A stretch of 37,974 nucleotides of DNA, taken from IMG/VR virus record IMGVR_UViG_3300035666_000075, positions 1 through 37,974 of that record. One strand, 5' to 3'. The notes under the pieces are model-generated. The model ran no database searches and had not been told where the DNA came from. It saw nothing but the letters and a program-made list of their open reading frames with translations. The stretch is from a virus. Both the position numbers and the translations under genes were made by a program. Shown here piece by piece: positions 1 to 37,974 of this stretch (position 1 is the stretch's first letter; every line of letters begins with the position of its first letter).

Positions 1-747
1 GACGCTAGTGCCTATTTTAGCACCGCTGGCGTTACTTCTACGGCTGGTAGGCAACAAATCAGCCGTTTCGTCACAGGGATTAAAGACCTCGGTCTATGGA
101 GCAACATGGTCTGCTGGCCGCTTCGCTCCTCCCAGAATGCGGGGACGGGAACTACGGCATATTCGCTGGGGGGATTGGGGACTTACAATGGGACGCTGAC
201 GAATGGGCCGACATGGACATCCAACGGTATAGATTTTGATGGAAGTAATGACTTTATTTCGACAGGTCTTGAAAATGTTTATTCATCGGGCATTTCAATT
301 TTAGTTGGATTTAATCCCGACAACATTGCCGTAAGCTTTACCGCAATCATATCAAATCAACAGGGGAATCCCCCCTATCCTACTTTTGATATCCGACGAA
401 TCTCCGGCTCAACTATTAATGCGTCAGTAACAATAGATGGAACAGAAAGAGCATTGACGCTGGGGGATGTCGTAAATGGTAATAGTTGTTTTGCTGGGTT
501 TTCGCATAACAATGCAACAGCAAGGTCGTTTTTTAATGGCTCACAAATTCAAACGGGATCGTTTTCTGGTTCAGTTAGCACATCAACAAACAATTTAAAT
601 ATTGGCAGAAACCCTGCTTTTTCGAGAAACTTTGATGGGAAAATATTTTTTGCTTTAGCGGCCACGACTGGAATTACGGACTCGCAGTATTTGTCCATCT
701 ATTCCCTCTACAAATCCACTCTCGGCCAAGGATTAGGATTGCCGTGA
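1..747 (+). CDS. LamG-like tail/receptor-binding protein (5' partial)
   Basis: The reading frame is open from base 1, so the start lies upstream of the window. Comparison with the paralogue at 37606 suggests only about 11 residues are missing. The N-terminal ~75 residues are nearly the same in both copies and look like a shared attachment region. The rest has the features of a concanavalin/LamG jelly-roll: FDGSNDF near the start of the domain, a later GRNPAFSRNFDGKI strand, and a C-terminal YSLYKSTLG helix-like end. Such domains in phages usually bind surface glycans. The stop is followed at once by a small lipoprotein gene (TGA inside GTGA). Role as a receptor-binding or side-fibre protein is inferred from fold-like motifs and from lying among fibre genes. 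Confidence 0.75.
   Translation, partial: DASAYFSTAGVTSTAGRQQISRFVTGIKDLGLWSNMVCWPLRSSQNAGTGTTAYSLGGLGTYNGTLTNGPTWTSNGIDFDGSNDFISTGLENVYSSGISILVGFNPDNIAVSFTAIISNQQGNPPYPTFDIRRISGSTINASVTIDGTERALTLGDVVNGNSCFAGFSHNNATARSFFNGSQIQTGSFSGSVSTSTNNLNIGRNPAFSRNFDGKIFFALAATTGITDSQYLSIYSLYKSTLGQGLGLP
106..212 (+). repeat. 107-bp perfect repeat, copy 1 (LamG gene)
   Basis: Bases 106-212 are identical to bases 37744-37850. The 105 bases before it match the other copy at only about three quarters of positions, and the bases after it also diverge. Both copies are in the same codon phase and encode the same 35-residue segment beginning MVCWPLRSSQN. Confidence 0.95.
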
Positions 748-872
748 AATACATAGCCATTGCCATTCTTCTTTCCAGTTGCTCGCCTAAAGCAGAGCAA
801 TCCGACCTGCCTAACTACAGCGATATGGGCGCGGCGGCGGACGCTGGCCGCATCGTGACGGAGGGGAAATAA
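744..872 (+). CDS. Small lipoprotein (42 aa)
   Basis: The GTG start at 744 overlaps the stop of the LamG gene by four bases (GTGA), the commonest junction type in this genome. The product begins with K, then a short hydrophobic stretch (YIAIAILL), then the lipobox-like SSC, so Cys14 would be lipidated and the mature peptide would be only about 29 residues. It ends two bases before the next gene. A secreted, membrane-anchored lipopeptide beside fibre genes could be an outer-membrane spanin or a superinfection-exclusion lipoprotein. A more complete lysis set with its own lipoprotein lies at 9733-10802, so a lysis role is not certain. Confidence 0.65.
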   Translation: MKYIAIAILLSSCSPKAEQSDLPNYSDMGAAADAGRIVTEGK

Positions 873-873
873 C

Positions 874-1707
874 ATGGGCTTCTTCTTCGGCGGCGGGGGG
901 AGCGTGGATCTGGCCAGCCCTTCGGCGATTGGTAGCACCACGCCGAATACGGGAGCCTTTACCACGCTGTCCTTTGCGCCAGCCAACAACACGACAGGCT
1001 TTTCCAACACAGGCAATTCGCTTACCGGAAGTAATGCCCAAAGCCTTGTCAGCTTGGAGCAGACTTGGAATACCACGGGCAATCCAACTGCCTTTTTGCT
1101 TAATGTCACAGCCACGGCGGCTGGCTCAACCTCAAAGCTCCTTGATTTGCAAGTTGGTGGGACAACGGTTTTTTATGTCCCAAGAACAATCAATGAGGAC
1201 GCAGGTGTTTTAGTGAACAACACCTTAATGATTGGTGCGGCCTATGGAAACGGGTGGATTAGAACAACTGGTGCGGCCGCCATAAATATTGGAGGAGCCG
1301 CAAACAGCGCAAATCTTTTTGTAAACGGAGGAATTAGGATTGGCAATGGAAGCGTTTGGGGAAATAACGGAACACTTTTCTTTTTACACGAAGCCGATAA
1401 CAGGCTGGGTATCCGAAACGGAACAAACGCACAGGGAGTTCGCCTTTATCGCACTTACACGGATGCGTCCAATTATGAGCGTCTGGCATTTCTGACATCA
1501 AACACCACCCGATTCACCATCACCTCGGAAAATGCTGGCACAGGAGCGGCACGGCAAATCGAAGTTTCTTTTTACACCTCCGCCAGCGATCCCACTTCCA
1601 GCGACATCACTTCTGGCTGTTTCGGTGTTTGGAAAAACTCTGGCACAGGCACGATTAAACTTTGGGCCAATGACGGAGGCACGATGAAATCCGTCTCCTT
1701 GGCGTAA
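874..1707 (+). CDS. Tail fibre-like protein
   Basis: This 277-residue protein is rich in G, N, S and T. It begins with a glycine run and then IGSTTPNTGAFTTL, a hinge-like element often seen in phage tail fibres and virion adhesins. The middle has beta-rich repeats with alternating hydrophobic residues, and the C-terminal part is compact (tyrosine-rich, around residue 195). No chaperone-type intramolecular peptidase motif was seen. It lies between a LamG protein and small genes near the tail module, consistent with a distal fibre or adhesin. The family is inferred from composition and the hinge motif only. Confidence 0.65.
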   Translation: MGFFFGGGGSVDLASPSAIGSTTPNTGAFTTLSFAPANNTTGFSNTGNSLTGSNAQSLVSLEQTWNTTGNPTAFLLNVTATAAGSTSKLLDLQVGGTTVFYVPRTINEDAGVLVNNTLMIGAAYGNGWIRTTGAAAINIGGAANSANLFVNGGIRIGNGSVWGNNGTLFFLHEADNRLGIRNGTNAQGVRLYRTYTDASNYERLAFLTSNTTRFTITSENAGTGAARQIEVSFYTSASDPTSSDITSGCFGVWKNSGTGTIKLWANDGGTMKSVSLA

Positions 1708-1711
1708 TTTT

Positions 1712-1861
1712 ATGAAACAAGTCACACTCACTGAAGAACAAGCCAAAAACACCATGCAACTGCTCGATCTTGCCGTAAAGGCTGGAGGGCTAAACGCATC
1801 TGTCTTGGCGTTGCCGATTGCACAGGAAATTGAGAAACAGCTAACCGAGGAGAAAAAATGA
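1712..1861 (+). CDS. Small hypothetical protein (49 aa)
   Basis: The ORF starts with ATG four bases after the fibre stop and ends in an ATGA overlap with the next gene. The product begins MKQVTLTEEQAKNTMQLLD and is predicted to be mainly helical and soluble. Similar short helical proteins with a TEEQA-type start are common in phages, but no function is known to me. The tight coupling on both sides supports it as a real gene. Confidence 0.6.
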   Translation: MKQVTLTEEQAKNTMQLLDLAVKAGGLNASVLALPIAQEIEKQLTEEKK

Positions 1862-2037
1862 CATTTACCATTGAAATCATCGACCAGTCCCACCTTGCAG
1901 GAATCACCGCCGCCCGTGAGGCGAGAAACAACCTACTTCCTGAAGACTCAACCGACAGGCTCAACACGGATGCGGAATATGTGCAGTTCGTTATGGCCTC
2001 GGCGGCGGAGAGCTATTCAAAGCAGTATAACACATGA
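1858..2037 (+). CDS. Small hypothetical protein (59 aa)
   Basis: It is coupled to the gene before it by ATGA, and its own stop overlaps another ATG. The sequence has a short beta-like start (MTFTIEIIDQ), then a helical segment containing TAAREARNNL, and ends in a helix with FVMASAAESYSKQY. A shape like this (small, acidic at the C-terminus, following fibre genes) recurs in phages, but I cannot assign a role. Confidence 0.55.
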   Translation: MTFTIEIIDQSHLAGITAAREARNNLLPEDSTDRLNTDAEYVQFVMASAAESYSKQYNT

Positions 2038-2084
2038 CAGATGCCGTCCAGTTCCTCGCCCCGCCCGTGCCGGAGGGGATGTGA
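2034..2084 (+). CDS. Possible 16-aa coupled micro-ORF
   Basis: An ATG overlaps the previous stop (ATGA) and opens a 16-codon frame ending in TGA, three bases before the next ATG. It may only carry ribosomes from one gene to the next, so independent function is doubtful. Confidence 0.25.
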   Translation: MTDAVQFLAPPVPEGM

Positions 2085-2087
2085 CCC

Positions 2088-2228
2088 ATGGCCACCGCCT
2101 ACACCTACGGCGACTTCATCGCCGCGCTTGAGTACCTGGAGGCCGAGGGCTACATCGAGCGATTCATAGGCCCCGACGGCTCTGAATGTGTTAGAATCTG
2201 TGAGGGGGCAGAGGATTGTGAAGTATGA
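2088..2228 (+). CDS. Small hypothetical protein (46 aa)
   Basis: The 46-residue ORF starts with ATG just after a short coupled frame and ends in an ATGA overlap with the membrane protein at 2225. It is acidic, with an amphipathic helix (IAALEYLEAEGYI) and two or three cysteines near the C-terminus (CVRIC, DC). The cysteine spacing is too short for a standard zinc finger. Function unknown. Confidence 0.45.
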   Translation: MATAYTYGDFIAALEYLEAEGYIERFIGPDGSECVRICEGAEDCEV

Positions 2229-2458
2229 GCCAAGATGACCATGATGTGCTTATTTCTGTAAGGGAGGCCGTTGCAAGGATGGAAACCCGGCAAGCCTATA
2301 TTTTAGAGCTTCTAACCGACCATAAGGGCAAGATGGACAGGCTAGAATCCGAAGCCCACAGCATTAAAGGCAGGGTTTGGCTTGTCTCAACCATTGTCTT
2401 TGGGGTGCTGGCCGCCGCATGGGAAATCATTAAAAACAGACTTCTTGGACATCCTTAA
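2225..2458 (+). CDS. XhlA-like coiled-coil membrane protein
   Basis: This 77-residue protein has a long charged amphipathic helix (residues about 8-50: REAVARMETRQ, DHKGKMDRLESE) followed by one strongly hydrophobic segment (VWLVSTIVFGVLAAAW, about 52-67) and a short basic tail. That order, coiled coil first and one C-terminal membrane helix last, is typical of the haemolysin XhlA-like holin partners in phages. A second, clearer holin candidate lies at 9733. It may be a holin accessory or an unrelated membrane anchor of the fibre region. Confidence 0.55.
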   Translation: MSQDDHDVLISVREAVARMETRQAYILELLTDHKGKMDRLESEAHSIKGRVWLVSTIVFGVLAAAWEIIKNRLLGHP

Positions 2459-2489
2459 AAACTTGACATAAAGAAAGGAATACAAAATT

Positions 2490-2831
2490 ATGCCAGCAAC
2501 AACTATTGGTCAAAGCGGTTTGGTATTTGGTCTAACTTCTGAGGTTATCGGACTTGTCCAGTCCTTCAGCGAAACTAGGAACATTGCCAAAACGGAAGTA
2601 TCCGACAATTCCGGCGATATTAAAGGGGTAGCATATTACAACCCCACCACGGCCTATTCCCTGAGCGTGGCGATTACTGGGGCTAATACCTCCCTGACGG
2701 TTGGGGGTGCGTTTGCCATGGCTAATGCAACCACGACTGGAACGCTCCGCATCGACAGCCTCACAATTAACAAATCCAACGATGCATTTGTCACGCTGGA
2801 TGTTTCCGCAACTGGCTATCCGAATGTGTAA
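2490..2831 (+). CDS. Probable major tail tube protein
   Basis: The 113-residue product is beta-rich and rich in T, S, G and A. It has ETRNIAKTEVSDNSGDIKG, a segment of the kind found in small tail-tube proteins, and ends with strands around TLRIDSLTINKSNDAFV. It has its own leader with an AAAGGAA ribosome-binding site about ten bases before ATG. In lambda order the tube gene precedes the tail assembly chaperone and tape measure, which is exactly its position here (chaperone at 3246, tape measure at 4705). The call rests on size, composition and synteny. Confidence 0.6.
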   Translation: MPATTIGQSGLVFGLTSEVIGLVQSFSETRNIAKTEVSDNSGDIKGVAYYNPTTAYSLSVAITGANTSLTVGGAFAMANATTTGTLRIDSLTINKSNDAFVTLDVSATGYPNV

Positions 2832-2866
2832 ATAAGGGTTCTAGTCCCTTTTGAAATCCTAAGATC

Positions 2867-3244
2867 ATGGAGGGCACTTCATTTTGGGGAACGACCAACA
2901 TTAAGGTTGCTTCTGCCGTTGCCACTCTTGGGGGCAAGCTTCGCAAATCTGACCCCGTAACACACATCGTAAAAGAGGACGGCACACGCCAAGTTACCTT
3001 TTGGTTCGAGTCTGGGGAGGGCGATGAGGCTAGGCGTGAGATGGAAGTTAAGTGGAGCGAAATGAAAAGCGATGAGGAATCTAAGGTTAGATATATTCGA
3101 GCCGCACTAGAGAATCGAGAAACGCTTCTAGGATTGGTTAAAAGGGCCGAGCCAATCCAAATCATACAAAGGGGCGGTCAGACATTGATCGTCCCCTTAA
3201 ACGCCAAACCAGAGCTAAAGAAGGCCATTCTGAGGGCAATCTAA
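2867..3244 (+). CDS. Hypothetical tail-module protein (125 aa)
   Basis: This ORF lies between the tube candidate and the tail assembly chaperone. The product is mixed alpha/beta, with an N-terminal GTTNIKVASAVATLGGKL segment, a central acidic stretch (ESGEGDEARREMEVKW) and a C-terminal basic part. No clear Shine-Dalgarno sequence precedes its ATG. Instead the bases AAATCC lie seven bases upstream, an element that recurs before several starts in this window. It could be a third chaperone-type component or a scaffold accessory. I do not recognise the family. Confidence 0.55.
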   Translation: MEGTSFWGTTNIKVASAVATLGGKLRKSDPVTHIVKEDGTRQVTFWFESGEGDEARREMEVKWSEMKSDEESKVRYIRAALENRETLLGLVKRAEPIQIIQRGGQTLIVPLNAKPELKKAILRAI

Positions 3245-3245
3245 T

Positions 3246-3626
3246 ATGAGCAACGAAATCCTAGACGAACTAAACGCATCCTTTGTGGCCGATGAAAGGC
3301 AATTCAAGGGGGAGCCGATTGCTCCATACACGGAAGGCTCAAGACTTCTTTTGTTGCAGATAAGGGATGATGGGGACTCCCCAATTTATTTTGTTTGGGC
3401 GTTCCTTTACTTGCACATCCTATTGAAGAAGAACAGGAAAGAGGCAATCAAACTTGCTTGGGACAAGGATGGATTTAGGGAAAGGATCATAGATTGGATA
3501 GGGGACAAGACCGAAGCTGACAGAGAAATGGCAACCTCCCTTGTCTCAAAAATCATCGAAGAATCAACAAGGGGACAAGTTGATGTGATCCCACAGCCGG
3601 GGGCTAGTCCAAGCCCAAACGCATAA
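3246..3626 (+). CDS. Tail assembly chaperone, short form (gpG-like)
   Basis: A 126-residue, mainly helical, acidic protein starts one base after the previous stop with GAGGG upstream of its ATG. It lies directly upstream of the tape-measure region, where lambda-like phages place the G/GT chaperone. Near its 3' end, in frame, is the heptamer CCCAAAC (3614-3620), a canonical X XXY YYZ slip site. The short form ends at the TAA at 3624-3626, and a -1 shift extends it (see 3608-3829). The helical core (FVWAFLYLHILLKKNRKEAI) is consistent with a chaperone but the family call rests mostly on position plus the frameshift signal. Confidence 0.7.
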   Translation: MSNEILDELNASFVADERQFKGEPIAPYTEGSRLLLLQIRDDGDSPIYFVWAFLYLHILLKKNRKEAIKLAWDKDGFRERIIDWIGDKTEADREMATSLVSKIIEESTRGQVDVIPQPGASPSPNA

Positions 3627-3829
3627 GGCCAGCGGGGACGGCCGCAGCGGTGTTCTTGCTGGCAGAAAAAACAGGATGGAGCTTGAACTATATCCTTTGG
3701 GAACTGCCCCTATCCATTGTGAACCAAGGTTTTCATGTCTTTCTTCACGATATGGGGGCAAAACTAAGAAGGGTTTCCAGCGCATCCGATTCTGATTTTA
3801 TTGAGATAGCCAAGAAGCTTAACATTTAG
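3608..3829 (+). CDS. -1 frameshift extension of tail chaperone (gpT-like)
   Basis: The frame minus one relative to the chaperone is open from 3608 to a TAG at 3827-3829 but has no good start of its own. Slipping at CCCAAAC would append 69 residues and give a fused product of about 194 residues. The appended part reads RIRPAGTAAAVFLLAEKTGW and then a SLNYILWELPLS segment, which is the pattern (small-residue run, then a Gly-Trp-x-Leu helix) expected of the T-part of phage G-T chaperones. Without the shift this stretch would be an unexplained gap in a very dense genome. Expression by frameshifting is inferred. Confidence 0.7.
   Translation, partial: SKPKRIRPAGTAAAVFLLAEKTGWSLNYILWELPLSIVNQGFHVFLHDMGAKLRRVSSASDSDFIEIAKKLNI
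3614..3663 (+). promoter_or_regulatory. -1 ribosomal frameshift signal: slip site plus stem-loop
   Basis: CCCAAAC (3614-3620) is in the required phase (C CCA AAC). Seven bases later GCCAGC (3628-3633) can pair with GCTGGC (3658-3663), and the loop may hold a smaller helix (GCCG 3641-3644 with CGGT 3648-3651). This spacing and layout match known -1 frameshift stimulators. Confidence 0.7.
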
Positions 3830-3838
3830 AGGAATATT

Positions 3839-4708
3839 GTGACTGCATCGCAAATCTTGGGGGCAAGTGTTTCTCAAAAGGGTGGGATTGTGTCCAACAT
3901 CCCGCAATTTCAGGAAGAATTGCAAAGATATGTAAAAAGGCGAAACGCTACCATTTATGATTCTGTTCTTAAAAAAATGCAGAATGTTGCGCTGAAGGCC
4001 ATGCAGTACACAGAGTTTTCTCCGCCAGAAAGAATTTCACAAAGCATTGCCAATATTCCCAATCGTGGGCCGAAAACAGGCAATTCTCAGTATGTTGGTC
4101 AATATAAGGTCATAAATTGGGAAAGAAAAATTAAGGGGATGCAACCCCTTGGGGGCAGTAAGTTTAGGAGGGTAACACTTTACAAGGTGAGGCCGGGGCA
4201 GATTTTTGTTGAGGAAAAAGAAATTAAAAGAAGAAATAAGCCAAAGCAGTTTGGCCCCGCACTCTCAACGGGATTTTTCATGGATGGTAAATATAAAAAG
4301 TTTAGACAAGCTAGAATAAGGGGAAGCAAGTGGCTTAGAATCGGCTGGGCGTTGGCGGCAAAAATGCTTGGTGTTTCAGACTCAAAATTATCTAGGGGTG
4401 ATTTTGGGCCAGAAACAATGGCAAGGCTTTCTGGGCAAGCCTACGGCGGCGGGGCAGAAATTAAAAGAGTTGGAGCGGGAACTTTTGAGTTTTCCATATT
4501 TAATGGCGTTGGAGTTTTTGACCATAGATATAGGCCACCCGGAAAAGTTTCTTCTTTTACTGGAAAACTTCCACTTAGGCCATCAAGTCAAATTAGTCAA
4601 GCAAGAACCATCCAAAACAGGGGTCTTAAAATGGCGGTTGCCGAGGAGATAAAAGATATGGCAAGTTATGTTGCCAAGAACGCAAGAAGGGATTGGTACG
4701 GCAAATGA
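3839..4708 (+). CDS. Hypothetical basic tail protein (289 aa)
   Basis: The GTG start has AGAGGA five bases upstream, and the stop overlaps the tape-measure ATG (ATGA). The protein is strongly basic, with runs such as KEIKRRNKPKQ and RQARIRGSKW. The N-terminal part (ELQRYVKRRNATIYDSVLKK, about residues 28-60) is helical and recalls HK97-gp10-like minor virion proteins, but the resemblance is weak. Its position between the chaperone and tape measure is unusual for lambda order, where these two genes adjoin. A structural or assembly role is inferred from position alone. Confidence 0.6.
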   Translation: MTASQILGASVSQKGGIVSNIPQFQEELQRYVKRRNATIYDSVLKKMQNVALKAMQYTEFSPPERISQSIANIPNRGPKTGNSQYVGQYKVINWERKIKGMQPLGGSKFRRVTLYKVRPGQIFVEEKEIKRRNKPKQFGPALSTGFFMDGKYKKFRQARIRGSKWLRIGWALAAKMLGVSDSKLSRGDFGPETMARLSGQAYGGGAEIKRVGAGTFEFSIFNGVGVFDHRYRPPGKVSSFTGKLPLRPSSQISQARTIQNRGLKMAVAEEIKDMASYVAKNARRDWYGK

Positions 4709-6240
4709 GCATAGAACCGCTGGTTTTTAGGATTCTTGCTGATGCCGATGACCGGGGCGTTAAGGCAATGGATAGGGCTGTTGGGAATTTAGATATTTCC
4801 GGCAAAAAGGCATCTACCACAATCCGCTCTTTTGTTGCGGAACTTGCCCAAGCAAGATCGGGGGCCGATGTTGCCAGTGCGGCTTTAGGCGCATTTTCAA
4901 AAGTGCTTGGAACCACCCTTGCTGGGACAGCCGTAGTTATGGCCGGGAAGGTGATTATAGATGCCTTCCAAAAAGTAAGCGAGAATGTAGGCAAGGCAAA
5001 AGAAAGCCTGTCGGCGGCAAGGGAAGAAATTGCCAAGATGGGTTCGGTAAAGGGATTGGCAGAGGGAGCCGCCCAAGCCAACTTGCTATATAAGGCCGCA
5101 AGCGATGCAGAGAGGTCGATTAAGGAAATTGAAAAAAGCAAACTAACTAATTTTATAGCAGAAATAAGGGGAGCAAAAGATGAACTAAAGGCAATGGCCG
5201 AAGAGGCCAGCCGAGCGGCGAATGAAGTTAAAAGGTCGGGGATCGAGCAAGAATCAGCCCAAAGAGAAATACAGAAAAACTTAACCAAGGGTCAAGCCGC
5301 CGCCAGAAAAACAGCCGAAGAATATAGCAAAAGCATTGAAGCCGCAATGCAACTTCAGGCAGAAGCTGAAAAAAGAGTTGCCGAAGAGATGAGGGCAGGG
5401 GTTGTCGGGCCAACCCAAGCAACCGAAGACCTGAGGAGGGCGCAACAATTAACCGCAGGGCTTAGATCCGAACAACAAAGGGCGGCGGCAGAGGCGGAGA
5501 GACAGGCAAGGCTTTCGGATATTCCATCTCTTGAAGAAAGGCTTTCTGGGGCCGAGGCGGCTGGCGCATCTGCGGCTAGGGGATTGGTCGGGATGGCAGA
5601 GCTTGAAAGAGAAGCAATGCGAAGAGGGGAGGCAAGGGCAAGAGAGATCGGGGCCACTAGCAAAAAAGGCATATCAGCGGGAGAAGCAATAGAAGATAAG
5701 AAATTAGAAATTGCCAAAGAAATAAACAGGCTTGAAATGGATGCCTCAGAACTTCGCATGGGCATCCTTGATCTTGAAAAACAAAACATAGATGCAAAAA
5801 GAAGGGTTATTGAGACAGAGGGCGCAGTTGCAAGGGAGCTTGCCACGGGAGGGGGCACGGGAAGGGGAGCGGGGCAAATGCCAAGTAGTTTTGAAATCGG
5901 GGCGCAAAGAAAGGCCGAAAAAGCCGCCCAAGACGAGTCATATCGGCTAAGAAATATTGAGAGGGAAAGAATCCGAAATGAACTTAAAGCAAGAGAAATG
6001 CAGAGGCGTTTTGAAGCCGGGGAAAGGCCGGGGCAAATGCCGAAAATAAGCGGCTATGATATAGACAGAGAAATTTCAAGAAAAATGGATGATGCCGCTA
6101 AGGCCGAAAGAGGAGATGTTTACAACGACGCAAAGAACGCAAGGGCTGGCGCACAAGCCACCGAGGAAACACTTCGTGCCGTAAAGGATAATTTAATGAG
6201 GGTTCTTGACGAACTAAAAACCTACGCCCACGCAACCTAA
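4705..6240 (+). CDS. Tail tape measure protein
   Basis: The chosen start is the ATG at 4705, which overlaps the previous stop by ATGA. A TTG twelve bases upstream is also in frame but would need a longer overlap. The 511-residue product has a hydrophobic segment near residues 64-90 (LGTTLAGTAVVMAGKVIIDAF) and is then almost wholly alpha-helical and Ala/Glu/Lys/Arg-rich, as expected of a tape measure. It follows the chaperone region and precedes tail-tip genes. By the usual rule of about 0.15 nm per residue it would set a tail of roughly 75 nm, a short siphovirus tail. No lytic transglycosylase or peptidase motif was seen. Confidence 0.8.
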   Translation: MSIEPLVFRILADADDRGVKAMDRAVGNLDISGKKASTTIRSFVAELAQARSGADVASAALGAFSKVLGTTLAGTAVVMAGKVIIDAFQKVSENVGKAKESLSAAREEIAKMGSVKGLAEGAAQANLLYKAASDAERSIKEIEKSKLTNFIAEIRGAKDELKAMAEEASRAANEVKRSGIEQESAQREIQKNLTKGQAAARKTAEEYSKSIEAAMQLQAEAEKRVAEEMRAGVVGPTQATEDLRRAQQLTAGLRSEQQRAAAEAERQARLSDIPSLEERLSGAEAAGASAARGLVGMAELEREAMRRGEARAREIGATSKKGISAGEAIEDKKLEIAKEINRLEMDASELRMGILDLEKQNIDAKRRVIETEGAVARELATGGGTGRGAGQMPSSFEIGAQRKAEKAAQDESYRLRNIERERIRNELKAREMQRRFEAGERPGQMPKISGYDIDREISRKMDDAAKAERGDVYNDAKNARAGAQATEETLRAVKDNLMRVLDELKTYAHAT

Positions 6241-6244
6241 TTTT

Positions 6245-7093
6245 ATGCCTACCCTAGTCGGATTTACAGCAAACAGACTCATCCTAAACTCCTCCAACTT
6301 TAGGAGGGAGATTGTCGGGCTTGAAAGAATCAACGATGTATATACCTCAAGAACCGAGGATGCAGAATTTTTCCAAGAGCTTATCATCAACGGGGCAACC
6401 CATAGAACAATCACGGGCTATTTTAACCCCGTTCCGCCTTCCGCAGAGCGTTATTCAACCATGCTTGTTGAGAATGTGGAAAGCACAAACGAGCCGGGGG
6501 GAATCACCCGATATAATGTCACTTATGTGGGACTCTTTAGGGACTTAAAGCCCAAGCCGCTCATCACCCTTCAGCCTGTGGATGACTATGCCTTTAACCC
6601 ATATTCTGTAACGGTTCAGTTTATTGATTTTGTTGGCGATGTTGGCTCAACTGACGAAATTATTTTTCTTAAAAAATATTCTCGCCGTCAGCCTATTCCG
6701 ACAAAGATCAATGGTTATGCCCTGCCCCAATCTTCGGTTGCGTCACTCGCAGGGGAGATCTCATCGAAGATTATTCAAACAATTAAAGGCGCACCATTCT
6801 TTGCTCAAGCCTTCCAACAGTATTTTGTGATAGAAGCTCTTTCAGAAACAAACAAGAGAAATGAAACCAACTATCCAACGGCAAACCAAGGATTTGGCTT
6901 TCCTTTTACATCAGAAGTACCAGCCCCGATTGTGGAATATAGGGGGTTCGTTATTTCTGGCGTGTCTTATCAAAGATATGGCAAATTTGCTCACACAATT
7001 ATTACTGCAAGTGATTCTGCAAGATCAACAGTTTTTGTAAAAATTGAAGGCAAAACAAGACAGATCACACGCCTTCTTAACTACGAGTTTTAA
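6245..7093 (+). CDS. Tail tip protein, possibly distal-tail type
   Basis: This 282-residue gene starts four bases after the tape measure stop, the usual place for the first tail-tip gene. The N-terminal half is beta-rich (MPTLVGFTANRLIL, then NGATHRTITGYFN and RYNVTYVGLF), compatible with a distal-tail-type sandwich. The C-terminal half carries further strands and an aromatic-rich end (YRGFVISGVSYQRYGKF). I do not recognise a specific family. Distal-tail assignment is by synteny with siphophages. Confidence 0.5.
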   Translation: MPTLVGFTANRLILNSSNFRREIVGLERINDVYTSRTEDAEFFQELIINGATHRTITGYFNPVPPSAERYSTMLVENVESTNEPGGITRYNVTYVGLFRDLKPKPLITLQPVDDYAFNPYSVTVQFIDFVGDVGSTDEIIFLKKYSRRQPIPTKINGYALPQSSVASLAGEISSKIIQTIKGAPFFAQAFQQYFVIEALSETNKRNETNYPTANQGFGFPFTSEVPAPIVEYRGFVISGVSYQRYGKFAHTIITASDSARSTVFVKIEGKTRQITRLLNYEF

Positions 7094-7095
7094 TT

Positions 7096-7389
7096 ATGGG
7101 CAAAGGAGTAAATTTAGCGGGAGCGTTCAACAGAAAAGACACTCCTGTTGGGCAATTACCAGAGAAGCCCCTTGCCCTTAATGCGAATTTCTTTAGGGAA
7201 GTGACAAGAAGAATTGAAACAATCGTCCCGACGCAGGCCGAGGACACGGAAGATATTCTTGTTGAAAAGCCGAAAAACGCGGCGGCTCCTGGCCTTGTTA
7301 TTCGCCTTAATGCCGAAAGGTTTACCTTGAATGTTTGCAGTAATGGGATTCCAGAAACCATTGTTATTTTCGGGCCGAAAGATCAATAG
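7096..7389 (+). CDS. Hypothetical tail-tip protein (97 aa)
   Basis: The gene lies two bases after the tail-tip gene and before a large fibre gene. It is a small mixed protein with an N-terminal basic segment (MGKGVNLAGAFNRKD), an acidic middle (TQAEDTEDILVEK) and a beta-like C-terminal part (LVIRLNAERFTLNVCSNG). No family recognised. The compact position makes a tail-associated role likely. Confidence 0.55.
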   Translation: MGKGVNLAGAFNRKDTPVGQLPEKPLALNANFFREVTRRIETIVPTQAEDTEDILVEKPKNAAAPGLVIRLNAERFTLNVCSNGIPETIVIFGPKDQ

Positions 7390-7413
7390 ACTTAACATAA
7401 GGAATCAATTAAA

Positions 7414-9111
7414 ATGGCATCCAATATTGACATCTATTTAGACGCTGGCGGTAGCGGGATTGTTTTAGGGGGGTCTGCTCCGCAGGGAAACTTCCCAGAC
7501 CTAACCAGAAACGATGTTTACAATTTAAGGGTACTTTTACAAGATGCCCCTCAGGGAGTTCCCCCTCTTGACCTAGACACAACTGGAGGCTCTTTTAAGG
7601 TTGCCATTGGGCAAGTTGACGAAGGGCCGAGTTCTGGTCAATTCAAGCTTTCTGTTAATGGAGTCACAAGTTCGGCCATAAATTATTCATCCACGGAAAC
7701 AACCCTTGCGTCCTCAATTTACACGGCACTTTCCAACAATGTCTCTACGGTAAATCAGTTCGGAATTGAGCAAGATTCCTTCATTCTCACGGCAACTGGA
7801 ACCAACACCGCCCTTTCGGTTGCTGGCGATGCCTTTACCCTATTCCCGACTTCTTCAATTCTTGTAAGCACAAGAAGGGATAAAGCGGCTGATGTAAACA
7901 CACAGCAGATCATCAAGATCAGAAGGAACCCTGTTGTTTATAGCGACACCTTCACAACGGCGGCAACGGCTGGGGCAATCTCCCTTACAAAGTCACAAGA
8001 CGGAGATGCCGGAACCAACAAGAACGAAACCTATCGCCTTGAAGTAAGCCCCCTTGTTGCTGGTGGTCAGTTCGTTTTAAATTACGGAACAAATTCAACC
8101 ACTGGAATCCCGGTTGGATTACTTGCCTCAAATGTTCAAGCCCTTTTAAGTTCGATTAGTGGCATTGGCGCAAACAATATTGCCGTGGCCGAACTTCCCA
8201 ACGGCAAGGGCTACACGATTGCCTTTGTTCGCGAGCTTGGAAATCAGAATATCACAACCGCACTTTCTTTGGACGCAAGCGGGATTTATTACAGGCCGTG
8301 GAAACAAACGACCCTCACGATGGCAACCTCGGAGCTAGACGAGCTTTTTGCAGACGAGGGAGCCGACACCATCACGCCAACGATTGAAATTGAATATAGT
8401 GAAAATGGAAACCCAAAGACGCTTTACCAAGGCCAAGTCACGGTAAGAAAAGACCTTATCACGGCAGGGTCGGTTGTGCCATCCCCACAGGCTTCCTATT
8501 ATACAAAGTCTGAAGCAGATTCAAAGTTTGTAGAGGATTTAACTACGGGTGTGGCTGGCTCAATCAATGCCACGAACTGGAAGCTGGAAGATTCTACAAG
8601 CGCAGACAGCCTAGATTGGCAGAACCGCAGGCTTTATGATGGGGCGATTGAAAGAGTTAAATGGTCTGGTGGCCTTGGCTTTTATGGGGCAAGCGCAATC
8701 GCAAAGCCGACTGGTTCCAATCTAGTCAATAGTGTTAGCAATCTTGGGCTTCTTTCCTATTCAACCCCAACACAGGCCAATGTAATCAACAATCTGGTTA
8801 CTGCTGGAATCCTTTCCTCCTCCTCAACCTATGGCGTTTTGCCGGAATCAACAAAAACCCTAACCACAACTGCCAGCATTTATTTCGGGCTTGTTGGCTC
8901 AAACAGCACAAATTCTGTAAGCGTGACGGTTACTGGATGCAATCTAAATGATGTTGTTCTTCTTGGGCTTCCTGCAAGCATGGATAATGGGCTTGCTTTT
9001 GCTGGTCATGTAACAACCGCAAACGGCCTTGAATTGGACTGCATCAACGCAACAAACGGAAACATCACGCCAGCCACGGCAACTTATCGAATCACCGTCA
9101 TAGGCTATTAA
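7414..9111 (+). CDS. Large tail fibre / baseplate-attached protein
   Basis: The 565-residue product is rich in T, S, N, A and G. The N-terminal ~360 residues are beta-rich with a repeated arrangement, including two stretches of the type GQFKLSVNGV and GQFVLNYGTN followed by predicted pairs of strands, suggesting a duplicated domain. At about residues 362-371 is SYYTKSEADSKF, a stalk motif common in phage side fibres. The C-terminal ~120 residues (starting near LVGSNSTNSVSVTV) form a likely beta-rich tip ending in ATYRITVIGY. Its leader has TTAACATAAGGA, related to the TTGACA-type leaders elsewhere. The likely role is host recognition at the tail tip. Confidence 0.7.
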   Translation: MASNIDIYLDAGGSGIVLGGSAPQGNFPDLTRNDVYNLRVLLQDAPQGVPPLDLDTTGGSFKVAIGQVDEGPSSGQFKLSVNGVTSSAINYSSTETTLASSIYTALSNNVSTVNQFGIEQDSFILTATGTNTALSVAGDAFTLFPTSSILVSTRRDKAADVNTQQIIKIRRNPVVYSDTFTTAATAGAISLTKSQDGDAGTNKNETYRLEVSPLVAGGQFVLNYGTNSTTGIPVGLLASNVQALLSSISGIGANNIAVAELPNGKGYTIAFVRELGNQNITTALSLDASGIYYRPWKQTTLTMATSELDELFADEGADTITPTIEIEYSENGNPKTLYQGQVTVRKDLITAGSVVPSPQASYYTKSEADSKFVEDLTTGVAGSINATNWKLEDSTSADSLDWQNRRLYDGAIERVKWSGGLGFYGASAIAKPTGSNLVNSVSNLGLLSYSTPTQANVINNLVTAGILSSSSTYGVLPESTKTLTTTASIYFGLVGSNSTNSVSVTVTGCNLNDVVLLGLPASMDNGLAFAGHVTTANGLELDCINATNGNITPATATYRITVIGY

Positions 9112-9131
9112 GGCCAAAAGGAAATCCCAAA

Positions 9132-9713
9132 ATGGGCAGGGTTCTTCATGCTAGTTATAGCGGTTATTTTCCATTTTGCATAGACGCTGGGCCAGACCCA
9201 TCATTCTCATTTAATTCAGCCGACATAACCTCGGCGATGTCTTTATGGTGGAAGGTAAAGAAAATAAGATTTTATGGAGTATTCGGGCTTCCAGACTTTG
9301 CCCCCACAACTTACTATGATTGGGAGCTTGTTGTTGAAAGAAATGCAGTATCGGAAGAATCGTTGGTTTGCGAGCCGTCTCCAGGCTGGAATGTTATTTC
9401 TGTCTTAAATTTAGAGCCAAGCGTTGCAGGCTTATATTACAACAATGTTTATATAAACAACGAAAATTATGTTCCAGAGGTTGGCGTTTTTGGAGCATTT
9501 TCAGCAGAAGGAATTCCAGAGGAATTTGGGTTTGAATATCTTTCTGTTTATGATCCAATCACGCTTCGAGGCAAAAGCATGTCTATTGATGGAGTAACAC
9601 TAAGCGAGGTTGGCATAGCGTTATATAGCGACAGCGGAACTTTGAACTATGAAATTCTTGAGTATTGGTCTTATGACGGAATTTATGATACCACAACAGG
9701 GTTGCCCATCTGA
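9132..9713 (+). CDS. Hypothetical aromatic-rich tail appendage protein
   Basis: This 193-residue gene follows the large fibre with a leader AAGGAAATCCCAAAATG shared with other genes here. The product is acidic and rich in Y, F and W (for example MSLWWKVKKIRFYGVFG, residues about 36-52; YYNNVYINNENYV, about 102-114). Such composition is typical of glycan-binding or fibre-tip proteins, but no motif identifies a family. It is the last gene before lysis. A fibre accessory or receptor-binding tip is inferred. Confidence 0.55.
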   Translation: MGRVLHASYSGYFPFCIDAGPDPSFSFNSADITSAMSLWWKVKKIRFYGVFGLPDFAPTTYYDWELVVERNAVSEESLVCEPSPGWNVISVLNLEPSVAGLYYNNVYINNENYVPEVGVFGAFSAEGIPEEFGFEYLSVYDPITLRGKSMSIDGVTLSEVGIALYSDSGTLNYEILEYWSYDGIYDTTTGLPI

Positions 9714-9732
9714 TTGACACTAATACAAGGCT

Positions 9733-9903
9733 ATGGAAACCATTATCTCCCTTATCACCTCACAGGATTGGCTTGCTTGGCTCGGTGCTATTACGGCCTT
9801 GCTTGGAGCGGTTATCGCTATCGCCCAGCTTATCCCTGGAGATGAGCCCGAGAATACGCTTCAAAAGGTTGTGGACTTTCTCGCCAAGTTCTCCAAGAAA
9901 TGA
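9733..9903 (+). CDS. Small holin-like membrane protein (56 aa)
   Basis: The product has one hydrophobic helix of about 20 residues (LAWLGAITALLGAVIAIAQL, about 13-32) after a short polar N-terminus and a charged C-terminal tail ending in KFSKK. That layout fits a small single-span holin or pinholin. It heads a cassette with spanin-like proteins and an endolysin, and its stop overlaps the next ATG (ATGA). TTGACA lies thirteen bases before its ATG. A short ORF of this kind could also be an antiholin. Confidence 0.65.
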   Translation: METIISLITSQDWLAWLGAITALLGAVIAIAQLIPGDEPENTLQKVVDFLAKFSKK

Positions 9904-10088
9904 TCGAGGGAGTCCTTGCAATCGCAGGGGCATTGTTGGGGGCTTGGGTATGGTGGCTTAAAAACAGGGCGAAAACCCGCTTGCAAAAGTCCGACCAAGA
10001 AATAGAAGAGAAGAATGACAAACGCAAGAAGGCTATTGATGGTTGGGTTCGTGGCGTTGAGCGCAATGCTTTCTGGATTGATCGTTAG
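9900..10088 (+). CDS. Inner-membrane spanin-like protein (62 aa)
   Basis: It is coupled to the holin gene by ATGA. It has an N-terminal membrane helix (MIEGVLAIAGALLGAWVWWL) and then a highly charged helical tail (TRLQKSDQEIEEKNDKRKKA). This type II membrane topology with a periplasmic coiled coil is that of i-spanins (Rz). The next gene starts inside it in another frame and encodes a lipoprotein, reproducing the overlapped Rz/Rz1 pattern. At 62 residues it is shorter than most i-spanins, so confidence is moderate. Confidence 0.6.
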   Translation: MIEGVLAIAGALLGAWVWWLKNRAKTRLQKSDQEIEEKNDKRKKAIDGWVRGVERNAFWIDR

Positions 10089-10296
10089 CGGTTGCGCCAC
10101 CACAACCCAAGAAATCACCTACTCTTACCCAACCCCATCCGACATCTTGGGACTGATGGAGGATTGGGATAGGGTCGAAAAGGAAACCAAGATTTACAAC
10201 AACAAGCTACGAGAGCAGTACGCCAAGGCTCTTGTGGAGCTTTCCAACGCCATAGCAGAGGGGGAGAGGTGGAGGGCTAGGGCAGAACACAAATGA
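10015..10296 (+). CDS. Outer-membrane spanin-like lipoprotein (93 aa)
   Basis: The start is embedded 74 bases inside the i-spanin-like gene in another frame. The product has a basic start (MTNARRLL), a hydrophobic signal segment and the lipobox VSGC (Cys27), then a helical periplasmic part rich in K, E and R. This agrees with an o-spanin (Rz1-like) lipoprotein, though the C-terminal coiled coil is longer than in Rz1 proteins, which are usually proline-rich. Its stop overlaps the endolysin start (ATGA). Requires a Gram-negative outer membrane to act. Confidence 0.65.
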   Translation: MTNARRLLMVGFVALSAMLSGLIVSGCATTTQEITYSYPTPSDILGLMEDWDRVEKETKIYNNKLREQYAKALVELSNAIAEGERWRARAEHK

Positions 10297-10802
10297 CGCT
10301 TAAGCAGGCACTAGAACGCTCAGAAGGGCATATTAAAAGGCTAGAAAAGAACTTCGCTAAATCAGTCACAAAGTGGTTTCATGACTGCTGGGCAAAGAAG
10401 CTTTATGTTTTAATCTATTGCTCCTTGCGAACCCAAGAGGAACAAGAGGAGCTATACAAGAAGGGGCGGTCTTTGCCGGGGCCGAAGGTAACGAATGCCC
10501 GTGGGTATCCCCCGCAATCGCTTCACATTGACCAAGGCGAGGGGGCTAGGGCGATTGACTTTGTTCCCCTTGCCCAATCTGGAACGGGCTGGCAGGTGGC
10601 TTGGTCAGACGATGAAAGCTATGAGATTGCCCACAAGATTGCCAAGGCCACGGGAGGATTACGGCGTTTAGATTGGGAGACTCCCCACCTTGAGGATTCA
10701 ACCGTGAAGGGATGGCGGGAACTTATTAGCCCCCAGAAAAATGATGAGGTGAAAAAAGAGAAGAAAAGTATTTTCAAAAAGCGTCCGTGGTCTAGTCGTT
10801 AA
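10293..10802 (+). CDS. Endolysin, M15-type peptidase
   Basis: This 169-residue protein has the zinc-ligand pattern of M15 (VanY/L-alanyl-D-glutamate) peptidases: SLH with His78, then GARAIDF with Asp89, and a C-terminal WETPH with His132. Arg46 in CSLRTQEEQ fits the usual substrate-binding region (YRT/LRT type). It would cut the peptide stem of peptidoglycan. There is no export signal, so release depends on the holin upstream. The C-terminal ~20 residues are very basic (KKEKKSIFKKRP) and may bind the cell envelope. Position in the lysis cassette supports the call. Confidence 0.8.
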   Translation: MTLKQALERSEGHIKRLEKNFAKSVTKWFHDCWAKKLYVLIYCSLRTQEEQEELYKKGRSLPGPKVTNARGYPPQSLHIDQGEGARAIDFVPLAQSGTGWQVAWSDDESYEIAHKIAKATGGLRRLDWETPHLEDSTVKGWRELISPQKNDEVKKEKKSIFKKRPWSSR

Positions 10803-10807
10803 AACAA

Positions 10808-11170
10808 ATGACAACGGGGAAGGGTGTGGGCGAAAAACCAAAGCAACTTGAGTTTGAATTTACCGAAGCCCATCGCTATCACTTGGAACAAATAAAGCTA
10901 GCCACTTGCGATTTGCTGGATCGAAAATACAAGGCTGGGGTTCAAGCCTACAAGGGAACGAAGCTTTGGACAATGCCAGCGGCAAAGATGGTTGAGAACG
11001 CCATCGAGGAAACCGTTGACCAAATCACATACCTACTTTCGTTGCGCCAGAATATGAGAATCATAATGGAACTTGCCAATGAGGGGATGAATGATGAGTC
11101 AGTTTGCGCCACAACTAGCCGTGAAAATTGCAGGGCTATTTGGTACACAATCACGGGAATGGACAAATGA
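10808..11170 (+). CDS. MazG-like nucleotide pyrophosphohydrolase
   Basis: The 120-residue product contains KYKAGVQAYKGTKLW followed by NAIEETVDQITYLLSL. The EExxD pattern (Glu67, Glu68, Asp71) and the helical layout match MazG/MazZ-like all-alpha NTP pyrophosphohydrolases, which bind Mg2+ through such residues. Phage members may clean nucleotide pools or lower (p)ppGpp-related signals. A full two-helix ExxE upstream motif is not obvious. Its stop overlaps the next gene (ATGA), so it is probably co-translated with the phosphoesterase. Confidence 0.6.
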   Translation: MTTGKGVGEKPKQLEFEFTEAHRYHLEQIKLATCDLLDRKYKAGVQAYKGTKLWTMPAAKMVENAIEETVDQITYLLSLRQNMRIIMELANEGMNDESVCATTSRENCRAIWYTITGMDK

Positions 11171-11898
11171 CCAAGTGGAAGAAGTTCCTAGCTGTATCTT
11201 GCTCGCACGGCCACCTTGCCGATGCCAAGGCAACCAAGGCCGCACTAGAATTTAAGAAACGCTGGAAGCCCGATACCACACTTCATCTTGGAGACGCGAT
11301 TGACCTAGCGGCCTTCCGCTCGGGGGCGATGCGCTCACCCGACTCTGCGGATCGGGCCGCAAGCATCTCGGAGGATTTCCGCGCGGGGATAAACTTTTTA
11401 CAGTTATTAGAGCCAAATGTATTTTTTATTGGGAACCACGAATTTCGAGCCTATGAGCATCAGTATTCCCCCAACGCAATCCTTGCCCATTGTGCGACCA
11501 GTTGCCTAGCCGACATCCATCAGACTTGCAAAGACCTCCGTTGCGAGATTGTGCAGTATGATATTGAGAAAGGATGGAGGGAGTTTGGTGGAACGCTTTT
11601 CGGGCACGGCTTCATGTTTTCTCTTTCCGCAACACGGGACCATGTAGAGGCAACCCGTAAGCCCATTGTGATTGGGCATCTTCACCGCATAGACAGACAG
11701 CCGGGGAGGTCAATAGGCGCACCCGTGGGTTGGTCTATTGGGTGTTTGGCAAACATCGGGGCGATGGGCTACGCACGAAGGAACCGAAGTACCTTGGCAT
11801 GGCAACACGGGATAGCGTGGGGCGAATACAATGATAAGGATTGCATCGTGAATGTTTTAAGCCCAACCAGCCAAGGAGAATGGAGGTTCCCCGTATGA
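11167..11898 (+). CDS. Calcineurin-like metallophosphoesterase
   Basis: The ATG at 11167 overlaps the previous stop (ATGA) and is preferred over an in-frame TTG further upstream. Metallophosphoesterase motifs are in order: SCSHGH (residues 11-16), LHLGDAIDL (Asp43), FIGNHE (Asn90, His91), a GHGFM histidine (His147) and IGHLHR (His171, His173). The usual first metal ligand, Asp in DxH, is Cys12 here, so the metal site is altered or the family has its own geometry. Substrate is unknown: cyclic nucleotides, nucleic acid ends or phosphoproteins are possible. Confidence 0.75.
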   Translation: MTKWKKFLAVSCSHGHLADAKATKAALEFKKRWKPDTTLHLGDAIDLAAFRSGAMRSPDSADRAASISEDFRAGINFLQLLEPNVFFIGNHEFRAYEHQYSPNAILAHCATSCLADIHQTCKDLRCEIVQYDIEKGWREFGGTLFGHGFMFSLSATRDHVEATRKPIVIGHLHRIDRQPGRSIGAPVGWSIGCLANIGAMGYARRNRSTLAWQHGIAWGEYNDKDCIVNVLSPTSQGEWRFPV

Positions 11899-12185
11899 GC
11901 AAGGACAACAAGGGGTGGAGCAAAATGAAATTCGAGGGCGAATGGGCGAAAACCCTCCAAAACTATTTAGCCAAGAAGCAGGACGAAGTTCCAAAGGGCT
12001 GGCTAAAATCTGATGAGGCTTTGGAAAAGATGGGCTACTCCGGCAACTCGGCAGGGCAAAGAAATAAACTTCTTAACGCAATGGCAAGAGATGGATTTTT
12101 GGAGAAGAAAGATTTCAAAATTTTTGATGGAACAGGGCGCAGAGTCACGGGAATTACCCACTATAAAATTACGGGCAAGTCGTAA
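11895..12185 (+). CDS. Winged-helix-type DNA-binding protein (96 aa)
   Basis: Start is the ATG overlapping the previous stop (ATGA). After a basic helical start, residues about 35-90 look like a small winged helix: a helix with DEALEKMGYSG, then a recognition-like helix (AGQRNKLLNAMARDGFL), then a wing-like hairpin (KKDFKIFDGTGRRVTGITHYKI). Such proteins often act as phage regulators or replication accessory proteins. Role is inferred from this shape only. It is the last gene before a 73-base gap holding an inverted repeat. Confidence 0.5.
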   Translation: MSKDNKGWSKMKFEGEWAKTLQNYLAKKQDEVPKGWLKSDEALEKMGYSGNSAGQRNKLLNAMARDGFLEKKDFKIFDGTGRRVTGITHYKITGKS

Positions 12186-12233
12186 ATCGTTGATAATCAA
12201 AGAGAAATAACTAAAGAAAAAAGCTTTACAAAG

Positions 12234-12251
12234 GTTTAAGATACCTTAAAC
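12234..12251. promoter_or_regulatory. Inverted repeat, operator candidate
   Basis: In the AT-rich 73-base gap between 12185 and 12259, GTTTAAG (12234-12240) is followed after ATAC by its reverse complement CTTAAAC (12245-12251). The arms sit eight bases before the next start codon. A dimeric regulator could bind here; the preceding winged-helix gene is an obvious but untested candidate. TTTACA lies at 12225-12230, but no convincing -10 follows at standard spacing. Confidence 0.4.
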
Positions 12252-12258
12252 TGGCTCC

Positions 12259-12591
12259 ATGATAAGCAACGGAACCACAACCGAAGTCGTCACGGTTAAA
12301 GATGGCGATAGAAAGAAGTTTAAAAAATCAAGCAACACAACCAACGCCGAAGCGGGAACGGCCAAAGATTTTCCGCTTACTGAAACCGAAAAAACCTGGA
12401 GGGTGGGAAAGAGTTGTTATGGAATGGATTTGCTGACTATGCGGCAGAGAGATTCAATCCATGACATGAAAACACACTGCTGGATTCTGGAGAATGTCAC
12501 ACCCTCGGGGACCGCTTTGATGTATCAGTATGGAGCCAACGGTTGCGGATATGCGGAAATTTACCCAAATGGAAAAATTGAAATCAAATGA
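12259..12591 (+). CDS. Hypothetical protein (110 aa)
   Basis: The gene opens after a non-coding gap. The first ~40 residues are polar and probably disordered (KKFKKSSNTTNAEAGT), and the rest has scattered cysteines (GKSCYGMD, THCWILENV, NGCGYAEIY), which might make a small zinc or disulfide-stabilised domain. The C-terminus has beta character (GYAEIYPNGKIEIK). Start has no strong ribosome-binding site. No family recognised. Its stop overlaps the following membrane microprotein (ATGA). Confidence 0.5.
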   Translation: MISNGTTTEVVTVKDGDRKKFKKSSNTTNAEAGTAKDFPLTETEKTWRVGKSCYGMDLLTMRQRDSIHDMKTHCWILENVTPSGTALMYQYGANGCGYAEIYPNGKIEIK

Positions 12592-12734
12592 TCGAATTTA
12601 TCCTCCTCGCCCATACGCTGATTCTGACAACCTATTTTCTCGCCAAGGGCGAAAAGGCTCGCCATGCCCATCTCATGGCTAAAGCCTCGTTTGAAGAACG
12701 ACAATTTCAAGCAAGGCTTTCCGGCAAAGCCTAA
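12588..12734 (+). CDS. Membrane microprotein (48 aa)
   Basis: Coupled by ATGA. It has an N-terminal hydrophobic helix (MIEFILLAHTLILTTYFLA) and a charged amphipathic tail rich in K, R, H and Q. Probably a single-pass inner-membrane protein. It is one of several such small proteins in this early region (see 12758, 13438, 15350 and 21945). Function unknown. Confidence 0.5.
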   Translation: MIEFILLAHTLILTTYFLAKGEKARHAHLMAKASFEERQFQARLSGKA

Positions 12735-12757
12735 ACAACCCAGAAAGGAAATCCCAA

Positions 12758-12853
12758 ATGAAACAAGCATTCAAAATCTACATATCGGTAATGATTGGCA
12801 TCCTTATCGGCCTTGGCCTTGGGGATTGGCTGGAGCTTTTACTGACCAAATAA
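12758..12853 (+). CDS. Membrane microprotein (31 aa)
   Basis: A 31-codon ORF with a strong AAAGGAAATCCCAA leader. The product is almost entirely one transmembrane helix (IYISVMIGILIGLGLG) ended by DWLELLL and a lysine. The good ribosome-binding site favours real expression. Role unknown; small lysis-timing or exclusion peptides look like this. Confidence 0.5.
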   Translation: MKQAFKIYISVMIGILIGLGLGDWLELLLTK

Positions 12854-12856
12854 AAC

Positions 12857-12885
12857 TTTACAGCAATACCTAGAAATCCTACAAC
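12857..12885 (+). promoter_or_regulatory. Candidate sigma-70-type promoter
   Basis: TTTACA (12857-12862), a 17-base spacer, and TACAAC (12880-12885) resemble -35 and -10 boxes. The predicted start of transcription falls within a few bases of the GTG at 12893, so the mRNA would be nearly leaderless. This would explain why that gene lacks a ribosome-binding site. Confidence 0.35.
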
Positions 12886-12892
12886 CCAACTA

Positions 12893-13441
12893 GTGAAATC
12901 CTATTACCCCGCAAGACCAGTCGGAGCCGCTGATGCCCCTTGGTCGGAGACTTATAACGAGTGGGCAATCGAACCGAAGGCAAATGGATGGAGGGGTTGG
13001 TTCGATCAGAAAGAAGGCTTGGCCTATAACCGCCACGGCAAGATCGCATCCAACGCCCCGCTGATGTTCAAGCGGCTGGCAACTGCCGGGATCAAATCTC
13101 GCTTTATTGATTGCGAAATTATGGGGATGCGGGAGAAGCGGGGAATTGGAACCATTATTGTTATTGATGCCTTCGACCCCGACAACCCCAAGCCCTACGC
13201 CCAAAGGGTCAAAGAATTTGAGGAGATCGAGCCAGCATCCTTTGACCTAAAGCAAAACGCCCTGCTACGGATGCCCCGACTCAATCACAAAAAGCTCAAG
13301 GCAATTTGGGAGGAAATGAATTTCCAGAATCGGAACGGGTTGGTTTGGGAGGGGTTTGTTATGAAGAAGGATGACCGCTATCCTTTTATTGCCGATCCTT
13401 CTTACTGCTCCCCATCGTGGCACAAATGGAGGATTCTATGA
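12893..13441 (+). CDS. ATP-dependent DNA ligase-like nucleotidyltransferase
   Basis: The 182-residue product has the order of motifs of a ligase adenylation domain: motif I EPKANG with Lys29 (normally KxDG), Arg34 after it, motif III-like FIDCEIMG (Glu75), IDAFD, then motif IV-like EGFVMKK (Glu153, Lys158) and motif V-like WHKWRI (Lys178). There is no OB-fold domain, so it is a minimal or truncated ligase or another nucleotidyltransferase. The Asp of KxDG is Asn31, an uncommon change. The GTG start is chosen because no in-frame ATG occurs before Met58. A possible promoter lies just upstream. Confidence 0.7.
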   Translation: MKSYYPARPVGAADAPWSETYNEWAIEPKANGWRGWFDQKEGLAYNRHGKIASNAPLMFKRLATAGIKSRFIDCEIMGMREKRGIGTIIVIDAFDPDNPKPYAQRVKEFEEIEPASFDLKQNALLRMPRLNHKKLKAIWEEMNFQNRNGLVWEGFVMKKDDRYPFIADPSYCSPSWHKWRIL

Positions 13442-13644
13442 TTGAATTTCTTCTTATCTTTTTAATCTGCTCAATATGGTTTGGGGGCAAGGAGCTTCTT
13501 AAATATTTCGAGCAAAAGGATTATGAGAGGCGCAAGTTTTATCTTCTCGTTGCCGAGGAGCTTGATCGGCTTGAAAAGATGACCGAGGATCAAAAGGAAT
13601 TAAGCAAGCCCAACAGGATGACCCAATGGCAAATGCGAAATTAA
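13438..13644 (+). CDS. Membrane-anchored coiled-coil protein (68 aa)
   Basis: The ATG overlaps the ligase-like stop (ATGA). Residues 1-17 are strongly hydrophobic (IEFLLIFLICSIWF), followed by a long charged helix (KYFEQKDYERRKFY, LDRLEKMTEDQKEL). This is a type II membrane protein with a cytoplasmic or periplasmic coiled coil, formally spanin-like in shape but far from the lysis genes. The end overlaps the nuclease-like gene by 19 bases. Function unknown. Confidence 0.5.
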   Translation: MIEFLLIFLICSIWFGGKELLKYFEQKDYERRKFYLLVAEELDRLEKMTEDQKELSKPNRMTQWQMRN

Positions 13645-13937
13645 ATAAGTTTGAGTTTCTTTGGCGTGCTCTGGGTGGGCCAGAACTTCAAAAGGAATAC
13701 CGCTTCGAGCCGACAAGAAGATGGCGGGTGGATTATTTCGCCAATGGGGTCGCCGTTGAAATCGAGGGCGCAATCTGGATTCAGGGAAGGCATACAAGGC
13801 CAAGCGGGTTTATGAAGGACATTGAGAAATACAATCGCCTAGCCGAAAAGGGCATCTTGCTTTTCCGAGTTCCCGCCCATCAGATTACCGCCAAGTGGCT
13901 AGAGCCAATTATCCAAACCATGAAAGGAAAACAATGA
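13626..13937 (+). CDS. PD-(D/E)XK nuclease-like protein
   Basis: The 103-residue protein contains WRVDYF (Asp36), then VAVEIEGAIW with Glu45 and Glu47, and GRHTRPSGFMKDIEKYN, ending in a hydrophobic strand (KGILLFRVPA). D...ExE followed by a conserved Lys/Asn-rich helix is a minimal PD-(D/E)XK core, as in DUF559/VRR-NUC-type or Holliday-junction-resolving phage proteins. A role in DNA repair or replication-intermediate resolution is inferred. The start lies inside the previous gene. Confidence 0.65.
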   Translation: MANAKLNKFEFLWRALGGPELQKEYRFEPTRRWRVDYFANGVAVEIEGAIWIQGRHTRPSGFMKDIEKYNRLAEKGILLFRVPAHQITAKWLEPIIQTMKGKQ

Positions 13938-14161
13938 GCCAATACGATGCGGCATGGAATGAGCTAAATGCTAACTCTTGGAGGCGGCAAGACCTAGAGG
14001 ATCAGATGATGGCGAATAAGGCTGATGACTATTGGGTGAGGAAGCACTTTGGGTCGCAGATTAAAATAACTGGAAGGCTTGTCTTTGCCCGTAATGCACA
14101 GGAGTTTCTTGCAGAAATAGAAAGGCAAAACCAAAAAATAAAGGAGCAGAACACACAATGA
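13934..14161 (+). CDS. Small hypothetical protein (75 aa)
   Basis: Coupled on both sides (ATGA at each end), it lies between the nuclease-like and recombination-like genes. The product is helical with a tryptophan-rich start (SQYDAAWNELNANSWRRQD) and a long C-terminal helix (LAEIERQNQKIKEQN). No catalytic motif. It may be a partner of one of its neighbours. Function unknown. Confidence 0.5.
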   Translation: MSQYDAAWNELNANSWRRQDLEDQMMANKADDYWVRKHFGSQIKITGRLVFARNAQEFLAEIERQNQKIKEQNTQ

Positions 14162-14934
14162 GCGAAACACAAATCATTCAGCACGGCAACGGAACCAACG
14201 GCGTTGCCGCCCATATCCGACAGGCAACTGATGTTGCCGGGGCTTGCAGGGAAATCGTCAAGGCCACCGCCCAGCGAATCGGCCAGAAAGATTATGTTCG
14301 GGTTGAGGGCTGGCAATCAATCGCAGTAGCCCACGGATGCGTGGCCTCTGCCCGTGATGTCGAGCGGGTCGAGGATGGCTGGCGTTGTATTGGTGAAGTG
14401 CGGCGTATGGATACAGGCCAGGTTATTGCAACTGCCGAGGGATTCCTTGGCGATGATGAGGAGATGTGGGCAAAGCGGCCAACCTACGCCAAGCGAGCGA
14501 TGTGCCAGACCAGAGCAATCAGTCGGGCTTGCCGTTCAGCCTTTGCCCATGTGGTTGTCCTAATTGATCGCAACCTCTCAACCACCCCAGCCGAGGAAGT
14601 TCCTTTCGGGGGCTTTGATGATAAGCAACTCAACACCGACAAATACGAAGAGCCTACGGCGGCAGAGGTCAAGGAGATTACCGCGCAGTTGGTAGAAGAA
14701 AAGAAAACCAAGGACTCCGAGGTCAAGGATATGGTTGTTGGCTTCGGAAAATACAAAGGCCAGACCGTTCGCCAGATTGCCAGATCATCGGAGGGCTTTT
14801 CTTGGCTGATGTGGCTAACCGAACAACCCCTGAAGAACGCCCCGGATGGGCAACCCTATAAAAAGGATTTGCAATTAAGGGCAGTCATCAAGGCCGTCAT
14901 TGAGGAGGATAAAAAAGATGAAATCCCCTTCTGA
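14158..14934 (+). CDS. Recombination-type protein with ExoX-C-like tail
   Basis: Residues about 17-150 hold a domain with CQTRAISRACRSAFAHVVVL and TTPAEEVPFGGF; this type of sequence occurs in phage proteins encoded next to recombination and replication genes, often thought to be single-strand annealing or ssDNA-binding. Residues about 190-250 contain VVGFGKYKGQTVRQI and FSWLMWL, the pattern of the exodeoxyribonuclease X C-terminal (DUF3820-like) module. A linker rich in K/E joins them. The protein probably binds ssDNA or recombination intermediates, but no catalytic nuclease residues are visible. Confidence 0.6.
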   Translation: MSETQIIQHGNGTNGVAAHIRQATDVAGACREIVKATAQRIGQKDYVRVEGWQSIAVAHGCVASARDVERVEDGWRCIGEVRRMDTGQVIATAEGFLGDDEEMWAKRPTYAKRAMCQTRAISRACRSAFAHVVVLIDRNLSTTPAEEVPFGGFDDKQLNTDKYEEPTAAEVKEITAQLVEEKKTKDSEVKDMVVGFGKYKGQTVRQIARSSEGFSWLMWLTEQPLKNAPDGQPYKKDLQLRAVIKAVIEEDKKDEIPF

Positions 14935-15136
14935 AGCATCCGGCATATCAATGTCCTACATGAACCAAACCGCAACCTTGCTAAAGGAATACGGCGCACA
15001 AGTGGCCGCTCTTGAAAGGGAACGGTGCGCCCTGCTCTTGGAGCAACTGCGAGACGGAACCGAGGATCAAGTGCAGAAAGACCTATACAACGATGCCGTA
15101 ACGGCCATAAGGAGAAGCCCTTATGTCCGCCTATGA
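14918..15136 (+). CDS. Small helical protein (72 aa)
   Basis: The start at 14918 has GAGGAGG about nine bases upstream, so it is preferred to an earlier in-frame codon. It overlaps the previous gene by 17 bases. The product is a helical, charged protein (TATLLKEYGAQVAALERERC). No family recognised. Position suggests an accessory of the recombination gene. Confidence 0.5.
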   Translation: MKSPSEASGISMSYMNQTATLLKEYGAQVAALERERCALLLEQLRDGTEDQVQKDLYNDAVTAIRRSPYVRL

Positions 15137-15341
15137 TGTTCAAATCCCAAAAACAAAATTCGGGCTTATTGAATGGAGGGATTCAAATGATAGACCAGAG
15201 GAAAACGATCAATGCCTTGTTGTCGTTGGAGCGGCTGTTTTGGCGGCTCGCTACCATTACGGAGAGTTTTATTTGTCTAATTGGACAAGAGCTAAAGCGG
15301 TTCGGTGGTGGTCGCCGTGGCCCAAAGCTCCTATCGCATAG
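15123..15341 (+). CDS. DUF551-like small protein
   Basis: The 72-residue product has EWRDSNDRPEENDQCLVVV, a later ARYHYGEFYLSNW and a C-terminal RWWSPWPKAP. This is the pattern of DUF551 proteins, small phage and plasmid proteins of unknown function with a W...P.P ending. The start lies 14 bases inside the previous gene. Confidence 0.55.
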   Translation: MSAYDVQIPKTKFGLIEWRDSNDRPEENDQCLVVVGAAVLAARYHYGEFYLSNWTRAKAVRWWSPWPKAPIA

Positions 15342-15349
15342 GGAGATTT

Positions 15350-15511
15350 ATGCCAGAAATATTTTCAAATATTGGAAAGCAAATGGTCGGGCTGGGGCTG
15401 ATCGTGGGCTTTATATTTGCAGGATTGGTCGGCATAATTCTGTCCGTAGCCTTCGGGTGGGACAAGACTAGGAGATTTTTCTATGAGCGTAAAAAGACTT
15501 ACTTATCTTAA
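15350..15511 (+). CDS. Membrane microprotein (53 aa)
   Basis: The ATG at 15350 has GGGAGA five bases upstream. A long hydrophobic stretch (MVGLGLIVGFIFAGLVGIIL, about residues 11-30) is followed by a basic tail (KTRRFFYERKK). One membrane helix, positive side in. Function unknown. Confidence 0.5.
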   Translation: MPEIFSNIGKQMVGLGLIVGFIFAGLVGIILSVAFGWDKTRRFFYERKKTYLS

Positions 15512-15692
15512 ACAACTTCTTAAATACACAACGGCACGGCTCAAAGAAATGCAGAAGGAATGGAGCCACGCCCAGCATAAATCTTATAAGGATGTTTTGC
15601 ACCATGCCGACCTAGCGGAAGTCATGGCAAAGGAACTTCTTGAGCGAGCAAAGAAATACCAAAAGCGTGATTTGGAGAACGGTAAAAAGTGA
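15483..15692 (+). CDS. Small helical protein (69 aa)
   Basis: The gene overlaps the microprotein before it by 29 bases and the replication gene after it by GTGA. The product is all helical and basic (VKRLTYLKQLLKYTTARLKE; ADLAEVMAKELLERAKKYQKR). It may bind nucleic acid or a partner protein. No known family. Confidence 0.45.
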   Translation: MSVKRLTYLKQLLKYTTARLKEMQKEWSHAQHKSYKDVLHHADLAEVMAKELLERAKKYQKRDLENGKK

Positions 15693-16441
15693 AGCGAGAT
15701 TCTTTCTGGTTTCCCTTCGAGCCTAACCGCTGGCTCTCAAACGAGAAGCTGGGGATGGTCAGCCTTGAGGCAAGGGGGCTTTGGATTCACCTCCTTTGCC
15801 TTATGTATAAGGCCAACGCCGGGGGCAAACTATTGATCGGTGGAAACATACCAACAACGGAGCAGTTGAACAGAAGCGTTGGGGATGATTGCGGAGTTGC
15901 CTTAAAAGAGCTTCAAGTTGCAAGGGTTTATGAATTAAAAGATGGTGCAATTTACCATGAAGGAGTAGCCCAGCAGTTGCAAAAGATGAATGATAGATTG
16001 GACGGATATAGGCGCAGGGATGAATCAAAGATGAACCATAGATCGTCAATAGATCGCCCATCTATCGTCAATGGATTGGGGTATAATAACAATAACAATA
16101 ACAATAAGAACATTAAGAAAGAAAGGGCGCAACAAGTGCGCCCCGCGCTCGCGGATTGGTTGGTCTACGCTAAGAGTATTGGGTGGGTGGGCAAGGATGT
16201 TCAAGGAGCGTTCGATCATTATGAGGCTAACGGATGGAAAGTCGGAGGCCGTGCGCCCGTCAAGAATTGGCAAGCCGCCGCCAGAAATTGCTTTCGCAGA
16301 AACCAACACACACAACCGAAAGGAACACAAACCATGCAACCAAAACCACAAATCAAATCATCGTGCGAATCTGCTCCCCTTTATAGGGTGATGGGATTTA
16401 GCTCTTATTCCGATTGGCAGAAGGCCGGGTTCCCATCGTGA
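15689..16441 (+). CDS. Replication initiator / helicase-loader-like protein
   Basis: Start GTG overlaps the previous stop. Residues 1-110 look like a winged-helix replication domain (SLEARGLWIHLLCLMY, GNIPTTEQLNR). A linker holds a run of seven asparagines (133-139). The C-terminal part (WLVYAKSIGWVGKDVQGAFDHYEANGWKVGGRAPVKNW and onward, about 157-201) is like the DNA-binding C-terminal ends of phage replisome organisers of the DnaD/O-type. It would recruit the host helicase to the phage origin. A candidate origin lies inside the gene at 16042-16143, as in lambda O. Confidence 0.7.
   Translation: MKRDSFWFPFEPNRWLSNEKLGMVSLEARGLWIHLLCLMYKANAGGKLLIGGNIPTTEQLNRSVGDDCGVALKELQVARVYELKDGAIYHEGVAQQLQKMNDRLDGYRRRDESKMNHRSSIDRPSIVNGLGYNNNNNNNKNIKKERAQQVRPALADWLVYAKSIGWVGKDVQGAFDHYEANGWKVGGRAPVKNWQAAARNCFRRNQHTQPKGTQTMQPKPQIKSSCESAPLYRVMGFSSYSDWQKAGFPS
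16042..16143. other. Candidate replication origin (iterons, AT-rich tract, hairpin)
   Basis: Three 9-base units, ATCGTCAAT, ATCGCCCAT and ATCGTCAAT, start at 16042, 16053 and 16064, exactly 11 bases apart; a weaker fourth (ATTGGGGTA) starts at 16075. An AT-rich stretch with repeated AATAAC units follows (16083-16118), then GGGCGC (16125-16130) pairs with GCGCCC (16138-16143). Iterons on one helical face next to an easily melted tract are typical of origins with an initiator protein. Inferred from structure and location only. Confidence 0.45.
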
Positions 16442-16983
16442 GCCTTTACCAAGCATTCAATAAAGACAAGGATCGTGGTTTTGTCGCGTATCGCAGAATT
16501 ACCCCAGCCTACAAAACATTGGCCGAGGAGGCGAAGGAATTTGAATACACCCAAACCATCCCAAAAAAACTCAAAGACCTTGAGGAGCGGATTGAGAACA
16601 TCGAAACAACGCTATCCTTAATGAAGCAAGCAAGGGATAATGACCCCGTGAAAGCCTATCTTGAGCCAATAGCGTCCAGAATAGCCCAAATTGAAGCGCA
16701 AATGGGCTTAGAAAAGGCCAAGACCAACGGCCAGCTAGACATCCCCAATATCATAGTTCCCGAAGAATTACGGGTTTTAAAGGGCAAATTGGGGCGTTGC
16801 AACAATCGCAAGTATGAAATAGTGAAAAGGCGGTGGGCATTATGGAAGGCTCAATATGAAGCAGGGATACCCATGAACACGATTGCTAGGGCTTGGAACT
16901 GCGATCATGGAACCATTGCCTACGCTCGCTCGAACGGATGGAAAGCATCGCCGGGCTGGGGCAGGGCAAAGAGAAAACGCTGA
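16438..16983 (+). CDS. Coiled-coil HTH protein (181 aa)
   Basis: The GTG at 16438 overlaps the replication gene's stop (GTGA); an in-frame earlier start would overlap more. Residues about 35-100 form a coiled coil (KKLKDLEERIENIETTLSLM). The C-terminal part (WKAQYEAGIPMNTIARAWNCDHGTIAYARSNGWKA) is a helix-turn-helix, and the end is very basic (GRAKRKR). Likely a DNA-binding partner of replication or a regulator. The stop overlaps the next start (TGATG). Confidence 0.55.
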   Translation: MSLYQAFNKDKDRGFVAYRRITPAYKTLAEEAKEFEYTQTIPKKLKDLEERIENIETTLSLMKQARDNDPVKAYLEPIASRIAQIEAQMGLEKAKTNGQLDIPNIIVPEELRVLKGKLGRCNNRKYEIVKRRWALWKAQYEAGIPMNTIARAWNCDHGTIAYARSNGWKASPGWGRAKRKR

Positions 16984-17255
16984 TGAGCTTCCACTTTGCA
17001 TCCCAACTAACGATGGACTTCGTTGAGCCAACGGAGACGCATCACCCGAACAAGCCAATCGGATCAAAGCAATGCCAACAAGTGCTTTCCCACTTACAGA
17101 GCGGGAAGCCGATCACGGCACTTGAGGCGTTGAGGCTATACGGAATCTTTAGGCTAGCCTCTCGCATCCATGACTTAAAAAAGGCAGGGATGACTATCCA
17201 AAGCCGGGACATTCAGACGGAGAGCGGAAAAAAGATTGCCCAGTATTACTTATGA
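16983..17255 (+). CDS. HTH_39-like DNA-binding protein (90 aa)
   Basis: The ATG at 16983 shares a base with the previous stop. Residues about 33-90 contain HLQSGKPITALEALRLYGI followed by FRLASRIHDLKKAGMTI, the standard arrangement of the HTH_39 small phage winged helix, which ends in a beta-wing (IQTESGKKIAQYYL). These proteins are common beside phage replication genes. Target and role unknown. Followed by a 65-base gap. Confidence 0.65.
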   Translation: MSFHFASQLTMDFVEPTETHHPNKPIGSKQCQQVLSHLQSGKPITALEALRLYGIFRLASRIHDLKKAGMTIQSRDIQTESGKKIAQYYL

Positions 17256-17320
17256 ATAACTTTAAACAACCTTAAGTCATCGTTTGACGAACCATAGTTA
17301 GAGCCTAAAGAAATCCTTAA
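17256..17320 (+). promoter_or_regulatory. Promoter-like gap before the methyltransferase operon
   Basis: The gap holds ACCTTAA (17269-17275), a motif also present in the gaps before 12259, 20077 and 29879, then TTGACG (17284-17289), 16 bases, and TAAAGA, a weak -35/-10 pair ending about ten bases before the ATG at 17321. AAATCC lies four bases before that ATG, which has no ribosome-binding site. Confidence 0.35.
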
Positions 17321-17626
17321 ATGCAATCCGACCCCATTGAGTCCGACCAGTTAAGAGCCGAGAGGCTTTTGATTGAGCTATGCCCAGATAATTCTGAGCT
17401 TCGCAAAATCACGAAGGCTGGACGCTCACAGGAGCGGATCAAAATGCTTCGGCAAGTCATTGAAAGGCTCTTGCTCAACGCCATCCCAACGGCGGTGATC
17501 GCAAAGGCTCTCAAGATGGAACAGCCCGTGATTCAATACCACGCCCGATGGCTGGAAAAGCAGGGCAAAATCATCAGGCCAAGCAAACACAGCCATTGGA
17601 TTTGGGCAAAGGGAACTGATGAATGA
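17321..17626 (+). CDS. Winged-helix/HTH protein (101 aa)
   Basis: The product is helical with an HTH near residues 45-75 (LLLNAIPTAVIAKALKMEQPVIQYHARWLEKQG) followed by a short wing (KIIRPSKHSHWIW). This resembles small phage regulators. It sits directly before the cytosine methyltransferase, and two later starts overlap its stop: one in the dcm frame (ATG 17619) and one in another frame (ATG 17623, ATGA). It may regulate the methyltransferase operon. Confidence 0.55.
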   Translation: MQSDPIESDQLRAERLLIELCPDNSELRKITKAGRSQERIKMLRQVIERLLLNAIPTAVIAKALKMEQPVIQYHARWLEKQGKIIRPSKHSHWIWAKGTDE

Positions 17627-18479
17627 GCAACCAACCCACCTCGACTTGTTCAGCGGTATCGGAGGATTTGCTCTTGCCGCTGGATGGGCTGGATTTGAAA
17701 CCGTTGGATTCTGCGACAACGAACCTTACGCCCAAGCCGTCCTCAAAAAGCATTGGCCTAATGTCCCAATCCACGGAGACATCAAAACGCTCGATGGCAC
17801 GGCATATCGAGGAGTCACTCTTCTGTCAGGAGGATTTCCCTGCCAGCCGTTCAGTAATGCCGGGAAGCGGAGAGGCAAGGACGATGACCGCTATCTCTGG
17901 CCGCAAATGCTCCGAGTCATACAGGAGGCAAGGCCAACTTGGATTGTTGGTGAGAATGTTGTTGGAATCATCGGCTTGGCACTCGAACAAGTGTGTTCTG
18001 ATTTGGAAGCGTCTGGATACGATGTCGAGCCGATCATTATTCCAGCTTGCGGTGTCGATGCCCCGCACAGAAGGGACAGGGTATGGATTGTGGCAAACAC
18101 CAAGCGTGGAAGATGCGGGGAGAACTGGGAGCAAAGAGGGATGGCTGAAATACAAAAACAACGGGCAAACAAGTCAGTGCAGACTTCGGAATATGGTGCA
18201 GATGTGGCCGACCCCCAAAGCCAACAAGGTTCATCCAATGATAACAGACAAGAACAGAGAGAAGCTAGCCGCCCGGAACAAAGCCAATTTAGAGGAAGTG
18301 ATTGCGGGGAATTGCAACGGAGCAACTGGACAACTGAACCCAGCGTGGGTCGAGTGGCTAATGGGATACCCTATGGGATGGACAGAATTAAAGGACTCGG
18401 AAATGCCATCGTCCCGCAAGTCGCCTACCAAATCATCAAAGGCATTAAAGAAGTGATGGAGCAAGCCAATGAGAACTGA
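17619..18479 (+). CDS. DNA (cytosine-5) methyltransferase
   Basis: This 286-residue protein has C5-methyltransferase motifs in order: I DLFSGIGGF (9-17), IV GGFPCQPFS with catalytic Cys75, VI GENV (111-114), VIII APHRRDRVWIVA (148-159) and X GLGNAIVPQVA (259-269). The target-recognition region (about 160-245) is short and unusually polar, rich in Q, E, R, S and N. It probably methylates cytosines in a short site and protects phage DNA from restriction; no cognate nuclease is nearby. Its coding region also holds a long ORF in the +1 frame (17623-18456). Confidence 0.92.
   Translation: MNEQPTHLDLFSGIGGFALAAGWAGFETVGFCDNEPYAQAVLKKHWPNVPIHGDIKTLDGTAYRGVTLLSGGFPCQPFSNAGKRRGKDDDRYLWPQMLRVIQEARPTWIVGENVVGIIGLALEQVCSDLEASGYDVEPIIIPACGVDAPHRRDRVWIVANTKRGRCGENWEQRGMAEIQKQRANKSVQTSEYGADVADPQSQQGSSNDNRQEQREASRPEQSQFRGSDCGELQRSNWTTEPSVGRVANGIPYGMDRIKGLGNAIVPQVAYQIIKGIKEVMEQANEN
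17623..18456 (+). CDS. Overprinted ORF in +1 frame of the methyltransferase (277 aa)
   Basis: This ORF lies almost wholly inside the methyltransferase gene in the next frame. Its ATG overlaps the previous stop by ATGA, the usual start arrangement in this genome, and sits four bases after the methyltransferase ATG. The product contains DFPASRSVMPGSGEAR, SGRKCSESYRRQG, a SLFQLAVSMPRTEG segment, MWPTPKA and GQLNPAWVEWLMGYPMGWTEL. From memory these match a conserved family of phage and bacterial proteins of unknown function (DFPAS...WVEWLMGFP..GWT). Conserved nucleotides under the methyltransferase could explain part of this, but not the protein-like second half. Possible function unknown. Confidence 0.55.
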   Translation: MSNQPTSTCSAVSEDLLLPLDGLDLKPLDSATTNLTPKPSSKSIGLMSQSTETSKRSMARHIEESLFCQEDFPASRSVMPGSGEARTMTAISGRKCSESYRRQGQLGLLVRMLLESSAWHSNKCVLIWKRLDTMSSRSLFQLAVSMPRTEGTGYGLWQTPSVEDAGRTGSKEGWLKYKNNGQTSQCRLRNMVQMWPTPKANKVHPMITDKNREKLAARNKANLEEVIAGNCNGATGQLNPAWVEWLMGYPMGWTELKDSEMPSSRKSPTKSSKALKK

Positions 18480-19002
18480 CGGCCAAGACCCAGCGGACAG
18501 CATCGCCGCATCCTACACTGTTGATATGGCCGAACACATAGACACTCTAGAGGATCGGGTAAGGGAGAGGCTTGCGAGGCTAAAGGCCATGAATGGAGGC
18601 CAAGACCTAGATGAACTGGCAAAACTAACAGCACAAGTAGTTGAGGAGACGATCAAGCACGAAGGCGATTCGCAACTTCTACGGACAAAAAGGGATGATA
18701 CGCTGGACGAAGCCCTGCTCGCCCTAGCCTCAAACCGATCCCCAGACAGCCTAACGGCCATCGCCAAACGATACATTAACCCAAGCACAGGCAAGCCCTA
18801 CACAAGAGCCGCCTTGTCTGCACGGCTATCAGAGCTTACCCAAAGAACAGGGCTAGTTCTACGAGTTCAAAGGTCGGCTAGGGTGAGGGCAATTTACAAG
18901 GAGCGAGCCTTGCGGGTTCACGAAAGACGGCGGAAGGAATGCCCAAAATGGGATCAGGAGGCATGGCAAAAGGGGCTGAAAAAGAGAGGCAAAAAACGAT
19001 GA
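18469..19002 (+). CDS. Hypothetical HTH-like protein (177 aa)
   Basis: The start overlaps the methyltransferase end by 11 bases. The N-terminal half is helical and acidic (VDMAEHIDTLEDRVRERLARL). The C-terminal half is basic and contains what looks like an HTH (SLTAIAKRYINPSTGKPYTR, then AALSARLSELTQRTG), ending KGLKKRGKKR. It may bind DNA or RNA. The stop overlaps the next start (ATGA). No known family. Confidence 0.5.
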   Translation: MRTDGQDPADSIAASYTVDMAEHIDTLEDRVRERLARLKAMNGGQDLDELAKLTAQVVEETIKHEGDSQLLRTKRDDTLDEALLALASNRSPDSLTAIAKRYINPSTGKPYTRAALSARLSELTQRTGLVLRVQRSARVRAIYKERALRVHERRRKECPKWDQEAWQKGLKKRGKKR

Positions 19003-19295
19003 GGGCTGGCTCAAGGGTGCTTTGTGTAGATGACCGCTTCCCAACCGAACTGCTCATTTACTACAACGCCCTACCCTTAAAAGACCGCACTTACACGGTG
19101 AGGGGGCTGGGGATTGGCGTAGATTTTAAGGGCGAGCCGGGTGAGGTCGTTGTGTACCTACAAGAGCTTAAAAACCCAAACTCATCCAAGCCCCCGCATC
19201 CAGAAAGGGGCTTTGCCCAATGGCGTTTTAGAGAAATCCAACCACCAGCCGAGGCCAGCAAAGAAGCCCAAGAGCTTGTTGAGGCCGAGGCATAA
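18999..19295 (+). CDS. Hypothetical phage protein with SH3-like barrel (98 aa)
   Basis: The ATG at 18999 overlaps the previous stop (ATGA). The product is beta-rich: GSRVLCVDDRFP, DRTYTVRGLGIGV, GEVVVYLQELKNP and RGFAQWRFREI. This arrangement, a small barrel with a conserved VVCVDD-type first strand, recurs in phage genomes near early genes. Function unknown. The C-terminus is a short acidic helix. Confidence 0.5.
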   Translation: MRAGSRVLCVDDRFPTELLIYYNALPLKDRTYTVRGLGIGVDFKGEPGEVVVYLQELKNPNSSKPPHPERGFAQWRFREIQPPAEASKEAQELVEAEA

Positions 19296-19314
19296 ACCAA
19301 GGAGAAATCCCAAA

Positions 19315-19815
19315 ATGAGCAAGGCAATCGTAGCCAACGACAACGAGAAACGCATCGGAATGGAGCTTAAGAAAACGGTGAAGGCTTTGGAGGAAAGCCG
19401 CCAGCAGGCCGTGCAGACCATGGCCGAAACCATATCCCTAGCGGCAGACGCTGGCGACATCATCCTATCAGCAGAAACAGAGGGGCTAAATACCCAAGAA
19501 ATTTTAAGGGTAGGGGGGGTATCCGAGGAACAGGCAAGGCGGCTAAAAAGGGTGGCTGGAGCAAGGCCAAGCCTTACCAGCCCAGAGCCTACCCAGCTTC
19601 GTCAGTTGGCACTATGGGCGGGGCTTCTCCCAGACCCCATCGAGAACAGCGCACCCCGCAACCCCAAGCCCTGGCACTCCTACCTTGTCGCCGCCTCCCA
19701 ATGGGTATCCCGCAAGCGGGTTAACGATTGGAGCGAGGCACAACGGGCCGAGTTCGTGGCCGAAGCCAAGCCCATCGTTGAAGCGTGGGTTGAGGCCGGA
19801 GGGAGGCTCGACTAA
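19315..19815 (+). CDS. Hypothetical helical protein, DUF3102-like (166 aa)
   Basis: The ATG at 19315 is preceded by AAGGAGAAATCCCAA, a good initiation leader. The first half has helices and TISLAADAGDIILSAETEGL, then a QEILRVGGVSEEQARRLKRVAGA segment like HTH-type DUF3102 proteins. The C-terminal half includes SQWVSRKRVNDWSEAQRAEFVAE. It may bind DNA. Only a weak family match. It is the last gene before the 261-base gap. Confidence 0.45.
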   Translation: MSKAIVANDNEKRIGMELKKTVKALEESRQQAVQTMAETISLAADAGDIILSAETEGLNTQEILRVGGVSEEQARRLKRVAGARPSLTSPEPTQLRQLALWAGLLPDPIENSAPRNPKPWHSYLVAASQWVSRKRVNDWSEAQRAEFVAEAKPIVEAWVEAGGRLD

Positions 19816-19843
19816 AGGCACTGCCAAAATGACACATCGACTT

Positions 19844-19914
19844 ACGCAAGTTTTTACTAACCAACAAAGCACGACTTACAAAAGCTCGATGCTTGATTTG
19901 TTAGTAGTTTGCGT
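19844..19914. other. Large imperfect hairpin in intergenic region
   Basis: In the 261-base gap (19816-20076), the longest non-coding stretch of the window, four nested blocks can pair: ACGCAA 19844-19849 with TTGCGT 19909-19914; TACTAAC 19855-19861 with GTTAGTA 19900-19906; AAGCA 19867-19871 with TGCTT 19890-19894; and CGA 19872-19874 with TCG 19886-19888. The result is a 71-base cruciform or RNA hairpin with small internal loops. CGACTTAC also occurs twice (19838, 19872). Confidence 0.5.
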
Positions 19915-19979
19915 CAAAAAATGCAACTACCCCACCACCAACCACTTAGGTAACTTTTACTTTGCAAAATCTCAAGATA

Positions 19980-20018
19980 ACAGGTTCCCCGCGCGATCAT
20001 TTTGTGCGAGTTTCCTGT
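19980..20018. other. Second intergenic hairpin
   Basis: ACAGG (19980-19984) pairs with CCTGT (20014-20018), and CGCGC (19990-19994) with GTGCG (20004-20008), leaving symmetric 5-base internal loops. There is no run of T after it, so it is not a normal intrinsic terminator. It lies 59 bases before the next start codon. The ACCTTAA motif follows at 20022-20028. The rest of the gap holds no gene that I can support. Confidence 0.4.
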
Positions 20019-20076
20019 AAAACCTTAATGGAAACAAAGTTAGAAAAGGAAAAACTTTTGTAAGTTTAAGGAACCA

Positions 20077-21318
20077 ATGAAATACCCTTGCCTTATCACA
20101 AAAAAAATCAGCGAGCTCCAGCCAGCTTCATACAACCCAAGAAAAATTTCTTCCGATGCCCTTGGGAGGCTCACGAAAAGTTTGAGCGAACTTGGGAATC
20201 TTCAGCCGATCACTTGGAACGCTAAAACCGGGAACATTGTTGGAGGCCATCAAAGGCTAAAGTGCTATTCAGCACTTCAAAAAGAGGAAGTTGAAGTTTG
20301 GGCTGTTTGGCTAGATGAGGCTCAAGAAAAAGCGGCCAACATTGCCCTAAACAAATTAAGCGGAGAATTTGATTTACCAGCCCTCAAAGACATTCTTGAA
20401 GAAATTGATACAGGAGAAATCGACCTAGATATTACAGGCTTCGGGGCGGACGAACTTGCCGACCTTATGGAGCAAACCAAGCCAGAAGTCGAAGAGGACG
20501 AAGTACCGGAAGTTCCAGTCGATGCGATTACCAAGCCGGGTGACTTGTGGCTACTTGGTGAACATAGGGTGCTTTGCGGGGACGCAACAATCGAGGCAAA
20601 TGTATCTGGGCTAATGAATGGGGAAAGGGCGGATATGGTTTTCACCGATCCGCCCTATAATACTGGAATGACCGCACAAACGCAAAGCGGGGGAAATCCG
20701 AATACCCTTTGGAAAGGCAACGGCAAAAAAACAATGACTCAACCTTGGTTGAGTCATATGTTTAATGATTCATTTACAGACGAACAATGGCAGAACCTTT
20801 TAGCCTCATTTTGCAAACATTATTTCAATATATTAAAAGATGATTCCGTTGCTTATATTTGCTTGGATTGGAGAAGAAACCACGAGCTTATTCCGCATAT
20901 AAAACAATACTTTAAGTTAAGTAATATAATTGTTTGGGACAAAATGGTTCACGGTTTGGGTTCTGATTATAAATACACATATGAGCTTATAAACATATGC
21001 AAAAAAGGAAATCCAAAACTAGAGACGCACCAAGGCGAAAGAGAGTATAGCGATGTTTGGCACATACAAAGAAAGATGGGGCGAGACGAAGATCACGCCA
21101 CAAAAAAACCAGTCGAACTTACATCGAGAAGTATTCGGCACGGGTCTAGCAAAAATAATATAATATCGGATTTTTTTCTAGGCTCTGGCACAACCCTAAT
21201 CGCCGCCGAGCAACTAGGACGCAAGTGTTACGGAATGGAAATCAGCCCCAACTACTGCGATGTAATTGTGAAGCGATGGGAAAACCTTACTGGCAAAAAG
21301 GCAACGCTTTCCAAATGA
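20077..21318 (+). CDS. ParB-like / N6-adenine or N4-cytosine DNA methyltransferase
   Basis: Residues 1-130 form a ParB/Srx-like nuclease-fold domain with GGHQR (56-60) and many helices. The methyltransferase part has motif IV DPPY (191-194) before motif I DFFLGSGTT (365-373), the beta-class order, methylating exocyclic amino groups. DPPY fits either adenine N6 or cytosine N4. Such ParB-MTase fusions are common in phages. The middle of the gene (about 20740-21180, target-recognition region) is much richer in A+T than the ends, and a perfect inverted repeat sits at its left edge, which suggests a swapped recognition segment. Ribosome site TTAAGGAA precedes the ATG. Confidence 0.88.
   Translation: MKYPCLITKKISELQPASYNPRKISSDALGRLTKSLSELGNLQPITWNAKTGNIVGGHQRLKCYSALQKEEVEVWAVWLDEAQEKAANIALNKLSGEFDLPALKDILEEIDTGEIDLDITGFGADELADLMEQTKPEVEEDEVPEVPVDAITKPGDLWLLGEHRVLCGDATIEANVSGLMNGERADMVFTDPPYNTGMTAQTQSGGNPNTLWKGNGKKTMTQPWLSHMFNDSFTDEQWQNLLASFCKHYFNILKDDSVAYICLDWRRNHELIPHIKQYFKLSNIIVWDKMVHGLGSDYKYTYELINICKKGNPKLETHQGEREYSDVWHIQRKMGRDEDHATKKPVELTSRSIRHGSSKNNIISDFFLGSGTTLIAAEQLGRKCYGMEISPNYCDVIVKRWENLTGKKATLSK
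20734..20757. repeat. Perfect inverted repeat inside the methyltransferase gene
   Basis: ATGACTCAACC (20734-20744) is followed after TT by its exact reverse complement GGTTGAGTCAT (20747-20757). It lies in the coding frame near the edge of the AT-rich segment of the methyltransferase. Arms of 11 bases with no mismatch are unlikely by chance. Confidence 0.85.
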
Positions 21319-21351
21319 ATGAGGACTATCCCTCAGCGGTAAAATTAACAA

Positions 21352-21948
21352 ATGATAAGGCAAACAGAGCTTGTGGAAAAGTGGGGGATGTCGAAAGGCC
21401 AAATCTCAAAGATGGTGGCGAGGGGGATGCCATTGACCTCGGAAGCCGATGCGATGAGGTGGAGGATGGAAAACCAACAAGCCATCGCAAGAACCCCGCC
21501 CCCATTAAAACCAGAATCAGAAGAACCAGAATCTCAAAGTATTTCTGATGAGGACTTGTCCGCTCTTAATACGCTGGGAAGGCTCCTTCGGGCGCAACGG
21601 ATGGAGGTTGCGGCATTTAGGCTTATGGTGCGAGCGGCGAAAGAATCAAACCCGATTGCTACCAGAGCCGCCATTCATGCTTACGAGCGAGCGCAGAAAG
21701 TCGTTCGCCAAGCCGAGATAGACCACAATGAAGAACAGGCTCACCTTCGACAAACACTTTCGGCTGACGAAGTTCAAGAAACTTTCACGAAATACCTTGG
21801 CGGGATTCGTGCATTATTGGATGCAATGCCAGCAAGCATCTGTTCAAGGGCAAACCCAAGCGACCCAGAGTGCGCCAAGCAAGCCATCGAGGATGGAGTG
21901 AATCAGATATTCCTAGCAATTCAAAAGGCAGAAGGAGCTTTCAAATGA
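21352..21948 (+). CDS. Terminase small subunit, Nu1-like
   Basis: The 198-residue protein begins with a compact HTH (RQTELVEKWGMSKGQISKMV, then ARGMPLTSEADAMRWR), the pattern of Nu1-like small terminases that read the packaging site. A proline/glutamate-rich linker follows and then a helical C-terminal part for contact with the large subunit. It lies just before HNH and large-terminase genes. No strong ribosome site precedes the chosen ATG. The stop overlaps a 23-codon microORF (ATGA). Confidence 0.75.
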   Translation: MIRQTELVEKWGMSKGQISKMVARGMPLTSEADAMRWRMENQQAIARTPPPLKPESEEPESQSISDEDLSALNTLGRLLRAQRMEVAAFRLMVRAAKESNPIATRAAIHAYERAQKVVRQAEIDHNEEQAHLRQTLSADEVQETFTKYLGGIRALLDAMPASICSRANPSDPECAKQAIEDGVNQIFLAIQKAEGAFK

Positions 21949-22016
21949 GCGATCCGCTTGTGATTTTTCTTGGCTTCTTTGCGCTGTGTTGTGTGATTCT
22001 TTCTTTAAGCGAATGA
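21945..22016 (+). CDS. Membrane microprotein (23 aa)
   Basis: This 23-codon ORF is coupled to the gene before and the gene after it by ATGA overlaps. The product is one hydrophobic helix (LVIFLGFFALCCVILSL) bearing two adjacent cysteines and an acidic end. It may simply keep translation continuous between TerS and HNH, or be a real tiny membrane peptide. Confidence 0.4.
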   Translation: MSDPLVIFLGFFALCCVILSLSE

Positions 22017-22315
22017 AGCGCTCCCCACTTAAAAGAAAAACCCCATTGAAAAGGGGCGGAAGGCTTCGGCCAGTCTCCAAGAAAAGAGCAAGGGAAAATC
22101 GTGCCTACACTTGGCTTCGGGAATGGTATTTGGAGCAGAACCCAGCTTGCGAAATTTGTGGAAAGAAAGCAACGCAGATTCACCATAAGCGAGGGCGATT
22201 TGGGGCAAGACTAAATGAAAAGGAGTATTTTATGGCAATCTGTATGGCTTGCCATGATTGGATTCATAAAAACCCAATGGAAGCCTATGCCAAGGGCTAT
22301 ATGCTTTTAAGATGA
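22013..22315 (+). CDS. HNH endonuclease
   Basis: The start ATG at 22013 overlaps the micro-ORF stop. The first 30 residues are very basic (KRSPLKRKTPLKRGGRLRP). The HNH core has CEIC (Cys46, Cys49), the catalytic HHKRGR (His57, His58), CMAC (Cys77, Cys80), then HDWIH (His81, His85) and Asn87. In HK97-like phages an HNH protein next to the terminase supports DNA cutting at cos sites. Its position between TerS and TerL fits this role, though cos or pac packaging is not shown by the sequence. Confidence 0.85.
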   Translation: MKRSPLKRKTPLKRGGRLRPVSKKRARENRAYTWLREWYLEQNPACEICGKKATQIHHKRGRFGARLNEKEYFMAICMACHDWIHKNPMEAYAKGYMLLR

Positions 22316-24079
22316 ATGAAAACAGAGGAACGAATCAAATCCTTGTTTGTCCCAAGGAAAAAACTTTCCATTCCAGAATGGTGCGAGGCCAATCTCACCC
22401 TCTCGGCTAGGGTTACAAACATACCCGGCCCATATTCAACCACGCTCACGCCCTATGTAAAAGAGCCGCTAGAGGCTTTTGGGAATGATTCAATCCGCAG
22501 GGTGACTTTGGTTTGGGGAGCGCAGACATCCAAGACAACCACGATCCTTGCTGGGTTAGCGTATCGTTTGGCGGAAAGACCTTGCCCTGCCCTGTGGGTA
22601 ATGCCTAGCGAGCAACTGGCAAGAAGTTTCAGCGAAACCCGATGGCTCCCGATGGTGGATGATTGCCCTTCCTTGGCAAAGGAAAGACCGATTGATACCG
22701 ATAAAATAAAAATCCTAGAACAGCACTTCCAGAAAATGTCGTTATGGTTTGTCGGATCGAACAGCCCTGCCAATCTTTCCAGTCGATCAGTATCTTTGTT
22801 AATGCTCGATGAAGTTGATAAATTTTCTGATGGCTCCTCATCAAAAGAAGCCGGAGCGTTGCAGTTGGCAGAGGCCAGGGTTGCGACCTATCCTAACCAC
22901 TTAATTATTTCAACCAGCACCCCCACAACCGCAGACTCAATTATATGGGCGGAATGGTTAAAGGGGGATATGCGGTTTTATTTTGTTCCTTGCCCCCATT
23001 GCGGACACAAACAAAAGCTACTTTGGGAGCAAATAAAATGGGATCAATCTGCAAAGTTAAGCGACACGGAATGGGATTTTGGGCTGGTAAAATCATCGGC
23101 CTTTTATGAGTGCGTAGAGTGCAAGGGACAGATTCGGGACGGGCAAAAGACCAAGATGCTTCGGGATGGGGAATGGATTGTAACCAATCCCAAGGGAGAA
23201 CCCAATCGAAGAAGCTATCACCTTAATGGCCTCTATGCCCCTTGGGTGACTTTCGGAAGCCTAGCGGTGAAATGGCTACAAGATAAAAACGGAATCTTGG
23301 GATTGCAGGACTTCGTGAATCGAATCCTAGCAGAGCCTTGGCTCGAACATGAAACAGAGCGCATAGACATAAAGCCCGGAGCCTACAAGATGGGCGAGAT
23401 TCGCATGGGCGAGTTCCCTGTAATGAGTTGCGACATCCAAGAGGCAGGGGGCTTTCATGCTTGGTCAATCGTTAGGGCTTGGGATAACGATGGAAAATCT
23501 CGGCTTGTTTGGGCTGGAAGGCTTGAGACTTGGGGCGACATCCAAGCGAAGGCCGAGGAGTTTTCAGTTAAAGCCGCCGCTGTCTTTTGTGATTCCGGGG
23601 ATCAGACTAGAGATGTTTATTTGAATTGTTGTAAGAATGGCTGGATTGCGCTTGTGGGCTCCGACAAGGCCAGCTTCTCTGAGATTGTGGGCAATGCCAA
23701 AGTTCAACGCCCATACGCCAGAATCGCCAACGGAGACCCCTTCAGCGGGAAACAAACCATGTCCAAAGATGGCTGGAAATGGAAGCTCTGCCCTGTGTGG
23801 CGTTGGTCGAACCCGGCTATCAAGGACATTTTGGCAAACTTCCTAAAAACAGAGGGATGGGTTGCCGAGGATACGCCCCTTGTGTATTTTGAGCATATCA
23901 ACGCAGAGGCCAAGGTTAGGGTGAAGAATCCCCTTACAGGCAGGGAGCGCATGGTTTGGAAGCAAGTAGGCAAAAACAATCACTTAATGGATGCAGAGTG
24001 CATGAACATCGTGGGGGCGGCTCTGCATGGAAGGCTTAAAGTCACCCCTGCGGATTTGGCAGAAAACATTGAAGAGTAG
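22316..24079 (+). CDS. Terminase large subunit, lambda GpA family
   Basis: The 587-residue protein has an ATPase with Walker A VWGAQTSKT (66-74) and Walker B LLMLDEVDKF (161-170, Asp165-Glu166), a pair of cysteine clusters (CPHC 226-229, CVEC 266-269) characteristic of the GpA family, and a nuclease part starting at CDIQEAGG (Asp373) with CDSGDQ (Asp426) as a likely metal site. It cuts and pumps DNA into the prohead through the portal. It starts right after the HNH stop. The downstream gene order W, B, C matches lambda. Confidence 0.9.
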   Translation: MKTEERIKSLFVPRKKLSIPEWCEANLTLSARVTNIPGPYSTTLTPYVKEPLEAFGNDSIRRVTLVWGAQTSKTTTILAGLAYRLAERPCPALWVMPSEQLARSFSETRWLPMVDDCPSLAKERPIDTDKIKILEQHFQKMSLWFVGSNSPANLSSRSVSLLMLDEVDKFSDGSSSKEAGALQLAEARVATYPNHLIISTSTPTTADSIIWAEWLKGDMRFYFVPCPHCGHKQKLLWEQIKWDQSAKLSDTEWDFGLVKSSAFYECVECKGQIRDGQKTKMLRDGEWIVTNPKGEPNRRSYHLNGLYAPWVTFGSLAVKWLQDKNGILGLQDFVNRILAEPWLEHETERIDIKPGAYKMGEIRMGEFPVMSCDIQEAGGFHAWSIVRAWDNDGKSRLVWAGRLETWGDIQAKAEEFSVKAAAVFCDSGDQTRDVYLNCCKNGWIALVGSDKASFSEIVGNAKVQRPYARIANGDPFSGKQTMSKDGWKWKLCPVWRWSNPAIKDILANFLKTEGWVAEDTPLVYFEHINAEAKVRVKNPLTGRERMVWKQVGKNNHLMDAECMNIVGAALHGRLKVTPADLAENIEE

Positions 24080-24101
24080 CCTTTGACACAACTTTTGATT
24101 T

Positions 24102-24338
24102 ATGGCACAGGGTTCTTTTGTTGGTTTGCCTGTTGCCACCCTAACTTCTCTGCGGGACAAATATGTTTCTTGTCTCGAGGCGATTGCGGTGGCCGGAGTT
24201 TCCTATTCTATTGGGGGGCGATCCTTTAGCCGAGCCAATCTTACCGAAGTTCGCAATACGCTTGAAGAACTTACCTATGCCATTAAGCTTGCCGATGGAA
24301 CAAGGACGCTGACCACCTACGCCAAGTTTGGCCCATGA
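24102..24338 (+). CDS. Head-tail joining protein, gpW-like
   Basis: A 78-residue protein between the large terminase and the portal, exactly where lambda W lies. The pattern of two helices flanking a small beta-hairpin (SLRDKYVSCLEAIAVAG, SYSIGGRSFSRANL, EVRNTLEELTYAIKL) agrees with gpW. It would join the head after packaging. The start has no ribosome-binding site; TTGACA lies thirteen bases upstream. The stop overlaps the portal start (ATGA). Confidence 0.75.
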   Translation: MAQGSFVGLPVATLTSLRDKYVSCLEAIAVAGVSYSIGGRSFSRANLTEVRNTLEELTYAIKLADGTRTLTTYAKFGP

Positions 24339-27301
24339 AAAAGACCGAATTGAATTTGATTGATAAGGCGGTTGCCTTCATCAATCCCCAGAAGGCTGTT
24401 GAGCGTCTTATTGCCAGAAAGAAGCTGACCAAGTTTGAATACGATGCGGTAAAGTACACACGGGAACGCAGGGGGCCGAGCTCTCTTTCCGGGGCTGAAG
24501 ATTATCGCTCGAACTATGATCGGGTAGAACTGATGAAGAGGGCGCGGGACTTGGCCGAGAATGTCGGCCTAGTTCGCTCGCTCCTCCTTAAATTTGCTGG
24601 TCATGTGGCAGGGTCAATCAGCTATCAAGCAAGGACTCTGAACCCGCAAATCAATTCAGACATCGAGGCATATTGGGCGGAATGGTGGGATAAATGCGAC
24701 ATCACAGGACGGCACACAGGCTCAACCCTTATGCAAGTTGCCGTGATGTCCATGTTAAGGGATGGCGACTTTCTTTTCCTTTTGGCAAGGGACAACGACA
24801 ACAACCTAAAACTTCAAGGCATCGAGGCTGATCGGTTGGGCGATCCTTACAGAACCTACACAAGCCTTGAGCTAATTGGCGGCATTCATATTGACCGCAA
24901 CACTGGCGCACCTACCGCCTACGATGTGTTCAATCGTAGCATTGGGGATTATTACACCTACCAAGCCACTATTTCCGCAAGCCAAGCCTTCCACCTTTTC
25001 GACCCGCTTCGCATTGACCAATATCGCGGAATCTCGGCCTTTCACACCGCCATCAATGATGCAACAGACATTCACGAACTGACCGGGTTTGAGAAGATGA
25101 GCGCGAAGGTCGCCAGCACCCAGAGCGCAATCGTGAAGCGCAACAACAACAATGCTTCCGACCTTTCCACCCTTTCAAATGATGAGGATTTCAATGGGAA
25201 CCAAATCAAGCTTGAATCCATTGAGTCTGGTAAAATTTCCTACCTTGAGCCAGGAGAGGATATTGTTTTCCCCAACGGCCCAAGCCGTCCCTCTGGTGCT
25301 TTCATGGAGTTTCATAAGGTTCTGATGCGGAACATCTGCCTTGGGCTTGGCATCCCATATTCATTTGCGGTTGATCCATCTCAAATGTCCGGCCCAACTG
25401 CTCGCCTAGAAATGCAACAGGCTGGGCGCACCTTCCGCCGGTACCAAAATCTTTTGAACGATAAGGTTCTTCGGCCAGTTAAAAACATTGTCCTTGCCGA
25501 TGCGGTTGCCCGTGGGCTTATCAGCGGGAGCGAGGGAAGCAAGACGACCAAGGGCATCTTCAACTTTGGAGCAAATGTCTCCATTGATTTAGGCCGGGAA
25601 TCTGCCTCCGCCATCGCAGAATTTAAAACAGGCTTGCGGACGGCTTCTGATATTTATGCAGAGCGCGGCCTAGATTTTGAAAGCAGTTTAAGGCAAAAGG
25701 CACAGGAAGCGGCCTTAATCAAAAGCCTTGCAAATGAATACGATATTCCCGCCGTGGCAATCTCCGACATAGTTGAAAGCCTTGTCTATGCCCAACAGGC
25801 GGCGCAGAGGGCGGGACAATCCCAAGAGGGCGCAGATGCCCAGACCCAAGTTGTATCGGATATTTCCCTCAACGGAGCGCAAGTGGCCAGCCTTATCAAC
25901 ATCATCAATGCGGTGGCCGCTGGTGCGCTCACAAGGGATGGAGCAATTTCTGTTATTACTGCCGCCTTCCCGACAATTTCAGAGGAGCAAGCAAGGTCAA
26001 TTATGGCTGGGGCAAAAGAGGGCGAAATTATCCCAACCACGAAAGAGGAAAGAATTGCCACAGCAAACCAGCCCCAAGAGGTTCAAGCAGAATCCGTAGA
26101 GGATAAAAAAAAAGAACTATTTGAAAAGCTAGACGCTGAAGATGTGAAAATGCTCATCGCCGGGATGATGGGCGGCATTGAGTTGGGCAAGTATGACGGG
26201 ATTGATTTCACGCCCCCAGAAGGAGCAAGGGAAGCCGCAAAGAGGGCTTTGGATGTAAGGGAAACCAAGCCAGCCAGCCAGAGGGGGATGACACCCGTAG
26301 GCATCGCTAGGGCGAGGGACTTGATTAACGGGGTAAAGTTCTCGCCCGATACCGTCCGCAGAATGAAGGCATTTTTTGATCGCCATGAAGTTGATAAAAA
26401 GGGGGCGACTTGGGATGAGCAAGGCAAGGGATGGCAAGCATGGAATGGCTGGGGTGGAGACGCTGGTTATGCGTGGGCAAGGAAAGTGGTTGGACAGATG
26501 GAGGCTAGGGACAAGAAAGAACTGGCAGAACCAGCCTCTTGCCCAATCGCAACCCAAGACATCAAAACCAATCTAGCCAATAGGCAGACAGCCGTGGACG
26601 ATGCGAATTACGGCCCAGCCAACCCTAATGAGCCTAATGAGGATTATTGGAAGGCAAAGGCAGATGAATTTCAAGGCGACATTGAAACGGCAAAGAAGAT
26701 GCTTTGTGGTAATTGTGCGGCCTTCGACCAGAGGAGCAAAGTTCTTGGATGTATTAAGAAGGGCATCGGCGAGGATGCAAACGAAGTCGCTATTGGTGGC
26801 AATCTAGGTTACTGCGAGATTTTTGATTTTAAATGTGCGGCCAAAAGAACTTGTGACGCTTGGATTGTGGGTGGACCAATGACTGATGAGAAGGCAAAGG
26901 AACTAGCCCGACCCGGCCCCAAGTCTGCGGCACAAACTCCCGCACCGCCCAAGGAACGGATTAAGGGATCAAAAGAAAACCCCGAAGGCACAGCGGCCAC
27001 GCGGTCAAAGGCTGGGGATATTGAAATTTCAGAGGCCAACGAACAAGCCCTTAAAGACAAGATTGCCCAGTTCAAAAAGGATCACCCCAAGAAGAACGCC
27101 CCCAGCCTTGGGACTCTAAAGAAGGTATTCCGCAGGGGTGCTGGGGCTTATTCGACTAGCTTTAGGCCGACCATCACAGGGGGCCAGCCCAACAGCCGAA
27201 ACGCTTGGGCGATGGCTAGGGTGAACAAGTTTCTCAAGATGGCTGGCGGTGGAGAGGTCAAGGAATCCTACCGCAAAGCCGATGGCGACCTTTTGACATA
27301 A
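24335..27301 (+). CDS. Portal protein (lambda gpB family) with C-terminal multidomain extension
   Basis: The 988-residue protein starts with a portal of about 490 residues: DYRSNYDRVELMKRARDL, then MSMLRDGDFLF, DPLRIDQYRG, and GPSRPSGAFMEF followed by an ICLGLGIPYSF segment, as in lambda gpB-type portals. A helical stretch follows (about 510-560). Three added regions then occur: about 625-722, with RARDLINGVKFSPDTV and WGGDAGYAWARK; a cysteine-rich domain at about 760-850 (CGNCAAFD, LGYCEIFDFKCAAKRTCDAW), probably metal-binding; and a DUF5824-like end (FRRGAGAYSTSFRP, AMARVNKFL). In other phages these are usually separate or fused to other virion genes. Roughly double the usual portal length. 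Confidence 0.85.
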   Translation: MKKTELNLIDKAVAFINPQKAVERLIARKKLTKFEYDAVKYTRERRGPSSLSGAEDYRSNYDRVELMKRARDLAENVGLVRSLLLKFAGHVAGSISYQARTLNPQINSDIEAYWAEWWDKCDITGRHTGSTLMQVAVMSMLRDGDFLFLLARDNDNNLKLQGIEADRLGDPYRTYTSLELIGGIHIDRNTGAPTAYDVFNRSIGDYYTYQATISASQAFHLFDPLRIDQYRGISAFHTAINDATDIHELTGFEKMSAKVASTQSAIVKRNNNNASDLSTLSNDEDFNGNQIKLESIESGKISYLEPGEDIVFPNGPSRPSGAFMEFHKVLMRNICLGLGIPYSFAVDPSQMSGPTARLEMQQAGRTFRRYQNLLNDKVLRPVKNIVLADAVARGLISGSEGSKTTKGIFNFGANVSIDLGRESASAIAEFKTGLRTASDIYAERGLDFESSLRQKAQEAALIKSLANEYDIPAVAISDIVESLVYAQQAAQRAGQSQEGADAQTQVVSDISLNGAQVASLINIINAVAAGALTRDGAISVITAAFPTISEEQARSIMAGAKEGEIIPTTKEERIATANQPQEVQAESVEDKKKELFEKLDAEDVKMLIAGMMGGIELGKYDGIDFTPPEGAREAAKRALDVRETKPASQRGMTPVGIARARDLINGVKFSPDTVRRMKAFFDRHEVDKKGATWDEQGKGWQAWNGWGGDAGYAWARKVVGQMEARDKKELAEPASCPIATQDIKTNLANRQTAVDDANYGPANPNEPNEDYWKAKADEFQGDIETAKKMLCGNCAAFDQRSKVLGCIKKGIGEDANEVAIGGNLGYCEIFDFKCAAKRTCDAWIVGGPMTDEKAKELARPGPKSAAQTPAPPKERIKGSKENPEGTAATRSKAGDIEISEANEQALKDKIAQFKKDHPKKNAPSLGTLKKVFRRGAGAYSTSFRPTITGGQPNSRNAWAMARVNKFLKMAGGGEVKESYRKADGDLLT

Positions 27302-27311
27302 GGAAAAAACC

Positions 27312-28403
27312 ATGCCCCTACCGACCCCTAGAGCAGACGAAACCGAACAAGAATTTGTTAATCGCTTCATGGGCAACGATACAGCTGTCAGCGATTTTCC
27401 AGACGAAAAGCAAAGGGCGGCGGTGGCATATCGTACCTATCGGGATGAGGAAATGGAGGAGTTGGAGTTGGGGGGCGTTTCAATCCTTGAGGTTGGGGAG
27501 GCAAAGGGGCATGACTTATTCGTGGACAAGAAAAGCCTAGAGTCCGCCCTTGGAATTATGAAGGCCGCAAAGAATGGCGTTAAGGTAAAGATGAACCACG
27601 GAACCGGGCTGGATGCGGTTGTGGCCTTTGCTCGCAACCCTCGCATCGAGGGGGATAAACTAGTTGCCGACCTTCGCCTTCTCCGCAACTCCCCGCATTA
27701 TGGCCTCATCAAAGAGATGGCCGCAGAGGCTCCCGACCAGTTCGGCGTTTCCCTAGCTTTCGTGAACGAATCCGAAACCATAGATGGCAAAGACTACATT
27801 CGCCCACAATCCATCGCTTCCGCCGACCTTGTTTCCAGCCCTGCTGCGACCAATGGGCTTTTCGAGGAGATGGTTAAATTTATGCAAAAATTCGGCTACA
27901 TGGCCGGAGGGAAGCCCATTCCAGTTGATCTGCCAGAAGCAATTGAGGAGGGGGCAAATTTGACAAAGGAGAAAAAAGCAATGCAAGAGAACAAAGCCGA
28001 CTATACGAAGGACATCGAAGATATTAAAGTTCGTTTGTCCAAGCTTGAGGAGTCGATGACCCCCAAGACTGAAGAGAAAAAGGCCGAAGCCCCCGAAATT
28101 AGCGTGGAAATCGAGCCGAAAGAAAAAGAAGATAACTCCGAGGAAATGGCCAAGAAGCCCCAGACCGAGGAGATGAGCGAACTGGTTAAGAAAGTTTTGA
28201 CCGAGTTCGGCATCAAGCCCGTCCCGGCTTCGCCCGTGACCGAAGAGGCTCCCGCAAAGAAAGAGGAGCCGAAGAATTTTGAAGCTCTGGTGGCGGCTCA
28301 CCCCGACTACGGAACTTCAAAGCTCAAGGCCATGAAGGCCGTGATGCTTTCCAACCCCAAGGAGTACGGCGAGGCTCTTGCCCGTGGTATTTCCAAACTC
28401 TAA
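27312..28403 (+). CDS. Prohead protease fused to scaffold
   Basis: The N-terminal ~45 residues (ETEQEFVNRFMGND, DFPDEKQRAAVAYRTY) are a motif frequent at the start of phage virion maturation proteins. Residues about 55-200 form a protease-like domain with a KVKMNHGTG histidine (His96) and FGVSLAF serine (Ser147), then a DLVSSPAAT end, as expected of His/Ser-type prohead proteases. From about 223 the sequence is acidic and coiled-coil with a C-terminal helical region (LVAAHPDYGTSKLKAMK), the scaffold. Analogous to lambda C/Nu3. The gene also carries an internal start at 27981. TTGACA lies thirteen bases upstream of the ATG. Confidence 0.8.
   Translation: MPLPTPRADETEQEFVNRFMGNDTAVSDFPDEKQRAAVAYRTYRDEEMEELELGGVSILEVGEAKGHDLFVDKKSLESALGIMKAAKNGVKVKMNHGTGLDAVVAFARNPRIEGDKLVADLRLLRNSPHYGLIKEMAAEAPDQFGVSLAFVNESETIDGKDYIRPQSIASADLVSSPAATNGLFEEMVKFMQKFGYMAGGKPIPVDLPEAIEEGANLTKEKKAMQENKADYTKDIEDIKVRLSKLEESMTPKTEEKKAEAPEISVEIEPKEKEDNSEEMAKKPQTEEMSELVKKVLTEFGIKPVPASPVTEEAPAKKEEPKNFEALVAAHPDYGTSKLKAMKAVMLSNPKEYGEALARGISKL
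27981..28403 (+). CDS. Nested scaffold protein (internal in-frame start)
   Basis: An in-frame ATG at 27981 has AAAGGAG (27965-27971) nine bases upstream, a stronger signal than at most starts in this window. It would make a 140-residue scaffold that is the C-terminal part of the protease gene, as lambda makes Nu3 within C. The product begins MQENKADYTKDIED and contains acidic coiled-coil regions. The internal start is visible; separate expression is inferred. Confidence 0.65.
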   Translation: MQENKADYTKDIEDIKVRLSKLEESMTPKTEEKKAEAPEISVEIEPKEKEDNSEEMAKKPQTEEMSELVKKVLTEFGIKPVPASPVTEEAPAKKEEPKNFEALVAAHPDYGTSKLKAMKAVMLSNPKEYGEALARGISKL

Positions 28404-28420
28404 ACCAAGGATAAAATAGA

Positions 28421-28783
28421 ATGAGCACCAATATTGACGGAAATTTTCGGACATTCAGCACCTCGTCCGCCATCTCGGCTTACCGCCTTGTTCAGCCCTC
28501 CACCGTGACGGCTGGCGGGGTTGATGTGGCCGTGACCGGGGCGACCAAGGCCATCGGAGCCACGATTGATGATGTGGCGGCCAATGGCTATGTGACCGTG
28601 AAGCTGTTCCACCCCACCTTCTTCGCAACCGTATCGGGCGTTGCGGCAGTCGGTGATGTTGTGAAATTTGATGCGGCTGGTCAAGTGACCACGCTGGCGG
28701 CCAATCTTGTGACCGCTGGCATCGCCCTTGAGGCGGCCACGGCGACTTCGGCGGTGATCGAGATTGCCGTTCCGATGTTCTAA
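28421..28783 (+). CDS. Head decoration protein
   Basis: The 120-residue protein lies just before the major capsid protein, where lambda D lies. It is rich in A, V, T and G and resembles DUF2190/gpD-type capsid-stabilising proteins: LVQPSTVTAGGVDVAV, KAIGATIDD, AAVGDVVKFDAAG and a GIALEAATA end. It should cap capsid trimers after expansion. Start has an AAGGA site six bases away from a slightly AT-rich leader. Confidence 0.75.
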   Translation: MSTNIDGNFRTFSTSSAISAYRLVQPSTVTAGGVDVAVTGATKAIGATIDDVAANGYVTVKLFHPTFFATVSGVAAVGDVVKFDAAGQVTTLAANLVTAGIALEAATATSAVIEIAVPMF

Positions 28784-28814
28784 GGATTAACCCAAACAAA
28801 GAAAGAATAAGAAA

Positions 28815-29780
28815 ATGAGTTATATCTCTGGTGGCACAACGATTCGGGGAGACATCAATCAGGCTCTGGTTGAAGCCCCCAATGGCGACACTGGTCTGAT
28901 CGGGGCTGAAATCTTCCCCCTTCTGCCCGTCCCCGCCAAAAGCGGTCAGTACCTCAAGGTTCAGTTGGCACAGGCCGACCTCCTCAACAATGATTCCAAG
29001 GCTCGCGATATTGGCTCCGGTTACGCCCGTGCCATCCGCGCCTTCGGGACTGATACCTACGACACCGTTGAGTTCGGTCTTGAGGAATTGATTGATGATA
29101 GCTTCCGCGCTGATGCTGATCGTTTCTTCGATCTAGAAGCCTCCTCGGCTCGCTTCCTCCTCCGCCAAATCAAACTTGGCCACGAGAAGCGTGTGCAGGA
29201 CATTATCAATGCCAGCACGACCCCCTTCACCACTGCCGATCAGTCTGCCATCTCCGCTTATACCAATGCGAATCTGGCGAACATTGATGTGGCTGGCGAT
29301 GTGGCCAATGCCCGTACCGAACTGAACAAGCTCGGTTATGAGGCCAACACGGTCATCATGTCGGCCCCTGTGTTCGAGCGTATCCGCCGGACGACCAAGC
29401 TCCAGAATCAGTTCTTCGGGGTTATCTCCGACACGGGTTCCCGCTTGCTGTCCGAGGCTGAAATCGCGGCGGCTCTGGGAGTCCAAAGGGTTCTCGTTGG
29501 TCGCGCGGCGATCAACTCCGCTAACAAGAACAAAGCCTATTCTGGTGGGTTCGTGTTCTCCAACACCTTCATCACCGTTGCCAATGTGCAGAGCGGTCAG
29601 TTCACCGCTGGCGGTATCGGGCGCACCCTCGTTTGGTCGGCTGATGCCCCCGGAGGCTTCGTCTCCGAGAGCTATCGTGATGAGGCTCGCCGGAGCAATG
29701 TGCTTCGGGTTCGTATGAATACGGCTGAAAAGCTGATTGATGCGAATGCTGGCGTGCGTATCACCACCAGCTTCAACTAA
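28815..29780 (+). CDS. Major capsid protein
   Basis: The 321-residue product follows the decoration protein and precedes a strong terminator. It has an N-terminal arm (NQALVEAPNGDTGLIGAEIF), a helix-rich P-domain with EASSARFLLRQIKLGHEKRVQD, and a C-terminal beta-rich part with FTAGGIGRTLVW and GFVSESYRDEARRSNVLRVR, as in HK97-fold capsid proteins of lambda gpE type. No leader long enough for protease processing is obvious. Codon use is slightly more GC-rich than in neighbouring genes, as is common for highly expressed capsid genes. Confidence 0.85.
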   Translation: MSYISGGTTIRGDINQALVEAPNGDTGLIGAEIFPLLPVPAKSGQYLKVQLAQADLLNNDSKARDIGSGYARAIRAFGTDTYDTVEFGLEELIDDSFRADADRFFDLEASSARFLLRQIKLGHEKRVQDIINASTTPFTTADQSAISAYTNANLANIDVAGDVANARTELNKLGYEANTVIMSAPVFERIRRTTKLQNQFFGVISDTGSRLLSEAEIAAALGVQRVLVGRAAINSANKNKAYSGGFVFSNTFITVANVQSGQFTAGGIGRTLVWSADAPGGFVSESYRDEARRSNVLRVRMNTAEKLIDANAGVRITTSFN

Positions 29781-29802
29781 AGATTGGTTTGTGTGTTCCT
29801 CG

Positions 29803-29845
29803 AAAGGGGGGTTAGGGTAAAAGCCCTAGCCCCCTTTTCTTTTCT
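29803..29845 (+). terminator. Intrinsic terminator after the capsid gene
   Basis: AAAGGGGGG with TTAGGG pairs with CCCTA and GCCCCCTTT across a short loop, and TTTTCTTTTCT follows. The long G-C stem and T-rich end make this a convincing rho-independent terminator, placed at the end of the head operon. Confidence 0.85.
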
Positions 29846-29878
29846 ATGAATTGACATAAATCCCACCTTAAATCCTAT

Positions 29879-31540
29879 ATGCGAAATCCTCTGTCCATTT
29901 ACCTTATTTGTGGCTCTAATGAAGCCGAGTATCTCCAAAGAGTTCTTAAAAGTTTCAAGCCCGTTGCGAAGGAGTTTGTTGTTTGCCTTGCTGGCGGGTC
30001 AGCTTCGACAGCCGAGGAGGAGCGGATTGCCTTGGATGCTGGGGCTAAAGTCGTTTATTACAAAAACAAAAGAACGGATTGGCCTCACATAGACGATTTT
30101 GCAACGGCCAGAAATACAGCCCTAGAGGCTTGTTCAGAGAAGTGGGCGATGTGGGTGGATGCTGATGATGAGATGCAACCAGGGGCAGAGGCAATTATAG
30201 ACGAAGCTATTACACAAGCGGAGCAGAGGGAAGCCCAACTCATAGCGTTCCGCTACAATGTTTCCAATGCCGGACTGATACCCCTTCGTGAGATGGTTTC
30301 CCTAAAGGGCAAGTGCAGATGGAAGAATCGGGTTCACGAAATGTTGGTAGCAGAGGATCAGACAAAGATATTTGGGATTGATAGGGTGGTTCGGGTTCAC
30401 AACCCAAAAGGCTATAAAAAGACATCTGCCGACAGAAACTTCACCATCCTAAAGGATGTTTTGGAGCCAGCCCCAACCTCGCTTTATTACACCCAGCAAG
30501 AATACTTTTTAACTACAAATTGGGCCGAGTGCCTAAAATATGGAAAGCTGGCAATTCAATTCCCAGAGCTAGAGGATACACTTCGGTATGATGTGCTTTG
30601 CAATATGGGAAGATGCGCCCCGACTACCGAGGAAAAATTAAGATATTTAGGCGAGGCGATTGCCTGCCAGCCAGACCGCAGGGAAGCCCATTATTGGCTC
30701 GCGGTTGAGTATTCAGCCCACGGAAAATGGAACAAGGTTTGGGGGGCGGCTCGTTCTGCCATGAGCCTTCCAAGGCCAACACAACACTACTGGAACCTTG
30801 TTGAAGCAATTTATTCTTGGCAAGCGATGGATTTGTACGAAACAGCTTGTGCCTGTATTGGCAAGAAAGAAGAGGCCGAAAAGATTAGGAAGGCAAGACC
30901 AGCCCCTAAAATTAGCGTGGTTCACGCAACCAAAGGAAGGCCACAAATCGCGTGGCAAAGAAGGCATCAATGGCTAACGCTTGCCCAAAAGCCCCTAGAG
31001 GTGGAATGGCTTTTTGTAGTGGATCACGATGACCCCCAAGACTACACGCCCCACCAAGCCATCAGAGCCAACCCCGGCGGCATCATTAACGCTTGGAACT
31101 ATGGGGCAAAACAGGCCAAGGGAGATATTATTATTCAAATGAGCGATGATTGGAGCCCATGCCGCCATTGGGATGCCCTAATTTCAAACGCTATTGGGGC
31201 TACAAATGAGCCCAAGGTCTTGGCAGTATCTGATGGGCTACGAACCGACAAACTCCTTTGTATGGCGATTTTAACGCAAAAGAGGCTAGAACAGCAGGGT
31301 GGGTTTATGTTTGCCCCAGAGTACCAAGAGAGTGACGGCATCTATTCCGACAACGAATTTACAGAAAGAGCTTATAGTGATGGGGTTGTGATTGAAGCGA
31401 AGGAGATTCAGTTCAAGCATGAAAACCCCCTCTTTGCAGGCGGGAAGCCAGACGATCTAATAAAGAATCACAACAAGCCAGAGTTCTATGAAAAGGGTAA
31501 ATCCATTTATGAAAAAAGAAAAAGCAATTCTTGGAATTAA
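29879..31540 (+). CDS. Bidomain glycosyltransferase (GT2-type) with TPR-like middle
   Basis: The 553-residue protein has two glycosyltransferase-like halves. The N-terminal one begins LSIYLICGSNEAEYL and has the DxD-type VDADDEM (Asp94-Asp97). Helical repeats (about 250-330) look TPR-like. The second half begins ISVVHATKGRP (about 344) and has VVDHDDP (about 380-386) and MSDDW (about 421-425). This is the first gene of a cassette placed after the capsid terminator. It likely transfers sugars to a virion or host-surface acceptor. It starts within a leader that contains TTGACA and AAATCC. Confidence 0.75.
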   Translation: MRNPLSIYLICGSNEAEYLQRVLKSFKPVAKEFVVCLAGGSASTAEEERIALDAGAKVVYYKNKRTDWPHIDDFATARNTALEACSEKWAMWVDADDEMQPGAEAIIDEAITQAEQREAQLIAFRYNVSNAGLIPLREMVSLKGKCRWKNRVHEMLVAEDQTKIFGIDRVVRVHNPKGYKKTSADRNFTILKDVLEPAPTSLYYTQQEYFLTTNWAECLKYGKLAIQFPELEDTLRYDVLCNMGRCAPTTEEKLRYLGEAIACQPDRREAHYWLAVEYSAHGKWNKVWGAARSAMSLPRPTQHYWNLVEAIYSWQAMDLYETACACIGKKEEAEKIRKARPAPKISVVHATKGRPQIAWQRRHQWLTLAQKPLEVEWLFVVDHDDPQDYTPHQAIRANPGGIINAWNYGAKQAKGDIIIQMSDDWSPCRHWDALISNAIGATNEPKVLAVSDGLRTDKLLCMAILTQKRLEQQGGFMFAPEYQESDGIYSDNEFTERAYSDGVVIEAKEIQFKHENPLFAGGKPDDLIKNHNKPEFYEKGKSIYEKRKSNSWN

Positions 31541-31766
31541 AAAAGCCAAGCCCTCCGACCCAAAAGACCTTGGCGTGATTAAGCTTGGAAAGGCACGGCC
31601 CGATAAAACAAAGTATGTTTTAATGGATTTTGAATATGATGAAAAGGCAGGAAAAGAGCTTTATGGAATCGGAATGGAAATGCTTGCCAAGGACAAGGAA
31701 GCAGTCATCAATTATGTGATTGTTGAGGCCATTAAAAATTACATAAAACCAAAATGCAAGAAATAA
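31509..31766 (+). CDS. Small hypothetical protein (85 aa)
   Basis: It starts within the 3' end of the glycosyltransferase in another frame (ATG at 31488 or 31509; 31509 is preferred because of its shorter overlap and the AAATCC just before it). The product is basic with a conserved-looking GVIKLGKARPDKTKYVLMDF stretch and a C-terminal helix. Ends inside the next gene. No known family. Confidence 0.5.
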   Translation: MKKEKAILGIKKAKPSDPKDLGVIKLGKARPDKTKYVLMDFEYDEKAGKELYGIGMEMLAKDKEAVINYVIVEAIKNYIKPKCKK

Positions 31767-32353
31767 CCATTCAAGACCCATTCGGCCAAGCCCTAGCAAA
31801 ATACAGCGAGGGGCTTTCTCTTGGGGTTGAAATAGGTGGCGGAACCGGGGATGGCTCAACCCAATGTATCAAAACAAGGGAGCTATTCAGCTTCGAAATT
31901 CATCCAGACCGCATAGGCCGACATAAGTATAACCTAGATTCAAGGCAAGGAGGATTGGCGGTTAATTGGCTTTCAAGCAATCCGATGATGTGGATGAGCC
32001 TAGAGGCCGTGGAAGATTTTTATAGGACAACCCAAACCAAGCTAAATCAATATCCTCTCGATCAAATTATTGAATGGCACAGGGAAGATTTTAGGGTTGC
32101 GGCAAAATATACTTGGGGGCATCCAACCATTAAGGATGAGGCCGACTTTCTTTTATTGGATGGCGGGGCTTTTTCTGGAAGGGCTGACTTTATGGTTTGG
32201 TTTCCAAAGCTAAAAGAGGGAGGAATCATCGCCCTAGACGACACAAACGACATTAAGAATTACGGGAATTATCAATGGCTTAAAACATCGGGGCATCCTG
32301 TTTTATGGGAGGAACCATCTTGGAGGAATGGGTGCGCCATTTTCAAGAAATGA
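31754..32353 (+). CDS. Class I SAM-dependent methyltransferase-like protein
   Basis: Motif I is clear in SLGVEIGGGTGDGST (about 21-35), with an acidic residue at the end of strand 2 (FSFEIHPDRI), an LLLDGGAFSGRADF motif-IV-like part and IIALDDTND afterwards. The 199-residue protein is typical of small-molecule or sugar methyltransferases near glycosyltransferases. Substrate is unknown. Starts 12 bases inside the previous gene and ends in ATGA overlap with the next. Confidence 0.65.
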   Translation: MQEITIQDPFGQALAKYSEGLSLGVEIGGGTGDGSTQCIKTRELFSFEIHPDRIGRHKYNLDSRQGGLAVNWLSSNPMMWMSLEAVEDFYRTTQTKLNQYPLDQIIEWHREDFRVAAKYTWGHPTIKDEADFLLLDGGAFSGRADFMVWFPKLKEGGIIALDDTNDIKNYGNYQWLKTSGHPVLWEEPSWRNGCAIFKK

Positions 32354-32931
32354 TTATCGTAAATATCGGGGCAAATGACGGAATGGATGATTGCCGTGAT
32401 TTTGTCTTTACAAATAGGGACAAAATCAGCCGGGTGTTGTTAGTCGAGCCATCCGAGGAAGCCCTTGCAAAATGCAGGGAAAATTATTCCGATATTCCAA
32501 ATGCAGAGTTTTACAACTTAGCCATTGTTCCGGCCGATTCAAATTTTGCAATTCTTTACAGCCCAAAGGATGAACCCGAAAGCCACCACTCCTCCTTAAT
32601 CCCCGACCATACATTATTCCATGGATATAGAAAAATTGAGGGCATTATAAGAAAGGCAATGGGGATTGGCGATTTTTTGATAAAAAATAATGTCGATATT
32701 TGTGACAGGCTTTATATTGATACTGAGGGAATGGATTTTTATATTCTTTCGGCCATAGATTTTTCAAAACATAAGATCGGGTTTATTCGATACGAAAGCT
32801 ATCATTTTGATGGGATTACCAACAAGGGGCAAAATCACAAGGCGTTTGTTCAGAGGCTTGCTGGCCTTGGCTATTCAATTACGAAAGACGGACAATGGAA
32901 CGAAATAGCAGAAAAATCATGGAGCATATAA
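32350..32931 (+). CDS. FkbM-family methyltransferase
   Basis: Start is the ATG overlapping the previous stop (ATGA). The 193-residue protein shows FkbM features: IIVNIGANDGMDDCRDF (motif I), VLLVEPSEEALAKCREN, and LYIDTEGMDFYIL, with Asp/Glu residues for SAM and metal handling. FkbM enzymes are O-methyltransferases often acting on glycans. Together with neighbours it suggests a sugar-modifying pathway. It overlaps the next gene by 13 bases. Confidence 0.75.
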   Translation: MIIVNIGANDGMDDCRDFVFTNRDKISRVLLVEPSEEALAKCRENYSDIPNAEFYNLAIVPADSNFAILYSPKDEPESHHSSLIPDHTLFHGYRKIEGIIRKAMGIGDFLIKNNVDICDRLYIDTEGMDFYILSAIDFSKHKIGFIRYESYHFDGITNKGQNHKAFVQRLAGLGYSITKDGQWNEIAEKSWSI

Positions 32932-33455
32932 ACGCAGATTTTGGGGAGCAATGGTTCACCTATCCGGGCATTTATCGGCGTATGGCAAAGAACTGCCGAC
33001 CCAACGGAATCCTTGTTGAGCTTGGGGCATGGAAGGGAAGAAGTTCCGCATTCCTAATTGTGGAGGCAAAAAACAAAAGCCCGGACATTCAGGTTCATAT
33101 TGTGGACACTTGGCTTGGATCAGGCGAGCATACCCTTGGAATGACGGACGGACTTTATGAAAAGTTTCTTGAAAACCTTTCTCCGCTTAAAGGACAATAC
33201 CAAGCCCACAGGATGACAACAGATGAGGCCGCAAGCCTTTTCCAAGACGGCTCCCTAGACGGGGTTTTCATAGATGCCGACCATACTTATGAAGCAGTTA
33301 AAATGGACATTCAAAACTGGATGCCGAAAGTAAGAAGCGGCGGAATCCTTGCCGGGCATGACTATATTGAAACATGGCCGGGAGTCATTGAGGCAGTCAA
33401 TGAAAGCCTAAAAGATTTTTCCGTCACAGAACAATGCTGGGTAAAACAATGCTAA
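32919..33455 (+). CDS. Class I methyltransferase (Methyltransf_24-like)
   Basis: Motif I is in ILVELGAWKGRSSAFL, followed by IQVHIVDTWLGSGEH, DGVFIDADHTYEAVKMDI and GGILAGHDYIETWPGV, the arrangement of Methyltransf_24 (CmcI/O-methyltransferase-like) enzymes. The ATG at 32919 is chosen as it gives the smaller overlap; an in-frame ATG at 32895 is also possible, and neither has a good ribosome site. It is the third methyltransferase in a row. Confidence 0.65.
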   Translation: MEHINADFGEQWFTYPGIYRRMAKNCRPNGILVELGAWKGRSSAFLIVEAKNKSPDIQVHIVDTWLGSGEHTLGMTDGLYEKFLENLSPLKGQYQAHRMTTDEAASLFQDGSLDGVFIDADHTYEAVKMDIQNWMPKVRSGGILAGHDYIETWPGVIEAVNESLKDFSVTEQCWVKQC

Positions 33456-34216
33456 CCATTTTCACAATCGTATTGAATGGCGAGCCATTCATAAGCAAAA
33501 AGCTGGAAACCTACCAAAAGCTGACTATTCCTTGGCAATGGAGGATTGTCGAGGGAGTCAGCAATCCCAGAAATTGCACTCGCTGGTGCAGGGAAGTTCC
33601 GAGCAAATGGCACAAGGATTTTGTCTCAATAGACGCCACGCACGAATATCTTAAAAACCTAAAACATCCAAAGGTATCGTTCCAATACCAAAACAAGCCT
33701 TTCGATGGAAAGATTGAGATGATACGAAGGGCATTGGAAGGGGTGGATTGCGGGGTTGTGATGGAGCAGGACGCTGATGAGTTTTGGACAGAAAAACAAA
33801 TGGAGGATGTTTATAGGCTTTTGATTGATCGAACGCCCGGAACCGCCGCTCAATTCTTTTGCAATTATCACATAGGGAAAAAGGTTGTCGTTTCGCGCTC
33901 CGGGCTTGGGTGTTATCCTTACGAATGGTATCGAGCATGGAAGTGGGGCGAGGGCATTGAGTTTACCAGCCACGAACCACCCATCCTGAATCACCAGCCG
34001 AGCAGAATCCCAAGGGGAGTCACCGAGGAGATGGGGCTTGTTTTTGACCACTTCGCCTATTCTGTTCCAGCGCAAGTAGAGTTTAAGGAAGATTTTTATG
34101 GCTATGCGGAGCTTCTGAAATCTTGGGAGAAACTACAAAAAACTCACGGGCCTGTAAGGCTGAATCGCTATTTTACTCATGTTCAAGACAGAAGCGTGGT
34201 GGATGATGCAACCTAA
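33449..34216 (+). CDS. Glycosyltransferase-like protein
   Basis: The protein begins MLTIFTIVLNGEPFI, as in GT2-type enzymes, and has an acidic triad in VVMEQDADEFW (Asp108-Asp110), the likely nucleotide-sugar/metal site. The rest is aromatic-rich (CYPYEWYRAWKWGEG). An earlier in-frame ATG at 33434 exists; 33449 has the shorter overlap with the previous gene (7 bases). It lies after three methyltransferases. Target unknown. Confidence 0.65.
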   Translation: MLTIFTIVLNGEPFISKKLETYQKLTIPWQWRIVEGVSNPRNCTRWCREVPSKWHKDFVSIDATHEYLKNLKHPKVSFQYQNKPFDGKIEMIRRALEGVDCGVVMEQDADEFWTEKQMEDVYRLLIDRTPGTAAQFFCNYHIGKKVVVSRSGLGCYPYEWYRAWKWGEGIEFTSHEPPILNHQPSRIPRGVTEEMGLVFDHFAYSVPAQVEFKEDFYGYAELLKSWEKLQKTHGPVRLNRYFTHVQDRSVVDDAT

Positions 34217-34889
34217 AATCATAAAATATTCCCAAAGGCTAGGCGACATTTTAAGATGCCTGCCTGCCTGTAAGTTTTTATCCGACAAGGGGCATAGAGT
34301 TTTGTTTGATTGCCTTGAGATTTACCACGGCATTTTTGATATGGTTTCCTATGCCCAACCACTAGGAGCAACCCCTTTTGATGCTGATATTCTTGAGCTA
34401 GAAATATGGCCCAATAAATATGTTGATTATAGAAAAAGCAGAAAATCTTGGGGAGAGTTTGTCTATTCCCATAATGACATAAAGGGAGCAGACAGGGAAA
34501 ACATTGTTATAGATAGGCTTTGTAGTGAAAGAGCGATTGGGCTACCAGAAAAATATCACCTGATTGCCCCATTCGGGGTTTCGCAAAATACCTACCATAA
34601 TCCGCTTAAAATCATCCAAGAAGCCGCAAGGGAACTAGGCAAAGATAATGTGATTGTTTTATGTCCGGGGGATGTTCGGATTGAGGGCATTGCCACCTAT
34701 ACCGCCCCAAGCGTTGAGCAGATGGCAAAGGCGGTCAGGGATGCAGACCAATTCTGGGCAATCAATTCAGCCCCAATCATCTTGGCCTCTTCGGTTCGGA
34801 GGGGAAAGGAAAGCAAGTTTTGGGGGCAAAAGGGGGAGTTTGAATCAGACAATGTTCCTTGGTTTGAGGGGCTTGTAAGAATGGATTGA
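34206..34889 (+). CDS. GT-B-type glycosyltransferase-like protein (GT9-like)
   Basis: The product of about 227 residues starts QPKIIKYSQRLGDILRCLPA, which is like the N-terminal Rossmann of GT9 (heptosyltransferase) proteins, and has a second half with HLIAPFGVSQNTYHNP, DNVIVLCPGDVRI and FWAINSAPIILASSVRRGK, as in a GT-B donor-binding domain. It is shorter than heptosyltransferases (about 330 residues). The stop overlaps TTGACA, which precedes the next gene. Confidence 0.55.
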   Translation: MQPKIIKYSQRLGDILRCLPACKFLSDKGHRVLFDCLEIYHGIFDMVSYAQPLGATPFDADILELEIWPNKYVDYRKSRKSWGEFVYSHNDIKGADRENIVIDRLCSERAIGLPEKYHLIAPFGVSQNTYHNPLKIIQEAARELGKDNVIVLCPGDVRIEGIATYTAPSVEQMAKAVRDADQFWAINSAPIILASSVRRGKESKFWGQKGEFESDNVPWFEGLVRMD

Positions 34890-34906
34890 CACTAGGGTTG
34901 GTTTTG

Positions 34907-35224
34907 ATGGGCGGGGCTATTTCCACTTCTTATTTTGGGTCTGACCTTCACTACATGATTAATGACTTGTGGGTGAGCGTGACCGGGCTTGCATCTAACC
35001 CTGTTTCTGCAATAGCCACCGACCTCGGGACTTCGGCTGATTTGGATGTTGGAGGAGAAGTTTTCAGGCTTACTAAATCCCTTGTGGTTTGTGCGTCGGC
35101 TGTTTCAACCGTTACCATCGGCAATCTTTGCACCTTAGAAAACAACGAATTTATGGTTGCCCAATTCTCAACCTCAACGGACGGCCTTTCCTATACCCTA
35201 GACTTGGCTGATCCCACAACCTAA
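34907..35224 (+). CDS. Head-tail connector / structural protein (105 aa)
   Basis: The ATG at 34907 is chosen; an in-frame TTG at 34886 would overlap the previous gene. The product is beta-rich (AISTSYFGSDLHYMIND, then DVGGEVFRLTKSLVV), with strands near VSTVTIGNLCTLE. It is the first gene after the sugar-transfer cassette and before the tail-terminator-like pair, the place of lambda FI/FII. Function by position only. The stop overlaps the next ATG (TAATG). Confidence 0.5.
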   Translation: MGGAISTSYFGSDLHYMINDLWVSVTGLASNPVSAIATDLGTSADLDVGGEVFRLTKSLVVCASAVSTVTIGNLCTLENNEFMVAQFSTSTDGLSYTLDLADPTT

Positions 35225-35640
35225 TGGCCTCTATTGAGAGAGAGGTTGAGAACGCCTTAATCTCAGCCATCAATTCTGTAACTGGGCTTTCGTACTACAC
35301 AAGCGAAAGACCCACGGCCAGAACCCTTCCCTTTGTCTCGGCAAGGGCTTCCATCACAAATGAGCAGTTGGGAACATTTACCGGGGTTTTTGGGCTAACT
35401 GCCAACCTTTCCTACAACCAAAGAGCCGACTCCATAACCCGCCAAGCCTTCGATGCCAAGTTTCAAGAGATTGTAGGCAAGTTCTATCAGAATCCCAATC
35501 TTGCAGTCGTCTCAACTACGGCATCCAATGTGACTATTTACAATGCCAAGATGACAAGCGAAAGCCCATCCATCATGGCAAGGAACAGGACTTGGGCTAA
35601 AGAGATAACCCTTGATGTGATTGCGAGCGCAAAAAAATGA
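35224..35640 (+). CDS. Tail terminator/completion-like protein, copy A
   Basis: The 138-residue protein has an N-terminal helix (EREVENALISAINSVTGL), central strands (TLPFVSARASI, LGTFTGVFGLTANLSYN) and a RTWAKEITLDVIAS end. It lies between a connector candidate and the fibrous genes, where siphophages keep tail terminator (Z/U-like) genes. A second, clearly related gene follows. The stop overlaps that gene (ATGA). Family inferred from position and shape. Confidence 0.55.
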   Translation: MASIEREVENALISAINSVTGLSYYTSERPTARTLPFVSARASITNEQLGTFTGVFGLTANLSYNQRADSITRQAFDAKFQEIVGKFYQNPNLAVVSTTASNVTIYNAKMTSESPSIMARNRTWAKEITLDVIASAKK

Positions 35641-36140
35641 GCCAATCCATCCAATATCAGATTGAGGATGGGATTGCCGCCCTCTTAACAGGCATCTCCG
35701 GCCTTAATGTCTATACAACAAACAGAATTGGCAGAAGGCTTTTCCCTTATGTAACCATTCAAGCCTTAATCAGTTCGCAAGTGCTAGGAAATTATAGCGG
35801 GGTTTACGATCTTTCTGTTGCAGTCAATTACAGCGACACGGCGGTTAAGGTAAGCCAAGAAGCCTTTGACCAAGAATATTGCGAGATATTTGAGGCGTTC
35901 TACTCAGAAACCCCCACCCTTCGGGCAAAGATAGATGCCCAAATTTTACCACCCGCAGTCATTTATATGGCTCAAATAACAGGCCAAAGCCCAACGATAA
36001 GGGCAAGCTCTAGGGCTTGGCAGAGGGGGCTAACGATGCGGATTATGGCAAGCCCGGTTCAGTCGCCTGAAGCCGTTGCCTATATCGCCGCACTTCAATT
36101 CAACGATCATCGCAATTCCCAATATATCGGAGCAATTTAA
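35637..36140 (+). CDS. Tail terminator/completion-like protein, copy B
   Basis: The 167-residue protein is a paralogue of the previous gene: both have a GISGLNVYT/SVTGLSYYT type start, a P(F/Y)V(S/T) strand, LG.(F/Y).GV(F/Y).L, an FD.......FY helix and a SP(S/T)I.A..R.W end. Copy B is longer at the C-terminus (VQSPEAVAYIAALQF). Two different terminator-like proteins in tandem may form separate rings, or one may have diverged. Confidence 0.6.
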   Translation: MSQSIQYQIEDGIAALLTGISGLNVYTTNRIGRRLFPYVTIQALISSQVLGNYSGVYDLSVAVNYSDTAVKVSQEAFDQEYCEIFEAFYSETPTLRAKIDAQILPPAVIYMAQITGQSPTIRASSRAWQRGLTMRIMASPVQSPEAVAYIAALQFNDHRNSQYIGAI

Positions 36141-36157
36141 CAAGGAGATTGAATTAA

Positions 36158-37609
36158 ATGGCACTTCCAGTTTTAGACGGAAATCAGTCAGCAACGACCC
36201 TTTCTTCAGTAGTAACAGGAGGGGAGCATATTGTTGCTCATACGGTTGTTAGCCTTGGATCAACCGCAATCTCAAACATCACAAGCGCAGTTAGCGGAAG
36301 CGTTGTTTCCATCTCCAACTTCCCGGCCAGCCAGACCATTGCTGGCACGGTCACGGCGAATTTAATAGGAAGAGACGGAACAGGGTTGGGATTTGATCGC
36401 AGAATTGCTTGTGATTCTTCTGGCAACACGATTGTAAATATTCATGCAGGCGATGGTTCTGGGCCAATTTCCAATGTAAATGGCCTTCTTGTTCGCGGCA
36501 CGGTCACGGCGAATGTTCCTTTTGCTTCAACAACCGCAACTTTTCCAAATCAAATTGTTGCCATTGGCTATCGAGATGGGTTGGTTGGTAACACAATTAA
36601 GGAAGTTAATAATGATAATGGCGAGCTTCCTGTAAAAATACAAAAAATTGATGCTGGCGGGGCTCTAAACTCACAGTTTGCCAGTTGGATTGTTGATAGC
36701 GGAGGTGATGTTCCCATCTCCGGCACGGTCACAGCAAATGTTTTTGGCCAGCATCAGACAGATGAAGACCAAAGACCAATTCCAGTTGATTCATGGCAAA
36801 TAGCCAGAGCCGATACTACTGTTGATTTGATTGTTCCAGTACAAATCACAAACGATTCTGGGACGCTTAACGCCTCGAACCCCCTCCCCATCTCCGGCAC
36901 GGTCACGGCGAATGTGGCTGGAAATCTAAACAGCACACTTGAATATGACGGAAACACTTTTTTCGTTAAAGTGGCCGGAAGATCTGCTGGAGGAAAAACA
37001 GACTATCCAATCAATATATCAGGCACGGTCACGGTCGGCAATTCCGTCACCATCGGCTCGTTGCCATCAATTTCTGGAACCGTCACAGCCAACATCAATG
37101 GCACGGTTCCTGTCAGCATTTCATCTGTTACCATAGGAAATTCAGTAACCATTGGCTCCTTTGCAACAAGCGTAACAGCAAGGCTAATTAACCCCGCTGG
37201 AACCGCTGTAACTTACGCAGAGGTTGGGACGGCTGGCAATCCATCCATTGATGTTCTTTCTGTGCAGGGCGTTTCTGGTGGAACTAATTTGCCCATTGCT
37301 GGATCGGTAACAATTTCTGGTGTTCCCAGTGGCGCACTTACAACTCGTTTTGGCTCTGTGGTTACGGCCAATACTGCCTTATTGACGGCCGCTGTAACCA
37401 ATTCTGCAAGGCGGTATTTGCTCATTCAAAATGTCACAACCTCATCGAATGTTATCACGGTTGGGGTTGGATTTACTCCAACAACTACTCAAGGCATTCA
37501 GCTTACGGCTGGGGCTGGAATCACATTTGAATCTAGCTACATACCTACAGGGGCTGTTTATATTCTTTCTAGTGTAACTGCATCCACATTCACAATTCTT
37601 GAAGCGTGA
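36158..37609 (+). CDS. Repetitive fibrous protein (ISGTVTAN repeats)
   Basis: The 483-residue product repeats ISGTVTAN-type units about every 30-60 residues (at about residues 66, 117, 192, 250 and 292, and a variant near 310), with SVTIGNSVTIG elements between. This suggests a beta-helix or fibrous stalk; similar units occur in phage tail or capsid-fibre proteins. The C-terminal part (NAVTNSARRYLLIQNVTTSS, then GVGFTPTT) looks like a tip domain. It begins with AAGGAG upstream and ends in a GTGA overlap with the second LamG gene. An adhesin role is inferred. Confidence 0.65.
   Translation: MALPVLDGNQSATTLSSVVTGGEHIVAHTVVSLGSTAISNITSAVSGSVVSISNFPASQTIAGTVTANLIGRDGTGLGFDRRIACDSSGNTIVNIHAGDGSGPISNVNGLLVRGTVTANVPFASTTATFPNQIVAIGYRDGLVGNTIKEVNNDNGELPVKIQKIDAGGALNSQFASWIVDSGGDVPISGTVTANVFGQHQTDEDQRPIPVDSWQIARADTTVDLIVPVQITNDSGTLNASNPLPISGTVTANVAGNLNSTLEYDGNTFFVKVAGRSAGGKTDYPINISGTVTVGNSVTIGSLPSISGTVTANINGTVPVSISSVTIGNSVTIGSFATSVTARLINPAGTAVTYAEVGTAGNPSIDVLSVQGVSGGTNLPIAGSVTISGVPSGALTTRFGSVVTANTALLTAAVTNSARRYLLIQNVTTSSNVITVGVGFTPTTTQGIQLTAGAGITFESSYIPTGAVYILSSVTASTFTILEA
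36344..37039 (+). repeat. 18-bp coding repeats (GGCACGGTCACGGCGAAT)
   Basis: The same 18-base string occurs at 36344, 36497 and 36896, with near copies at 36722 and 37022. All are in the same frame and encode the GTVTAN part of the fibrous protein. The spacing is irregular (about 126-225 bases). Confidence 0.85.
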
Positions 37610-37974
37610 GCATCTTAATCAAGCCAGCCTACGACTCTGACGCAAGCAGTTACTTTACAACCGCTGGCGTGACGGAGGTTGCGGCCAAGCAACAAATCAG
37701 TCGTTTTGTCACAGGGATCAAAGACCTCGGCCTGTGGAGCAGTATGGTCTGCTGGCCGCTTCGCTCCTCCCAGAATGCGGGGACGGGAACTACGGCATAT
37801 TCGCTGGGGGGATTGGGGACTTACAATGGGACGCTGACGAATGGGCCGACTTGGGGAACTGATGGGGTGGATCTTGATGGCATTAATGACTTTATTGCAA
37901 CATCTATAGGAAATATATACTCCTCTGGCATATCAATTTTGATTGGATTTAATTCAGACAATATCGAAATAATT
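37606..37974 (+). CDS. LamG-like tail/receptor-binding protein (3' partial)
   Basis: The GTG overlaps the previous stop (GTGA). The first 123 residues are visible: VSILIKPAYDSD, then an N-terminal region nearly the same as in the gene at position 1, and the start of a jelly-roll (LDGINDF, YSSGISILIGF). It runs off the window end. It is a paralogue of the gene at 1-747 and carries the second 107-bp perfect repeat. Probably part of a tandem set of interchangeable tip domains. Confidence 0.75.
   Translation, partial: MSILIKPAYDSDASSYFTTAGVTEVAAKQQISRFVTGIKDLGLWSSMVCWPLRSSQNAGTGTTAYSLGGLGTYNGTLTNGPTWGTDGVDLDGINDFIATSIGNIYSSGISILIGFNSDNIEII
37744..37850 (+). repeat. 107-bp perfect repeat, copy 2 (LamG gene)
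   Basis: Identical to 106-212, in the same coding frame, at the other end of the window. See the first copy. Confidence 0.95.

Follow-up and report, generated by a model that had tools for sequence, protein, structure and literature searches.

A protein overprinted in the +1 frame of a phage C5-cytosine methyltransferase gene, probably the recognition subunit of a naturally split enzyme

The window, i.e. the whole stretch of 37,974 nucleotides of viral DNA analysed here, is a tailed-phage genome as judged by its neighbouring genes (terminase gpA, portal and a ParB-N6/N4-methyltransferase). All the features described below lie on its + strand. Positions 17619-18479 encode the frame of a C5-cytosine DNA methyltransferase, called alpha, 286 aa long and carrying motifs I-VIII and X, without motif IX. 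Within the same gene the +1 frame is open for 277 codons (17623-18456), as stated in an earlier note on this DNA, and encodes an overprinted protein of 277 aa, called beta, which is defined by its open frame and by the homologues, stop avoidance, shuffle controls and substitution counts reported below. The start region is shared (17608-17626): an SD-like AAAGGG (17608-17613) is followed by the ATG of alpha (17619), by the ATG of beta (17623), located 4 nt downstream, and by the TGA (17624-17626) of the preceding gene (17321-17626), with which the beta ATG forms the ATGA overlap described in the earlier note.

Alpha matches PF00145 (5.9e-44, residues 8-223), TIGR00675 and phrog_363, and its alignment to M.HhaI and M.HaeIII is limited to residues 8-159, i.e. 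it runs through motif VIII. The C5-methyltransferase motifs I (LDLFSGIGGF, 17640-17669), IV (GFPCQPFSNAG, 17832-17864, with the PCQ of the catalytic Cys), VI (ENV), VIII (PHRRDRVWIVA, 18063-18095) and X (GLGNAIVPQ, 18393-18419) are all present. Alignment and motif inspection revealed that the recognition domain (TRD) and motif IX are absent from the alpha chain, and are located in the +1 frame instead. The segment of alpha between motifs VIII and X is a variable region (18096-18392); in two relatives an in-frame alpha stop falls within it, with beta open throughout (L033 at 642, L055 at 2841).

The conserved N-terminal half of beta (17809-18069) lies over alpha motifs IV-VIII and reads EESLF..DFPASRS..SGRKC..SSAW..LIWK..SLFQLAVSMPRT, the DNA of motif IV being translated as QEDFPASRS. 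It is followed by a recognition region (18085-18333) composed of two WPTP-type modules, GLWQTPSVED (18085-18114) and QMWPTPKANK (18199-18228), and by a motif IX-like segment, LNPAWVEWLMGYPMGWTEL (18334-18390). Beta terminates in LNPxWVEWLMGYPxGWT, after one to four WPTPxASD modules, each some 40 residues long; we take this end to resemble motif IX of M.HhaI (LHPRECARVMGYPDSY). The DFPAS, SGRKC, WPTP and WVEWLMGYPMGWT elements were all found in the window's beta. The earlier note had taken them as marks of a conserved protein family of unknown function and had proposed a protein database search, in which the profile of phrog_1008 ('DNA methyltransferase') matched residues 43-203 with an E value of 8.1e-34, and no family of Pfam or NCBIfam was matched. 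Conservation of the family is borne out by this match and by homologues in the +1 register; the label of unknown function is not needed, the C-terminal half corresponding to a TRD and motif IX, as argued below. A profile search of the PDB with beta matched no solved structure. AlphaFold2 produced poor models, both of beta alone (pLDDT 60.7, pTM 0.24) and of a natural fusion, L017, the recognition half of which is below 50 pLDDT; no usable recognition domain was obtained from either.

Synonymous shuffling of alpha was used as the null model for the coding potential of the +1 frame, with 20 shuffles per gene in the case of similarity scores. In the beta-matched region of 82 relatives, 109 stops were observed in the +1 frame against 477 expected, and 34 of the 82 relatives contain none at all, against an expectation of 0.06. 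Such stops, which the earlier note had named as a sign against its proposal, are nearly missing also from 80 loci picked by the alpha protein alone: two are found in alpha codons 11-268, where about 420 are expected for codons 20-268 alone. The edges of the protected stretch are sharp, since in the same loci stop frequency is at or above expectation in alpha codons 1-10 and beyond codon 268. Compared with the window's beta, the beta translations of homologues score 87-392 bits, with a median of 152 bits against 50 for the best shuffle, and similarity at the protein level persists down to 35-40% identity. Taken together, these sequence comparisons indicate that the +1 frame is protein-coding, and not open by chance.

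Selection was evaluated on independent pairs of relatives, by classing each difference according to its effect in both frames and comparing the counts with all possible changes; one sequence per pair was used as reference and the transition weight was fixed at 2. Over motifs IV-VIII, N/S is about 0.16-0.19 for alpha and about 0.42-0.49 for beta, the beta constraint having p=5e-6 and 1e-13. In the variable region (alpha codons 161-244) it is about 0.21 for beta (p=2e-53) and about 1.0 for alpha (p=0.53), and over the first 60 codons beta is weakly constrained (N/S 0.67-0.80). Changes synonymous in beta are enriched and those nonsynonymous in beta depleted, in codon register. Both frames are constrained in the catalytic half, alpha more strongly; in the variable half beta is under purifying selection and alpha is neutral, and therefore, where alpha looks like filler, beta is the gene. 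Purifying selection specific to the +1 frame was thus found by the comparison of synonymous rates suggested in the earlier note, and supports its impression of a recognition region shaped by the second frame.

A dual start of the form RTGAATGA, which places the beta ATG four bases past the alpha start, was found in 39 of 46 distinct contexts within the window's clade, versus 2 of 69 elsewhere; conservation of the site makes 17623 the probable true start of beta in this clade. Among Bacillota and other relatives the start of beta is about 60 codons further on, and in the set of bacterial genomes the stop-protected stretch opens at about codon 62, from which the first 60 codons of beta are judged to be specific to the window's clade. 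An internal position for the true start of beta (M47 or M58) was also considered: it holds for the Bacillota-type relatives, and was rejected for the window's clade in view of the conserved dual start and of the exclusion of stops from about alpha codon 11 onwards. Many of the betas with an internal start begin near EQLTLFPED (L002, L003, L005, L008, L065), a sequence resembling the beta-sliding-clamp binding motif (QLxLF); the window's beta reads EESLFCQED instead.

A tblastn search of phage records with the window's beta returned 82 records, and in all the eight phage records that were opened the match was the +1 frame of a C5-methyltransferase. A pattern search of IMG/VR returned more than 600 matching stretches, nearly all of those examined encoding relatives. 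Collections were scanned by taking the best 80 loci each by similarity, a procedure by which a rare stand-alone beta might be missed: beta lies in the +1 frame of alpha in 80/80 IMG/VR pattern loci, in 80/80 loci of bacterial genomes found by the beta profile, and in 80/80 viral loci found by alpha alone. Similarly, a nested beta in the +1 register is present at 63 of 67 loci of SEN5-type P2-like enteric prophages, with about 4 stops against roughly 275 expected over alpha codons 41-300, and in 14/14 Royals2015-type mycobacteriophages, the edges being equally sharp in both of these distant subfamilies. Nested beta is apparently widespread and mostly unannotated in phages, and it seems to be present in hundreds of methyltransferase genes from phages and prophages. 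In the Paenibacillus phages Shelly and Lily the homologue is recorded as an internal gene within the methyltransferase; overall, the homologous +1 proteins of phrog_1008, Shelly and Lily are labelled as hypothetical protein, internal gene or just methyltransferase, with no subunit role. As to stand-alone copies, which the earlier note had proposed to look for, no fully stand-alone beta was found among the best matches, and the versions that do depart from nesting are either partly overlapping or fused in frame.

Some of these other architectures indicate which part of the enzyme beta corresponds to. In Mycobacterium phage Eagle, gp78 (alpha) terminates once motif VIII is complete, and the +1-frame gp77 goes on to supply WPTP modules followed by motifs IX and X, which are in frame with each other; the beta profile matches this TRD-IX-X subunit with an E value of 8e-16. 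In locus L276 a single ORF spans motifs I-VIII, the WPTP modules and the motif IX region (E 9e-10 with the beta profile). Modules of the same type as those of the window are found between motifs VIII and IX in both L276 and gp77. Gordonia phage SchottB and L282 have motifs IX and X in the catalytic frame. Because the order of elements in the Eagle gp77, L276, SchottB and L282 architectures agrees, and the beta profile finds all of them, beta is best read as a TRD followed by motif IX, with an overprinted N-terminal half; most likely it would supply the part of the enzyme that chooses the methylation site. A separate observation concerns relatives with near-identical catalytic halves (L021, L024, L025, L026; also L367 versus L368), which differ by the swapping, addition or deletion of recognition modules, a pattern expected if the TRDs are exchangeable.

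The locus is therefore proposed, with a probability of roughly 0.8, to encode a naturally split, nested two-subunit C5-cytosine methyltransferase of the M.EcoHK31I kind, formed by a catalytic alpha and a recognition beta. Dual coding, the pattern of selection, the assignment of motifs to frames and the homology of TRD plus motif IX, as given by architecture, are directly supported. Alpha would act as the catalytic subunit, with motifs I-VIII and X for SAM and target-base chemistry, and with a sequence-neutral linker in the place where single-chain enzymes carry the recognition domain. The N-terminal half of beta, overprinted on alpha motifs IV-VIII, would be the probable docking part on alpha, while the following modules, one to several in number, would read the DNA target site, ahead of motif IX. 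Both proteins may be translated from the dual ATGAATGA site, in coupling with the end of the gene before it, the single SD-like AAAGGG serving the two starts. The two chains would then assemble into one sequence-specific enzyme, which probably shields phage DNA from host restriction.

Split enzymes of this type have been seen before, the nested arrangement only once or twice. M.EcoHK31I and M.EaeI are naturally split C5-methyltransferases (YGGCCR). The small ORF of M.EcoHK31I, as reportedly described by Lee et al. in 1995, lies inside the large one in another frame, and the window's small ORF is likewise contained in the large one in an alternative frame. The window also shares with M.EcoHK31I the presence of motifs I-VIII and X on the large polypeptide and of motif IX on the small one (PMC3404938), a likeness in the division of motifs as described there. 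Unlike M.EcoHK31I, in which the TRD is predicted in the large (alpha) subunit (PMC3404938), the window has an alpha variable region that is neutral and recognition modules that are in beta; moreover its overlap is nearly complete, with a dual start, and its setting is that of a phage rather than of restriction-modification. In M.AquI the catalytic motifs and the TRD with motif IX are on two polypeptides, motifs IX and X being both in the small subunit and the TRD being divided (PMC3404938); this layout fits Eagle gp78/gp77, whereas in the window motif X stays in alpha. In the GenBank entry of Streptococcus phage MM1, a 'C5 methyltransferase beta subunit' is annotated inside the alpha subunit, nested in the +1 frame as in the window; unlike in the window, the C-terminus of the MM1 alpha is complete, including motifs IX and X, and the MM1 beta ends before any TRD or motif IX. 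In the multispecific C5-methyltransferases of SPbeta and phi3T, motifs VIII and IX are separated by several recognition modules in succession, within the catalytic frame of a single chain. The window's modules are similarly successive, but are located outside the catalytic frame. A literature search returned no description of a phage-wide nested TRD, nor of poly-G phase variation in these genes.

A different route to a complete enzyme would be frameshifting or transcriptional slippage, by which ribosomes leave alpha after motif VIII and continue into the +1 TRD and motif IX, to produce one chain instead of two subunits. Natural in-frame fusions of motifs I-VIII to TRD and IX do exist (L015, L016, L017, L247, L343), several of them at poly-G tracts; they lack motif X, however, and the longest run of G or C in the window's gene is 5, so that no slippery tract of that type is available. 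Moreover, beta residues 60-155, located upstream of the junction and not needed by a trans-frame product, are conserved, stop-free and under purifying selection, and beta has starts of its own, both as the annotated MESSQ.. starts of Paenibacillus phages and as the dual ATG. Slippage is consequently considered unlikely. It is more improbable still that beta is translated for a role unrelated to methylation, such as that of an inhibitor or anti-restriction factor: while its failure to match any Pfam or NCBIfam family would suit such a role, what alpha lacks, the TRD and motif IX, is carried by beta, and homologues of beta either run on into motif X or are joined to motifs I-VIII. The idea that the +1 ORF just reflects nucleotide conservation imposed by the methyltransferase, a doubt already voiced in the earlier note and in keeping with the good conservation of alpha in the window's clade, is refuted by the frame-specific substitution counts and by the shuffle controls, in which the beta score exceeds the best of 20 synonymous shuffles in 82/82 cases, the window included. 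Constraint by an RNA or DNA element instead of a second protein is very unlikely, given the codon-register pattern of substitutions and the extent of protein similarity, and no Rfam family was found in the window.

Besides being nested, the two-subunit arrangement may be switchable in several lineages. The window's gene, with no G or C run longer than 5, has no variable-length tract; such tracts, either poly-G (8-12) or AG, do occur in the dual-coded recognition region of gut relatives and of the relatives closest to the window. Counting duplicates, 31 tracts were found in 75 kb of recognition region versus 27 in 1,087 kb elsewhere, an enrichment of about 16-fold. Tract-bearing loci, in which the tract lies directly after motif VIII or within the recognition region, include L010-L017, L170-L176, L199-L201, L234, L244 and L247; several tract-bearing contigs end at the tract point. 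In the window's clade the tract, directly after motif VIII, is made up of 10, 11 or 12 G, its length setting the frame into which the catalytic half reads, and at several loci TRD and IX share the frame of the catalytic half. At the same site of SEN5-type prophages, within near-identical flanks (CAACCGACA-Gn-TAAACC), 7, 8, 9 or 11 G are found: with G8 or G11 both frames remain canonical, with G7 motifs I-VIII become fused to TRD and IX, and with G9 alpha terminates at once. Poly-G sites of enteric prophages were located at 2429 in L320, L324, L335, L343 and L348, at 2423 in L347, and at 1344 in L367 and L368; the IMG identifiers of many of the SEN5-type tract records suggest isolate genomes.

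Variation in tract length likely represents phase variation, homopolymer errors being possible in single records. We tentatively suggest, at somewhat less than even odds, that in several lineages of phages and prophages a slip of the tract shifts the two frames together. The catalytic half would then continue into its own linker and motif X, beta being intact (the two-subunit enzyme), into the TRD and motif IX (a fused form), or into an early stop (an inactive state), with corresponding changes in the tail of beta. If so, one mutation would re-wire two proteins and methylation specificity together, and the tract-length variants present in isolates would allow frame-switching to be tested.

Prokaryotes rarely have long genes overprinted on the same strand in which both frames have a known function, and a neutral alpha linker over a constrained beta TRD offers a clean system for studying dual coding. 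In practical terms, what appears to be the recognition region in the annotated protein resembles low-complexity filler because the recognition code would be in the other frame, and a prediction or assay of specificity based on the annotated protein alone would fail for these enzymes.

Two relatives show further peculiarities. In L074, an ORF resembling an HNH endonuclease (MKRCEFCGKEM..HHRDRNLLNNE..CQKCHKDD; about 3241-3700) is inserted in the +1 frame directly after beta, and the alpha frame reads through the insert to motif X. In L285 (1353-2160, E. coli PCP07014), a prophage cytosine methyltransferase is called a pseudogene by PGAP, owing to an internal stop; its +1 frame contains an intact TRD and LNPEWVEWLMGWP motif.

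Follow-up and report, generated by a model that had tools for sequence, protein, structure and literature searches.

What does a phage do with six transferase genes placed between its capsid gene and its neck-type genes? We study this question in a window of 37,974 nt (IMG/VR record IMGVR_UViG_3300035666_000075, positions 1 to 37,974, one strand) from a phage lineage that we take to be freshwater from sample ids and context. Six intact enzyme ORFs, here called A to F, lie at 29879-34889. The first-pass annotation had listed these genes in the right order, and all are found; it overlooked a 92-aa ORF, a2, between A and B. As argued below, the cassette probably glycosylates and methylates a virion protein in the cytoplasm, with serotype-like variation. 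The features of the region are:

28421..28783, + strand: cement/decoration protein gene (Phage_cement_2 5.7e-5, just under the curated cut-off; phrog_673 2e-9)
28815..29780, + strand: major capsid protein gene (phrog_1005 3.3e-32)
29802..29839, + strand: terminator hairpin in the gap between capsid gene and cassette, 17-pair stem and T-rich tail
29851..29856, + strand: conserved TTGACA word between terminator and A
29879..31540, + strand: A, with GT2 (residues about 1-178), TPR part (180-340) and second GT2 (344-515)
31488..31766, + strand: a2, conserved ORF; alternative start at an internal ATG at 31509
31754..32353, + strand: B, core methyltransferase-like protein
32350..33448, + strand: plug-in slot, from the B stop codon to the E start codon
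32350..32931, + strand: C, FkbM methyltransferase (longest ORF from 32305)
32919..33455, + strand: D, methyltransferase (longest ORF from 32895)
33449..34216, + strand: E, GT2-like transferase (longest ORF from 33434)
34203..34889, + strand: F, predicted GT9-fold (GT-B) transferase (longest ORF from 34179)
34886..35224, + strand: G, neck/attachment-like protein (weak Phage_attach match, 0.091, and its position after the cassette)
35224..36140, + strand: H and I, a related pair of small virion-type genes

The probable start codons are 32350 for C, 32919 for D, 33449 for E and 34203 for F, as each of these ATGs shares a few bases with the stop codon before it.

The cassette had been described as inserted in the virion operon, and for this lineage the description does not hold. 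A directly follows the capsid region in 160 of the 174 loci selected by their capsid protein (at least about 64% identical to that of the window); the remaining 14 are cut off too early for a judgement. The loci are the best 80 per scan of 274 relatives detected, in each of two scans, and some share a contig. All retrieved relatives of sufficient length thus have the cassette; a comparison of syntenic phages for its presence or absence had been proposed, and no relative lacking it is seen among the 174 loci. In 52 distinct complete intervals A is present 52 times, E 49, B 48 and F 44, with a GT2-like substitute (v11) at the position of F in seven; a2 is called in 29 of the 52. That the gene order is kept in dozens of diverged contigs is beyond chance, and judged by these sequences the cassette is core in this lineage, not an insertion. 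Among annotated phages the sole capsid match is Arthrobacter phage Kovu (25% identity), with no annotated glycosyltransferase in the stretch inspected. A host search finds no relative of the capsid protein or of A in genome_contigs; further, there is no tRNA and no Rfam match.

The strong terminator reported before the cassette is equally constant: a hairpin (-8 kcal/mol or better) with a T-rich stretch after it lies behind the capsid gene in 212/212 sequences (128 distinct). A consensus terminator scan of the whole region gives nothing above chance (10 found, 9.6 expected). The TTGACA word occurs in 64/65 distinct direct capsid-A gaps, against 2.6% in shuffles. We considered it as a sigma-70 -35 box and rejected this: it lies about 19-28 bases from the start codons, and no matching -10 is seen by eye.

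In the slot, by comparison, near-identical phages carry a galactosyltransferase-type gene in place of C and D, swapped exactly at the stop and start codons. C is found in 5/52 distinct intervals and D in 12/52. Further enzymes in the slot of relatives are GT7, GT47, NAD epimerase and radical SAM/B12; the slot genes that Pfam can name are sugar or methyl enzymes.

The cassette had been credited with three methyltransferases, one of them FkbM. Two are clear by Pfam, C (Methyltransf_21, i.e. FkbM, 3.8e-12) and D (Methyltransf_24, 1.4e-19), while B is weak (Methyltransf_24, 4.3e-5, 24.8 bits and below the cut-off of 26.3); B is related to D. The label GT2-like for E is similarly soft: the Pfam GT2 match is at just 0.065, accompanied by a conserved D-x-D-E acidic motif and a marginal profile match to A, and the single match of its profile to PDB sequences is meaningless.

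A, annotated earlier as a two-domain GT2-like protein, is indeed a GT2-TPR-GT2 fusion (Pfam GT2, 5.1e-10). By profile its front part matches GmaR, SunS and ThuS among PDB sequences, with GmaR the best, and SunS/ThuS head the Foldseek and VIA lists for its predicted structure, a moderate model (pLDDT 75.8, pTM 0.52). The GT2 plus TPR-like architecture of the SunS family is present; against the NCBIfam SunS model (TIGR04195) the score is 7.6e-6, or 25 bits with a family cut-off of 350. In the structure comparison the front part also matches TarP/TarS, which are wall teichoic acid enzymes, and the C-terminal half resembles WrtF, an O-antigen-type fucosyltransferase. BFVD holds many viral GT2-like proteins, including some of giant viruses, so the fold of A is common in viruses.

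The GT-B assignment of F is borne out by predicted fold (pLDDT 89.8), which is of the GT9 type. Its best Foldseek match is TibC (3e-7), a heptosyltransferase whose target is an adhesin. In VIA the LPS heptosyltransferases score higher: WaaF has Z 15.4 over 221 residues (rmsd 3.3) and WaaC 14.8, with TibC at 13.2. From the single sequence of F no Pfam family, GT9 included, is found at E up to 1, and its profile gives nothing meaningful against PDB sequences.

The fold of F, an LPS heptosyltransferase fold, and the likeness of A to WrtF and TarP/TarS are what would be expected if the cassette altered the LPS, the capsule or the wall glycans of the infected host, so as to exclude later phages or to stop progeny from adhering to debris; in that case host serotypes would be mirrored in the variable slot. 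Superinfection exclusion is one role proposed for glycosyltransferases of freshwater phages (PMC10202952). However, hydropathy gives no membrane segment in any cassette protein (19-residue maxima 0.73 to 1.19), so that there is no flippase or membrane transferase, the cassette sits among virion genes in every retrieved relative, and the front part of A is closest to protein and peptide transferases. We regard a host-surface target as unlikely. The first-pass annotation had left the choice between a glycan on virion proteins and a changed host surface; there is support for a pathway that builds and methylates a glycan, and the likeness of A and the lack of membrane segments favour the virion.

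A protein of the host, such as flagellin or another surface protein, could also be modified by a GmaR-like enzyme, aiding infection or blocking later phages. GmaR is after all the best PDB sequence match for the front part of A, and FlmG-type enzymes recognise flagellin through their TPR (PMC7591256). A target of this kind would not require the cassette to be locked to the virion genes or to undergo recombination with the neck block, as it does here, and we find it improbable.

DNA glycosylation, shielding the phage genome from restriction, has been proposed for glycosyltransferases of freshwater actinophages (PMC10202952). For this locus it is very improbable: there is no base-hypermodification enzyme by Pfam among 20 other window proteins from the larger ORFs, A resembles protein transferases and an FkbM-type methyltransferase does not fit. 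DNA-glucosylation systems have genes for modified-base synthesis. The window contains two ordinary DNA methylases, at 17619-18479 and 20077-21318.

Virion glycosylation, in contrast, agrees with the matches of A to GmaR, SunS and ThuS, with TibC as top Foldseek match of F and with the absence of membrane proteins. Further, A stands behind the capsid gene, the slot holds sugar and methyl enzymes, similar fusions are found beside head genes elsewhere, and there is a parallel in Corndog. Against it speak the failed SunS cut-off, the likenesses to WrtF, WaaF/WaaC and TarP/TarS, the moderate model of A and the fact that A tracks the neck. From this balance we infer a protein acceptor located in the virion. 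The sequence of steps may be as follows. At late expression soluble A would bind the virion protein through its TPR part and add the first sugar, after which the second GT2 domain of A, together with E and F, would extend the chain in the cytoplasm. B and the slot enzymes would cap and diversify the chain; in the window the slot enzymes are C, of the FkbM type, and the methyltransferase D, and in other phages the tailoring would fall to a different methyltransferase, to a galactosyltransferase or to an epimerase. The sugars would vary accordingly, and near-identical phages would make particles that differ, like serotypes, in the glycan on their surface, presumably to the benefit of the phage.

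Which protein would be the acceptor? The cement protein, the capsid protein and the H/I block are each possible. Distance correlations were calculated over 36 loci with all ten genes (thinned from 38, of 92 with the five main genes), with permutation p-values that ignore shared ancestry. The variation of A and F tracks the neck genes, including H and I, and not the capsid gene: for A the correlation is 0.72 with the neck genes and 0.32 with the capsid protein. The neighbouring capsid protein is therefore not obviously the acceptor. The genes A to I adjoin one another and may be passed on together as one block, and for this reason we do not claim a neck protein as acceptor. Yet B, which lies inside this block, does not track it (B-H rho 0.14), and linkage by itself therefore does not explain everything.

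Most of what is known about glycosylated phage virions comes from a few mycobacteriophages, and the reported effect is shielding from antibodies (PMC12363180). If our reading is true, virion glycosylation is a core trait with a variable slot in an environmental lineage, and something other than animal immunity would have to select for it. Near-identical phage pairs that differ in the slot form natural test pairs for the role of the decoration, and the GT2-TPR-GT fusion is a concrete starting enzyme for an assay. A wider picture, which we put forward tentatively and with some doubt, is that a widespread uncultured lineage has fixed particle glycosylation: a two-headed protein glycosyltransferase would start and extend the chain, slot swaps with exact borders would create particle "serotypes" for which animal immunity is not the obvious cause, and, as the core enzymes travel with the neck genes, the acceptor would be sought in the neck or tail and not in the capsid. 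Fusions of the same type stand next to head genes in two or more further phage lineages. In literature titles and abstracts, with few subscription papers covered, we found no description of the cassette of this lineage; absence from print is not claimed.

How does the cassette compare with known systems? The gtrABC-type serotype conversion cassettes have a membrane flippase and membrane-bound transferases; the cassette here, with no membrane-like stretch in any protein, is not one of them. SunS/ThuS and GmaR share with A a GT2 domain and a TPR-like helical part, while A has a second GT2 domain and 25 bits where SunS membership asks for 350. TibC and other GT9 heptosyltransferases share the fold of F, but F, at 236 aa, falls short of the TibC chains (371-390 aa) and lacks a Pfam GT9 match.

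Freeman et al. 2023 reportedly deals with virion glycosylation. The closest parallel in gene content is the cluster O mycobacteriophage Corndog, whose modification genes gp35-gp38 include methyltransferase and glycosyltransferase genes in the virion operon (PMC4351075); glycosylation of capsid and tail tube is reported for the Corndog/Che8 group (PMC12363180). As in systems of that kind, glycosyltransferase and methyltransferase genes lie inside the virion gene block here; the Corndog genes stand between portal and protease, and ours behind the capsid gene. As to likeness with Corndog gp36-gp38 or Che8 gp110, by tblastn against a phage collection, in which the inclusion of Corndog is not established, A, B, E and F have no mycobacteriophage match, and D has only one, Mycobacterium phage Boilgate (27.5%).

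Finally, two unrelated phages, ctKR88 (MW202524) and ctf1B273 (MW202497) from Manatee Spring, both carry a GT2-TPR-GT fusion beside head genes with further glycosyltransferases, and ctKR88 also has methyltransferases. In these fusions the second domain is of the GT1/GT4 kind, where A has GT2, and the capsid of ctKR88 belongs to phrog_1328, that of the window to phrog_1005.

Flanked by the major capsid gene and, from 34886, by small neck-type genes, the cassette is part of an IMG/VR record of 37,974 bases that is classed as linear and encodes a GpA-type terminase and a lambda-family portal. All six enzyme ORFs of the first-pass annotation are present and intact in the window, and there is a further one of 92 residues (a2), which shares bases with the 3' end of A and the 5' end of B:

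28815-29780, major capsid gene (phrog_1005, 3.3e-32)
29879-31540, + strand, A, 553 residues
31488-31766, a2
31754-32353, + strand, B, akin to D (profile E 5.4e-6)
32350-32931, + strand, C, FkbM-type by Pfam
32919-33455, + strand, D
33449-34216, + strand, E, tentatively GT2-like
34203-34889, + strand, F, 236 residues
34886-35224, 35224-35640 and 35637-36140, neck/virion-type genes G, H and I

The adjacent genes H and I are paralogues, with about 30% mutual identity across relatives. Further upstream, the portal gene (24335-27301) has a variable C-terminal region: residues about 570-850, cysteine-rich in the window, are replaced by unrelated sequence in L004 and L006, two loci whose capsid proteins are identical.

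The enzyme genes had been described as inserted behind the capsid gene; among the relatives retrieved they are core instead. Three capsid-protein scans of viral contigs, with the best 80 kept per scan, gave 174 loci picked irrespective of the cassette, and A is found 3' of the capsid gene in 160 of these. The other 14 end early, 12 of them less than 1 kb past the capsid gene and two at 1.0 and 1.7 kb, and no cassette-less locus was found among the 174 where the cassette could be seen. Conversely, the capsid gene is upstream of A in 78 of 80 loci selected by A; the two exceptions are truncated at the start of A (L093) or start inside a lectin-like gene insert (L114).

The interior of the cassette is variable. 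The 74 loci that span the capsid gene to G represent 52 distinct intervals with 18 gene orders. A is present in all 52, E in 49, B in 48 and F in 44, with the GT2-like family v11 at the F position in 7 further intervals; a2 is called in 29. The slot between the B stop and the E start (32350-33448) holds v5 (23 intervals), D (12), C (5) or rarer families. Pfam assigns sugar transferase families to v16 (GT7 galactosyltransferase-type), v24 (GT47), v23 (nucleotide-sugar transferase) and, under the cut-off, v11 (GT2_4), while v17 and v25 match Methyltransf_23, v20 a radical SAM protein with B12 domain and v28 an NAD epimerase. The Pfam scan gave no match for v5, v18 and v30 and a weak one for v21; on reading its sequence, v5 looks methyltransferase-like.

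Exchange of the slot is exact. Four loci (L005, L059, L007 and L139) are 98.0-98.8% identical to the window in DNA through base 32353, the last base of the B stop codon, then carry v16 instead of C and D, and resume identity at 33447, just 5' of the E ATG (33449). On the right side the identity is 97.2% in L059, 95.2% in L139, 90.3% over a short end in L007, and 84.9% in L005, where the stretch extends into the neck genes. C and D are retained in L009 and L137; elsewhere the slot holds a D-type gene only (L136, L140), v5 (L135) or v20 and v21 (L082). The B stop codon and the start codon of the incoming gene share bases at the left border, giving ATGA in most rows shown and GTGA in L083 and L010; for L135, L083 and L010 the right border, as delimited here, lies one base off.

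In all 212 sequences, of which 128 are distinct, a strong hairpin with a T-rich tail is found 3' of the capsid gene, and its stems have diverged. With a terminator of this kind, synthesis of the enzymes could stay below that of the capsid protein. Directly after the hairpin comes TTGACA: it is there in 64 of the 65 distinct direct gaps, and the other loci have it in 51 of their 67 distinct stretches. The word is strand-biased, 8 forward to 0 reverse in the window and 228 to 15 in 37 relatives (714 kb), where 94 of the 228 fall in the 9% outside ORFs of at least 100 residues. In the window it is seen shortly 5' of gene starts at 2463, 9714, 24083, 27293 and 29851 (+ strand), a distance to the start codons that is too short for an ordinary -35 box. 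A second word, GAAATCCT, occurs at 2853, 3255, 12873, 12895, 17310 and 29883; it is also strand-biased (53 forward, 5 reverse in 20 long relatives) and often 5' of start codons. Many relatives have additional genes right after the terminator, before A (L032:10557-12968, L036, L046, L071, L114 and others). They encode a 95-109-residue protein, in 21 of 52 intervals, and lectin-like (Laminin_G_3) or glycine-rich proteins; one of the families, v10, by eye resembles the ORF at 37606-37974.

A matches Pfam GT2 (5.1e-10), phrog_13126 (residues 7-335) and phrog_14945 (residues 344-518). Among PDB sequences, a profile built from 14 relatives finds GmaR (5.4e-10), SunS (2.2e-9) and ThuS (entry 7msk, 7.5e-7), and also designed TPR proteins at residues about 198-320. 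In the AlphaFold2 model (pLDDT 75.8, pTM 0.52), two GT2 domains flank a helical TPR part. SunS and ThuS top its Foldseek list (from 2e-15), and VIA gives ThuS Z 18.1 (295 residues, rmsd 9.7) and SunS Z 17.4 (263 residues, rmsd 5.5); the C-terminal part matches fucosyltransferase WrtF with Z 16.7 (182 residues, rmsd 3.5). The large rmsd values are in keeping with an uncertain domain arrangement. The catalytic-type acidic motifs VDADD or VDCDD and QMSDDW are kept across 14 aligned relatives. F has no family match; its confident model (pLDDT 89.8) is of GT9 type, with Foldseek hits to TibC (3e-7) and WaaC (2e-6), and VIA scores of 15.4 for WaaF, 14.8 for WaaC and 13.2 for TibC; plant NDH-PSI supercomplex subunits score as high as WaaF (15.4). 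Listeria flagellin is the target of GmaR, and an adhesin that of TibC. In the flagellin glycosyltransferase FlmG, the TPR domain is the flagellin-binding part (PMC7591256).

The best-supported interpretation is that the cassette probably makes a virion glycan, mainly because A has the architecture of a protein glycosyltransferase, the cassette lacks membrane parts and its linkage to virion genes is fixed. Its main rival, that the enzymes modify the host surface, we consider rather unlikely.

As to the acceptor, pairwise distances in 36 thinned loci were compared by rank correlation: A goes with F (0.79), G (0.73), H (0.72) and I (0.72), and much less with the capsid protein (0.32) or B (0.22); B and E reach 0.71, capsid and H 0.07. 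The head genes recombine against the block of A, F and the neck genes, and B and E do so partly separately. This argues against the simplest reading, in which the coevolving acceptor would be the adjacent capsid protein. Block inheritance would, on the other hand, suffice to explain much of the pattern.

A has few relatives in annotated phages (6 records), and these are distant. In ctKR88 (MW202524) a 761-residue GT2-TPR-GT1 protein, a fusion also carried by contig L234, begins some 580 bases downstream of a capsid gene that belongs to another family (phrog_1328 rather than phrog_1005), with one 165-residue gene between and more glycosyltransferases and methyltransferases downstream. In ctf1B273 (MW202497) the interval from terminase to portal includes the gene for a 567-residue protein with GT2, TPR and GT4 matches, after which come a GroEL-type and then a GT1-type gene. 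The chaperonin gene (L235:5640-7208; Cpn60_TCP1, 1.6e-48) sits in the head gene block between two glycosyltransferase genes. In Corndog, the genes between portal and protease include those for an O-methyltransferase and three transferases, for which its authors proposed a role in modifying the capsid (PMC4351075). According to later work, as cited in PMC12363180 and PMC12619734, Che8, Corndog and Myrna have glycosylated proteins. The window cassette resembles that of Corndog in idea, but it consists of other enzymes, is core in its lineage and has an exchangeable slot.
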